Below the pieces are notes generated by a model that did not search any database, had not been told where the DNA came from, and was given only the letters and a program-made list of their open reading frames with translations. Both the position numbers and the translations under genes were made by a program. Positions 1-64,000 of a stretch of DNA of 64,000 nucleotides are shown piece after piece (the stretch's first letter is position 1; each line of letters starts with the position of its first letter). Source of the stretch: Impatiens glandulifera (taxonomy: Eukaryota; Streptophyta; Magnoliopsida; Ericales; Balsaminaceae); contig NC_061863.1 in the NCBI RefSeq assembly GCF_907164915.1, forward strand, positions 30,475,258 to 30,539,257. The letters run 5' to 3'.

Positions 1-1389
1 AATTCTACCACATTCTTATTAATTATAAACTCTTAATTAATTATTTTAAGACTGAAATCATATGTTTCCATTATAATTAATTTTAATTACTATTAAATAT
101 AACCACTAATTTTATTTTATTTGAAAATTATAACTTAACCTTTTAGTTAATTTTTCATTTATTAAAATAATAATTCCAATAACTATCAAACTTTTAATGG
201 AAAAGAAAACAAATTATTGTTTTCTAAATTATTTCAATAAAACGTTTGTATAATGAATATACATCATTTTTCTTTAGAATATAAATCTACATCAACATAT
301 ATTAGCTTATAAAAGTAAGCTTTCATACAAATAATATTAATAATAATTAACATTATATGTATACAATAAAGACTTATCTTTATTTGTAGATTCTTCTATT
401 CCTTCAGATGAACAACTTTATCTTATCGAAATAAGCCATCATCTCCTTTGCAACATCGCGACTCGTATTTCTGAAACATCAAAGACAAAGATTTTCGACG
501 GCAAAAACTACTAAATAACTTAGCACACAAAGCTATTTTAAGATTGTTAGAAATCTTGTCTTGAAATAAATTACTGAAATATATATAAAATGATGTACAA
601 ATAAATGAAATAAATAAAATATATGAAGAACAAAATCACCGATTGATATGTTGATTCGAGGCATGTGCTAGACACATTTCCCTTAAAACAGTTCCATTGT
701 CTCCCGTTTGTGCTGGAGCTTATCGTAGATGGCTGTCTCCCACGGTACAACAAATTCAATAGTCATTCTGTACTGAAATCACTATTCGTCGAACTTGATC
801 AGCGTACCTGAACTATCACCGAGTTTCAACGGAAATATCGAGCAAAGAACTCGAAGAACACTCACAACATAAGAAGAATTTTGAAATTCTAAAGTGAGAA
901 AGAATGAAATGATGAAGTGAGTTTTAGATTAGAGATGAGAGATTTAATATTGTTGAAAAGTTAAATCATTAAATAAAATCATCATTTAATTCAACGATTG
1001 ACATTGTTTTCTTCTTCATTACCTTAACATTTTTCTCTTCATTATAGAGTAATTGTTTGTCAAAACAATTAAGACATTTACAATTCAATACTAACGTTAC
1101 ATGGTTTTCTAATTTGTTAATAGTAATATTAATTATCATAACAAATAATAATAATAATAACAAATTCATGTAAGTTACACTACAAATTAACAACATTTTG
1201 TTAATTGGCCATCAATACATTTTAGATCAATTAATTTAAATTAATTAATTTAAATTAATTGATTTAAATTATACATTTGTATCAAATTACACCCTTTAAT
1301 TCACTTTTGAATTTGATTTGATTTTATTACCCACATTCTAATTTCTATTAATTAACGAAATTTTTAGAACTAGTTTAAAAATTCCAACA
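1..1389 (-). repeat. LTR of a minus-strand LARD-like retrotransposon (3' LTR, cut by window edge)
   Basis: This stretch is repeated, base for base over long runs, at about 13384-15540. Read on the minus strand it begins TGTTGGAAT (the complement of 1381-1389), a typical plant copia LTR start, and is immediately preceded by a G-rich polypurine tract (complement of 1390-1399). That order, polypurine tract then TGTTGG, makes this the 3' LTR of a minus-strand element whose far end lies off the left edge. No coding ORF is supported; the short ORFs here are AT-rich noise. Confidence 0.8.
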
Positions 1390-2041
1390 ATCCCCCACAT
1401 TAATGGAAATTGAAAGATTAACCCGGTAAAAGGTTCAACAGTTGAATTCTACACAGAATAGGTAGGGGTAACCATTTGAACCTTCTCTTATGAAAGTATA
1501 TAACTTTACTAGCTGTTTGATTAGTAGACTCGACGTCCTTGAACTATTATGTCATTTGTGTAAACGATTACACACTTTCACATAAAATTCTCTCTGATAC
1601 ATGTCAAGCTCTCATGGTTGTGTCTGTTTTGGCCATGGAACACGCGTCTAGTTCTGTGAGAGGGTCTAGAATTGAGTCGTGCAATTCTTTCGAAGCGGCC
1701 CCACTTCTCCCACACATAGGTGATCTCTTTGCTCACAAAAATAATTAAAAGCGATATACTTATCATCGTCAAAATATATATTGTTTCGTTATAGGATTAA
1801 TCCTCAACAATAACTTTCCAAGTTAGTACAATTAGGTTGTCCCATTGAACCTAGTTTAAGAGATCTCCAGTTTGTATAGGTTGAGTTTCCTTCATACCAA
1901 CTTATAGTAGGCTAATGTCTCAAAACATTAAAACTATTTCTCTATTTAATAATCTGATTAGTGGATTCATAATGTTATCTTTGATTTACATAGTCAAATT
2001 TGATAACTCCATTAGAGAGTATAGTCTAATGACATTATGTC
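1390..2041 (-). other. Internal region of LARD-like element, 3' side, with polypurine tract
   Basis: This is non-coding sequence between the 3' LTR and the CACTA insertion. The complement of 1390-1399 is a TGTGGGGGAT polypurine tract flush with the LTR. I see no gag, protease, integrase or reverse transcriptase motif on either strand. The last three bases (2039-2041, GTC) are the left target-site copy of the CACTA transposon, so this stretch was once contiguous with 10447 onward. Confidence 0.65.
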
Positions 2042-2755
2042 CACTAGTAAAAAAATAGGTTTCTGTAACGATGCCTAGTAACGGCGGTCGAACGCCATTA
2101 CTGAAGATTTTTATCAGTAACGGCTATTAAAAACCGTTACTATTATGAACATATCTGTAACGGCTATTAAATGCCGTTACTAATAAAATGAAACAGTAAC
2201 GGACATAAGAATGAACCATTACGGATAATAGCAGTTTAATTCTTTTTTTTCGAATTAGTGGTATCAGTAACGGTTATTGAAGAGCCGTTACAGATACTGA
2301 TTCACTTTGCAGTTATTGGAACTGGTTATCTGTAACGGTTTAGGAATTAGCCGTTACTGATTATATATCTGTAACGGTTACTGATGAACCGTTACAGATA
2401 TGAAGCCGTCTTTTCATCTTCTTTCACTATCTGTAACGGTTTAACAGTAACCGTTACAGATATGAAGCCGTCTTTTCATCTCCTCTTTCGCTATCTGTAA
2501 CGGTTATTGAGAAACCGTTACAGATATGAAGCCGTCTTTTCATCTGATTTTCTACTATCTGTAACGGTTTATCAATAACCGTTACAGATACTACTTCAAT
2601 TTACAGTTTTGGAATTTGTTATCAGTAACGGTCTTCGATTTTCTACTATCTGTAACGGGTGTTCAATAACCGTTACAGATAGTGTTAAAAAGAAAATAAA
2701 ACGGCATATATCAATCTGTAACGGTGTTATCAATAACCGTTACTGATAGACTAAA
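2042..2755. repeat. CACTA left subterminal repeat array
   Basis: More than a dozen copies of TAACGG and its complement CCGTTA occur here, mostly as inverted pairs inside units of the type ATCTGTAACGGTT...AACCGTTACAGAT, often separated by the spacer GAAGCCGTCTTTTCATC. In En/Spm such subterminal motifs bind the TNPA protein and bring the two ends together. The same motif recurs at 9995-10443, so both ends could bind the same factor, most likely the product of 7940-9711. Confidence 0.85.
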
Positions 2756-4509
2756 GTAACCCGTGAACAACTTCTTCTTTCTTTTCTTTCCTCTTCTTTC
2801 TTTTCTTTCTTCCTTCGCGCTTTCTGCTCTTCTTCCCCGATCAGTCGCCGCCATTGTTGAAGTCGCCGCCCGTGAAGTCGCCGCCCGTGTTGAAGTCGCC
2901 GCCAGGTAAGTTTTCTTCCCCTTTTCTTCTCTCCCCCGTTCCGCCGCGCGTTCCACCGTGTTGAAGTCGCCGCGCCGTTCTGCCGTTCATCGTCGATCAT
3001 CGATCATCGATTCAACAGGTAATTAAGACTTCTTCTCCCTCTAATTAGGATTATTTGATAGACAATCACACCATTTTCATCATGCATTAGGGTTAAAAAT
3101 CTAATGGTGCATTTTCATAGCCGTTTGGTTCTATTTGGTTTCTGCTGTTCTATTTTGGTTTGATTTCTGCTATTAGGGTTTGTATAATATGCATGTTGAA
3201 CAGGAAATATAAGGTTTTGTTATTAGGTGAGATCAAATGGCAGCTCTATTTTGGTTTGATATATTTCTGCTATTAGGTTTTGAACAGGAAACCTCACAGC
3301 AAACAAAACTTCAACTGTTGCTATATGATTGAATGCTTGCGTTTGTACATTCTATTTCATCCTAAGTTTAATGATAGAATACAAACAGTGAATATGTGAT
3401 CAATATAGTTATGGTTTTACCTAGGTTTCAAGTGTGGCATGTAAAAATATGACAAGGGAATCCAAAGTAATATAATAAGATGGTCCATCCATATTATTAA
3501 GTGTCAACTGAACCCGAAAACAAGTTAAGAAAGAAGTCCCCACTACTAAGTAAATCAATCATATTCTAGGCCAACTTTTCCAAAAAACAATCATCATTTA
3601 CACAAGTTGAGCAAGAGAAAACATTATTGAGTACACAATTGTTCCTTTTTCAAAGGACCATCATAAAATTCATATGTTAAGTAAGTTTAATAATAATATT
3701 GAGATGGATCTAAAATAATATAATGATTTCACAGGAAGAAAGGAAGATCCCTAATTACCAGTTGGATCAGTATCAACATCTCCATTTCCAGCTTCCTGAA
3801 ACCGTGATCTAGACCTAGATTTTGAACTGTTGAATTCGTTCTTTACTGCCGTTTGAACGGTATAATCAGGTAGTCCATCATGTTACTTCTTATATATGTT
3901 GAACTGTTGAATCAGGTTTTCATTATCATTTTTTGCATTTGAACTATTGAATCAGGTTGTACGTATCCATTTCAATTCTATCGGGGTTTGAATTTGCCAT
4001 TGTCTTTGCTGCCGCGGATTGTAGTTTGCACTTCAAAATTCAGGTTAGTTCTTATTTACAATCAATGTTAGATTGTTAGTAGATTATTGATGTTAGGTTA
4101 GTGGATAATTAATTTGTATGTTAGGTTATATAATATTGAATGCTAAGTTAGATTATTTGATGTTAGATTTAGGTAAATTATTTGAATGTTATATTATTGG
4201 ATTTAGGTAGATTAAGTTAGATTAATTTGTATGTTAGATTATTGCATGTTTGGATTATTAGATTAATTGTATGTTAGAATATTATTGGATTGGTAGATTA
4301 AGTTAGATTAATTTGCATGTTAGATTATTGCATGTTTGGATTATTAGATTAATTGTATGTTAGATTATTGGATTGGTAGATTAAGTTAGATTAATTTGCA
4401 TGTTAGATTATTGCATGTTAGATTATTGCATGTTTGGATTATTAGATTAATTGTATGTTAGATTATTGGATTGGTGGATTAAGTTAGATTAATTTGTATG
4501 TTAGGTTAG
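2756..4509 (+). promoter_or_regulatory. CACTA leader: GC-rich 5' exon-like segment and intronic repeat tract
   Basis: Between the subterminal array and the transposase ORF the sequence changes from TC-rich (about 2765-2830) to a GC-rich GTCGCCGCC repeat tract (about 2845-2905). That tract ends in a strong splice donor, CCAG/GTAAGT with the intron starting at 2906; a second donor-like AACAG/GTAATT is at 3019. This looks like a non-coding first exon followed by a long leader intron, as in other plant CACTA elements. About 4065-4505 holds imperfect tandem repeats built on TTAGATTATTG and TTGGATTATTAGATTAA. Transcription start and splicing are inferred, not proven. Confidence 0.5.
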
Positions 4510-7500
4510 ATGGAAATTCCAGACAAAACATGGATGACTATACTTCGTACCGATCCTAAATATAGTGAGGGGGTTGACAAATTCATAGAATTTGCTGAAA
4601 GGTCTACGGGTAGATCATCGATTGCATGTCCTTGTGTAAGGTGTGCAAATCTAGTATATGAGAATAAGAGTGTGGTTAGATCCCATCTTATTGTATACGG
4701 AATAAGACAAAATTATGGTTTTTGGTATTTTCACGGTGAAAAGAGATCAATTGGACATCAACTTGTAAATGCTGTTACCGAGAATGTGGAGGAAGATGAA
4801 TCAGATGATGAAATTGAAGACGAACCGATCAATGAACCACCGAATAACGAGACTAATATCATGGAAGACGAACCTGTTGAAGTTTGCGAGGATCATCTAA
4901 TGGAAGATATTATTGCTGAGGATCATCTAATGGAAGATATTATTGGTAATTTGTACCCTAATGTCAACATTGATAATGAATGGTCGAGTGAAAATGAGCC
5001 TCCCGTTGATGATGCTAATACGTTTTACAAATTGTTGGACGATTCGAAACTACCTTTGTATGAAGGTTCTCGCATTTCCAAAGCCTCAACTCTTCTTAAA
5101 CTTCTTCACATCAAGAATGTAGGTCATTGGACAAACACGTCATTTGATTTATTGTTGAGTTTATTGAAGGAGGATATACTGCCAATTCATAATCAACTAC
5201 CGAATTCGTATTATGAGTGCAAGAAATTCATTAAAGACATGGGCCTATCGTACGAAACAATTGACGCGTGTAAGAATGATTGCATGATTTTTCGTAAAGA
5301 GGATAAGGATTTGCATCAATGTAAAGTTTGTGGGCTTTCTAGGTGGAATGTCAATAAATCTAATGGTGCAATTCGAACGAAGGTGAATGGTAAGTATATA
5401 GCCAACAAGTCGCTGCGCTATTTTCCATTAAAACCGAGGTTGCAAAGATTATACATGTGTTCCAAAATTGCTCCACACATGACTTGGCATAAAGATAACA
5501 ATCCCGAAGATGATGTGTTGAGGCATCCTGCTAATTCAATGACATGGAAGACCTTTGATAACTTGTACCCAAATTTCTCAACAGAACCTCGAAATGTGCG
5601 ACTTGGTTTGGCTAGTGATGGTTTTCAACCTTTTGCTAGCGGAAAAACATCGTACAACATTTGGCCAGTTATTCTAATCCCTTACAACGTCTCTCCTACC
5701 ACATGTATGGATAAAAACAATTTTCTTCTTTCAATGCTCATTCCAGGACCAAAAAGTCCCGGTGATTGTATTGACGTATTTCCAGAGCCACTTATTGAAG
5801 AGTTGAAGGAATTGTGGAATACCGGTGTGAAGACATACGATGCAAGCAGAAAACAATATTTTAATTTACGGGCAGCTTTTATGTGGACTATTAATGATTT
5901 CCCGGCTTATGCAAATTTGTCTGGATGGAGTACAAAGGGTAAATTGGCATGTCCGTCTTGTAATCAGAACACCGCGTCTTTGAGGTTAACAAATTGCCAG
6001 AAGGAGTGTTACATGAATCATCGACGATTCCTCCCGTCTAATCATCGATGGCGCAAAGAGACCGATACGTTTGACGGGCATACGGAGCATAGAGATCCTC
6101 CTGTACTATTATCGGGTTCCGAAATTCAATTGCAAGCGCGAGATCTAAAGGAAATTTGTTTGACAAAGTACCTGCCTAAGAAAACGAAAGTTATACATGA
6201 ATCCCGAGGTGATAATTGGAACAAATTCAGTATATTCTTTCAATTGCCTTACTGGAAATCTTTGATGTTGAGACATAATTTGGATGTAATGCATATTGAG
6301 AAGAATATATGTGATAGTTTGTTGGGAACTTTAATGAATTTCAAAGAAAAGACCAAGGATGGAATTAAAGCAATGAAAGATTTGGTCATAATGAACATAA
6401 AACATTCCTTACATCCGGTTGAAGTTAATGGTGTTCTTCGGTGTCCGCCGGCCCCCTATGCATTGTCCTCAGAACATAAGAAACGTTTATGTCAGTTTTT
6501 GAAAGATATTAAAATGCCCGACGGTTTTTGTTCAAATATTGGGGCGTGTGTGAACATGGAGGAGAAAAAAATATCAGGATTGAAGAGTCACGATTGTCAC
6601 ATTCTATTACAATATCTCCTTCCACTAGCTACACGTGGCCTACTTCCCGATGATGTGTACGATGCCGTGGTGAATTTAGCAAGGTTTTTTCGGTTGCTTT
6701 GCCAAAAAAGTTTACAACGCGGGCAATTGGAAAGATTACATGACGACATTGTCTTGACACTTTGCAAATTGGAGAAGATCTTTCCACCTTCTTTTTTTGA
6801 TATAATGGTGCATTTGCCAGTTCATTTAGCTTTTGAAGCTTGTCTTGGAGGGCCCGTTCAGTATCGATGGATGTATCCAGTTGAACAATATATGAGCACA
6901 CTCAAGAAATACCTTAGGAACAGGAACTTTCCGGAAGGTTCAATCAGCGAGAGTTACCTTTTGAATGAGAGTATGAGCATGTGTGCCCGATATTTGGACG
7001 ATCAAGAGTCAAATGATGAATCCATAAATACAAGTACAACATTCTCCATTTTCATCACTATGGAAGACTTATCAAATGGCACATCCTACACATATGAACC
7101 GGGTGATCGTGAGCGTGCTCATTGGTACATTTTAAAAAATTGTCACGAAGCTGACGAATATTATAAGTAAGTCCATTAATGTCATTATGAGGTATGATTT
7201 AAGTAATAATTTAATCTGTCATTTGCGCAGCGATTTCATTCAATCATGCCCTCCTAATATTTCCAATGAGGCTCGGGATAAACAATACGTTAGATATTTT
7301 CAAGAAAGAGTAAGTAATCGTCTCAACAATTTTCTTTTTTAGTATATGACAATTAGTTTAACAATAATTTCTAATGAATATATAGGTGGAGCAACTAACC
7401 GATCAATCCGATAGGACAACGAATCTTAAGATTTTAGGACGTGGGCCTACATTGTATGCAAAGAAATATAACTCGTGCAAAATAAATGGGTACAAGTTTA

Positions 7501-7865
7501 ACACTGAAAAACATGACGAGAGCTTGACTACCCAAAATAGCGGGGTTTTGGTTGTTGGTAATAATGAGACCGAGACTATTAACTACTATGGAGTGATCAA
7601 TGAAATCATAGAAGTGATATTCTTTTGTGGAAGACGAGTGATTCTCTTCAAATGCAAATGGTTTGATGTTTATCACAAAGATCGGGGCATTAAAGTTGAT
7701 AAGTATGGTTATGTTAGTATAAATATCAACAGGATTCTACAGACTCAATTAAATGAACCATTCATAATGGCAAGCCAAGCACAACAAGTCTTTTACTCTA
7801 CAGATATGGCATCAAGGCTTGAATGGAAAATTGTGACACCAATAAATCCCCGTTATTCTAATTAA
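4510..7865 (+). CDS. TNPD-like CACTA transposase (tnp2 family), three exons
   Basis: This is the catalytic transposase of the CACTA element. Exons are 4510-7166, 7231-7309 and 7386-7865, with GT-AG introns; together they give an uninterrupted frame of about 1071 residues. Visible domains in order: an N-terminal transposase-associated domain with a Cys-rich segment (CPCVRC, near residue 40), a tnp2 catalytic domain, a DUF4218-type region (LKSHDCHILLQ onward) and, in exon 3, a DUF4216-type region (around FKCKWFDV). Candidate catalytic acidic residues are D370 (in LASDGFQPF) and D592 (in LDVMHIEKN). The start is the first ATG after the AT-rich leader and aligns with the expected domain start. 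Residues about 100-150 are acidic with a short internal repeat (DHLMEDII twice). The TNPA-like gene follows 74 bp downstream. No breaks are seen. Confidence 0.93.
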
Positions 7866-7939
7866 GGTTGAATTATTTTCTCTGAAGGGTTACTTGTAAA
7901 TTTGTCTTATAAACATTACATTCAATATTTGCAGCTATC

Positions 7940-9711
7940 ATGGCACCTAAAAGAATGCAAGGTACGAGTTTAAACAGCGCGCTACACGACCTTATACAAA
8001 GGACCGAGGAGCATTCAGAAGATCCCGTGCAATTGTGTAACTCTATCGGGGAAATTGATTTGGACCTTGATGATGTCATGAATGTTGATAGTGTACCAAA
8101 CACTATCCCCGGTGATGATGATGATGATGAGACACAGCCCCCGTCTGAGGAGCAAGCTGGAGGTACTTGTGTTTTTGCTTAAGTTAGTTGTTGTGATCCT
8201 ATATAATTTTTTGTTTAATTTTAGGATCTATTTCGAGAAGGAGACGGGGCAAGAACAAGAATAAAGCTGTTGGTAGATTGCAAGCGGGGAAAAAGATGAC
8301 TCTTCACTTTAACCCTGTTGATGGTAAACCAATGTGCGAGAATATGACAGCTTGGTCGAGGCATATTGGGAGTGTCATTCGAGACTCCAATGCACTACCT
8401 CATAGGACTTTGCGTTGGTCGGACCTGAGCTCCACACAGCTAGATCACATATGGATGGCTATCACGGTAACTTTTTATATTATCAAGTCCATTATGTATT
8501 CAAAACAATCTATAATCGTATTTTAATGTTCACTATTTAGGATCCTTTCGTGGCTGTGGGGGATGACATCAACAACTATCGAAGACAAAGTTTATTTCAA
8601 GCCAACAAATTATGGGATAGATGGAGATGTCATTGGAACACCACGTACATTAAAGCCCGTGAAAGTAACGAGCAAGCGATTAGGGCAAATCCCCCTCCCG
8701 AGATCGAAATTAGTGATTGGAATTATCTACTTGATCGTCGCTTTCTCACACCGGAATTCAAGGTAAATTATAGTGTTTATAAATAGCTCTTACGTACATT
8801 AATCATTCATTAAACACAAAATGTTTTCTTATTTGCAGAAAACAAGTGCTGTGAATGCGCAAAATATGTCGCATGTTGTGTACAAGAATCATGCGGGCAG
8901 CATCTCATTTTCACAAGTGGAGAAGCAAATGGTTCGTTTTATCATTGAATAACAAAGTTTATAATGTTATTACGTTTTTATTAATTATTAAATTTGTACA
9001 GGAGAAGACTACCGGTACGTCGCCTAATTTTGCGGAATTATTTCTGCACACTCATACGAAGAAACCGACTCTGCAAGATCCAAATCCGGTGGTTCCCCCT
9101 ATTATTCAAGAAAAAGTGGTAAGTCGTGTTTATTAGTTATATTTCTTTTATTTATTTAATGTATGTATGTAATCGAATGTAATTTGTGTTTGTAGACTGC
9201 CTTGCGAACTGCTATAGAAGAAGACCCGAATAGAAATGAATTGCAGTTGGCTGAGTGCGCATTCGGGTCTCAGGGACATGGGCGAGTTGTGGGTTTGGGC
9301 TCCGGTGTCACACCTAGATCTTTTAGACCTGATGCTCGTGGTGGTACTAGCACACAGCGCACTGACACGCAAAACGCACTTTTACTTGAGGAGATACATA
9401 GGATGCGAGAGGAGCGTGAAGCTGAGAAGCTTCAGTCACGGAGAGAGCGCGAAGAAGCCTTACTCGAGCGTCAAATGGAGCGTGAGGAAGCACAAAGGCA
9501 GCGTGAAATGGAGCGCGAAGAGTTATTGATGCAGCGTGAAGATGAACGTGAAGAAGTGCAAAGGGAGCGTGAGAGAATGCGGGATGAGATGCTTGAGATG
9601 AGATCGACGATGAACTTCTTATTATCCAGGATTCCCCGTGATCAACTTCCACCTGCCCCTCCCACTCGAGATGATGCCCCTCCCACTCGAGATGATGCCC
9701 CTCCTACTTAG
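7940..9711 (+). CDS. TNPA-like subterminal-repeat-binding protein (Transposase_24/Ptta type), six exons
   Basis: This is the second gene of the CACTA element. Predicted exons are 7940-8162, 8225-8466, 8541-8762, 8839-8931, 9002-9118 and 9196-9711. All junctions are GT-AG and the frame is kept throughout, giving about 470 residues. Features in order: an acidic N-terminus with an Asp run, a basic patch (RRRRGKNKNK) that could be a nuclear localisation signal, a plant Ptta/En/Spm (PF03004-like) domain spanning exons 2-6 (WMAIT/DPFVAV, LWDRWRC, SHVVYKNHAGS), a strongly charged Arg/Glu coiled coil (EREEAQRQREMEREE region) and a short PPTRDDA repeat at the C-terminus. By analogy with TNPA it would bind the TAACGG arrays at both ends. 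Exon boundaries are inferred from splice signals and frame. Confidence 0.88.
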
Positions 9712-9994
9712 AGATGATCCTCTTCCTCGTGATCGTCGTTTTCCCACTTCAATTCTGGTCAGTTGAAATACGTTAATTAATCGTTTTTGTGAATTTGTGA
9801 TATGATTGTAGTTTTTGGATGGATTATAGTTTTTGGATGGATTGTAGTATGTGGATGATTATTGTTTTGAATTAATGATTGTATTTTTGGGTTTTTGGTT
9901 ATTGATGATTGTAGTTTTTGGTTTTTGGTTATTGGTTCTTAATGATTGAGGTTTTAAATAGGTAAAAATTTGTAAAAAAAAAACTATTAGGGTT
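9712..9994 (+). other. CACTA 3' untranslated and intergenic segment
   Basis: This is T- and G-rich sequence with repeated TTTTTGG and GATTGTAG words between the stop of the TNPA-like gene and the right subterminal array. It probably includes the 3' UTR. No gene is seen. Confidence 0.45.
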
Positions 9995-10443
9995 TAGTAA
10001 CGGTTAAATAATTACAAAAACCGTTAATAAAAATCTAACTGTAACGGTTTAAGAAATAAAAAACCGTCACAAAAACAAAACGAGCATCTGTAACGGTTTT
10101 CGAAAACCGTTACAGATGAAATAAGTCTTTTAGTAACGGTTTTTAGCCGGCTAAAACGGTTACTATTGTTCCGTTACTATCTGTAACGGTTTTATAAAAC
10201 CGTTACAGATACTCGTGTTGTTTCTGTGACGGTTTTTACACGGCTAGAACCGTTACTGTTATTCAATGACTATCAGTAACGGCGTTCGAAAACCGTTACT
10301 GATACCTGAGAAGTTTCTGTAACGTAATTTTTTGTAACGATTGGTAACGGTTTTATTTGCCGTTACAAATAAGTTTCAGTAACGGCGTTCGATGCTTTCA
10401 GTAACGGTTTTAGCCCTTACTAATACCCCTTTTACTACTAGTG
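9995..10443. repeat. CACTA right subterminal repeat array
   Basis: TAACGG and CCGTTA motifs occur densely, many as hairpin pairs (for example around 10085-10110 and 10190-10205). The segment ends with the terminal inverted repeat closing at TAGTG (10439-10443) and is followed by the right GTC target copy. It mirrors 2042-2755. Confidence 0.85.
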
Positions 10444-11548
10444 GTCTAAGACGTGTATGTCTAGACTTGTCATTGACTATAAGTTTGTCCAATTTCAAAT
10501 TACTATCATAATAATTAGAATTTTTTTTTTGGTACATTTTAGTTAACCTTGGAACATCTTCTAATAAGAAGCATAATCATTCATACATACTTATCATTTA
10601 ATGTTTTATGAAAATATTATTTACTTGGCTAACTAATAGACAAAATGTTTTTGAACTATTCTGCATTCATGTAAACGATTTTATATTTTACATAAAAATA
10701 TTTTATTTTTCGACATAAGTCAAAAATATAGATTATAACGTTTAATCTATCCATCATAAGTTTTCTTAGATGATTTTCATACATAGATTGCACTTTTAAG
10801 TGTAAACATATTCACTTTTAGACGTAAAGTCTTTCATTTAATAATATCAATATATCATTTGATAACAACATGATATTTCGTTTAGTGCAATTCATATCCT
10901 TAATGAATTATATCATTTTATCGTAATTTTCAACGATAGAAATATAGTACAAAAGACACGTAATAAAATAATTTTCATTGACTTCATGATATATATAATT
11001 GTCACATTCACTTTTTAATAAAAGTATTATCAAATTTTTATATCATTATTATTAAATTTTTTATAAGTTAAGACTTTATAAACTTTAATTTTCATTTATT
11101 TCATAAAATCCTTTTGAAGACATTGATTCTTAAAAAAATTTATGAAAGCAATGTCAAAATATGACACATTTCTTGATTTCAAATCCTCAAATTTTAAATA
11201 TCGATTTGAGCACCAACTCAGCAAATATAAACAAAACATTTTCTTGTTATTTTTTTTCTTTTTGTAAAGTTGTGTAACTTTATCTTTTATAGAGAACATA
11301 TTTCTCTAACAATAAATTATATTTTTATTTATCATAATATACACAATTATTTTTGTGTTATAATCAATAAAAAAAATTTGCCCTCACATTCGTGTTGGTA
11401 TCCTTTTTAAATCACACACATTTTTATGATTTAAATCAATGGTTTTCTAATCAAGAAATTGTTACACAGTTCTTTTACAAATTTCTTTTATTATATTTAT
11501 CATACATTGAATATGATAACTATATCATAAATATTTAATTGAATAAAA

Positions 11549-12050
11549 CGTAATTTCTATACAAGAGATTAGTATGTTTATTCATTTATAAATCATTCTT
11601 CACATAATCTGTACATAAGAAATTAAAATATTTATTTAAACACTTCATTTCTATAAAAGAAATTAGAATATTTAATCAAATAAATATTCACCGTATCACA
11701 TAATTTCTATAAAAGAAATCATAATGTTTCAAGCATCTTAAACTGAAGTCGCTTAAATATTTATTTTCGGTTGCACGCTTGCATCCCATAATATCGGCAC
11801 GTTTGCCACATTATTCTCAAATTAAACAAGACTTTTCTTGTAATTATTTGATTTCAAAATATCAAATTAAGTACGTCTTAATATACATTTGAACAATGTA
11901 TCAAATATATTATATTAAACCAAAATTAATATATATATCCATATATATGAAATTAATATTATTAATTTTAGTCACCACGAAAAACAAATATATATATATA
12001 TATAATAGTTTAGAAACATAATCAAATAAATAATATGTCATATGTTATTA

Positions 12051-12104
<54 letters not shown>

Positions 12105-13165
12105 CATTTGTCATTAAAAATACCTTTATAAAATACATGATAATTAAGTATAATATTAATTATTACAATTAATTAGAATGTTCGTCATTTATCTTTAATT
12201 TAATATAAAACTAACTAATTATATAAATAAGTATTCGTATAATCAATTAATCGTTTCTTAATTAATTAGATGACATTTAACATTCTATAACAAATCTTTG
12301 TCAATCAGAGAACACATATTTTGTGACAAATTTCAAAATTATTTATTAAAATAAAATAGATAAAAAATAATTTTATTTATTTATATATGTGTATAAATTT
12401 CTAGATAATCATACTTATTATGAATGAATATGAATCATCATATTATTAGCTAATATGCATAATTTATATTAATAATCACTTAGCAACATAATCAAATTAA
12501 ATATAACTACAAATACATTTTATGTCTTAATTGAAACACTTACATTGCCATGTTTTGAACAATAGTCGACGTGAAGCGAGTATGCACTCTCAAAATAAAT
12601 CTGGGTAGATTGTTCTCACCGAGACAATTTTTACAAAGACAATTTCGACTAACATAGTCGTGTCTCTTTAAATACATGAATAAAATAAGTTCTAACACAG
12701 ACAACTTATTTAATCTCATTATACATATGACCTTCATTTTCTGTCATTATTAATCACATAATTTTTATAGAAGAAATTAAAATACTTCAAAATATAAATG
12801 ACAAAGTCATTTTAGCAAATTAAATTTCTACATAAGAAATTATTAAGTGCCCCATTTTATTTAATAATTTCTACACAAGAAATTAGAATATTCTAACATC
12901 CATGGTTAATATCTTTTTAACATATCAAATTTCTATATAAGACATTATTACGGGCACTCATTCATCTCATAATTTTTACAGAAGAAATTGGAATGGTTTC
13001 AACATCAATGACTAAGATTATTTTAACTAGTCAGATTTATACAAAAAAAATCATTGATCATTCCATTCATCTCATAATTTCTATACAAGCAATTGGAATG
13101 GTTTCAACGTAAATGACTAATGTTATTTTATTACGTCTGATTTCTACAAAAGAAACCAATGCATC
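11549..13165. repeat. Imperfect tandem hairpin repeats AATTTCT...AGAAATT
   Basis: At least ten dyads of the type ATTTCTATACAAGAAAT occur, for example near 11549, 11629, 11700, 12758, 12826, 12867, 12938, 12973 and 13076. From about 12820 to 13160 they lie in an irregular tandem array of roughly 110-120 bp, two dyads per unit, with shared words such as GGTTTCAAC and AATGACTAA. The dyads could form small stem-loops in RNA. Confidence 0.7.
12056..12101. repeat. (TA)n microsatellite
   Basis: An uninterrupted TA dinucleotide run of about 23 units. A shorter TA run lies just upstream at about 11989-12003. Confidence 0.95.
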
Positions 13166-14552
13166 TGAACTTTGAACCACTGCGCCAATGCGCCCTTTCA
13201 TCATTGTACCGCTTTTATGACCTTTTATATCATTTAATTAGAAGAATCTATTTATTTTCTTTGAATCAACTCTATCAACAAACAAATATATACACACATT
13301 TTAAAATGCTATCTTAATACCATAATAAAATACAGTATGTAAAATAATGTATAAATGAATAGATCATCTCTCCTTATTTAGTAATTATTCTACCACATTC
13401 TTATTAATAATCAACTCTTAATTAATTTAAGAATGCATATATTATAATTAATGATTTTAAAACTGAAACTATGTGTTTCAATTATAATTAATTTTAATTA
13501 CTATTAAATATAACCACTAATTTTATTTTATTTTGAAAATTATAACTTAACCTTTTAGTTACTTTTTCATTTATTAAAATAATAATTCTAGTAACTATCA
13601 AACTTTTAATGGAAAAGAAAACAAATTATTGTTTTCTAAATTATTTCAAGAAAATGTTTGTATAATGAATATACATCATTTTTCTTTAGAATATAAATCT
13701 ACATCAACATATATTAGCTTATAAAAGTAATTAAGCTTTCATACAAATAATATTAATAATAATTAACATTATATGTATACAATAAAGGTTTATCTTTATT
13801 TGTAGATTCTTCTATTCCTTCAGATGAACAATTTTATCTTATCTAAATAAGTCATATCTCCTTTTGCAACATCACGACTCGTATTTCTGAAACATCAAAG
13901 ACAAAGATTTTCGACGGCAAAAACTACTAAATAACTTAGCACACAAAACTGTTTTAAGATTGTTAGAAATCTTGTCTTGAAATAAATTACAGAAATATAT
14001 ATAAAATGATGTACAAATAAATGAAATAAATAAAATATATGAAGAACAAAATCACCGATTGAGATGTTGATTCGAGGCACGTGTTAGACACAATTATCTT
14101 AAAACAGTTCCATCGTCTCCCGTTTGTGCTGGAACTTATCATAGATGACTGTCTTCTAGGGTACAACTAATTCAAGTGATTCTGCACTGAAATCACTACT
14201 CGTCGAACTTGATCAGCATACCTAAACTATCACCGAGTTTCAACGGAAATATCGAGCAAAGAACTCGAAGAACACTCACAAAATAAGAAGACATTTGGAA
14301 TTCTAGAGTGAGAAAGAATGAAATGATGAAGTGAGTTTTAGATTAGAGATGAGAGATTTTATATTGTTGAAAAGTTAAATCATTAAATAAAATCATCATT
14401 TGATTCAACGGTTGACATTGTTTGCTTCTTCATTACCTTAACGTTTTTCTCTTCATTATAGAGTAATTGTTTGTCAAAACAATTAAGGCATTTACAATTC
14501 AATACTAACGTTACATGGTTTTCTAATTTGTTAATAATAATATTAATTATCA

Positions 14553-15300
14553 CTAGCATTTAACCCGTGCATTTGCACGAGTAATAATATAAAAAACCGT
14601 GAAAAAAATTACGGATAACATTTTTAATTTTATTTTTAACCGTTTTAAATTTATGGGTGGGTCAACACATAATCCGAATCAAGTATCCATTTACTCAACA
14701 TCATTATATATTAGTTAGTTAAAAAGTTGAACTTATATTAATGTTAAAACGTCCCGCGTTTATCAAATTTGGTGTTGAATTTAATATATAAAGTCTTTGT
14801 ACCCTAGTTGGTTAAAGAGTTGTACTTGTTTTGTTAGGTTGCAAGTTCGAAACATACCTCTAGCATTTTTAATTTTATTTTTAACCGTTTTAAATTTAAA
14901 AACTGGTAAACCCACAATCCGACCCAAGTATTCAAATTAACCACAGATCTCGACCCGGCAATCCGGACACTTTAAAAATTAAGCATCATTATATATATAT
15001 ATATAGATTAGTTAGTTAAAAAGTTGAACTTATATTAATGTTAAAACGTCCCGCGTTTATCAAATTTGGTGTTGAATTTAAAATATAAAGTCTTTGTAGC
15101 CTAGTTGGTTAAAGAGTTGTACTTGTTTTGTTAGGTTGCAAGTTCGAAACATACCTTTAGCATTTTTAATTTTATTTTTAACCGTTTTAAATTTAAAAAC
15201 GGGTAAACCCATAATCCGACCCAAGTATCCAAATTAACCACAGCTCTCGACCCGGCAATCCGGACACTTTAAAAATTAAGCATCATTATATATATATAGA
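14553..15300 (-). mobile_element. Non-autonomous Helitron, 748 bp
   Basis: On the minus strand it starts TCTATATATA (from 15300) and ends with a GC-rich hairpin, CTCGTGCAAATGCACGGG, followed about ten bases later by CTAG (14556-14553). These are the Helitron hallmarks 5'-TC, 3' hairpin and CTRR. It lies between host A (14552) and host T (15301) with no target duplication. The sister LTR has the empty site: bases 1131-1150 read straight across the junction between 1138 and 1139. It has no Rep/helicase ORF, so it is non-autonomous. Confidence 0.93.
14699..15280. repeat. Tandem duplication inside the Helitron
   Basis: Two near-identical units, 14699-14983 (285 bp) and 14984-15280 (297 bp), each begin CATCATTATA and run to GGACACTTTAAAAATTAAG. 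Part of a third copy precedes them (about 14605-14698). The units differ mainly by the length of a TA run. Confidence 0.85.
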
Positions 15301-15540
15301 TAACAAATAATAATAATAATAATAACAAACTCATGTATGTTACCCTACAAATTAACAACATTTTGTTAATTGGTCATTAAGGCATTTTAGTTCAATTAAT
15401 TTAAATTAATTGATTTAAATTATACATTTGTATCAAATTACACTCTTTAATTCACGTTTGAATTTAATTTGATTTTATTACTAATATTATAATTTTCATT
15501 CATCAACGGAATTTATAGAACTAGTTTAAAAATTCCAACC

Positions 15541-18142
15541 GTTGTCTAGTATGCATGTTCATTTGTAATCCTAAATCGGCTTTGCCCAATGGAATCATCG
15601 AGATCGTTTGGATCGATTTCCAATTAACAGTCGTGGAAATGTTTCTTGAAAACAGAAAGACATCACATGCTTTTGTTGTTTTAATCTAGTTGACGTGTTA
15701 ACTAACAAAAACATATGAGAAAACGAAAAATGTGTGTCTGCATGACAATTTAACTGACCCCAATAGATATAGGTGTCATGTAGTTAAGAATTAGTCTAAG
15801 TGGAAATCTTTCATTATTTACAATTCTAAAATTAGGCGTTTAAACATATAAAAAAGTATATAAATTAAACAAATTTGCTGAGGCCGTGATTCCACCCCCC
15901 GACTTCCAATCCACGGCTACGCGTCCCTGACCTCATTTTGAGCCTAGCCCGAAGCACCTGAAGACCCATGATTATCCCGTGCCGTTGACGAACTTCCCGA
16001 AGCATTGATCTGCGCTCATACTAGACTCTGAACCTGTTGCCGAGCCTAACCTCAAAACATTTTTATAAAAATCTGAAAAAATATAAAATATGCTAGAATA
16101 ATTTGCTTAATCGAAAATAATTCCACAATTTTTACTATTCGTTTGGAAGATTTTTCAATTATTTTAAAACTCAACTATAAATTATGTTTTATTTTTTATC
16201 TCTCCAAATAAATGATTTGTCCAATGTTTTTATTTTTTTTTAGGTCTAATATACTACGAACTTTCTAGACACACTTTTAGGAAAGAATAAATATAGTCCC
16301 TTTCAGGCATAAACTATAACTTTAGACGAACATAAAGATTTGGATCGAATTCATAAAAGTGTAATAAAATTTTCTTTTGAATGGCCAATTCTTTCGGAGT
16401 GAAGACTATCCGTTTAGGACGGGCGTGTAGACCATAGCGCTGAGACCCTTTCACACACGTCATCAAACACCGAACCCTCATAAACGAAATTTTGAAATGA
16501 TTTTCTTTCCAATTTTTTTAAGAAACAAATTTGGTGACGACTCTTTATAAACTAATATAAGTTTACTTTATAAATCCTAATTTTGGTTCATCATCTCATA
16601 TTTGGGGTGACTCTTGATAGAGTGGTATTCTCGCCTATTTTACGTGATTCGAGAGAAATGTTGTAAAAAAATTTAGTAGAGAAATTGACAAAAACAATAT
16701 TTTCATCAAATAACGAATCCACAGGAGTGTGAGAAGTTGATTTTATAAATGTACAAGTAATAAGAAAATACTTTGAAATTAATTAATAAGACTTAACTAA
16801 TATGAGATAATAAAATAACTAATCTATCATTTTTCTTTTTTATTTGAATTATGATTAAGTGATAATTATTGATTTTAGTTGCTAATAATTTATTTTCCCT
16901 TTCAAGTGAAAAAATTAGACACAAAATGTCTATGAGTTTGCTAAGTAAAAGAGTATCATAAACACCTTACAAACTGTGATTGATCTCTAGGTTGACTAGA
17001 AACTAGTGGCTGAAACAATTTGAGCTAAGCTATCTGAAATAAAAAACGCCTAAAATTGAAAATGATTCTATAAAATTGTAAGGTGTTTTTCTTGAGCTCT
17101 TCTCGATAATTGTAGCTTGAAAATGATTTAGACGTGTTATGAAATAGTTTAGGATTGATCTTAGCTAATTAAATTAAAATTTGATGATTGTTTAAGAAAT
17201 TTGATTAAATTGAAGAACTCTCAATTTTTTGACCGGGCAATGCTTTATAATAATGATCATAGGGATGTTTTAAAACTGATTTGGATTTATTTGATAAAGA
17301 ATTGAAGGAAATCACATTTCTAGATTTGAAAACCAATTTTTCGATCGAACGCCGGAGAGGAGAAGTAGGTAGGCTCGTGGCATTCTAGATGTTGAAAACG
17401 TCTCCACGTTCGACAAGAAACCGAAATAGGTGTTCGCTTGTTGAATGATGGCCAAATTTGCGAATTGGTAAATGTTGAGAAGCTTCCATTGATAAACCTA
17501 GATGCATACTTAGGAACATAAAATCATTAGCTCTATGAATAGAGAAGACTTGAAATGTATATTAAAATATGTTGCAAATTAAGAATGATAAAAAAAATAA
17601 GAAGAGTAAATATCACGGTTTTTCAAATATAAAAATGGATAAATGTTCAATGTAGAGTTTGTCTCTAGACGGACATGCTGGACACAACACCGCGACCCTT
17701 TCTTTTATGTAACTAAGCATTGAAGCACAAAATAAGATATCAAAACCATATTCTTTCCTAGATTTTTGAGGGAGAAAACTAAGTCATAACTCTTAATGTC
17801 AAATCTATAAAAATCAACAAATTAAAATAGAAAACAGAACCTTAGACATATTTACCATTTTAATTTCTCATCTCACTCGAGAGCCGAGAAAAAGGTAAGA
17901 CTTGGAGCCTCAAACTAATAATTCAATTTTATGAGAAACAAGTTTAAAAACTTTTTTTTTAAAAAGGAGGTCGATTTTGAGCATTATAGCAATTTGCAAC
18001 TCTATTAGGGACGCTATATGCTTGACTTGAAATGAACATTGACTATAAAATAAAATAAAAATATGATTAAAAAAATATAGAAAAGGTACCTAACTCAAAC
18101 GAGTCTTTTTAACGTGCGTGAGTTTCACCCTTGGACTTACCG
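15541..18142. other. Intergenic, decayed repeat-like sequence
   Basis: No ORF over about 60 codons with recognisable content. A GC-richer island lies at about 15880-16030. Phrases such as GTGACGACTC (16531) and a similar pair of segments around 16390-16450 and 17640-17700 hint at old LTR remnants, but I could not define ends, PBS or coding parts. Confidence 0.4.
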
Positions 18143-18312
18143 CCCTATTGATTTTAAGATGGTATAGAATGAACATTGCGATATGCCATCACTATATATT
18201 GATTACATGCCTATATTAGTCAACGAGCCCTAATGATTTTAAGATGGTATAGAATGAACATTGCCATATGCCATCACTATATATTGATTACATGCCTATA
18301 TTAGTCAACGAG
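18143..18312. repeat. 85-bp tandem duplication
   Basis: 18143-18227 and 18228-18312 are direct copies, each starting CCCTA(T/A)TGATTTTAAG and ending AGTCAACGAG, with only about two base differences. The near identity points to a recent duplication. Confidence 0.9.
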
Positions 18313-18865
18313 GAAATCTATTCTAAATTGAGTGAGGTTGTTCTGAGGTGTACATAGATAAAAATTAAGGATCAATTTCTTCATCTATTGTGGACTTCCC
18401 GTTTGGGGTTTGAGATAGGGCGACGTTTCAATTGAGATGGTACCTCTCTATATTGGCAGCTTTGGCTTCCCTTATCGGTGGACACATCCAAACATATCTC
18501 TAAATATGATTCATCTCATCTTGTAACTCCTGTTCCATTTGCCCATTTGCACTGGTTTCTTAACAAGAAGATGATAACTCCTATTTTGAGTCTATACATG
18601 AATTAAAATATGAAGATATTCATGACCAAATAAGAGTAGAAGAGATGAGGGAAGACATGGTGAGGGAGGAACCACTCATTGGAGAAATATATATTGATAC
18701 ACATGGACAATGGCGAATTCAGAGCCACATTTCAACGGGTGATTCAAAATTTATCAAGTATAATTTTTTTTACTATACAATACTTATATACAAAAAAAAA
18801 GTATAATTAATAATGATAATAATAAAGATACAAAATCACGCTGATACTTATAAAATATTTATTCT
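18313..18865. other. Intergenic, no gene seen
   Basis: No convincing ORF. An Asp/Glu-rich reading of about 18590-18700 on the plus strand is too short and open-ended to call. Confidence 0.35.
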
Positions 18866-19429
18866 TTACAATTCAACTACTACTAGACGTACAAACAAAT
18901 GAAGACAATTGAGTTCTTCGGGTGTTAATTTGTTAAAAATGTTGTAAAATTGTTCATTTTCAATTGTGGCAAAAATCTCCTTCTCAATGTATACTACCAA
19001 ACAGTCGTTCATCCACTCATCATCCAATCTATTACGTAAATCAGTCTTGATTATTTTCATCGCAGAAAATGTCATTTCAACAGAAGTAGTAGTAACAGGT
19101 AAAACTAATGCTAACTCAATCAACTGATATACCAATGTAAAAACTCTATGTTTCTCAATTTCAATCATCTTCTTAGCAAAACTTCCCAAATCTTGAATCA
19201 TAGAAAATTTATTTCGTACATTTTGAATGTAATTCTGAAGCTGGTTCTCAAGTACTATATGGTTAGTTAACGAAAAATCCTCCGGATAAAGTTCAGCAAG
19301 GTAAAGTATCTTACCAATATCAAATTGAGAAAATGAGTCTTTTAGATCTAAACAAGCAATGCAAGTAAGTATCTCCGTAGTTGATTCCGAAAAACGATTG
19401 TTAATCTCTCGATCTAAACGATTGTTCAT
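18866..19429 (-). pseudogene. hAT-type transposase C-terminal fragment
   Basis: A 187-residue minus-strand ORF resembles the C-terminal hAT dimerisation region of plant domesticated or transposon-borne ZMYM1/TTF-type hAT proteins. The diagnostic stretch is ELALVLPVTTTSVEMTFSAM followed by KTDLRNRLDDEWMNDCLVVYIEKEIF. Intact proteins of this class are several times longer, with an N-terminal TTF zinc finger and DUF4371-type catalytic core; neither is visible upstream (higher coordinates). I therefore read it as a truncated remnant. No terminal inverted repeats were found. Confidence 0.8.
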
Positions 19430-20754
19430 TCTCTTGAATTACCAAGTAAGTATCTCCGTAGTTTACTTTCCATGTTGAATTACTCCTAATAGTGTAGGTC
19501 TTCGTTTTGGGAGCCTTCATGAGCTCCTTCATTGCATCAACTGGCCATTTAACTATCACCTTATATTTTGTTTTCTTCAATAAATTTCAGTCCTAGAGAT
19601 AATGAATATTGAGTTTTATAGTTATTTGTCGAGTTTTCTCTTTACTGATTGTGATTTATCACTTCTTGACATGTATTAGGAATTTGGTAATCTGGTTTTA
19701 AGACCAAACAAGTTGGCTCTTTCATTATAACCAACCTTCCAAATTTTTTCTTTCTTCTCCTGTTTTCTTGCTGCATTTTCTTTATAAATTTTATCAGCAA
19801 TTGTTTCCTTACCTTTACTGCATTTCTATTTTTCATGGATAATTTATTCAGCAATCCTATCAATTTTCTTTTCAGCTACCTCTCTTAAATCTTCCATCAC
19901 AAATTCTGTAACTTCCTTATACTTATTGTTTTTCTTTCTTCCCATTTTATTGAAAACCAGAACACAACAACAAAGTAACAAAGAAGAGCAATTACAAAAT
20001 AAAGTACACAAGAAACCCTAACCTTTCAACCAAAATTTGTAGAAGAATGACCGACCTAGAAATTAGAGTCCATATCGTGTTGTTCGTGCCAATTGTGTCG
20101 ATCGTGCACATGTTTGACAAGCGACACTTAACAAATAACAATGTGACCACAATAGGCGAACCGTGACTTTGATACCGTGTAAATCGTGCCAATCGTTCCA
20201 TTTGTATTGATCGTGTTGTTTTGTCGATTGTGTCTTTAAAAATATTTTATTTTAAACTAATATTTATTTTAATAATTATAAATATATTTGAAAGGTTAAT
20301 TTATTTTAAAAAAATAAAAATTAAATTATGATATCGAAATATTTTATAATTTATAATCTTAAAATAAAATAATGAAATTAAAATATAAAATATATTATAA
20401 AATTAATTAATTTTAGAAGATAGAGTTTTCTAGGTTTTATATTTGAATTTAACTTGAAGTTAATAATAAATTTTTAAAAATTAATCAGTTTTTGTTTTTG
20501 TTAATTATATATATATATATATATTATATATATATATATATTTATTGGTTAAGTTTGTATATATAAATAAAATATTTCTAATTAATTAATAATTTATAAA
20601 TAAATATATATAATATAATTAATGTAACATTATTTTATTATTGTATTTTAAAATTAAATTATTAATATATTTTTTAAGTGAATATTGACTATTTAAAATA
20701 AAATCTCGAATTTACGAGTGTAAATAGCCTAATTATATTGTGATATATGGACAG
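19430..20754. other. Intergenic upstream of NOB1
   Basis: About 19640-19865 on the minus strand contains a Lys/Arg-rich 73-codon ORF that I do not recognise. At about 20060-20240 the words CGTGCCAAT and TTGTGTCGATCGTG recur, typical of decayed repeats. 20240-20720 is very AT-rich with a TA microsatellite at 20506-20541. No gene is supported. Confidence 0.4.
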
Positions 20755-20917
20755 TTGGAAGCCCGCAGCCGTGATAACTTTGGGCCAGTCGCATGGGCTT
20801 TGCGATATATGCCCACCCAAATCTCATATAGTTCGGTAGGCGCGTAAATAAATAGGCCATAGTGTTTCTAGGTTTTGCCATCTTTTCCGCTCGCTATCTC
20901 TCTCTCACAGGGCAACA
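20755..20917 (+). promoter_or_regulatory. NOB1 promoter with site-II-type TGGGCY motifs
   Basis: TGGGCC (20781-20786), TGGGCT (20794-20799), a reverse-oriented GCCCA (20811-20815) and AGGCCA (20853-20858) lie 60-140 bp before the ATG. Site-II TGGGCY elements recognised by TCP factors are typical of plant ribosomal-protein and ribosome-biogenesis genes, which fits NOB1. A TC-rich stretch (20887-20908) precedes the ATG and probably lies in the 5' UTR. No clear TATA box is seen, also usual for this class. Confidence 0.65.
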
Positions 20918-23567
20918 ATGGCTGCCTCTCAAGAACCACCTTGTTGGAGCGCAATAGTGAAACAGAAGGAAACTCCGTGCGAGCAGAATAAGAACAATGA
21001 GCCTGACCGTACTGCAACCGATCGAGTATTCGTCGAGAGCTGCAAATCGTCTAAGGGAATTGCGATCGCCGTTGTTGATGCTAACGCCATTATTCAAGGG
21101 GGAGACAAGCTCTCATCCTTTTCCGACAAATTTATCTCCGTCCCGGAGGTCATAAACGAGGTCCGAGACCCCACTTCTCGTCACCGCCTCAACTTTCTCC
21201 CCTTCACCGTCGAGACAAGGGAACCCTTGCCAGAAGCACTCAAGAAAGGTGTGTATTCTCTACTGACTGTTCACGTATTTTCAGCAAGCCTTGTAAAATT
21301 CGATTATAAGAATTTTACAGGATAATAACTATTTTCTTTTGCTGGTTCAAGTCCTAACGTTGTTAAGTCATCTCTTTAACTCTTACAGTGATAAGCTTTG
21401 CGAAAGCGACTGGTGACTTGCAGACACTTTCAGATGTTGATATAAAGCTCATTGCTTTGACTTATACAATGGAATTGCAAATCCATGGTGCTAAACATCT
21501 AAGAGATAGTCCTCCACCAATTAAAACAGTGAATGTCAAAAGGCTTCCTGAGGCAGACATGCCTGGATGGGGATCCAATGTTCCCAATTCGGAAGAATGG
21601 GAAGCTTTGGAACATGAAGCTGATAATCCTACTGATCCTAACTCAAAAATCCTTCCTTTAAAAGATTTGAACTTAAATATGATTCTTGATCAGCCTCAGC
21701 ATGACTTTGATGAAAAAAAAGCTGGTCCTCAAGAATCAGTTGACAGTTTTGTGAGGCCTATAACATATTCTCCTAAAAAGAAAGATATTAAGACTGAAGG
21801 GAAGATTGTGGCACAAGGAGTTGACGCATCTCAAGGAGAGTGTGATGATAATGTTGATGATTGGCTACCAGCTGTCAGTCGAAGTACTCATCGAAGGTTT
21901 CTAAGGAGAAAAGCTAGACGGGAATTGTCTGAGAAAGACAACCGCCACGATTCAGTTGAGGGTAAAAGCGGTACAGTGGAGACAATTATCAAAGAAGAAG
22001 ATTTGTCTACAATTTTGAACGACATGAAGCTGGAAGAAGAAGATGAAGTACTGGAATCTATAGAAGGAGAAGGAGAAGAGGAAGAAGAACAGGTTACTTG
22101 TTTTGATGATTCCATGGAAGAAACAACTTCTGATATTAATTCAAACCTTGAAGAATATGAGGCATCATTAGAACAGCCTGAGGAGATATTGAGCCAGACA
22201 AACGAAAGTGAGCAAAGCTGGATGTTGAAATCGTTGTCTGAATCAAGTGTTGCTTGTATAACTAGTGATTTTGCAATGCAAAATGTTCTTCTCCAAATGG
22301 GTTTACGACTTTTAGCACCTGGAGGAATGCAGATTCGCCAGCTTCATAGGTATTTGTTGGTTTCATTATTTTATACCTACTTCATTTTTTTAACTCTTGC
22401 AGGGTTTACACATTAAAAGGTTTTTCTGATTGATTATCAACATCACTCTCAGGTGGATATTAAAATGCCATGCCTGTTTTAAGGTAACCACCCAAATTGG
22501 TAAGATTTTTTGCCCTAGCTGTGGTAACGGAGGTACTTTGAGAAAGGTAGCTGTTACAGTTGGAGAGAATGGCATTGTTCTTGCTGCCCGCAAACCACGT
22601 GTTTTCTTGCGTGGTACAAAGGTGATTTTTTCCACTATACTTATCTTTATAATGCATCTGAACTGTTAAGATTATTTTGAGATTGATGAAGCCATGAGAC
22701 ACAATAGTCTGGTTTTGCTGGTAAACAGTTGTTATTTACGAGCTGTTGGTGCTTTCTTCTTATCACTTTGGATAGTTATCTGTTGTACGAATTTTTCTGG
22801 TTACAGTTTTCACTGCCTTTACCCCAAGGGGGACGAGCCTCAATTACCAAAAATCCGGTTTTACGTGAAGATCAACTTCCACACAAGATCCTCTATCCCA
22901 AGAATAAAAAGAACAAACAGGTATTGCTTTGCATGAATCTCTCTAAGTTAAGCCCTGTTTCATCTGGGGTTATTTGAATAACCAACTGCTTATTTCCAAA
23001 TAACCTTCTTAGGATTAAGAACTGAGTTATTTTACCAAAATGTCATTATCATTATATTATAAATGGTTATAAAAAATAGTAAACTTATTTGAATGATTTG
23101 ATGATAATTGGAATAGTGGGTTATTTAGAAATAACCCCTATAAACCACTACAAACAAGTCCCAAGTTGTAAAAAATCTTAAAGAAAAGCAAAGAATAAAC
23201 AAATTTGCTCTGAACAAACTATCAAATATTTTAAGAGATTTATCAGAATGTGGTTCATTATGTAGTACTCTTTTCTCCAATTGGCTATAGTCAACCGATC
23301 TGCTAATTCTTTCTTGACCCTTTATCAAAACCTGCATTCCAACAAAAAATAGGAAATAAACTTGCAGGATGTTTGCTTTGTGATTCTAAATGTCGATGTA
23401 TTGATTTAATCTCTCAGGAGGATGACATATTTCTTGGGGATGGAATGTTTCTTCATCACAATGATAAAAAAGCTCCACTGCAGCCACCTGTGAGGAAAGC
23501 TATGGCAGTTTTTAGTGGGAAAAGGAATCCAAATGACAACCATTACAACCGTACAAAGAATCATTAA
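20918..23567 (+). CDS. NOB1: NOB1, pre-18S rRNA D-site endonuclease, five exons
   Basis: NOB1 cleaves the 20S pre-rRNA at site D to make the 3' end of 18S rRNA during late 40S maturation. Exons are 20918-21248, 21389-22349, 22453-22621, 22807-22920 and 23418-23567, all GT-AG. The spliced frame is exactly 575 codons (574 residues), close to the plant family length. The N-terminus carries a PIN domain; D54 in VVDANAII is the first metal-binding acidic residue. An acidic linker (EEDEVLESIEGEGEEEEEQ) follows in exon 2. The zinc ribbon uses C436, C439, C451 and C454 (KCHAC and FCPSC). The C-terminal motifs NGGTLRKVAVTVGENG and PLPQGG, and a basic tail, are classic NOB1. The ATG is preceded by a TC-rich leader. 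No breaks are seen. It is the only intact host gene in the window. Confidence 0.97.
22953..23149. mobile_element. Possible MITE in NOB1 intron 4
   Basis: The ends are inverted copies around GGGGTTATTT: CTGGGGTTATTTGAATAACC on the left, and TTATTTAGAAATAACCCC on the right. The ~200-bp AT-rich body has no ORF. It lies wholly within intron 4 (22921-23417), which is the longest intron. The target duplication was not resolved, so the family (hAT-like or other) is uncertain. Confidence 0.45.
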
Positions 23568-25700
23568 AAGATTCTTCAATTATCTTTGGGAGTGAACGAA
23601 GTTTGTAAGCAGTGAAATTTTCACATTTTCAACTTATGATTACAATTAGAATAATATGGAAGTTTTCTTGAATTTTTTTGTTTGTGTTATTTAACAATTT
23701 TTAGATTTTTCGATTAAGTTTAAGTCTACATTGAAGACTGGATTCAATCAAACCACTTATTGTCATGACTTGTGGTTTTGCTGAAAATTTTGACAAAATG
23801 ATGGCTGTTGATTTTTAAACTCTCTTTTCTCATGTTTGTTTTAGTGATTATGATAGAATTAGTTGATAATGTTGAAAAGTTATTAACTTGATTTGATAAA
23901 TGGCATCATTTATCATAATTCTTATATGGATACAAATTTTAAATTTATGATTTTACATGTTTTAAAAATAATTCAATTTTATTATTTTAAAATTTTTTAA
24001 TTTTATATACTAATTTTTTTTATTATTACTTATTTAAATAAATGAACTTATTTATTTGAGTCAATAATTATAATTTTTTTTAATATTATTTATTTATTTT
24101 GGGTTTTTAAATTAGTTGTATATTTGATTATACATGTAAATAATAATAATAATATATAATTAATATATATTTTAAATAAATTTTTAAATAGCATCAAAAT
24201 TTTTAAGTAACTTTTTAATTTTAACAAAAGTTTTGAGGGGATGAATTTATGGTTTTCACAATTGGAGATAGCATGGAAACCTGTTTAATTCGTGCATTCA
24301 TAGGTTGGTTTAAACATGATTTTGGGGAAATTACACATTGTATTGTTTATTCTAGTGGGAAATGATACAATTGACATTTATATTGATAATTATATCTTGG
24401 GTGTTAAATGTTAATGGCTTACAATTCAATGATTGTTAATTTTATTATACACTAGAGTCTAGAATATTATCCTGTGGGTTGCACCATTTGTATTATAACG
24501 TAATAAGTGATTGAATACTAATTTTGTTATCACACATTTATATAGATTTTTGTTGTGTATTGTGTTCAAATTTAAATTTAACTACAATTTTACATATTTT
24601 TTTTTGTCAATTTATGATTGAATAACAACTTATTAGTTTAAGGACTCAACACACAATTTTATAAACCAAATTATAATAGAAAGTGCAAATATACATTTAT
24701 TCATGATGTATTAAAATATATACACATGTTACTTAATACTGGTTAGTTTTTAGATAATTTTAACAAATGAAATGTCTAAATAACAATATATCCATGATAT
24801 ATTAAGATATATACACATGTTACCGATTAGTTTTTAGATAAATTTAATCTTTCAAACAATTTTCAACTTCATATTAAATTAACACATACAACTATATTCC
24901 TTCAAAATTAACCGCCAAATTCTAAAAGCAAAATCACTTTTAAGAGAATTGGTTTCTTGTGTAACAACATCAACTATCCCAGTTTTATTTAACGAATCAT
25001 TCTGGTACCTGAAGATATACACTTTCTTCAACCGACATACTGATTACAATTTTTGAAAATTTCTAAACCTAGCTTTAGTTTGACCCGGGTCAAGTATGTA
25101 AGACCTTAGTGATGAAATATATAGAAATAGAATTCTCTAATTAAATAATAAAGACGGTGGTATATCTCGGAATTCCATAAATCAGTCACTATTTCATTCA
25201 ATAAAACACTATAGTATAGTACTTAGTTGAAGATATATATTTCCTTGAACATATATATTTATCAAATCTTGTTTTAATTTGACATTTGTCAAGTATCAAC
25301 TGCTAAGACTTAATGAATCATAAAAAAAATATGATCAAATTCTGCATTTATATAAAGGTGGAACATTATCATTTTTAAAACTAAAATGATAACAACAAAA
25401 ACATATTTTTCTTGGAATTAACCATGACCACTCAAGAGAAGGGAAAAAGAACACCGACAAAAGATTGTTGATTCTAGATATCAAGCTGAAACGGCCTGTT
25501 TTCGAATTCATGGCTACATCTTCCCATCCATTTCTTACCATAACACTGTCAATGTGATCGATACATTTTATTCAGAAACAATACCCACCTTACAAACACA
25601 ATCCAGATCTTCTGCTACCGATTTACCTGTTCCCCTGTTGCGGACCAATCAAAATGCAGGATTATTATTATATTAATAAATCAAAGTTGGGTTGAAAGAA
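23568..25700. other. NOB1 3' flank and AT-rich spacer, no gene
   Basis: The first few hundred bases presumably hold the NOB1 3' UTR. The rest is very AT-rich with no supported ORF. A short duplicated phrase ending ATTAA(A/G)ATATATACACATGTTAC lies at about 24705-24730 and 24797-24823. Confidence 0.4.
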
Positions 25701-25708
25701 AGAGAGAG

Positions 25709-25738
25709 AACCCAGAACCCGGATTCAATTCTGGGTTC
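25709..25738. repeat. Short perfect hairpin
   Basis: GAACCCAGAA and TTCTGGGTTC form a 10-bp perfect stem around a loop of about ten bases. It lies just upstream of the dyad repeat array. Function unknown. Confidence 0.6.
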
Positions 25739-25789
25739 AGCACAAACGTCGTTAAACGGAATATAAAGATACAATATTAAGTGAAACAT

Positions 25790-26275
25790 ATTTCTCTCCA
25801 GGTGCCATGTAAAACAGAATGTAGAGATACAGTATTAAGTGAAGCATACTTCTCTCCAGGCGGCATGTAAAAAGTGAAGCATACTTCACTTCAATTAGTT
25901 TATATGCCTAGAGGTTCATGTAAAACCTCCAACACATCAATGTAAAGACATTTTAGCGTTCATGTAAAAATATTATTCATTCATGTATGTAAACCAATTG
26001 GAGAATGTGGAGAGACTGTTTACAGTGAAGCATACTTCACTCCGAACGCATGTAAAACGGAAGTGAAACATACTTCACTTTAAGCGCCATGTAAAACGGA
26101 AGTGAATCATACTTCACTTAAAGCGACATATAAAACAGAAGTGAAACATACTTCGCTCCAAGCGCCATGTAAAACGGAAGTGAAGCATACTTCACTTCAA
26201 GCCATGTAAAACAGAAGTGAAGCATACTTCTCTCCAGGTGCCATGTAAAATAGAATGTAGAGATACAATATTGAG
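25790..26275. repeat. ~41-bp dyad repeat array (AGTGAAGCATACTTCACT)
   Basis: About nine imperfect copies of a unit containing AAGTGAARCATACTTCACT followed by CCAAGCGCCATGTAAAAC. The first part is a near-perfect palindrome. The most regular stretch is 26030-26225. The outermost copies share a longer context (TTCTCTCCAGGTGCCATGTAAAA... GAATGTAGAGATACA) at both ends of the array. Confidence 0.8.
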
Positions 26276-26775
26276 TGATATGTTATGTAAAAATATCAGC
26301 CACTTCATGCTTGCCTTTCATATGTTATGTTCGTCAGCAGCCGACTGCCCAGATCTTATGCATAAGTTCCACGCTGCAGTCTTGTTTTATCTACATTCAT
26401 AGACAATAACAAATCGGGTACCCATATTTAATTGGGTCCACGGTTAATCAATCCTTTAAAGATCCATACTTGTGTTACTTTGATGGATCTCATAGTGTTT
26501 ATCTTAATAATGTTACTTGCATTAGACTCGACATCTCCCTGTCTACCTTTCGATGTGTCATTCTGTTTTGAGGATGAATTTTAATGAGGCCTTCTTGACC
26601 GTCTATTAGGTTTACGTCCAGCTGACCGACTGGATTTCCTTCTCTCAAAATTAAGCCCCCGTGACTTGTCAGTTGGCTCAACATATTTTAGTTTCTTTTT
26701 AGTTACTGACTCATCTACATCATGATTCGCTTGAGTGTCAGTTGAGGTACCCTTGACAAAACTTATAGGAGGAAG
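26276..26775. other. Spacer left of element B
   Basis: No gene is supported. A 61-codon minus-strand ORF (26499-26684) reads like a fragment of a transposon protein (phrases NPVGQLDVN, KIHPQNRMTHRKVDREM), but I cannot assign it safely. The last bases before the LTR are GGAAG (26771-26775), the presumed left target copy of element B. Confidence 0.35.
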
Positions 26776-27813
26776 TGTTAGAAAAACTAACTAAGTTAAT
26801 TTAAACCGACCAAAGTACTTAATCAGCTTCAAACTCCTTTATGTAGGTACAACTCAAGCTGCACCAGACCGGTTGAAAACTTTTGTCTCAACGATCCGGA
26901 CACAATCAAACAAACCGAATTGACTTCAAGTAAACCGGTTTGACTCCCCTCACCGGATCGGCTGAAATATAAACTATATGAAGCATCATTTCCGACTGGC
27001 TCAACATATCGAAGATCTCAAGGCCAACGGGAAAATTATTCAAAGTGATGAAATCTGTGAAGATGAAGTAATGAAGATTTCTTGGAAATACACAAAAGAA
27101 AGATCCAATATAAAGCATGAGGGAAATCTAATCATTGCAGATCTTAACAAAATGCACAAGCAACCCTCATGGTACATGCGGCTACCCTCGTGCATGGCTG
27201 CCACATGTATAAAAAGCAAGGCTACCTACTCTAGCCGGTTCGACAGACCAATCAACAGATGAGAGAGAAATATGACTGTTGTCATATTCTCTATATAAAG
27301 CAAGCCAAGAGCAGTAGAAGACACAACGCGCGCGAGCTAAAAACAACTCAGTTTCATACAATCTAGCCTAAAAGACATTCTGAGTTCATAAAGCCTTCTT
27401 GATTCAAAAGGGAAAATAGTTGTAAATGTTAAGATATCTGTGTATTTTACCTTGTGTAAAAGTATTACATCATTGTGTGAGTGGTGTAACTAACGAGCAG
27501 TAAATAAGACTCGATCGGAGTGTTTGATTGAATATTCCAGTTAGTGAATATCCTTCTCACTGTTTGAGAAGAAGGGGTGACGTAGGAGCTTCAACTCCAA
27601 ACATCCATAAAATTTGTCTTGTGTTCTTCATTTTACATTCCGGCTTACTTACTATAATCGAACCGAAACACTATTCACTCGAACCGAACCGGTTTTCTCT
27701 CTCTCTACCCTAACCGACTTCTCCTAATACCTTCCAAACCTAATCGCATACGTTGCTTCAGATTGAAACAGACATTTCCGCACTTGAACTTGGTTCAAGA
27801 GTCTGTGACAATC
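26776..27813 (+). repeat. Element B 5' LTR, first part
   Basis: Begins TGTTAG. Contains a TATA box TATATAAAG (27292-27300) and the conserved U5 block GGGGTGACGTAGGAG...AACATCCATAAAAT (27551-27612), also found in the LTRs of A and C. The LTR continues at 41269-41394 beyond the inserted element A. CAATC at 27809-27813 is the left target copy of A. Confidence 0.85.
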
Positions 27814-28402
27814 TGTAAGATAAAATTAGACCGGTTAATAGAACTTAACACAAAAAAACCTCCTATGCAGGAACAGACAAAGAACCGGACGCGTCAAATC
27901 ATTGAACCGGTTAAGAAACTCAACCGGTCAAATACCTAAACTATCAAGAAACATGACCGCACAAAGAAGGCAAGATCGGTCAAAACAAGAAGGCCGGAAA
28001 CACTAGACAGTCGCCAAGGAATAACTGGAAGCCACCGGTTAACACAAATAACCGACTAGCATAAAGAAGATACTCCGGGTATCTGTTGAGAATGATACCA
28101 AAGGAACAGACTGAACATTGCAATATCCATACAAGTCTGAGGACAATCTGCAGGCTGCAGAAGAGAGTCCTACAAGATCTTTCTACTTCAGGATAAATCA
28201 GAAAGATAATCTCCCAAGTACAGACAACTGTCTAACTGACAATTACCACATTGCGTAGAAGACAAACCTAGCCGGTTTGACCTACATATTGGAAGAACAG
28301 ACCGCCAGGTCTGAAAAGTTGACCGCCAGGTCTGAATCACTGAACTTCTGCTCAACCAATCAAATTCAAGGAAATGAAATGTGACCGTTGACACATTTCA
28401 CC

Positions 28403-28410
28403 TATAAAAG
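28403..28410 (+). promoter_or_regulatory. TATA box of element A 5' LTR
   Basis: TATAAAAG in the context CACCTATAAAAGGAGG. It is the likely promoter for the genomic RNA, since the conserved U5 block follows about 190 bp downstream. The 3' LTR has the same box at 40664-40671. Confidence 0.7.
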
Positions 28411-28590
28411 GAGGAGATGAAGAGGAGTAAACGCGGGACATAGTGGGCAATTAATTTACAAGTGATAAGATTGTGTTCTATCTCTAGAAACTTGAGTGCT
28501 AAGTTGAAGTGTGTATTTACAATTTCGGTTAAAATTGTACGGGTATTATCGAGCAGGAAATAAGTCTCGATCGGATTGTGTTTGTATTCC

Positions 28591-28663
28591 TTAGTGAATA
28601 TCCTTCTCGCGGTTTCGAGAGGAAGGGGTGACGTAGGAGTTTTATCTCCGAACATCCATAAAA
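28591..28663 (+). promoter_or_regulatory. Conserved R/U5 hairpin block of element A LTR
   Basis: CCTTCTCG...CGAGAGGAAGG forms a stem. It is followed by GGGGTGACGTAGGAG, a T-rich loop, CTCCGAACATCCATAAA. Near-identical blocks occur in LTR B (27551-27612), the A 3' LTR (40853-40925) and LTR C (53470-53534), although the rest of the B and C LTRs is unlike A. Related GACGTAGG...CCGAAC blocks are known from other plant copia LTRs. Confidence 0.75.
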
Positions 28664-29007
28664 TCTATCTTGTCACTTGCTTTCTTCTTATTTTACTTTA
28701 TTACCGATCTGCACTAACCGCCTTGACCGACTCTACATTACCTAAACCGAATTACTAAGTTACAAAAACCGACCCAACAATCTCCAAACCTATCCTACCC
28801 AAATCCGGTTCTGCCTATCCTGTGTGTGTGCTGCTTCAACCTGAAACAAACCACTTCTGTGCTTGAACCTAGTTCAAGGGTTTGTGACAGTTTGTGTAGT
28901 ATTGAAACCCCGGTGTTAATCTCTAACCGGATTAGTCACCACCTTTGAGTGAGACCCGCTAACCGGTCCAACCCCGGTCCTCCAGCCGCGACCTAGATCC
29001 TAACAAT

Positions 29008-29020
29008 TGGTATCAGAGCC
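29008..29020 (+). promoter_or_regulatory. Primer-binding site of element A
   Basis: TGGTATCAGAGCC, complementary to the 3' end of plant initiator methionine tRNA, two bases after the 5' LTR. It is the usual primer site of plant copia elements. Confidence 0.95.
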
Positions 29021-29046
29021 AGGTTAGTTTCAATACTCAAGCAAGC

Positions 29047-30822
29047 ATGTCTTTCGATAGGCCCCCAATGCTAGAAGGTGATGAATTTGCTAACTGGAAG
29101 GCACGCATGTACCTGCATTTAATCACCATGGATGACGAAATGCAGTTCATAATAGCCGAAGGACCGATAATCATTGACAAGGATAGAAAGGATTGGATAG
29201 CTAAAGACAGGAGAAGAAATAATCTGGATAACCATGCCAGAAACCGGATCTCCAACGGTGTGGACAGAAACACGTACTACAAGATCAGAGACTGCAAAAC
29301 CGCAAAGGAAACGTGGGAAACGGTTATACAGATTCATGAGAGAAATGAAAGAGCCTAGGAAAACAAGGTAATGGTAGCTACTCAGAAGTTTGAAAGCATC
29401 AAGATGAAACCGGGAGAAACAATGAGAGAATACAGTGACTGGTTCACAGGTGTGTTAGACGAGCTAGCAACTCTTGGCAAGAGGTATGATAACAAGGAAG
29501 TCATCATGAAAGCGTTAAGATCTCTTCCAAGTGCATGGGACATAAAGACAATGGTGATGAGGGAATCAAACTGCCTAAGTAAGATGAAACTACATGATGT
29601 ATTCGAAGATCTTAAGGCATATGAGTTCGAAATGAGATCTAGGACTGAAGAAGAGGTTTCAGCCTCAACCTCAACCAGAGCATTGATCACATCCACAGAA
29701 CCTGTTGCACCTGCACCGATCAGAACCGCCGAACAGTTCACCGAGGATGCCATGGCAATGCTTGCACATAAATTTGGGAGGTTCATGAAAAGGAGCCAAC
29801 CGACAAACAACTACAACTATGGTGATACATCTAATGTAATATGCTATAATTGTAACTGTTTGGGACATTTCAAGTGGGAATGCAGAAAACCGAGGAGGGA
29901 TGACCGAAAACCGGATAATCAAAATAACCGAAATAACTATCAATAAACAGGTGAAGGAAGTGAGGTTCAAGAAGCACTGATAGCCGATGATGGAGGAAGC
30001 TTATGGGCTCACAGTGATAGTGATGATGAACTCACATGCCTAATGGCAAATGAGGAACATGTATTTGACTCTCCCTGTGAAGAATTTACTAAAGATGAGT
30101 TATATAATGCATTGAATGATATGGTAGCAGAGTATAAGAACCTACTAACTCTATTACCTAAGCAACCCAATTTTAGAGCCGACCTCATAATACCCATTCT
30201 GACCGAACCAAAGATCATACAACCTGATGAAACCCCTACCTTAGAAACTGAATTAGCACCTGAACTATCCTCTGAAACCGAACAACTCAATGAGCCAGTT
30301 CGAGAATTGACCGAGGAGGAAAATGCCCGACTCCAGTATAAAATGGCCGCATATAAGAGATCTAGTGAAATGGCAAGAAAGATGTATAGTTATAAGAGAC
30401 ACCCTTTCTGCATGTTTGGTCTAGGATACAAGAACGATAGATCCAAAAACCAAAAACCCTTAGACAAAGCAAGGATCTCAAAGGATGATCTTCCCTTTGT
30501 AAGTTTTGTCAGAAGTTCCTTAACCGCTGAAGAGGAACTAACTGCCTACTACACGGAAGAAAAACTAACCTATGTAGGTCCAACCGATTCTGAGAAATGG
30601 CTTCACCCTGAGAAAAGAAAAGCCAAACTGTTTAAAAATAGGAGAACCAATCCACAACTACATAGGACAAACCAAAGATCATCCCCACACAGAGCCTTCT
30701 TAGGAAAACAGAAAGACTCAAAACCGAGTGCAAGAAAAGTAGTTAAGACATTGACTAGAAAAGCTGTTCGGTTTGTCAAGGTCTGGATACCCAAGGGACT
30801 AATCGCATGTGGACCCAAGTAA
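29047..30822 (+). pseudogene. Element A gag, broken by in-frame stops
   Basis: A single frame runs from ATG 29047 to TAA 30820-30822, interrupted by TAG at 29356-29358 and TAA at 29944-29946. The first half is a UBN2/copia Gag domain (MLEGDEFANWKARM, ETWETVIQIHE, SLPSAWDIKTMVMRES). A CCHC zinc knuckle, CX2CX4HX4C, is at about 29851-29892 (CYNCNCLGHFKWEC). A long acidic then Lys-rich C-terminal extension ends in KVWIPKGL, shared with B and C. The extended gag and the stop before pol fit the Sirevirus lineage. Pol begins in the +1 frame just beyond. The start is the first ATG after the primer site. Confidence 0.88.
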
Positions 30823-33800
30823 ATGTGGGTACCAAATAGTTGTAAATATGTACATTTTGCAGGATTTAAAGAAACGACTAGGAAACTCTGAATGGTACTT
30901 GGATAGTGGTTGCTCCAGGCATATGACCGGGAACAACAACCTTCTAACCGATATCAGAATAGAAACCGGTGCACTAATCACCTTCAGTGACAACTCAAAA
31001 GGTAGAACTGTGGGCAAGTATAAGATTGTCCATGATAACTTGACGATTGATAATGTACTCTTAGTTGAAAACCTACGTTTTAACTTGCTAAGTATTAGTC
31101 AAATGTGTGATGCTGGATACACTGTAGAATTTCTTAAACATGCATGCCTAGTTAAGAATTCTCAAGGTACCATACTACTAACCAGAAATAAGCTAGGAAA
31201 TATCTACAAGGTAGACTGGAAAACTAAAGTAGAATATCCTGTTTGCATGATAGCCAAGACTGATTAAACCTGGCTATGGCATAAGAGACTAAACCATCTG
31301 AACATGAAAACCTTAAATTATATTCGCGGTAAAAAGCTAGTCGATGGAATTCCTGACATAGTATTTAATAAGGATAAGGTTTGTTCAGCATGTCAAATGG
31401 GTAAACAAACTAGGTCAACCTTTAAGAGTAAAGGACACATTCAATCTAACCGATGCTTAGATCTTCTTCACATGCATTTATTTGGACCGATTCAGGTCAT
31501 CAGCCTAGGAGGTATGCTTTACACTATGGTAGTTGTTGATGATTACTCTAGATATACATGGGTAATATTTCTACCATCCAAACATGAAACCGCATCAAAT
31601 TTAATTACACTGCTTAAACGTTTGCAAAATGAAAAATCAACACGCATTAATAGTATTAGAAGTGATAGAGGTACCGAATTTACAAACAGTACTTTAACTG
31701 CATTTCTTGATGAATCCGGTATTAGACACGAGTTGTCTAGTGCTAGGACTCCTCAACAAAACGGCCTGGCCGAGAGAAAAAACCGAACTCTCAAGGAAGC
31801 CGCACGGTCCATGATAGCCGATTCGAGCATTGCTCAAAAATTTTGGGCTGAGACTATCAATACTGCATGTTATACACAAAACCGGTCTTTAATTAACAAG
31901 TTTCACAACAAAACACCTTATGAGGTATATTTTGATAGAGTTCTCAACCTCAAGTATCTTAAGATTTTCGGTTGTAAATGCTACATTCATATAAATGGTA
32001 AAACATATCTATTTGCTTTTGATGCAAAAACCGATATTGGGATCATGTTAGGTTACTCAGCAGTGAGTAAAGCATATAGAGTATATAACAATAGAACCTT
32101 AACCGTGGAGGAATCACTTCATGTTGTTTTCGATGAATCAGTTGAAAGTAATACTGCATCATGCTTTGATCTACACAACAGACTGGAAAATAACAATATC
32201 CACTCTGATAGTGAAGATGAGATTCCGTTTTTCAGGCGGTTTGTCCATGACCAAATGGGTAATGATGAAACCCAACCGGATCAAGCTGTCCCACGACAGG
32301 AAGTTGACACTTTGGTCCAAACCGAGGAAATCGGTCGGTCTGACATCCTTGCTCAGCCTACCGATATGTTTAGCCTTGATCAAGTAAACGGTAATTCGGT
32401 AGACATCCCTGAACCGAACTTCAAAAGGAACACTAAGCATCCTCCTGAGCTAATTATAGGTGATCCTTCAGAACCTGTTCGAACTAGGCGTCAAATTCTG
32501 GAGGAATACTTCAATTCCGCCTTTATATCCCAGATTGAGCCAAAAAGAGTGGATGAAGCATTGTCAGATCCGGATTGGATCTTGGGAATGCAAGAAGAGT
32601 TAAACCAATTCGAGAGTAATAAAGTCTGGTACCTAGTCCTTAGACCAAAAGATCAATCGATCATAGGAACAAGATGGGTATTTAGAAATAAACTCAATGA
32701 AGACGGTTTGGTCACGAGGAACAAAGCCAAATTAGTGGCACAATGATACAAACAGGAAGAAGGCATTGATTTTGAAGAATTATTTGCCCATGTAGCTAGG
32801 ATTGAGGCTATTAGGATTTTTCTAGCCTTTGTTGCCTTCAAAAATTTTAAGGTTTTCCAAATGGATGTTAAAAGTGCATTTTTGAATGGTGACCTACGTG
32901 AAGAGGTATATGTTGAACAACCACCCGGTTTCAAAAATGCTGAATTACCCAACCATGTATACCGATTAAACAAAGCTTTATACGGTCTAAAGCAAGCTCC
33001 TAGAGCCAGGTATGACACACTAACCGCATTTTTGTTAAAACATGACTTCACCATCGGTTCGGTGGATAAAACATTATTTAAGTTTGAGAAGAAGGAACAC
33101 ATCCTACTTGTTCAAATTTATGTAGATGATATCATCTTCGGTTCAACCGATCCTAAGCTATGTGATAAATTCTCAACCCTGATGACTAACAAATTTGAAA
33201 TGAGTATGATGGGAGAATTAAGTTTCTTTCTAGGCCTTCAGGTTAAGCAACTCGAAGAAGGAACTTTCATTAGCCAACCCAAGTACACTAAGGAACTGTT
33301 AAAGAAATTTGGGATGGATACATGCTCCTCAGCCGCTACTCCAATGAGCTCATCGGTCAAACTGGACAAAGATGATGAGGGTCAAGCAGTGGACCTGACC
33401 GCTTACCGAGGCATCATCGGCTCTCTTTTATACTTGACAGCAAGTAGACCGGATATTCTATTTGCAGTCGGTGTGTGTGGAAGATTCCAAGCCAATCCAA
33501 AACAGTCTCACTACACAACCGTAAAGCAAATCTTGAAATACCTTAAGGGAACTTCTGATGCCGACTTGTGGTATCCAAAGGACTCATCTTTTAACCTAAC
33601 GAATTATTCAGATGCAGACTATGCAGGTTGCAAGGTTGATAGAAAAAGCACCAGCGGAACATGCCAATTCCTAGGTGATCGGCTTGTTTTATGGCACAGA
33701 AAGAAATAAACATCAGTTGCCACATCAACCGCAGAAGCTGAATACCTGGCAGCCGGAAGCTGCTGTTCACAACTTTTTTGGATCCAAAAACAACTGAAGG

Positions 33801-34084
33801 ATTTCGGTGTCATAGCCGAAGAATCTCCAATCTTCTGTGACAACACAAGTGCAATAGTAATCACCTACAACCCGGTTGTACACTCTAGAACCAAGCACAT
33901 TAACATAAGGCACCACTTCATTCGGGAACATGTCATGCTGAAGCATATCCGGCTGGAATACGTATCGACAGATCAACAAGTAGCCGATATCTTCACAAAG
34001 CCCCTGCAGGAAGCTAAGTTTTCTCAATTTAGACTCACACTCGGTTTGACCGATATTAATCAAATCATCCCTAAGGATGCTTAA
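30809..34084 (+). pseudogene. Element A pol (protease, integrase, RT, RNase H), broken
   Basis: One frame covers the whole copia pol, with in-frame stops at 31265-31267 (TAA), 32744-32746 (TGA) and 33707-33709 (TAA), ending at TAA 34082-34084. Visible in order: protease DSGCSRHMTG (about 30903); the integrase HHCC zinc region (WHKRLNHLN... CSACQMGK); the integrase core with SDRGTEF and LAERKNRT; RT with the catalytic YVDD (about 33120); and RNase H with DADYAG and the terminal DIFTKPLQEAKF block. The first integrase catalytic Asp, normally in HMDLFGP, is His here (CAT, 31475-31477). Domain order protease-integrase-RT-RNaseH is diagnostic for Ty1/copia. No frameshift was seen within pol. Confidence 0.92.
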
Positions 34085-34597
34085 AAAGGGAAATCGGTTC
34101 GGACAGTTAAAACCGGTAGTTCCTCCTAAATTGTCGGAATTCAAATTTACCAAGGTATCTATGGAAGAATCGCCTGGTCCATCAGTCAGAGTAAACAGAC
34201 CGGTTATTTAGTGCATGCACCAAATAACCGTATCGGGACGAACAACTGATAACTTACCGGTTCGGAAATAATTTATCTTAGATTATTTGGCCTTCGAACA
34301 AAAGTGGAATAATTACCTGCGTTTAAACTTATCTGTCCTGAAATATTACCTTTTCAAAGTAAAATGGTTACACCTCAAAAGACGTGAAGATTTGATATCT
34401 TTCATGGTCCAGGTCTATGACCAACATCCTAGGCTGTAGATATGCTTATTTCATGCAAAATACTTTATCCTATGGTTAATAGACATTATTACATATGACA
34501 CATTGGATAATAAGATCTTCTCTCCACTAGTATATAAGTTAAGCAAACCTTAAACAAAACAATCACAAAATATAAATCATTCTCTCACTAAGACAAA
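34085..34597 (+). promoter_or_regulatory. Element A post-pol region and X1 promoter
   Basis: 513 bp without an ORF between pol and X1. TATATAAG at 34531-34538 lies 59 bp before the X1 ATG and is followed by an A-rich leader, as expected of a core promoter. A repeated CAAATAACCG/ACCGGTTATTT dyad is at about 34199-34230. This suggests X1 is transcribed from its own promoter; the transcript is inferred. Confidence 0.55.
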
Positions 34598-35359
34598 ATG
34601 TCTCAGTTTCCAAACATCCTTCAAGTGGACTTCAAATCTGCTCTAAGTACTGAACACTACGATGTCTTCAAGATGATCAAGTCACTTGAATACACTGGTT
34701 TCCAACACTTTCTAGATGACAAACATGTCATCTATTCTGAATCTGTCCTGGAGTTCTTCTACAATGTCAGGGTTTTTCGTGGAACTCCTCACTTTGACAC
34801 ACATATTCAGTCAAAAGTGGGAGGAATCGTATTCGACTTTATCGAAAATGACTTTGCAAGATGCTTTGACCTACCAAAGCAAGGGCTGACCGACCTTAAT
34901 GTACCGGCTGAACTAAAAGACGAGATCTCCTTAGCCTTTGCCCGGTCAAATCAGCCAGTTAATGACCACGGTGCCAAGTCACTATTGAAAGCTGAATACC
35001 AGCTTCTCAACGACGTGATCGGTCGAGGCATCTTGGGAAGGGATGTGACCAACACGTATTGTACCGCTGCCTTCAACATCATGACCGCTATAACCACTAG
35101 CACACCGGTCAACTGGTCAAGGGTTCTGTTCGACGTCCTAACTTGGATGATTGGCATTCGAACAGTCGGTCTCGTTCCTCAACTAAGCTGTCTGCTTCTG
35201 GAGCTTGGGGTTCCAACATGTCCGGGCGAAGGGTTGAACCAAGCCCAGGTACTCACCAAGGAAGTCACCGATTCATTTTATGAGCGGTTTGAAAAGGCTT
35301 GGAAGAGGAGGAACCGCCACATTAACTCCAACGGTCACGCCAACTCTAGCGGATATTAA
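34598..35359 (+). CDS. Accessory ORF X1 of element A (253 aa), first of three tandem paralogues
   Basis: This is an intact ORF of unknown function. It shares with X2, X3 and the element C ORF an N-terminal domain marked by LQVDF (residues 8-12), a LEFF motif, a LPKQG motif and PVNWSRVLF (about residue 170). X1 ends soon after this domain, with a short basic tail (WKRRNRHIN). No signal peptide, membrane segment, zinc finger or nuclease motif is evident; the protein is predicted soluble and mostly helical. It lies 514 bp after pol and has its own TATA box at 34531. ORFs in this position in Sireviruses are usually called env-like, but nothing envelope-like is visible. The start ATG follows an A-rich leader in good context. 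Confidence 0.75.
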   Translation: MSQFPNILQVDFKSALSTEHYDVFKMIKSLEYTGFQHFLDDKHVIYSESVLEFFYNVRVFRGTPHFDTHIQSKVGGIVFDFIENDFARCFDLPKQGLTDLNVPAELKDEISLAFARSNQPVNDHGAKSLLKAEYQLLNDVIGRGILGRDVTNTYCTAAFNIMTAITTSTPVNWSRVLFDVLTWMIGIRTVGLVPQLSCLLLELGVPTCPGEGLNQAQVLTKEVTDSFYERFEKAWKRRNRHINSNGHANSSGY

Positions 35360-35800
35360 GTCACTCCTTCTTACAACCGGTCATTTTTCTGTACGCACCG
35401 GTTTTCTCTTTGCTCAACTTCCTTATGATCATCTCGGCTTAGTTTATGTTATCTTCGGTTTCAACCGGTTACTTTTCTTATAACATCCGTCATTAATGAA
35501 AAGTAACGTTCAATTAATGAAGTAACTCCCAACTACATGAGTAATTACTATCCAACTAACTTGGTTACTTCTCAACTAGATTCTTACCTCGAGCTCCGTA
35601 GCTGGTCAAAAGTAACCTCTTTCCAATACGCTTTGAAAACATAAATATTCTCTTCACTAATAAGACAAAACTGATCTTCAACATTAAATGATGATATTTT
35701 GCCTCCAAAACCGGATCTATATAAGGAGCCATCCTCTAATCAACTTAACACATCTCAAAACAAAGTTTCTTGAATTTTCACTCTTAGCAAAGTTAGAATC
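35360..35800 (+). promoter_or_regulatory. X1-X2 spacer with X2 promoter
   Basis: No ORF. TATATAAG at 35718-35725, identical to the X1 TATA box, lies 75 bp before the X2 ATG and is followed by an A/C-rich leader. Repeated AGTAAC/GTTACT words occur at about 35500-35610. Confidence 0.55.
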
Positions 35801-36502
35801 ATGCCGAACCGAACTCTAGGAAACTTCCTAAGCGTCGACTTCGATTCATGTATGGAACATTGGGATCTGGAAACCAAAGAACTCATGTTTGAATCTCTCA
35901 TCGACACCGGTCTTCGTACTTTTCTCGAAGAATTCGGTCCTATACTCCTTGATGATGTCAAGACCTTCTTCAGAAGTGCTTGTATAAGAGGAAACTACAT
36001 TGTTTCCACAGTGAGAGATCACACTTTCTGGCTAGATGAAGCCGAGTTTGCTCAAATATTCAACCTACCCACAGAAGGGTTTTCTGACTTTCCAACACAG
36101 GTGGGAAGCGACGCAACCGACTACTCGGAAATGTTCTCTAGAACTGATGTACCGATGGAGAACTACGGGTTAAAAACCCGCCTTGCTCACCACATCCAAC
36201 TCCTCCATGAGATTGTTAACCGATCTATCATATGTCAATCTCCGAACCAGCGCTACTCTAAGAAAATATTTGACATGATGACCTACATCGTTAGCAATAC
36301 GCCTATCAATTGGTCATCGGTCATCTTCCAAAATTTGAAAACCATGGTGCTGACCAAGAAAGGTCTCGGTTATGCTCCTCACATAAGTCGGCTCATTCTC
36401 AAGTACCGTCCAGAATTTGGACCGGGCACACCGGCATCTTTTTCGAACATTCTTGATATGGATGGGGTGGAAGAAAAGTTTTCTAGGGTAGTTATTACAT
36501 AA
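35801..36502 (+). CDS. Accessory ORF X2 of element A (233 aa), second paralogue
   Basis: An intact ORF of unknown function, paralogous to X1 and X3. Matching landmarks: LSVDF near the N-terminus, a KTFFRSA motif in place of LEFF, FNLPTEGF, a conserved MENYGLKT segment (X1 has VNDHGAKS), and PINWSSVIFQNL. It consists of the shared domain only and ends with a short tail. No signal peptide or membrane helix is seen. It has its own TATA box at 35718. The three copies are clearly diverged, so the duplications predate this insertion, and each has kept an open frame of similar length, which suggests past selection. Confidence 0.74.
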   Translation: MPNRTLGNFLSVDFDSCMEHWDLETKELMFESLIDTGLRTFLEEFGPILLDDVKTFFRSACIRGNYIVSTVRDHTFWLDEAEFAQIFNLPTEGFSDFPTQVGSDATDYSEMFSRTDVPMENYGLKTRLAHHIQLLHEIVNRSIICQSPNQRYSKKIFDMMTYIVSNTPINWSSVIFQNLKTMVLTKKGLGYAPHISRLILKYRPEFGPGTPASFSNILDMDGVEEKFSRVVIT

Positions 36503-37081
36503 GTTGTATCATTCTATCTTATGTATGTCTATTTTTCACACCGATCTACTTTTTGGTTTCTATCCTGTACTATTCCTTCAATTAAAATCTATTTCAGTTT
36601 AATAACCGGGTCAAAAGTTGCAAAATCTGAACAACCATCCAACTAACCGGTCAATATCAATAACTCACTTCGTCTTCACTGAAAATCCGGTTAAAGTCAT
36701 AAACCGCATCCTCGCGGTTAATAACTCACATCTCTTCATAAACGGCTTTGAAAAAGGACCGCTTCATTAAAACTGAAATCAAAAGTCCACTCGAAATTTT
36801 TGGAGGGAAATTTCCCGCCCAAAAACTCCCGCTCAAACATCCCGCCTTTGAGTTGCCGCCTTTTTGTTTGCCGCCTTTGATTTGCCGCACAATCCACTTG
36901 GAGGGAAAATTCCCGCCTAAAGATGATGGGACGGTTTGCGACAGTTGGGTTTCCAAACCGCACCTATAAAAAAGGTCCTTCGCCATTTTATTTCATTCTT
37001 ACGCGAAACGGCTTTCTCTCTCTAGCTCTCAAACTCTCTCAAAGCGGTTTTTCTCTTGCTTTCTTGATTCAATCATCAACA
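36503..37081 (+). promoter_or_regulatory. X2-X3 spacer with X3 promoter
   Basis: No supported ORF. About 36800-36915 is a short GC-rich inverted and direct repeat tract with TTTGAGTTGCCGCC-like words and inverted copies of GGAGGGAAA/TTCCCGCC. TATAAAAAA at 36965-36973, in the same CACCTATAAAA context as the LTR promoter, lies 109 bp before the X3 ATG and is followed by a TC-rich leader (about 37010-37065), typical of plant 5' UTRs. Confidence 0.55.
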
Positions 37082-39714
37082 ATGGATCGTGATTCTGCAT
37101 TATTCAAACACATCATCCAGGTAGACTTTGAAGAAATCAGGGAAAACGGTTCAGCTCCGGCAAAGCAAGTTTTGTCCCGGATCTCCGAGGCCGGTCTCGA
37201 ATACTTCCTAGGTGGTCCGTTTGTTCTATACAAAGAAGTGGTTGAAGAATTCTTTAAAACCGCATCTCTCTCCGGCAGAACAATAACCGCAACCGTCGGC
37301 GGTCAACAGTTCGACATAACCGAAGAGTCGGTTGCAGAAATCCTACGCCTACCAACAGAGGGACGCAACATTTCGATGGATCTAAATCGAGAAACCTTCG
37401 AGGCGGCTTGCCAGGTTCTCTCGGCAACCGCGGTTCCGGTAGAAGTCTCCGGAAAAAAATCAACACTGCGCCAGAATACATACCGCTATGTGACATCTTC
37501 ACCAAGTCGGTCCAGGCGAGAGGGGGAAATTTCGACAATCTCACCAAGGCAAAAATCGAGATGTTTGTCGGTTTACTAAACGACATAAATATTAACTGGG
37601 CAAAGGAGGTTTTCAACAAACTAAAAGAAATGGTGAAACCGGATTCCACCCGGTCATGGGGATACGCCATCCCACTCGGGAAGATCATGCTCCACCACAA
37701 CATCAACACCAGTCCGGGTGTTATTCTTCCTTCAAGCAAAATCATAAGGTCTCGCCAATTCCTGGTAAAGAAGAAGCCGGCCTTCGGTTCTACAGGTGGC
37801 CGAAGGAAGAAGTCTGCCGCAAAGAAACCGGCTCCGGTAAAGGGCAGATCTGGGAGCAAGAAGGACAAACAACCGATAGAATTCGCAGATCCGCCCTCTG
37901 AAACGCAAAATGAAGACGATTCGGCCTCCAGCTCCGAACGAACGGCTTCACATAATACCGAAGAAAATCTGTCCGGTAAAGAAAAAGGACCGATAGAAGA
38001 GGAACAATCGGTCAGTCTTGAACCTGAAGAAACCGGTGTAGATGGCCCTGGGGAGGAAGACGTTCACAATAACAACGACCAGGAGGTGGCCGAGAATATA
38101 GTGCGCAGAATCATGGAGGAAATCGATCTGCAGGCTCACGAGGCATCCGGAGTATACTGTGAGTGGTTCCGGTACCGGTGTGACAAATTCTTCAAACACA
38201 TGTTACCGGGACTAACCACTGGACAAAGATTCGAAAGGTTGATGGAGATAGAGGAGGACGTCATCAACCTAACAAAAGCCAAGGATCCCAGCAAAGCCTT
38301 GGACCGACACGCAATAGTGGAACCGCGTGCTCGGCTACAAAAGCTAGCCGAACATATTAGAAAACTTACAGAAATGTATATTCCAGGAACACCGAAGTCT
38401 CAACTACAACTCTTGGTGTTGGATATACTTGCGGTAAAGAAAGGAGAGTTCATCGACGGAGTGGCGCGGCTTGAAGCGGTGCACGAACAACAAAATACAA
38501 TGCACTCTCCGCGTCATGAGAATGTTGACGGTCAAAATCAAGGCGATAATGAGACAGCCTTCCCTCTAGCGGATCAGGGTATCAACGTAACCGACGAAAG
38601 GACAAAGACTCCTCTCACCGGCCCACGCGCATCTGTTCAAACCGGGGATTCAGAACCGGCCGTCACAGAAGAAAGAGTCAAGTCTCTCATTCAAGAGTTT
38701 TTCAACGACGCGGTTAAGCCCTGGAAGAAGAAAGCTAAGAGGGTCGCGGTTCAAGCATTCAGGATGGCCGAAACAACAAGGGATGATCTTGGGAAGGCAA
38801 ACGAGCGGATCACGTCGGTCGAAACCAACTACCGTGACGCCGATGCACTGTACGACGCTCATCTTAACCGTACCATAGCCTTGGAAGATACGACTTCAAA
38901 GTTGGTGGATGACTTGGAACGGTTTCAAGAGAAGACCGAGCAACGGCTTACAAAGGTCGATGAGGACCTGGGGCGGTCAAGCACCGAAGCCGGTTCAACA
39001 CTCGATAGAGTCATAAGCCTCGAAGAAAAGAATGCAAGCCTTGAGGAACGAAACACCAAACTTGAAGCCGATCTCAAGGCGGTCACCGAACAGGTGAATG
39101 AACTGATAAAGGCCAAGCTGGCTACCGATAAAACGGTTGAGGAGGCAAACGCTGAGGCGGCTAAGAAACTTCAGGATGCGCTGGATGAGGAGAACCGGAA
39201 AAAGAAGGAGGCACCTCGGTCTGATGCGAACTTCAACGAACTCTTACAGATATTAACGGCCAAAAATCCGGAACTCGCAAAATCCATAGCGGCTCGAGAA
39301 GCCAAGCAGGCGCAGCGGTTCAACGTTGAGAAACAAAGGTTCGACGAATACGAAAAGATTCACAAGAAGTCCAAGGCGGCTACATCCTCTTCAGCTCCGG
39401 CAACACAAAAAAGGAAAGTTCCCTCAAGGAGGGCTCAAGTCACCGAGATGCCGGGCAGAATCACTGAGACAATTGTTGATCCTCCACTGAACCCGGCTTT
39501 GCAAACCAAGGATGACTTCGAAGAGGATCTCGAGCCGCCACCTACAAGACAGCGAGTTTTCGAAGCAGTTCCAGTCAGAACGGTCAGTCAACAGTTCTCT
39601 CCTCACACGGACACCACGGGAGCTGGAGGTTCCTCTTCAAGGCCGGCTCAACCGGCTAAGGGACAACCAACAGATGAACTGATGGAAGACTTCCTGCCAT
39701 CCAAATTGAACTAA
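37082..39714 (+). pseudogene. Accessory ORF X3 of element A, domain plus long coiled-coil tail, with a -1 frame break
   Basis: This is the third paralogue. The first frame runs from ATG 37082 to a stop at 37577-37579, and the second, in the -1 frame, runs on to TAA 39712-39714. The switch falls at or just after a run of seven A (37454-37460), so the cause is either a one-base indel or ribosomal slippage. The N-terminal landmarks match X1/X2: IIQVDF, EEFFKTA, LRLPTEG and, after the break, ININWAKEVFNKL. Unlike X1/X2 it continues with a Lys/Pro basic linker (KKKPAFGSTGGRRKK), a long acidic segment, an extended heptad-rich coiled coil (about 38690-39400) and a basic, Pro/Ser-rich end. No membrane segment is seen. 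It is richer in G+C than its flanks. Function unknown; a nucleic-acid or Gag partner role is only a guess. Confidence 0.72.
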
Positions 39715-40073
39715 TAGGGGCTCTCTTTTCCACCTTTATTTATGTTTACTTCGGTCTTTTACATATATAATATTTAGCCCTTTTGCGGTTATCTTTACTT
39801 AAATATATATAAAGTTATTTTTGGAAACCGACCTACATTTACATTCCGACTTGATTTTGAATATTTTAATTAAAATAATCAAAAAGGGAGAAATTGATAA
39901 GATATAAGATATAATTTTTCAAAATTTTTCTCAAAATTTTCCAAAATTTTTCGAAAAATCCTCCCAAGTCAGTTTCCAAAAATCCGGCCAAATAAAACTC
40001 ACAAGACCGGCCTACATTTGCAATCTTAAAGGATTTTGAATATTTTAAATAAAATAATCAAAAAGGGAGAAAT
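39715..40073 (+). other. Element A 3' untranslated region with duplicated polypurine tract
   Basis: The functional polypurine tract AAAAAGGGAGA (40060-40070) abuts the 3' LTR. About 180 bp upstream a second copy, AAAAAGGGAGAAATTG (39881-39896), sits in the same context (GAATATTTTAA(T/A)TAAAATAATC), so a segment of about 180 bp has been duplicated in part. T-rich and TTTTC-rich sequence lies between. Confidence 0.7.
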
Positions 40074-41263
40074 TGTTAGATAAAATTAGACCGGTTAATA
40101 GAACTTAACACAAACAAACCTCCTATGCAGGAACAGACAAAGAACCGGACCGGTCAAATCACTGAACCGGTTAAGAAACTCAACCGGTCAAATACCTAAA
40201 CTGTCCAGAAACATGACCGCACAAAGAAGGCAAGATCGGTCAAAACAAGAAGGCCGGAAACACTAGACAGTCGCCAAGTAATAACCGGAAGCCATCCGGT
40301 TAACACAAATAACCGACCAGCATAAAGAAGATACTTTGGGTATCTGTTGAGAATGATACCAAAGGAATAGACTGAACATTGCCATATCCATACAAGTCTG
40401 AGGACAGTCTGCAGGCTGCAGAAGACAGTCCTACAAGATTTTTCTACTTCAGGATAAATCAGAAAGACAATCTCCCAAGTACAGACAACTGTCTAACCGA
40501 CAGTTACCACATTGAGTAAAAGACAAACCTAGCCGGTTTGACCTACATATTGGAAGAACAGACCGCCAAGTCTGAAAAGTTGACCGCCAGGTCTGAATCA
40601 CTGAACCTCTGCTCAACCAATCAAATTCAAGGAAATGAAATGTGACCGTTGACACATTTCACCTATAAAAGGAGGAGCTGAAGAGGAGTAAACGCGGGAC
40701 ATAGTTGACAATTAATTTACAAGTGATAAGATTGTGTTCTATCTCTAGAAAGCTTGAGTGCTAAGTTGAAGTGTGTATTTACAATTTCGGTTAAAATTGT
40801 ACGGGTATTATCGAGCAGGAAATAAGTCTCGATCGGATTGTGTTTGTATTCCTTAGTGAATATCCTTCTCGCGGTTTCGAGAGGAAGGGGTGACATAGGA
40901 GTTTTATCTCCGAACATCCATAAAATCTATCTTGTCACTTGCTTTCTGCTTATTTTACTTTATTACCAATCTACACTAACCGCCTTGACCGACTCTACAT
41001 TACCTAAACCGAATTACTAAGTTACAAAAACTGACCCAACAATCTCCAAACCTATCCTACCCAAATCCGGTTCTATCCTATATGTGTGCTGCTTCAACCT
41101 GAAACAAACCACTTCCGCGCTTGAACCTAGTTCAAGGGTTTGTGACAGTTTGTGTAGTATTGAAACCCCGGTGTTAATCTTTAACCGGATTAATCACCAC
41201 CTTTGAGTGAGACGCGCTAACCGGTCCAACCCCGGTCCTCCAGCCGAGACCTAAATCCTAACA
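40074..41263 (+). repeat. Element A 3' LTR
   Basis: Starts TGTTAGATAAAATTAGACC and ends AATCCTAACA. Near-identical to 27814-29005. TATA box at 40664-40671, U5 block at 40853-40925 (with TGACATAGG for TGACGTAGG). Followed by the right CAATC target copy. Confidence 0.94.
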
Positions 41264-41394
41264 CAATCTGTGTAGTGTTAAGAGTGGTTCTAGTCTTTAA
41301 CTGGATTAATTCTAGTGTCTTGTGTTGTTTTGTGTTGTAAGCGATCTACCTTTATCCGGACCCCGGTCTACTATCGACGATCCCGATCCTAACA
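41264..41394 (+). repeat. Element B 5' LTR, second part
   Basis: CAATC (41264-41268) is the right target copy of element A. The remaining 126 bp complete LTR B and end GATCCTAACA, just before a primer-binding site. Together with 26776-27813 this gives an LTR of about 1.16 kb, similar to A. Confidence 0.85.
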
Positions 41395-41396
41395 AG

Positions 41397-41409
41397 TGGT
41401 ATCAGAGCC
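41397..41409 (+). promoter_or_regulatory. Primer-binding site of element B
   Basis: TGGTATCAGAGCC, the same initiator-Met tRNA site as in element A, two bases after the LTR end. Confidence 0.93.
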
Positions 41410-41441
41410 AGGTTTCTTAACACTCAAGCAACCGAAAGAAG

Positions 41442-43272
41442 ATGGGAAGAATGACTCACAACGATATGCCACCTATGTTAAACAGCGAGGCGTTTAGCGG
41501 CTGGAAGGTTCAGATGTATTTACATATGATCACGTTGGATGATGAAATGAGCACCATCCTAAAGGAAGGACCGATAAAGATTGAAAAGGAGAAAGGAGCA
41601 TGGGCGGCTGAAGATAGGAGAAGAAGTAACATGTATAACCATTGCATGAGACACATCTTCAAAGCTGTGGACGATAACACGTTCAATAAAATCATAGACT
41701 GTCAAATTGCAAAGGAAACATGGGAAACTATCATTCAGATCTATGAAGGAAACGAAAGAACTAAGGAGAATAAAATCTTGGTGGCAACTCAAAAATATGA
41801 GAACATCAAGATGAAGCCGGGAGAAAACATGAAGGAGTTTAGTGACGGTTTCACCAGCGTGGTCAACGAGCTGTACACACTTGGAAAAAGATATGAAAAT
41901 CGGGAGATCATTATAAAAGCATTAAAATCTTTACTAAGTGCATGGGACATAAAAACCATGGTGATGAGGGAATCAAGCAACCTCGGGCAGATGAAGTTGC
42001 ACGACGTGTTCGAGGACTTAAAAGGCTATGAATTCGAGATGAAATCTCGGATAAAAGACGAAGCAGCAACATCAACCGCAACCAGAGCTCTGGTGACGGC
42101 GGTGGAACCAGCAATTTCTGTATCAACTGCTCCGGTTCCTGTCAAAAATGCTGATCAGATCAGTGAAGACGTGATGACCATGCTAGCACAGAAATTCGGT
42201 AGATTAATGAAGAAGAATCAACCATCTAACAACAACTATAATTACGCCGACAAATCCAATGTAAGATGTTTTAACTGTGACGATTTTGGTCATTACAGGT
42301 CGGAATGCAGAAGACCAAGACGAGACGACCGAAAACCGACAAGTAACTACCAGAGAAACGACAAACAGAGAAATAAATATCAAAGAAATGACAGGCAGCG
42401 AACCGATGCCGGTGAAGGAAAAGAGATCAAGAAGGCACTCATAGCATCTGACGGTGGAAGCGATAGGGCCTACTCCGACAACGAAAATGATGAAGAAAGA
42501 GTAACCTACCTCATGGAAAATGAAGAAGAGGTATTTGACTTTTGCTTTGAAGAATTTACTAAAGAAGATTTAGTTACTGCACTCAACGACATGGTCGCTA
42601 AGTTTTAGAAACTTATCTGCCCTTATACCGACTTGGTCAAACTACGAAACCGAAAATTCAAGTGGTACCGTTGATGAGCCAAGCGAAACCACGATATATG
42701 AACCAGTTGAACTATCCTTAGAGAATGAGAAGCTCAAGGAGAGAGTTCAATCGATAACTGAAGAAAACGAGAGAACCAAATATGTCACAGCTATCTAGAA
42801 AAGATCTAGTGAAGCGGTGAACCAGATGTCTAATTATCAACGACATCCCAAATGCAAATTTGGTCTTGGATACAAAAACAACAAATCCGCCAACCGGAAC
42901 TATTCCAACGGGATGAAACTCACAAAACACAATCTTCCCATTTATAAGATTTGTCAAGAGCTCTTCAACCGACAATGAGGCAGAACGTGACTTAAAACCG
43001 GAAAAAGAAATAAAATACGTAAGTCCATCCGACTCGGAAAAATGGATTCATCCTGAGATAAGGAAAGCCAACCGGCCAACAAGTAAATAAACCGATACAC
43101 GTCCACAGAGAACTAATCAACAGTCACCACCACTACAAAATAAGGCACTCTTAGGTAGACAAAAAGATGAAAAGTTGAATACCGGTAAAACAATTAGAAC
43201 TATTACTAGAAAAGTTATCCGACCTTTTAAAGTCTGGATCCTTAAGGGACTAATCAACCACGGACCCAACTG
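41442..43272 (+). pseudogene. Element B gag, N-terminal 388 codons open, then broken
   Basis: ATG 41442 opens a 388-residue frame to TAG 42606-42608. It contains the copia Gag/UBN2 domain (SGWKVQMYLHM, ETWETIIQIYE, SAWDIKTMVMRES) and a CCHC zinc knuckle (CFNCDDFGHYRSEC) followed by an Arg/Asn-rich tail. It is collinear with element A gag. Beyond 42608 the homologous C-terminal extension continues to about 43272 with stops and frame changes (for example around 42674 and 42796) and ends in a VWILKGL relative of the KVWIPKGL motif. Paradoxically, B's Gag core is better preserved than A's, although B is older. Confidence 0.85.
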
Positions 43273-43307
43273 AATGTGGGTACCAGAAATATGTAAATAT
43301 TTATTTT

Positions 43308-46300
43308 TTGCAGGTAAGGAGGAGCAAGCGGCTAGAAAACTCGGAATGGTACTTGGACAGCGGGTATTCAAAACACTTGACTGGAAACAATGGACTACTA
43401 GCCGATATCATTTATGAAGCTGGAGCAATGATAACTTTCGGTGACAACTCAAAAGGTAGAGCCGTGGGCAAGGGTAAGATTATCCATGGCAACCTGTCTA
43501 TAAACAACGTGCTTTTAGTAGAAAACTTGCATTTTAACCTGTTAAGCATTAATCAAATGTGTGACATAGGATACACGGTTGGATTTCATAAACATGCATG
43601 TTTAATTAAAAATTAACAAGGTGATACTCTTTAACCGGAAATAGGATAGAAAATATTTACAAAGTAGATTTGAAAACTAAAACTGAGAACCCGGTCTGCA
43701 TGATAGATAGAAATGATCCGAATTGGCTCTGGCACAAACGACTAAACCATCTAAACTTCAAAACTCTAAACTTCATATGCTTTAAGGAATTAGTTCATGG
43801 CTTTTCAAACATCAAATTTTCCAAAGATAAAGTATGTGCTACATGTCAAACGGGAAAACAAATAAAATCATCTTTTAAAAGCAAAGGAAATTTTCAATCT
43901 GAACGATGTTTAGAATTACTACATATGGACCTGTTTGGACCAGTTAGGATAATAAGCCTAGGATGAATGCACTATACCATGGTAGTTGTTGATGATTACT
44001 CTAGATTCACTTGGGTAACATTTTTAGCTTCTAAAAATCAAGCTACACCGAACCTGATCAAACTACTTTTAAGATACAAAATGAGAAATCTATCTGGATT
44101 AACAGAATTAGAAGTGATAGAGGAACCGAATTTACAAACAGTACTTTAACTACTTTTCTTCCTGATTCCGGTATTAGGCACAAGTTGTCTAGTGCTAGAA
44201 TATCTCAACAAAACGTCCTGGCTGAGAGAAGAAACCGAACTCTCAAGGAAGCTGCAAGGTCTATGATAGTAAATTCGGGTATTGCTCAAAAAATTTAGGC
44301 TGAAGCTATCAACATTGCATGTTACACTCAAAATCGATCTTTAATTACCAAACGGCTTACTAAAACACCATTTGAAATATACCATGAAAAAGTCCCTAAC
44401 ATCCTGTATCTTAGGATTTTTGGTTGTAAGTGTTATGTTCACATCAACGACAAAAGTTATTTGACCACGTTTAATGCTAAATCCGATTAAGGAATAATGC
44501 TAGGTTACTCAGCCGTTAGTAAGACATATAGAATTTATAATACGAGAACGTTAACGGTTGAAGAAACCTCTCTTGTTGTTTTTGATGAATCGATTGAGCG
44601 TAACACTGTAGTACCTTTCGACCTTCACAACAAAATGGAAAATTTCAATATCTATTATGATGATGAAGATGAGGTTCCGGTCTATAGACGGTTTTCAATG
44701 ATCAAGCGATTAATGCTGAGATTCAGCCTGATCAAGCTACGTTACCGTAGGAAGTTGTCACCTCGGTGTCCGCTGAGGAAATCGGTCGGTCTGACTCTGT
44801 TTAGCCCACCGATTCATCTAACCTTGATCAGTTAACCAAACGCTTGGAAGACACTGCCAGAATTAACCTCAGAAGGAATAAAAATCATCCTCTTGAACTT
44901 GTAATAGGTAACCTCTCATCACCCGTCCGAACTAGGAAACAAAATTTGGAAGTATATGAAAACTCAGCTTTCATATCACAAATTGAGCCGAAAAAGGTGG
45001 ATGAAGCATTACTAGATCCCGATCCCGATTGGATTTTAGCAATGCAAGATGAATTAAACCAGTTTGAGAGAAATAAAGTCTGGCACCTAGTTCCAAGACC
45101 GAAATACCAATCGATCATAGGAACAAGATGGGTGTTCAGAAATAAACTCAATGAAGACGGTTTGGTTACGAGGAACAAAACTAGGCTGGTAGCTCAAGGA
45201 TACAAACAGGAAGAAGAAGGAATTGATTTTGAAGAACCATTTTCTCCTGTAGCTAGACTTGAAGCCATTAGAATATTTTTGGCATTTGCAGCTTTCAAAA
45301 ATTTCAAAGTTTTTCAAATGGATGTCAAAAGTGCTTTTCTAAACGGTAAACTAAGTGAAGAAGTATATGTTGAACAACCTCCCGGCTTTAAAAATCCGGA
45401 ACTAATAAGTCATGTATACCGGCTGGACAAAGACCTTTATGGTACGATACTTTAACAAGAGCCTGGTAGGATACTTTAACAAAATTCCTATTTGATCACA
45501 ACTTCACAATAGGTTCGGTTGATAAAACACTTTTCAAATTTGAGAAAAAGAAACACATTTTACTTGTTCAAATATATGTGGATGATATTATCTTCGGCTA
45601 AACTGATCCAAAATTATGTAAAAAATTCCTAAAGTTAATGACTGACAAATTTGAGATGAGTATGATGGGGGAATTAAGTTTCTTTCTAGGTCTCCAGGTT
45701 CGGCAAATCGACACCGGAACAATCATCAGCCAACCTAAATACATAGCCGAACTGCTTAAGAAATTCGGAATGGACACTTGTGTCGAAGCAGCTACTCCAA
45801 TGAGCTCATCAGTAAAACTGGACAAAGACGAGGACGACCAAGGGGTAGATATAACAGCTTATCGAGGAATTATTGGCTCACTCCTCTATCTAACAGTCAG
45901 CCGACCGGACATTTTGTTCGCAGCTGGAGTATGCAGAAGATTTCAAGCCAATCCAAAACAATCACACTATACCGCGGCTAAGAGGATTTTGAAAAATCTA
46001 AAAGGAACTCAAGACGTGGGACTATGGTACCCAAAAGAATCAAGTTTTAATTTAATAAGCTATTCTGATGCAGACTATGCAGGCTGCAAAATCGACTGAA
46101 AAAGCACAAGCGGGACATGCCAATTTCTGGGAGACCGACTTGTTTCTTGGTATAGCAAAAAGCAAATCTCAGTTGCCACTTCAACCGCAAAGGTAGAGTA
46201 TCTAGCATCCGAAAGCTGTTGTGCTCAACTCCTCTGGATTGAACAACAACTAAGAGACTTCGGTGTAATTGTTGAAGAGTCTCCAATCTTTTGTGACAAC

Positions 46301-46531
46301 ACTAGTGCAATAACGATTACATACAATCCGATGTTACATTCGAGAACGAAACATATTGACATCATACACCATTTTATCTGAGAACACGTTCAGCAGAAAC
46401 ACATCCGGTTGGAGTATGTCTCAACCGAACAGCAAGTGACTGACATCTTCACCAAGCCGCTACAGGAAGCTAAGTTCTCTTATTTCAGAAACATTTTGGG
46501 ACTTACTGATAGTAAACAACTTATACCTTAA
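43308..46531 (+). pseudogene. Element B pol, heavily degenerate
   Basis: Collinear with element A pol but broken by many stops and frameshifts. Protease is at 43308-43616 (DSGYSKHLTG, where A has DSGCSRHMTG), the integrase zinc region at 43670-43966, then integrase core fragments; it keeps the HMDLFGP Asp that A lacks. Stops and shifts include 43614-43616, 43964-43966, about 44070, 44297 and 44488. RT and RNase H parts are at 44844-45455, 45475-45605 (YVDD visible) and 45638-46099 (DADYAG), with further breaks up to the final TAA at 46529-46531. It has the domain order of Ty1/copia. Confidence 0.88.
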
Positions 46532-47011
46532 ATGTTACTGCATTTTTCAAAAATCTAAACTTATATGAAAAACCGGGGCATTAGTTCACAGAGAAGCTCA
46601 CGCTTCTCAAGTCATGACTCAGAGAATGTTTATAAAAACCAGCTCGGACATTTCAATAGGAAATTAAACACTCAGGGATGCTAACTGGAAAGATATCTCT
46701 AGCTAAGCTTGGCAAATTCACATTACCAAATTACATGTAAATAAGTCGGGCGGTTCAAATGACTCTGGTAAAACAGACGGTTTATTCCCTAAATTGAACA
46801 AATGTCGGCTTAGTTCGACATTTCTTCACACCGGAATAAACTATCTCGATAAAACTATTCATGGAAAACTAACTGATAAGATGCATCATAATTTCGGTAA
46901 GTGAATTTTTCCGGCTAACTTGGGACAGCTGACCGATGTTTTTCATGCATGCCCTGATTATTAAACCTATGAAACATAAAACAATCTACACCTCAATCAA
47001 AGTGAAGACAC
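46532..47011 (+). other. Element B post-pol remnant, truncated
   Basis: Non-coding sequence equivalent in position to the post-pol leader of element A. No X-type ORF follows; the sequence switches to element C gag near 47012-47030. A perfect palindrome AGACACGTGTCT (47006-47017) sits at the switch. B's accessory ORFs and 3' LTR are missing from the window. Confidence 0.55.
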
Positions 47012-47017
47012 GTGTCT
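47006..47017. promoter_or_regulatory. G-box/ABRE-like palindrome AGACACGTGTCT
   Basis: A perfect 12-bp palindrome with a CACGTG core, which bZIP and bHLH factors bind. An identical palindrome in the context GAAGACACGTGTCT lies at 48147-48158, about 260 bp before the element C accessory ORF. Confidence 0.5.
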
Positions 47018-47480
47018 ATCACTGAAAAAGGAATACTAACATCTCTTCCTAACCTGTCCTGCAAAAAGTCAAACTCATCAAATGACAAGCTTAAGCTAAT
47101 AAGTTTTGTTAAAGGTGGTATGACTGATAGTGAATCTGATCCCATTCGTGAAGAAATAGCTTTTAAGAATGAAATTATTTATGTTTCGTCGACTATTAGC
47201 TGGCTGAAGAATAAATTAGAAGCAGCTAGCAAGTTTGGCAATCTAAAACCTGACACAAAGTCAAGGAGTTTTAAACGAAAGTCTTCTTCAAAAGCTAAGG
47301 GATCAGTGTCTAGTAGAAAGTCGTCTGCTAATTCAAAAACATATGCATTAATTACAACGCAACACGGGAAATCCATTAGAATATGTCAAATATGGATTCC
47401 TAAGAGACTAATTGATCGATGACCCAATTGAATATGGGTACCAAGTTTGTAAATAGTTTGTTATGTAGGTGATGCAGGAG
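47012..47480 (+). pseudogene. Element C gag C-terminal fragment
   Basis: A reading frame of about 136 codons (to 47422) ends in CQIWIPKRL, homologous to KVWIPKGL at the gag end of A and B. A Ser/Lys-rich stretch (SFKRKSSSKAKGS) precedes it. The downstream MWVP-type linker of A is recognisable as IWVP, after which the sequence jumps past pol. The upstream Gag and zinc-knuckle regions are absent. Confidence 0.7.
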
Positions 47481-48417
47481 GATAACAGGAAGGAAGCATG
47501 GAGAATACTCTTTTGAGTATACAGTTCAGAAGATCAACAATAGATGCTGCCACTTTAAAAGAATAAATATTTTTCTATGTTTTTGTAGTAAAATACTTTT
47601 GGTTCTAAAGATCTGAAAATATTTGGTTATTCATATTTGTACTTGTACAAAATGAGAGGTAAAAATTTCTTTGAAAGTAGAGATACTCTTAAGACGAATG
47701 ACCTTAATCGGTCTATTAGACAAGGGTGTCTAAAAGAAATAGTCTGTACTTAGACGTATTTTTGCTCACAATCTATACATCTAAGCCTATATGTCGTGTT
47801 TTCAAACCATCGCGGTTAGACGTACACGTCTAATAGACGTTAAACGTTTTTACATCATGAGAAAGAGGATGCTCACGTTTAACCAAACACACGTCTAACA
47901 CATGGTGTTTATGCGTAATTAGACGTACACGTCTAATAGACATTAGACGTATTCTTTACAACACGTAATTAGACGTATGCGTCTATTGGACCCATGCGTC
48001 TAATAGACGTTTAGTTTTATAGATTTGTGCAGTAAGAAAAACGTCTAACTACGTGCCTTTTAGACTGATCAAGGACAGTTGTCCGCGTGAGGAGATATCT
48101 GATTTTCACGCTCAAACATCAAAACAGTCATCTCATAATAACATGAAGACACGTGTCTCTCAAGTTAAAAGAGAATGATTGATATACCCTCATTATAATG
48201 ATGACTCTTTGGAAAGGACGTCTAACTTTAAATGATAGGCCATACCCCTAGGAAAAACGACGGTTATCTTGTATAATTTCTCATAGTCTACATAAGGACA
48301 TTTTTGCATGAGATTGAAAGCTTTTTATCTCTCAAGATTTCTAAGAACCCTAAATTTCTTTGTCTTTCTCTCTCAAAAATCTGTGATAATCTTGTGTCTG
48401 TTCATACTCTACTGAAA
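47481..48417 (+). promoter_or_regulatory. Element C pre-X leader with AGACGT dyads and G-box
   Basis: No ORF. 47740-48070 contains a cluster of TTAGACGT...ACGTCTAA dyads related to the LTR C minisatellite. AGACACGTGTCT is at 48147-48158. TATAAT-like (48272) and ACATAAGG (48290) words lie 120-145 bp before the X ATG, a weak promoter candidate. Confidence 0.5.
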
Positions 48418-51400
48418 ATGGTGAACAAGAGAATCACGCTGGGTCATTATACTTTGCAGGTAGATTTTCAGTCAGTCTACACTTTCAATCAGCCGGAAGT
48501 AGTAGATATGTTTAGAACCCCCGAGTATTCCGGTCTCGGAAAATATCTTAGCGGTCCTTTCATCTTTTACGAGAAGGAAGTTCGAGAGTTCTTTAAATCT
48601 GCAACAATGGTGGACGATTTCATCTTAGCGACTGTAAACAGGATGAAAATATCTTTCGACGAAGCCTTGTACGCGGAGTTCTTCGAACTTCCTTCAGAGG
48701 GTCATACTTTCAACAGGGATCTGTCACCGAAGTATGGGAAGACATGAAGAAGGTTCTATTTGCCGATGGCTCGGCGATTCATCTGAATGGAAGTAAGAAA
48801 TTCCTCAAACCACAGTTTATTTTGCTAAATGATGTGGTGGCAAAAGCGCTTCAGGGGAAGGCTAGTTCTTTCAATCTCTATAGTTAAGATCGATTTGACT
48901 ATGTGTGTGCCATTTCAAAGGGGATCCAGGTCAATTGGGCATTAACATTATTTCAGAATCTTTGTTTCTCCATCAATAAGGAGAACAAAGAAAGTATAAT
49001 GTGTGCTGCACAACTAAGCCGTTTGTTGGAGCATCTGGGGGTTCCGATGGGTGAACCTCAACCGATCAACTCAAATAGGGTGTATAATATATTCACAGTC
49101 GCCGACACTCTTGTTAGAATGAAGAATCTTAAGGAATCGCCTTCGGGTGCTTCTAGCCAACAGACAGGTGGAAAATCGATTATCAGATCTAAACAACAAG
49201 CCGCTTCCATCATGTCAACGGGAGCAAAGATATCCAAAACAGTCAACGAATTAGAGGCTAGTTGTACTAGCCTAAGAAGCTCTTCAAAGAAGGATTCTAA
49301 AACTGTTGATTCCAGAATCAGGCAAGATCCAATTGAACTTGCCACCATTCCCACGTCTCCCCTGTTTCTGGCTGCCAGTCAGATGAGGAGATCTTCAAGG
49401 TTATATGTCTCAAAAGGTGACAAGTCAAAGGCGCCCCGCGCGTCTAAATCGATGAAGGCTTCATCAAAGGTAACATTTTCTAAATCCTTGGCCGATGTGC
49501 CCAAGTTTGATGTTCCTGTGATGGAACAAGATAAATCTGTTTTTATTCCTGAAAAGGAATCTGCTGAAGGGCCTGCTGTTGAGTCAGCTGGTCCAAATAT
49601 TGAGGATATTGATAGGACTGAGTCTCCTGTTCAACAACCTAATCAAGTAGTCGCTGGTGCTACAGAATTTGCCCAACCAGAACAAGGTGCAGTCCTTACC
49701 CTTGTTGCTGGTGATAATGCTGAAAATGCTTCCTCTGCTTCTGTCAGAGAGCCTTCCTCCACTAATCCCATTTCAAAAGATTCAATAGTAACCGGGAAAG
49801 TCACTCGAGGCGAGCTTCCTCCTAGACTCTTCAAGAAACCACCATCTGCTTATGAATTGATGCGTTCCACAAGGCAGTCGTTTGGAATTATTTTTGGTGA
49901 ACCAAGACCCTCTCCAAAACCAGTTGAGGTTGTTGGAAAAGGAAAAGACGTTGTAACTGAAGAAAGTGAAGATGTTTCTGAGGCAACATGCATTGTTGAC
50001 CTCATGATGAATAAAGTCAAGGCCATAGCTGCTAAGAAGATGGAATTTTTTTACTATTGGATCCAGAACAGATTATCTATCCAGTATGATGAGGTCATCA
50101 CGGGTTCAGGAATACGTACTCAATGGCGTAAGTTTGTAGCAGATGAAAATAAGGTTCTTAAATGGGCTATAACTCCGCATGTGTCGGAAGCTTTAAAAAG
50201 AAAAGATCTTATCAAAGCTTGTCTGAGAGGAAGAGCTTTATTCCCCATCCTTGAAGCTAGAAAAGCTAATTTTAACCCTATTGAGAAAGGTGTTGAAGTG
50301 GAAGTGAAAGTGAAAGTCTTAAAGATGTTAGACAAGATCATGGCTGACTATCTTTCTGTAGTCACTAGATATGTTGATGGAGCTAACTGCTTAGGAGTTA
50401 GCTATTTTGGTATTTTCTCCAATGAAGACAAGCCAATGGATGTCTTAGCTGATCATGCTAATACAGAAGAGCAAGTTGCTGCTCTACTGATAGAGTTTGG
50501 AAATCTTTCTGCAGAAGAAAGAAGTTTACTGGCTCAACCCGTTGTCGAGCAAAATAAGGAACCCGTTCAAGAGAATCCATCCCTAGAAGAAGAAGAAGAA
50601 GAGTTCATTCAAGAGCCTGAATAAGCTCTTGTGACTCAAGAAGAAGATCTTGTTAAAGAGCCTGTCCAAGCTCTTGTAACTCAAGAAGAAGAAATTGTTG
50701 TGGAGATCGTTCAAACTCCAAATGAAAAAGAGGTTGTGATATCCCATGTTGTCAGAATAGAGGAAGCTCAAGATTAGGAGGTTGAAGTTAGTCAACTAGG
50801 GAGTATCAGATCTGAGGGGGAACCTTCAAATGACAAAGATGCCGAAGAAGAGAGTTCCTCTTCTAAGGGGGAACAAGATCAAAATGCTAGAACTGTCAAG
50901 CCTTTACCATTTCCCGATATTAATGTTGGTAACCTCCATGAAAATATTAACTATCCTCTTCACAGCAAGGGAAATCTGTATGAAAGACTTCAGAGAGCAG
51001 AAAGGGAGCTAGAAGAAGAAGAGAGGAATAAAACTAGAAATGAGTGTGAGAAGGATGAACCGGAGCAATCCCTACAGATTCACACCGAAATTAACCCCAT
51101 TCAGAGCATGGCAGCAGAATCACAAGATGATTCATCTAACGAAGGTACCTCTACGGATGGTACCAAGCTTCTAAAATCTATGACTTCTCTGCTTTCCTCT
51201 CTTTAGACGAATGTGATAGCTATGGGATCAAATATGGTAAAGATTTTGAAGACCCAGAAAGAGGACAGAAAAGAAGTTGTTGAATGTGTCAAAATCCTTA
51301 AAGAATTGGACAATACACTGAAGAAGAATAAGTATAAGACTCATGTTTCAAATTCAAATTTCTTCAAATTTGAAAAGTAGCTCTTCAGTCGACAATCGTA

Positions 51401-51895
51401 AATGACGAGTCCTGAAAGACAAATCAATCTTGATAATCATCGTGAGGTCATGGAGTCAATGAAATTATTCAAGAATCAGCTAGTTGAAATTCAAGGAAGC
51501 ATGAGAAGAACTGATGCTGAAAGATTGGAGTATGCTGACTCCATTGCAAGGAAATTTCAAGAGAAAGAGAATGCTAAAATTGATGTTGAAAGAGAACAGA
51601 CTTGTATCACTCAAGGTGAGCCCAGTAGAAGAGGTGACGGTGTATCAATCGGCACCAATCTAAGCGTGCACCAACCAATGATGAAAATCCAAGGCCAACC
51701 AAAAGAGGCGGTGGTAGAAGCGGTAGTGATCGCGGAGGTCCTACTAGTGGCGGTGATCGAGGTGGGAGATCCAGTGGAAGCGGTCGTGGTGGTCGTGCTC
51801 TTCCTCCGTTTCAAAACCTGCTAACTGGTGAAGGGATGAGCTATGAAGGAACTCGTTTCCCCATCGATCCTCGAGTGAAAAGGGAAGAACAATAA
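48418..51895 (+). pseudogene. Element C accessory X-type ORF, long form, broken
   Basis: ATG 48418 opens the shared X domain: LQVDFQSV, REFFKSA and FELPSEG. The frame then hits TGA at 48745-48747 and the homology resumes in the -1 frame, with a TAA near 48886 and GIQVNWALTLFQNL beyond. A 573-codon open stretch (48903-50624) holds a Ser/Lys-rich linker and a second helical region. Further stops are at 50622-50624, 50775-50777 and about 51205. A coiled-coil-like part lies at 51402-51600, and an RGG/SGG-rich segment, in another frame, at about 51695-51820 precedes the end at TAA 51893-51895. It is the closest relative of X3 in architecture. RGG segments often bind RNA, so RNA binding is a reasonable inference. 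Confidence 0.72.
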
Positions 51896-52075
51896 TCTCT
51901 TTTCTCTTACATTGTTAAGTTTTAAACTATGTTTCTTTGACTATGTTTGTGGAATACTGGTTTTTGAAAGTGGTTATGTGTGAGGAATGAACAAGTTTTA
52001 CCCTGCATTTATATGATGAATGCTTAATTTGTTATCTATGCAAAGTTTCAATCTCATCAACAAAAAGGGAGAAAT
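51896..52075 (+). other. Element C 3' UTR and polypurine tract
   Basis: Short non-coding stretch ending in AAAAAGGGAGAAAT (about 52062-52075), the same polypurine tract as element A, directly before the TGTTAG of the 3' LTR. Confidence 0.75.
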
Positions 52076-53754
52076 TGTTAGGTCAAATTATTTTAACTAA
52101 GTGTTGAAATAGTTTGACTATTGGAATTTTGATGATGATATGATGAATGGATTATATATGCGTCTAATTTTATTTGATGTAGGTGTATCGACGTCAAATT
52201 TCATAAGACTTGGTTCTAATGAGGCTCATTAGACCGATTTAGTATTAGATGCATGATGTTAGACGTGTAGTCTAACTAAGCGGTGTTAGACATGCAGTTT
52301 AACTAGAGGAATAAGACGTGTAGTCTAACTCGTAGAGTTAGACGTGCAGTCTAATAGATTCGGAATTAGACGTGCAGTCTAACTCGTGGAGTTAGACATG
52401 CAGTCTAATGGATTCGGAATTAGACGTGTAGTCTAACTCATGGAGTTAGACGTGCAGTCTAATAGAATCGTAATTAGACGCGTAGTCTAACTCATGGAGT
52501 TAGACGTACAGTCTAATAGAATCGTTATTAGACGCGCAGTCTAACTCATTGAGTTAAACGTGCAGTCTAATGGACTCGTAATTAGACGTGCAGTCTAACT
52601 CATGGAGTTAGACGTGCAGTCTATAGGATTGTGAAAGTTAGACGTCTATAGTCTAACTAGTCTGAAGTATAACTATAATTAGACGTGCAGTCTAACTCGT
52701 GAAGTTAGACGTGCAGTTTAATAGAAAGAGAAAGTTAGACGTGCAGTCTAACTCCTTCAGATTAGTCTGAAGTGATTTTAATTAGACGTAAGTCAAATCC
52801 CATTAGACCAGGTGGTCTAATGGATTCTATTATTAGACGTGGAAGTTTGATTTCATTAGACGAGGTCGTCTAATTGAAATACGTCTAATGCCTTGCTTAA
52901 GAAGTTTCTTGAAGCTAGCACCCGCCTACCCACGTGCTATAGCTGTACGCTACTCCTGCTCCACTTTCTAGTGAAGATCAGTACGATAGCCCGATGAAAC
53001 CAATCAACCAATGACACGTAAGCGAATATCCTCCCCACTACTTGTTTTGCAGGTAAATCTCTGAAGAATATTCGGCGCACTACCTATTGTGTACGTCCAC
53101 GATCCTTGTATTTAGAGTCTGATGTGTATAATGGAGGCGTTTCAGTGGAAGAGTGTCACGTATCAATATAAAGATTCGACTGTTGGTACCTGTTCATATT
53201 TAAAGATTCCTAAGAATAACGGACAATCTCTCGATCATCTTGCCATAACTTTGAGTGAACAAGCCAGATTTGCAGAGAGTAAATTCAATCGATCATTACT
53301 GAAACTGTTAGTTGCTTTCCTGATTGTACTGTGTGTTGATCATGAGAGAGTTAGAATCAAAGAATCCTTTAGCTGAGTGATATTCTTCATCTTGTAAGTT
53401 GAACAGAGTGTTTTCTGTTAAATAGTGAGCTAAGTGTGTGCAAACTGTATTTGATTCAAATCATATTATAGTGAATCTTTCCGGTGGTTGGAAGAAGGGG
53501 TGACGTAGGAGAGTTTTCTCTGAACATCCATAAACAATCTGTTGTGTTGTTACTTTCTGTCATCTTCTCATTCTTCATCTTAAGCTTCAAACTTAAGTAA
53601 ACATTTCCGCACTTGATTTTGTTTCAAGTGTTTACAAGGGTTTGCGTAGAATAGAAAGTGAATTAAATCCCTAACAAGATTTCTTTCAAACCGTTTTTCA
53701 TAAGCCTTATCAATCGCCAGACCCCCGTCTCTATTGATTAAGCCGATTCTATCA
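52076..53754 (+). repeat. Element C 3' LTR
   Basis: Begins TGTTAGGTCAAATT after the polypurine tract and ends near GATTCTATCA (53754), judged by alignment to the ends of LTRs A and B. It is about 1.68 kb long, expanded by the AGACGT minisatellite. The conserved U5 block is at 53470-53534. The right flank starts AATAC; its partner cannot be checked because the left end of C is lost. Confidence 0.78.
52250..52870. repeat. LTR C minisatellite of TTAGACGTGCAGTCTAA dyads
   Basis: About twenty copies of TTAGACGTGCAGTCTAA and close variants, alternating with spacers such as CTCGTGGAG and TAGATTCGGAA at a period of about 26 bp. Each copy is itself an inverted repeat (TTAGAC...GTCTAA). Similar dyads lie inside the element at 47740-48070. 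Confidence 0.9.
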
Positions 53755-54782
53755 AATACCTTTAAGGTATTTATAGGGCTAATTACAACTACTATATTAT
53801 GATACCAACCAACTACCATATTAATGATACAATGCCCAACTACCCCATTAATGATATTCTCCCAACTACCCCATTAATGATATTCTCCCAACTACCTTAG
53901 TAATGGGCCTACTACCCAACTATTAAATTAATTACTCTAGGGAATTCCTTCTCCAATGCTTCTAAAATATTTTGTAGTGGGCTTACTTAGACGATTGGGC
54001 CTCCCTTGGGTTAGAAAGATTAGCGCAATATGAGGCCAAGACTTTAATGAACTTCGACATTCCCTTGAATGGACCGTGACACCAATGGGCCGTAACATAG
54101 TGCTCTAGAATAATTATATAAATGATATTAAATTTATTTTCCTTTCGTTATTATTATACAATTTCATGTTTATTGTTTCATAAAGATCCATGAATATATT
54201 TGATGTATTCTAAAAGGTCCATAGTCAATTATTATTTTGTGAACAATAATAAATTAAGATTACTATGCGATATGATTGATAATCATTATATAGATATTTA
54301 TGTGGAGACATAAATAATAATCATGGGTTCTCTTCTAAGAGTTTAAGAGACTGGACCGACCCACGGAAAATAACTACATAGAAATAAGTCATAACTAATT
54401 TCATAATGATTGATTGTTGCAATCCTTAGACCTGAGTTACCATAAAATCTTACATAAAAGATCAATATGTTTTGAAACAATCAAAACATATTGAAGTTAT
54501 AAACGGGTGCTCTTGAATTGGTTAATTAATAGGGAATGTTTAAAATTTGCTTAATGGTATATATTAATTAAATAAAATGATTGTAGTCCATAAGAAAAAC
54601 TCTTGATTTGATTAAAAATAATAATAATTTCAAGAAATGTTTGTAATGTTTTTCAATTTTCTTAGATGAATGATGTTATGAATGTGATTGTGTTGTTATA
54701 TTGTTGTTAAAAAATATAATATAATGTTTGTGTCTAGTTCGATTTTGGTTATGGTCAATTTTTGTGTAGTGTATCCTTGGTG
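53755..54782. other. Spacer between element C and the MULE
   Basis: No gene. Short tandem repeats of CCCAACTACCCCATTAATGA occur at about 53825-53900. The rest is AT-rich. CTTGGTG at 54776-54782 is the probable left target copy of the MULE. Confidence 0.45.
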
Positions 54783-54935
54783 GGGAAATTTGAAAAAATG
54801 ACCCTAATGATTGCAGTAATTGCATCCGTGGTCACCCAATAATTTAAATTGATCTATTGACCACTTTATTTTTTTTAGACGAAAATACACTTTTTGCGTA
54901 ACGCGAAGGGACCTCGCGTTTCGCGAAATGGATTA
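54783..54935 (+). repeat. MULE left terminal inverted repeat
   Basis: Starts GGGAAATTTGAAAAAATGACC and ends near CGCGTTTCGCGAAATGG. It pairs with the complement of 63775-63925, with scattered substitutions. Length about 150 bp, usual for MULEs. Confidence 0.88.
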
Positions 54936-55394
54936 GGGTTTTGTATAAATACTCAAAAAAATTTCAAATTTTTTCTCTCTTCTCTCTCTTCTATTGTTCA
55001 ACGGTGGCAGTGAAGGCTACGGCGACGGCGGCTACAGAGACGTCAGCAGCGGTAGAAAATATCAACATCAATGATAAGAAAACCCTAACCCTGAATCGAT
55101 TTATGTTCATCATACAGATTTATGTTCCTAATTCTATGATCTTCATTTCAAACCCTAACCTAAATCGATTTATGTTCATGTTTCTAGTATTTTTATTTGA
55201 AAACCCTAAATCAATTTATGTTCTGATTTCTATTATCTTCATTTCAAACGATTTATGTTCTTAATCAAATATAAACCCTAAATCAATTTAATATGTTCTT
55301 ATTGTTCATATTGGTTCATATTTTTGTTCATCTTATTGTTCATATTTGTCGATGATGATATTTGCAGATCATATGGGTTCCATTTCAGGGAAGA

Positions 55395-55515
55395 TTCACA
55401 TCGCGTTTCGCTATGTACTTCGCGTTTCACTAAGTACCTCGTGTTTCGCTAAGTACCTTGTGTTTTGTTAAGTACCTCGCGTTTTGCTATGCATTTCGTG
55501 TTTCGTTAAGGGTCA
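55395..55515. repeat. TTTCGCTAAGTACTTCGCG minisatellite cluster (first of several)
   Basis: Units of about 20 bp of the type CGCGTTTCGCTAAGTACCT. Related clusters recur within the MULE at 55935-56050, 56485-56565, 58215-58295, 59885-60035, 60435-60545 and 63358-63500. The TTCGCGAA core also occurs in both terminal repeats. Outside the MULE the motif is absent from the window. Confidence 0.85.
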
Positions 55516-55554
55516 AGATTTTTTGTTATTTATAGTTAATCATGAACTTCATTT

Positions 55555-55895
55555 GACAAGGTATCTACATCACTCGTGGTTTTAAAGAGAAGTTGTGTTA
55601 GAAAAACAAACCTTAATAGATTTTACATTAATGGAAACATTTAGATTCTTCAGAAAAGACCCTTGAAGAAGCCATCATTGACCTCCAGGTAAGAGAAGAT
55701 GGTTTGACTTTGATTTCATTAGTCATTAAGCTAATGAAATAAATTACAAACAATCTTCTCTTACCTGGAGCTCAATGATTGCTTCTTCAAAGATCTTTTC
55801 TAAAGAATCTAAATGTTTCCATGTAAAATTAATAAGATTTGTTTTGCTAACACAGCTTCTCTTCAAAACCATGACTTTGTTGTTGATACCTTGTC
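55555..55895. repeat. Large foldback: ~150-bp inverted repeat arms with 40-bp loop
   Basis: The left arm 55555-55706 pairs with the right arm 55747-55895. Matching blocks include GACAAGGTATC/GATACCTTGTC, GGAAACATTTAGATTCTT with its complement, and CTCCAGGTAAGAGAAGAT with its complement. By eye the arms are around 85-90% complementary. The left arm reads as a short exon-like stretch (DLQ) followed by a splice-donor-like CAG/GTAAGAG, so it may be a captured and inverted gene fragment. Confidence 0.85.
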
Positions 55896-56628
55896 AAACG
55901 AAATAGATTACCTATAAAACAAATAAAAAAATTTGTACTTCATATTTCGCTAGGGACCTCAAGTCTCTCTAGGGACTTCGCATTTCGCTAGGGACTTCGC
56001 GTCTCGCTAGGGACTTCGCGTCTCGCCGGGGACTTTGCGTTTTGCTAAGGAAGTCGAAGAGGCGTGCGTAGGATGTCGAAGAGGCGCGCGTTTCTGCACG
56101 CGCTATACCTTATATTTAAAAAAAATCATTTCTGCATGTGAACATTTCATTTCTTCTATCCCTCGTGACTCGTCTCTATCTAACCTCTCTTCACTGAACT
56201 GCTCCCTACCTAGGCCGATCCTTTATGCCCATCTTCTCGTCCGTCATTAATCTGGTTTGTTTAGTTTTTCGGTTGAAACCGTCTTATGTTAAGTTTTTGG
56301 GTTGTTGCTTGTCTGTTTCTGGTTTTTGGTTTATGGGTTTTTGTTTTTGCTCGTCTAATGTTAAGTTTTAAGGGTTTTGCTTCTCTGTTTCTGGTTTTTG
56401 GTTTAAGTTTTTGGTTTTTGCTTGTCTTATGTTAAGTTTTATGTTCATGGTTTCTCAATGGGCATATCCCATATTAGGGTTTCGCGAGGTACTTCGTGAT
56501 TCTCTAAGTACTTCGTGATTTGCTAAGTACCTTGTGTTTCACTAAGTACATCGTGTTTTGTTAAGTGCTTATGGTTTGCGATGGTTTATGTATTTGTTCT
56601 TACATTTTTGTTGTTGTTCCTTTTGTAG

Positions 56629-59600
56629 ATGGCAGAAACCATAGTTAATGAGTTTCCTGGTCGGATTTCTTGGAAAAGTGCCCTCTGCATGAAGAAGATT
56701 GATAAGAAGTTCGAGACAATGGATCTATTGGAGAAGATTTATAATACCCAATTCAGATATTTATTCACAGCCCAGTCTTGCAGTTCTTAGGAACTATTGT
56801 ACATCATATGTTTCTTAGGAGGGTAAGCTCAAACTCCAAGGAGATAAATTTTATGGTCAATGGGCATGAACTTGTATTTGGTATGAAGGAGTATGCCTTG
56901 GTTACTGGCCTAAACTTCGACAGGTTTCCTGAGGTGAATGAAGAAGAATACCTAGGTTGTCCACCTCTCTCGGTAAAATATTTTAAAGGGAAGACGAGTG
57001 TACGAATGCACGAGTTGAAGACTACTTTTTTAAAATGCAGTGATAAGGAAGATGCATTGAATATGGGGCTGGTATGCCTGATTTGTACATATTTTCATTT
57101 GACCCAAGGAGGGTGGTATTTCAAAAAATCCTCCACATGGTGGAAGACGAGGAAGCTTTCCTCCGATTTCCATGGGGGAAGGTCACCTTTAGAGCCACCC
57201 TCAAGGGTTTAAACAAGAACATGAAACATCTCAGTTACTTATATTATGAGAAGAAGAAAAAGAGTGATTATCCTTATGCTCCTTTTTCTTATAACATTTA
57301 TGGGTTTTCACTTGCATTTCAAGTGTGGACATATGATGTCATCAAAAGCATTGTCCCTAAATTCGCCAAAAGGAATCAGCTTAATGAGCCTCTACGCCCA
57401 AGGTTGTTAGTCTATCATTCCAATAGGAAGAACACCTTGATCGAGATAAATTCTGCCCTTGAGACCACGGATCTAACTGAGATAGAAGAGTCCTCCATAG
57501 AGAAGAGGTTATATTGTGGTGTGGACTTTGAACAAATAGACGAGTCCACTGATGAATGTTTTGAGGGATTTACATATGGGAAGATAGTCAAAGATGATTT
57601 TGATGAAGATGAAGGTGAACATGAAGATGAAGATGAAGAACCTACTCCCAAACCTGCCACCAGGAAGAGAAAGGTTGAAGTTATTCTCAAAGAAGCAGTA
57701 AACCTGAAGAGGAAGCTTGCTTATGAATCGAGTCCTCCCAATGCCAACATTCCAAGTCCTGCATTACCTCCAACATCTTATGTTGGATGTAAATGTGATG
57801 AGCTGAAGGAGGAGCTAAAAGAGCTGAAGGAGGAGCTCAAAGAGATGAAAACATAGCTCATCAAAGACATAAAAACCACTATCAAAGAAACTCAAGAAAC
57901 TCACCATGCTTATATGAAAAAATTGGTTGTTAGTATGTCCGAAGAGTTATTAGCCAAATTCAACCAAAGGATGGCCATTTTAATAGCCAAATTAGATAAT
58001 ATGGATGAGGAGAAGAAGAAGAGCACGGTGGACAAGAAGAAGGAGAAAACTGAGGTAATTTATACTTAGCAAAGTCAAATGTTGTTTTGGGAAGTAAACA
58101 CTAAGTCAAATGTTGTCATATCTAACCACAATGTTGTTATATTCTGTAGGAGATGGAAACGAATGAAAGTGAGTTGATGGACAAGAAGAACGAGAAAACT
58201 AAGGTAAGATAATAAAACTTAGCGTTTCACGAACTACTTAGCGATTCGCGAAGTACATAGCGTTTTGCGAAGTACTTCGCGAATCACTAAGTACTTCATA
58301 GGAGATGTTGCTCATATATGACCACAATGTTGTTCTATTTTGCAGGAGATAATGGAGATGAAGATGAATGAAAGTGAGGGAGGGATGATGGAGAAGAAGG
58401 ACATGAAGTTCGATGAAGTCGAGAAGAGTGTGGAGGGTGTGGAGGATGAGGAGAATGTGGATGTGAAGGATGAGAAGGATGTGAAGGTGGATGGTAGGGA
58501 TGTTGAGAAGTAGAGTGATGATGTGAAGGTCGATGTTGGGGAGGTTCAGAAGGAGAGTGATGATGTGAAGGTGGATGGTGGGAATGTTGAGAAGGATGAT
58601 GTGAAGGTGGATGTTAGGAAGATTCAGAAGGAGAGTGATGATTTCAAACTCAACGATATGATGCAACAAATAATTGGGAATAAGAAGAAGGATGAGGTGA
58701 AGGTTGAAGATGACAATGATGATTTGAAATTATACAACACTCCTCCTAAAGCAGTTGTGCAAAATAAGAGATTGAGGAAGCTGGAAAAAGATGAAGACTA
58801 CACCAACCCTTTATTGTCAAAACAGGCAAAGACAAATGATCCATTAACTGTCAATTCCCTTCAAAAATTTGATGATGAGCTACTGGTTCAGTTAGATAAT
58901 TGGTTGAAAGATCCAGACACCAATGATGAGAAAAAGCCTTTGTTTACTTGCGAAGCAGGGAAGAAGTTGTTTGTTAGAGTTCTAACAAGGTGCACATGGC
59001 TTAAAGATAATGTAAGCCATGCAATTCATAACTCATTAATATTATTCTAAGTTATTTCTTAATGTTGTTTGATATATACTGCATTTTTCCCATTTTGCAG
59101 GAAATCGACGCATTCTGCTACTTGTTGCGAAAAAGGATTGCGGAATATACCAACACATATAAACATTCTAAAGTAACAATAGGGGATTGTTTATTAGCAG
59201 ATAAGATGAGGCGAGAGTACAAGACTTTTAAAAAGGATCCTAAAAATTATCCACTCGCAGAATTTGATGAGTACTTCTTGGGTGTAGACCATAGATATAT
59301 GCCAGAATGGCCATCAATCGACGATATATATGTGCCTTTGAGCATTGGAAACAAGCACTGGGTATTGTGCGTCGCTCGTCTACAAAATAATTACATTGAC
59401 GTTTACGACTGCGACTCTTGTATTTATAGGAATCTCGATCCATACTTGAGGCCTTTGTGTGAGATGATTCCAAGATTATTCGCAAAGGGAGTCTCTGATG
59501 CTGAGCTACAAAGGTTTCCTAAATTCAACTTCGAGACCATGACATACAAAAGGATTCCACACCCCCTGCCAAAACTGCAGCAACTAAGGTAGGGATGTCC

Positions 59601-59788
59601 TTAGAGCAACCGAGAGCGGGGACTGTGGTGTATTCATGCTTATGTATATGGAATACTTGACTACTAACTTTGGTGTATAGAAGGTGACCTCCGATGAAAT
59701 GGAGTTTTTTAGACAAAAGATGGCGGTCAGGTTATTCCATCAAATTATCAAACCTAGGTATTGTAATCTTGAATTGAATTTTGGATAG
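56629..59788 (+). pseudogene. MULE-borne Ulp1-like (C48 peptidase) gene with DUF1985 domain, degenerate
   Basis: ATG 56629 starts a frame that is broken near 56770 and again near 57080. The N-terminal part matches the plant DUF1985 domain (HELVFGMKEYALVTGLNF, ILHMVEDEEAFLRFPWG). A TAG (57854-57856) and a TAG at about 58511 break the charged, repetitive middle section, which has probable introns (donors near 58054 and 58203; acceptors before 58150 and 58346). The C-terminal Ulp1 protease spans 59101-59788 with His (GNKHWVLCV), Asp (VYDCDS) and Cys (SGDCGVFMLMY) catalytic residues, but two small frame changes lie between the Asp and Cys motifs (about 59565-59595), and a TAG follows at about 59678. 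Ulp1 proteases cleave SUMO from proteins; MULE copies are usually of unknown role. Confidence 0.85.
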
Positions 59789-60712
59789 AACTTGAACTTG
59801 AAGTTACATGTAATGTTAAAATATTTGAAGTTTAATTTTGTGTGTATATTCTGGTTGGTTCATTACATTGGATGGTAATTTGAATGACTTCATGTTTCGC
59901 AAGGTACTTCGCATTTTGCTAGGTACTTCGCGTTTTGCTAGATACTTCGCGTTTCGCTAGGTACTTTGCATTTCTCTAGGTACTTCGCATTTCGCTAGGT
60001 ATTTCGTGTTTCGTTAGGTACTTCACATTTTTCTTTAAATCTATATTATAAGTTTAATTTTGTGTATATTCATGTTTTTAACATTTTTCTTTAAATGAAA
60101 AAACATACCAAGATTAAGATTCATACCAAATAGTTGAACATGAACTTTAATGTACATAACATACCAAAGAATTGGAAGATACTTTCAAGTGAAACTTCAT
60201 GCCTGCACTTTAGTGTAAAACCATTGAATGTGAAGAAACTTCAAGGATGAATAGCAGTAAGGATACTCAAACTAAACTAAGTTGTGTATCCTTCCTTACC
60301 TGCTATTCAGACTTGAAGATATCCTTCAATGTACAACTATTCTGTGTATGTCTAACTTTACCTCTATTTATAAAAACATAAATTTAACTTTAACTTTAAC
60401 TTTTAAATTTAACTTTTAACTTTAACTTTTGACTTAGCGTTTCGCTAGGTACTTCACGATTCGCTAAGTACTTCACGATTCGCTAAGTACTTCGCGATTC
60501 GCTAAGTACTTCGCGATTCGCTAAGTACTTCGCGTTTCGCTAAGTATTGATCAGTACAGGAATGTTTCAATTCAATTACCCCAAACATACTACACGAATG
60601 TGATACAAGAAACATACTACAACTTATCCTAAACATTCTACAACTTATCTCAAACATACTACACTGTTTCAGTTCAATTAACAAAGGAACACTACAACGT
60701 ATCACCAAAATC
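59789..60712. other. MULE centre between the two convergent genes
   Basis: No ORF. Contains two CGCGTTTCGCTAAGTACTT clusters (59885-60035, 60435-60545), a foldback (60222-60331) and a TTTAACTTTAAC tract (about 60379-60425). It serves as the shared 3' flank of the Ulp1 and MURA genes. Confidence 0.6.
60222..60331. repeat. Second, smaller foldback in the MULE
   Basis: CATTGAATGTG...GAATAGCAGTAAGGATAC (60222-60266) pairs imperfectly with GTATCCTTCCTTACCTGCTATTC...CAATG (60286-60331). Arms are about 45 bp with a loop of about 20. Like the larger foldback, one arm contains a CAGGTAAGG donor-like word on the minus strand. Confidence 0.65.
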
Positions 60713-63325
60713 TTAAATGTTTAAAGCTAAAGGTTCATATTGTTGAGATGATGACTCGTGTTCTTGAGATGATGACTCTTGTTGCTTAGATGGTGATTCT
60801 CTTGTAGTAGATGATGCAGGCATGACTGCTTTGCATGTTGCCCTATTATGTCATAGTCTAGCACATGAGTTGCATCGTCTCGGGACCTTAAGGACCTCAC
60901 CTTGGGAGGACCTACGCTTTGTTTGTGGCCGTCGTTTCTTAACCTTAAAAGGTGGTTTTAGACACACGCGTTCCTTGATAATTTCGGGAATATTCCAATC
61001 GTCTTCATCACCAGTAGGATAACATGTCTCCGCATATGCATTCATCCAAGATTCAGTTGTGTAATACCTGTCAGCATGGAAAATTAAACGATTAAATAAT
61101 TGGTTAAATAGATTGAACTTGTGAGCTGAATAATACTTTGAACAGAAGTCATAAGAAACCAAATTGCGGTGATGGGGAGCAGCCATTGCATGCGTACAAG
61201 GAAGACCGGAAACTTCAAATACCCTACAAGTGTAGTTCATGTCTTTCAAATTGACTTTAAAATGGGACTCGTTGTCATGCACATAAAACTCGATTCGGTT
61301 AAGCGATGATACTGTATAGAATCTGGCCTTCTCGAATCCCTCACGTAATAACTTTTCATAAGTTGAAGATAAAACTTCTTGGTGGTTAGATGCTTTTTCT
61401 CTTCTATCATTAAACTAATGTTGTATTGTCAATCTTAAATACTCATTCATTACATAAATGGGATACTTTCTGGCTTCCCTACTCTAACTATTAAAACTCT
61501 CAGCATAATTTCTTGTGAGTTGATTGTCTCGCTTACCGGGGAAAAATGCTCTACTATATCTTTGGATTCCAATTTCTTCCAAATATGCAGCAATCCTTTG
61601 ATCTTTAACCCTGATCTTGTCAAAAAACATATTAAAGTGGGGGATAGTGTACGCACGAGAAGACAAATCAAACTCATTATGACATTTATCAGTTTTGAAT
61701 TTAACCATAATATTTATCTTTATGTGATATATGTATGCACCGTGGTCTACTTCTGGAAAAACAGCACATAAGGCATTGGCGATGTTTGGGTGTCTATCGG
61801 ATACGAAGATGAGATCATCAACTAAATCAATTGTTTCTATAAGTTTTTGCATAAAATAAGTCCAAGAGTTATTATTCTCTAAATCAACAACGTCGAATGC
61901 GACATGATATAGTTGCTCATTCGCATCCAATGCAATAGCCACCAATAGTTGACCTCCCACCTTGTGTTTAAGAAAACTGGCATCAACGCACAATATAGGA
62001 CGGCAAAAGGCTTTGAAACTCCTAATTGAGAGGCCTAGGGACATGAACATATACTTAAAGTGGCCGAGCACGTCTGTCTGGATGTCTGTTATGGTACCCA
62101 GATTATTCTTCTCCAACATGTAAAGGTATGATGGTAATTTTCCATAGGAATCCTCTACAGTTCCTCGCACCGCCATTAAAGCATTTTTCCTTGCCCTATA
62201 AGCCTTATTATAAGTCAAATATATCCCATAAGTTGACTACATGTCTTCAATTATTTTCTTAGGAAAGTGGTTATGGTGATGGTCCATGTACTTACTCTTC
62301 ATGCCCTACCCAATAACCCATGTTGGTGTTTGCATTTTTTTCTCTGACCTCGACAGAACTGAACATGAGTGTTTTTGGTCGAATTTCCAAATCTCAAATA
62401 TCTAAGATAATTTACCTTTCACAGCACGCAATCTCCACTTGCATGTCTCATCCAAACATTTCACATACCAAAGATGTTTTATTGACTTCTCCACTTTGAA
62501 TTCAAAATTATTAGTCATCGCATATTTATATAGCATCAGTTGAAGTTCTTTTTCATTATCAAACAACGCACCGACGTTCAATACGGTTTTAGTGGTTAAT
62601 GTCATTGCAAATGAGGGGTTTGTCGGTGATATGTCTGTCGGGTCTGTCGATGGTGTACCAATGATGATCTTCTTGCAGTAGATGATGTACCCATTGATGC
62701 TCTTGCACTAGTTGGTGTACTCATTGATGCTCTTCTTGCACTAGTTGGTGTACCCATTGATGCTCTTCTTGCACTAGTTGATGTAGGTATTGATGTAGGT
62801 ATTGATGCTCTTGCACTAGTAGTAGCATGCAAGTGGGATGTGAGGCAAAGAGTTATCTCCTACTTCATTTTGACTTTTAACAAAGACATTCGAGGGTACA
62901 ATTTCTGGTACAATTTTTTGAGTAAGTAGCGGTGGTAGTATACTTTATTGAGTTGGGTATGTAAGTAGTGGTATCTTTTCTTTAGTAAATGGTGATTTCT
63001 CTACTATATAGACACACAATGGTGATACAATTCGACCCGAAATCAAGCGTGATAAATATGTGTTCAAATCCTCATCTTGATCAATAACAACAGGGACAGG
63101 ATTTGTGATACGCGGAATATCATACTTGACTTGCAGCACTTAATCATATGTAGATTTTTGCACGTTAAATCTATCAAAGAGTTTATCAACTAATTCGGCA
63201 TACGGAGTACTTTGGGGTAAATCCAATGTTTTGATTGAAGAGGCATGAAAATATATTATACCATCAGCATCAAATTTCCACTCTCTATTATAAAAAACGA
63301 ATACTTCGGCTACAATAAAAAACAT
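60713..63325 (-). pseudogene. MURA-like MULE transposase, degenerate
   Basis: Reads right to left. 63325-62945 is the usual plant MURA N-terminus (FYNREWKFDADG, LQVKYDIPRI, SRLISGRIVSPLCV) with one in-frame TAA at 63140-63142. A repetitive linker follows (62640-62825), then a MuDR DNA-binding domain (62605-62402: VGALFDNEKELQLMLYKYA, CRLR-like CKWRLRAVKG). The MULE catalytic domain is at 62218-61484, with Asp in ILCVDASFLK, Asp in FVSDRHPNI and Glu in NYAESFNS. The SWIM zinc finger is at about 61282-61150 (CRVFEVSGLPCTHA). A C-terminal CCHC knuckle is split by a TGA (CNSCARL, then HNRATC). Further frame breaks lie near 62230-62400 and 61400-61480. It is convergent with the Ulp1 gene. Confidence 0.88.
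62640..62825 (-). repeat. 33-bp coding minisatellite in MURA linker
   Basis: Units of 33 bp, GATGCTCTTCTTGCACTAG plus TTGGTGTACCCATT on the plus strand, encode the repeated minus-strand phrase TSARRASMGTP. About five copies, some shortened to 27 or 30 bp, all in frame. It lies between the N-terminal region and the DNA-binding domain. Confidence 0.8.
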
Positions 63326-63774
63326 GATTTAGAAACGGGAAATGGATAATTAATACTGTGAAATGGAAGGCCTTCACGAAATGGGAAGGCTTTCGCGAAA
63401 CAGGAAGGCCTTTACGAAACCGGAAGGCCTTCGCGAAATGGGAAGGCCTTCGCGAAACGGGAAGGCCTTCGCGAAACCGGAAGGCCTTCGCGAAACGAGA
63501 AGTCTCGTCAGATAAATCCTAAACAACAATAGTGATTCGAAGATGCAAAAACCGAACAACAATAAACTTGAAGTATCATAAGATAAACGTACCATGTGGA
63601 ACAGTGCTCGTGCTAGTCGTGGAGCTCATTGTTCGTATCGTCGCCGCTACAGCCGCCCCGTTTAGAGAGAATGAGGAGAAGAGCGGGAAGAGAGAGAAGG
63701 AGAAGAAGAGAAATGGAAAAAAAAAGAGGCGAAGTTATATTAAATAGTAAGGGTATTATGGACTTTTCACATAG
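63326..63774. other. MULE right subterminal region
   Basis: 63358-63500 is a minisatellite of GGAAGGCCTTCGCGAAA (period about 17 bp, with a TTCGCGAA palindrome). The rest, about 63600-63740, is purine-rich and probably lies in the promoter and leader of the MURA gene. The ORFs here are low-complexity. Confidence 0.55.
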
Positions 63775-63925
63775 TTCCACTTCGCGAAACGCGAAGTCCC
63801 TTCGCGTGACGCGTTAAGGGTATTTTTGTCCAAAAAAAATAAAGTGGTCACCAAAGCAATATAAATTAGCCGGTGACCACGAAAGCAAATACCTCAATCA
63901 TTAGGGTCATTTCGTCAAATTTCCA
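63775..63925 (-). repeat. MULE right terminal inverted repeat
   Basis: Complement matches 54783-54935. It ends ...TCAAATTTCC and is followed by ACTTGGTG, containing the right target copy. Confidence 0.88.
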
Positions 63926-63933
63926 CTTGGTGT

Positions 63934-64000
63934 AGTAGGTGTTCTTGGATAAGGCATCAGATTGACAAAGCTACCCATGGCAAACTTTCTGACTGAATTT
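63934..64000. other. Right flank of the MULE
   Basis: 67 bp of unassigned sequence at the window edge. Nothing recognisable. Confidence 0.3.

Follow-up and report, generated by a model that had tools for sequence, protein, structure and literature searches.

Accessory genes downstream of pol in plant retrotransposons

An extra ORF after pol is reported in 74% of SIRE elements (PMC6317226; papers given by PMC number are cited from extracts, and statements about them hold for those extracts). This ORF, termed eORF-3'F or 'env-like', is highly divergent and has a coiled coil (PMC6317226; MASiVEdb, PMC3414828). Its sequences, counted among ORFs of at least 250 codons, form 19 groups that share little or no similarity (PMC6317226). 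Doubt has been raised over whether this third SIRE gene does anything, as no relationship is apparent between its sequences in different elements (PMC6317226). An internal promoter has been put forward for Sireviruses, without conclusive confirmation (PMC2829016). A survey of domains in plant LTR elements reports no gain among those of copia type (PMC9289625).

Comparable genes are described in other elements. In sunflower, a Ty3/gypsy element, Athila, carries at its 3' end a sense-strand aORF that is partly similar to PF20167 (PMC11728184). Grande gene23 (Gomez-Orte et al. 2013, summarised in PMC7264820; title in PMC11963269) is an accessory gene after pol with its own promoter and encodes a nuclear protein. 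The Medicago gypsy elements Mtr67 and Mtr60 have more than one extra ORF after pol; the five ORFs of Mtr67 are on the complementary strand, and mutual homology of the ORFs is not mentioned in the cited extract (PMC2533021).

The window analysed here is 64,000 nt of Impatiens glandulifera DNA (NC_061863.1, 30,475,258-30,539,257, forward strand). An inner retrotransposon within it carries three genes, X1, X2, and X3, downstream of pol. Taken as a whole, the locus is probably best explained as an accessory gene family arranged in tandem within a Sirevirus-like Ty1/copia element. Like eORF-3'F, the X genes are highly divergent and include a coiled coil, whereas eORF-3'F is heterogeneous and here one element has three homologues, two of them tail-less. 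X2 would be missed by the SIRE survey, whose lower limit for ORFs was 250 codons. X has a related domain and shares the sense orientation and 3' position of the Athila aORF; one such ORF is reported in that gypsy element, in contrast to the three in this copia element, all of which score under the Pfam cut-off. Grande gene23 is likened to X by description only, as a post-pol accessory gene, but it is antisense and a single gene. More than one extra ORF per element is found in Mtr67 and Mtr60, as here.

The vpr and vpx genes of primate lentiviruses are paralogous accessory genes in one retroelement. Their proteins are unrelated to those of the X trio, and the likeness is an analogy only.

In the open-licence literature searched, tandem paralogous accessory ORFs were not recognised in any report on Sireviruses, and a triplication of X in which every gene has a TATA-type site upstream was not met. 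The original prediction, made from the DNA letters, suggested that the trio may be an undescribed system. This is too strong for the domain itself, which is a distant relative of PF20167 in an extra ORF of a known kind; what was not met in the literature is the triplication with its TATA-type sites.

Structure and lineage of the inner element

Table 1. Features of the window. Positions are counted from its first nucleotide; dN/dS values are medians among family insertions.
Feature	Position	Strand	Evidence
5' LTR, inner copia-type element	27814..29005	+	96.1% identity to 40074-41263, 1194 columns
TATA-type site in 5' LTR	28403		
gag-pol region, inner element, interrupted in this copy	29371..34084	+	Retrotran_gag_2 8.1e-11; RVT_2 4.9e-45; stops separate frames
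TATA-type site, 67 bp upstream of X1 ATG	34531..34538	+	pattern in 39/39 copies; exact 8-mer identity 1.00 in 38 other copies compared
X1, stand-alone X domain, 253 aa	34598..35359	+	PF20167 E 0.0018 (sub-cut-off); dN/dS 0.16
TATA-type site, 83 bp upstream of X2 ATG	35718..35725	+	pattern in 39/40 copies
X2, stand-alone X domain, 233 aa	35801..36502	+	PF20167 E 0.027 (sub-cut-off); dN/dS 0.16
TATA-type site, 117 bp upstream of X3 ATG	36965..36972	+	pattern in 37/37 copies; exact 8-mer identity 0.81
X3, whole	37082-39714	+	X domain and long tail
X3, X domain, first part	37082..37471	+	dN/dS 0.35
X3, X domain, second part, other frame in this copy	37474..37770	+	dN/dS 0.21
X3 tail: basic stretch, acidic stretch, middle region, coiled-coil-like region 38722-39213	37771..39714	+	heptad/charge scan; dN/dS 0.52
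3' LTR, inner element	40074..41263	+	pairs with 5' LTR
X4, single X-domain accessory gene of outer element, broken in this copy	48409..50624	+	X3n-X4n score

The inner element is bordered by CAATC on each flank, and both pol and X3 are defective in the window copy. By its sequence features, it is probably a Sirevirus-like (SIRE) Ty1/copia retrotransposon. Its gag and RT match the copia-type profiles PF14223 (8.1e-11) and PF07727 (4.9e-45). The primer binding site, TGGTATCAGAGC, begins at 29008, directly after the 5' LTR, and presumably pairs with tRNA-Met. This site is not Sirevirus-specific because most copia groups share the tRNA-Met primer (PMC6317226). The Sirevirus polypurine tract, AGGGGGAG, of which several copies are expected, has no exact match on the sense strand between 27 and 54.5 kb; AAAAAGGGAGAAATTG occurs twice upstream of the 3' LTR, at 39881 and 40060. 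CGG-CCG palindromic boxes are expected in Sirevirus LTRs and upstream of the third gene. In the window, AACCGG/CCGGTT is dense in the LTRs and spacers, and the LTR-type box ACCGGT has 7 times the density in spacers that it has in coding regions; over 34 copies, however, the spacers have only 2 times the density of the X ORFs (3.38 vs 1.68 per kb).

Homology of the X genes

The original prediction described X1, X2, and X3 as tandem paralogues inside one copia-type element, and the alignments bear this out. X1 and X2 have a local alignment score of 244 (shuffled mean 31.7, sd 5.0). The scores of X1-X3n (105), X2-X3n (114), X1-X3c (59), and X2-X3c (80) stand against about 28 for shuffles, and none of the five is reached in 500 shuffles. 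Homologues within one element are 26-33% identical. The predicted coordinates and lengths of X1 and X2 were recovered unchanged; the first common landmark, given as (L/S)VDF, reads (Q/S)VDF in the sequence. Judged by these alignments, the tandem trio descends from a single ancestral gene for the X domain; X1 and X2 consist of the domain only, and X3 also has a long tail.

Long frames had been attributed to all three genes. The longest stop-free run in 34085-37094 is 255 codons, compared with at most 214 in single-base shuffles (n=500), and the claim stands for X1 and X2. It fails for X3, which is not one frame in the window copy: the ORF starts at the ATG at 37082 and changes frame near 37.47 kb, within the X domain. 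The X3 domain segment is free of internal stops in 7 of 35 copies, one of which is open for 707 codons to the first stop. The basic stretch, acidic stretch, and coiled-coil-like region proposed for X3 were found again by charge and a crude heptad scan, the last being a proline-free region of about 164 residues.

A search of the window by tblastn places X in four positions: X1, X2, X3, and X4, the latter in the neighbouring (outer) element from 48409. X3n and X4n have a score of 141 (shuffled mean 26.3; 0/500 shuffles as high). X4 is multicopy and has no TATA-type site of the X1-X3 kind; in the copies of its element family that were checked, X is single. The order of duplication differs with the data set: quartets from the window support X2 with X3 (68 and 53), and a tree with other copies supports X3 with X4 (71), where X4 is just 111 residues long. 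The LTRs of the outer element are mismatched, and this element may be a recombinant. X was first read as evolving much faster than pol (X3 vs X4 dN 0.73 vs 0.17); this reading was set aside because of the possible recombination and the strong selection within the family. A second domain common to the X3 and X4 tails was also rejected as weak (whole tails, 14 of 1000 shuffles as high; part of the tails, 43 and 65 of 1000).

Domain identity and fold

The best match of X to PF20167 (Transposase_32) is the X3 domain of another copy, at 26.9 bits (E 5.1e-6). X1 and X2 score 18.6 and 14.8 bits, and none of six reversed or shuffled control sequences matches. By profile score X is a distant relative of PF20167, and it is not filed as a member because these scores are under the curated cut-off of 45 bits. 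A relationship to the plant mobile domain (PMD) or DUF1985 was dropped. When the X alignment was compared by hhalign with the window's DUF1985, its score was equalled by 4 of 200 shuffles and by 3 of 6 unrelated ORFs.

Database searches with X were negative. With X1 as the query, 239 candidate proteins gave none at E 0.01, and with alignment A1, 3402 candidates gave none at E 1. The same database is rich in plant copia RTs, for which 8000 candidates were scored and the best 120 of these listed. Neither viral contigs (X2) nor genome contigs (X1) yielded relatives. Sequence searches of the PDB gave nothing convincing for X1, alignment A4, or the second X3 reading frame (37474-39711). An AlphaFold2 model of X1 from a seven-row alignment has a mean pLDDT of 47.6 and a pTM of 0.28, too low to read a fold.

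The repeat family and selection

The family sample consists of 40 insertions from one genome, picked as the most similar to the window's X1. X1, X2, and the X3 domain are each present at 90% length or more in 35 of the 40. The trio is thus regularly carried by this multicopy family. A host-genome search for related elements and a dN/dS comparison had both been proposed with the original prediction; the first found the trio standing and a single X in the neighbouring family where checked, and the second gave medians of 0.16-0.52 (Table 1), not near 1. The accompanying idea, that the genes were selected in active ancestors, is supported by these low values. The copies share recent ancestry, so their agreement is only partly independent.

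In a control using the same 18 rows for each gene, dN/dS is 0.13 for RT, 0.20 for X1, and 0.15 for X2. In this smaller control set, dN/dS for the first part of the X3 domain is 0.49, or 0.43 for shared variants. Single-base variants common to at least four copies are mostly synonymous in X1 (62 to 20 nonsynonymous; ratio 0.10, singletons 0.44) and in X2 (112 to 24; ratio 0.06, singletons 0.66). X1 and X2 were therefore under purifying selection near the level of RT during the spread of the family, and X3 was less so. Since selection preserved the trio, a genuine role for the extra genes is probable.

TATA-type sites upstream of the X genes

A TATA-type site precedes the ATG of every X gene. 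With the search interval set after inspection of the sequence, the distance from the pattern to the ATG is near-fixed in 39/39 (X1), 39/40 (X2), and 37/37 (X3) copies. CTATAWAWR has four sense-strand matches in the inner element, one in each LTR and one upstream of each of X2 and X3, and none antisense. The X1 site is TATAWAWR, of which there are further matches in pol (one) and downstream of X3 (one overlapping pair). The exact 8-mer of X3 is moderately conserved (rank 30); that of X2 is conserved no more than its surroundings (rank 70/143). The predicted leaders are free of upstream ATGs in 37/39 (X1), 39/39 (X2), and 35/37 (X3) copies.

The near-fixed sites suggest three internal promoters, one per X ORF. 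Each gene may be transcribed from its own TATA promoter, a reading supported by the pattern of sites, and the element would thus make three short mRNAs besides gag-pol.

Possible functions and alternative explanations

The X ORFs could instead be expressed by splicing of LTR-driven RNA, or X1-X3 could be exons of one gene, with no internal promoters. Splicing (predicted for BAGY2 and Athila) and stop codon suppression (SIRE1) are known in other plant elements (PMC2829016), and one acceptor-like site ends 14 bp upstream of the X2 ATG. However, a crude acceptor scan found sites (two) in just one of the three spacers and none at its threshold upstream of X1 and X3. Each X ORF also starts with an ATG of its own, a few residues upstream of the common (Q/S)VDF, and in-frame stops lie shortly upstream of the ATGs of X1 and X2, making this route unlikely, if still a serious competitor to separate promoters. 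Ordinary decay, with long frames arising by chance or kept as a relic with no selected role, would fit the defects in pol and X3 and the fact that the X1 and X2 frames are open in just 20 of 40 and 16 of 38 copies, respectively. The dN/dS values, the shared-variant counts, and the arrangement conserved in 35 of 40 insertions make it highly improbable.

As to function, the X products would be soluble, non-envelope proteins. The coiled coil of X3 may mediate oligomerisation, and its basic stretch may bring it into contact with nucleic acid or chromatin. X1 and X2, with constraint along their domain, may bind X3 or another conserved partner. An accessory complex of this kind, acting in replication or nuclear steps, is proposed tentatively. 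Independent anti-silencing factors are considered less likely, and a movement or envelope role less likely still. Three counter-silencing proteins, each blocking one host silencing step after duplication gave them separate targets, would suit the basic stretch of X3, and transposon-encoded plant mobile domain proteins have been suggested to counter silencing (VANC21 is the DNA transposon example; PMC8616336). X1 and X2 are conserved in the family (dN/dS 0.16 each) rather than fast-changing, and the X1, X2, and X3 pieces have no PMD or DUF1985 profile match, the likeness to DUF1985 having failed its control; such a role is rather unlikely. The usual name of the third Sirevirus gene implies envelope-like or movement proteins, and ENV-like genes are characterised by transmembrane and coiled-coil domains (PMC3414828). 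The sense orientation downstream of pol and the coiled-coil-like region of X3 agree with this, but two of the three genes are domain-only, and a crude Kyte-Doolittle scan of X1, X2, and X3 in 19-residue windows has a maximum of 1.54, with no strongly hydrophobic window or clear transmembrane segment. An envelope or movement role is accordingly improbable. The accessory complex could be taken further, to a regulon like that of complex retroviruses, in which three paralogues with their own internal promoters form one complex and two are as indispensable as RT; this extension is more doubtful than the complex itself.

Implications for Sireviruses

With three homologues per element, dozens of close insertions, and two genes near the constraint of RT, a function can be argued for the third-gene position in this family. 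Domain screens of plant LTR elements could overlook X, which scores under the Pfam cut-off. The trio indicates that identity between homologues of the same element can be as low as 26-33%, and it provides material for testing the internal-promoter idea for Sireviruses.

Paralogous accessory genes of the inner element

The inner element is 13.4 kb long, encodes a copia-type gag and a copia-type reverse transcriptase (RT), and is flanked by CAATC on both sides. Its gag-pol is interrupted in the window copy. The two LTRs differ by 41 mismatches and 3 gap openings over 1194 columns; assuming 1.3e-8 substitutions per site per year, this divergence corresponds to about 1.5 million years. The host of this insertion is an outer copia-type element, which carries it within its 5' LTR. 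Because the two LTRs of the outer element hardly match, it appears to be a recombinant of different LTR families. The best matching pieces between 25501-27812 plus 41264-41420 and 51901-54300 are one of 87 bp with 75.9% identity and one of 48 bp with 79.2%.

Three accessory open reading frames (ORFs) follow pol in the inner element. X1 (253 codons) and X2 (233 codons) are each a single frame, as the original prediction held. X3 begins with an ATG at 37082; the long frame that the prediction described is interrupted in the window copy, where it shifts near 37.47 kb, within the domain. Judged by alignment, X1, X2, and X3 are homologous, and the proposed paralogy stands. X1 and X2 align with a score of 244 against 31.7 (sd 5.0) for shuffled sequences. 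Scores against the first part of the X3 domain are 105 (X1) and 114 (X2), and against the second part 59 and 80; all five exceed every one of 500 shuffles. The DUF1985 ORF of the window, a negative control, gave no standout score in the same pairwise comparison. A tblastn search of the window placed X matches in X1, X2, X3, and X4, the accessory gene of the outer element, which therefore shows one X in the window.

Features of the window
Feature	Position	Strand	Remarks
Direct repeats	2-1138 and 13387-14552		Long, at 92.6% identity; probable LTR pair of a further element
Transposase ORF	4510-7862		Transposase_21 (8.6e-92), DUF4218, Transpos_assoc, followed by DUF4216; taken by us to be CACTA-type
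PIN_6 domain	20918-22413		Across two ORFs; looks like, we presume, a NOB1-type host gene
Tandem repeats	26049-26280		39-bp unit; flank left of the nested elements
Inner element, 5' LTR	27814-29005	+	96.1% identical to 3' LTR
X1	34598-35359
X2	35801-36502
X3	37082-39714		Tail 37771-39714
Inner element, 3' LTR	40074-41263	+	Paired with 5' LTR
Outer element	gag at 41442; 3' LTR from near 52079		Copia-type
X4	from 48409		Broken in window copy
X4 region	48304-51824		Ends in a coiled-coil-like stretch and, in another frame, a Gly/Arg-rich tail
Minisatellite	52256-52742		54-bp period; in outer-element 3' LTR
DUF1985 and Ulp1-type protease ORFs	56778-62218		MULE transposase and SWIM finger on opposite strand; probably a Mutator-like element

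Matches of X1 (E 0.0018), X2 (E 0.027), and X3 to Pfam family PF20167 are all under its curated cut-off of 45 bits. The first part of X3 in the window gives E 0.17-0.18. Also below the cut-off are the X3 domains of three other copies (E 5.1e-6, 5e-5, and 2.5e-5) and the 707-codon X3 frame of a fourth (E 0.0011). None of six reversed or shuffled X controls matched PF20167, nor did the X4 pieces. An accessory ORF of an Athila element is reported to contain PF20167, and the same source relates this family to PF03078, the ATHILA ORF-1 family (PMC11728184). In the X3 tail, one block of 40 residues carries a net charge of +12 and another carries -11; the tail also contains a heptad region of ~164 residues that lacks proline. 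A crude transmembrane scan of the X proteins gave no clear candidate.

Retention and selection in the host genome

The host genome (653.9 Mb, 1110 contigs) was searched with X1 DNA, and the best 40 of 2248 candidate places were scored. Each of the 40 aligned with 758 or all 759 bases of the query, at an identity of 93-100%. The 5.8-kb X region was then compared in the window and 39 other insertions. At 90% length or more, X1 is present in 40/40, X2 in 38/40, the X3 domain in 35/40, and the X3 tail in 34/40. The search for related elements envisaged by the original prediction thus found X1, X2, and X3 domain together, each at that length, in 35 of 40 insertions picked by X1 similarity, elements without X1 therefore being uncounted; some part of the trio is missing from L012, L027, L033, L038, and L042. 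The trio is a family-wide retained feature and not one odd insertion. X1 is open in 20/40 copies, X2 in 16/38, and both in 9. Such counts are expected where copies decay.

The X genes were under selection within the family, as had been suggested. Median pairwise dN/dS, with stop and gapped codons skipped and pairs excluded if they had under 60 comparable codons or a dS no greater than 0.02, is 0.16 for X1 (779/780 pairs) and X2 (702/703), 0.35 (594/595) and 0.21 (589/595) for the first and second parts of the X3 domain, and 0.52 for the tail (560/561). For single-base variants found in a single copy, the ratio is 0.44 (X1), 0.66 (X2), 0.68 and 0.45 (X3 domain), and 0.68 (tail); for variants common to at least four copies, it is 0.10, 0.06, 0.22 and 0.12, and 0.44. 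The higher single-copy ratios are in line with neutral decay after landing, which raises dN/dS. RT served as a control in 18 rows (the window and 20 fetched regions, minus two short matches and one without a match), with dN/dS of 0.13, and 0.05 for variants common to at least three copies. The same rows give 0.20 for X1 (shared variants 0.12) and 0.15 for X2 (0.06). Sixteen rows give 0.49 (0.43) and 0.22 (0.13) for the X3 domain parts and 0.49 (0.41) for the tail. X1 and X2 were therefore almost as well conserved as RT; X3 was less so.

Probable block exchange and the single-X form

Eight of 37 other copies (L027, L029, L032, L037, L038, L039, L043, and L046) carry a second X2 haplotype, which shares 78-81% identity with that of the window. 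Among these, the X2 of L027 shares 93-96% identity with the other seven. Part of the family seems to have had its X2 replaced en bloc, since X1 (93-94% identical to the window's) and the X3 domain (89-92% in six measured) stay close. Recombination between subfamilies is the probable route.

X4 is multicopy, with at least 40 loci (40 scored of 1383 candidates). At three loci (the window and two others, ~1.5 kb each side), X1 and X2 match the X4 domain only, apart from one chance-level match (E 0.24). Single-X and triple-X forms seem to coexist in one genome, the complete spacer being seen in the window locus only. Trees on X genes conflict over which form is older (support 53-71%), and silent sites are near saturation.

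Candidate promoters

On the sense strand of the inner element, CTATAWAWR occurs four times: in the LTRs (28402 and 40663), 84 bp before the X2 ATG, and 118 bp before that of X3. X1 has TATAWAWR instead, at 67 bp. This looser motif occurs eight times; beyond those five, it is found in pol (31990) and as an overlapping pair after X3 (39804 and 39806). In 1000 dinucleotide shuffles of each 400-bp upstream stretch, TATAWAWR fell at -150 to -41, a range picked after inspection, 90 times for X1, 45 times for X2, and twice for X3. X4 has no TATAWAWR in that range. The motif is kept before X1 in 39/39 copies (-56 to -67), X2 in 39/40 (-82 to -90), and X3 in 37/37 (-115 to -125). In all 38 copies compared with the window, the exact X1 8-mer is unaltered (rank 1 of 143); that of X3 is kept in 81% (rank 30) and that of X2 in 44% (rank 70).

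ACCGGT, an LTR-like box, occurs 7 times in 1533 bp of the three window spacers versus 6 in 9162 bp of coding sequence (p 0.00096). Across 34 copies the spacer excess over the X ORFs is just twofold, and the enrichment is weak evidence. Two sites turned up in a crude acceptor scan, both in the X1-X2 spacer; one of them ends 14 bp upstream of the X2 start codon. The spacers preceding X1 and X3 gave no site. Three putative internal promoters, one per X gene, are supported by these motifs. According to PMC2829016, the third gene of Sireviruses had been proposed to have an internal promoter, which was not conclusively identified. The present case is better, still at the level of sequence only.

Relation to known elements and proposed role

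Several aspects of this arrangement are known elsewhere. A sense ORF after pol, the position of the X genes here, is reported for 74% of SIRE elements; these ORFs fall into 19 groups that share very little similarity or none (PMC6317226). Several extra ORFs in one element are reported for a gypsy element (PMC2533021), and Grande is reported to have an accessory gene driven by a promoter of its own (summarised in PMC7264820). No report of tandem paralogous accessory genes in a copia element was recognised among the open-licence papers searched.

The low dN/dS values of X1 and X2 argue for a conserved partner and against rapid change driven by the host within the family. The X proteins may form a soluble accessory complex, in which X3 would be the scaffold and X1 and X2 its conserved partners.
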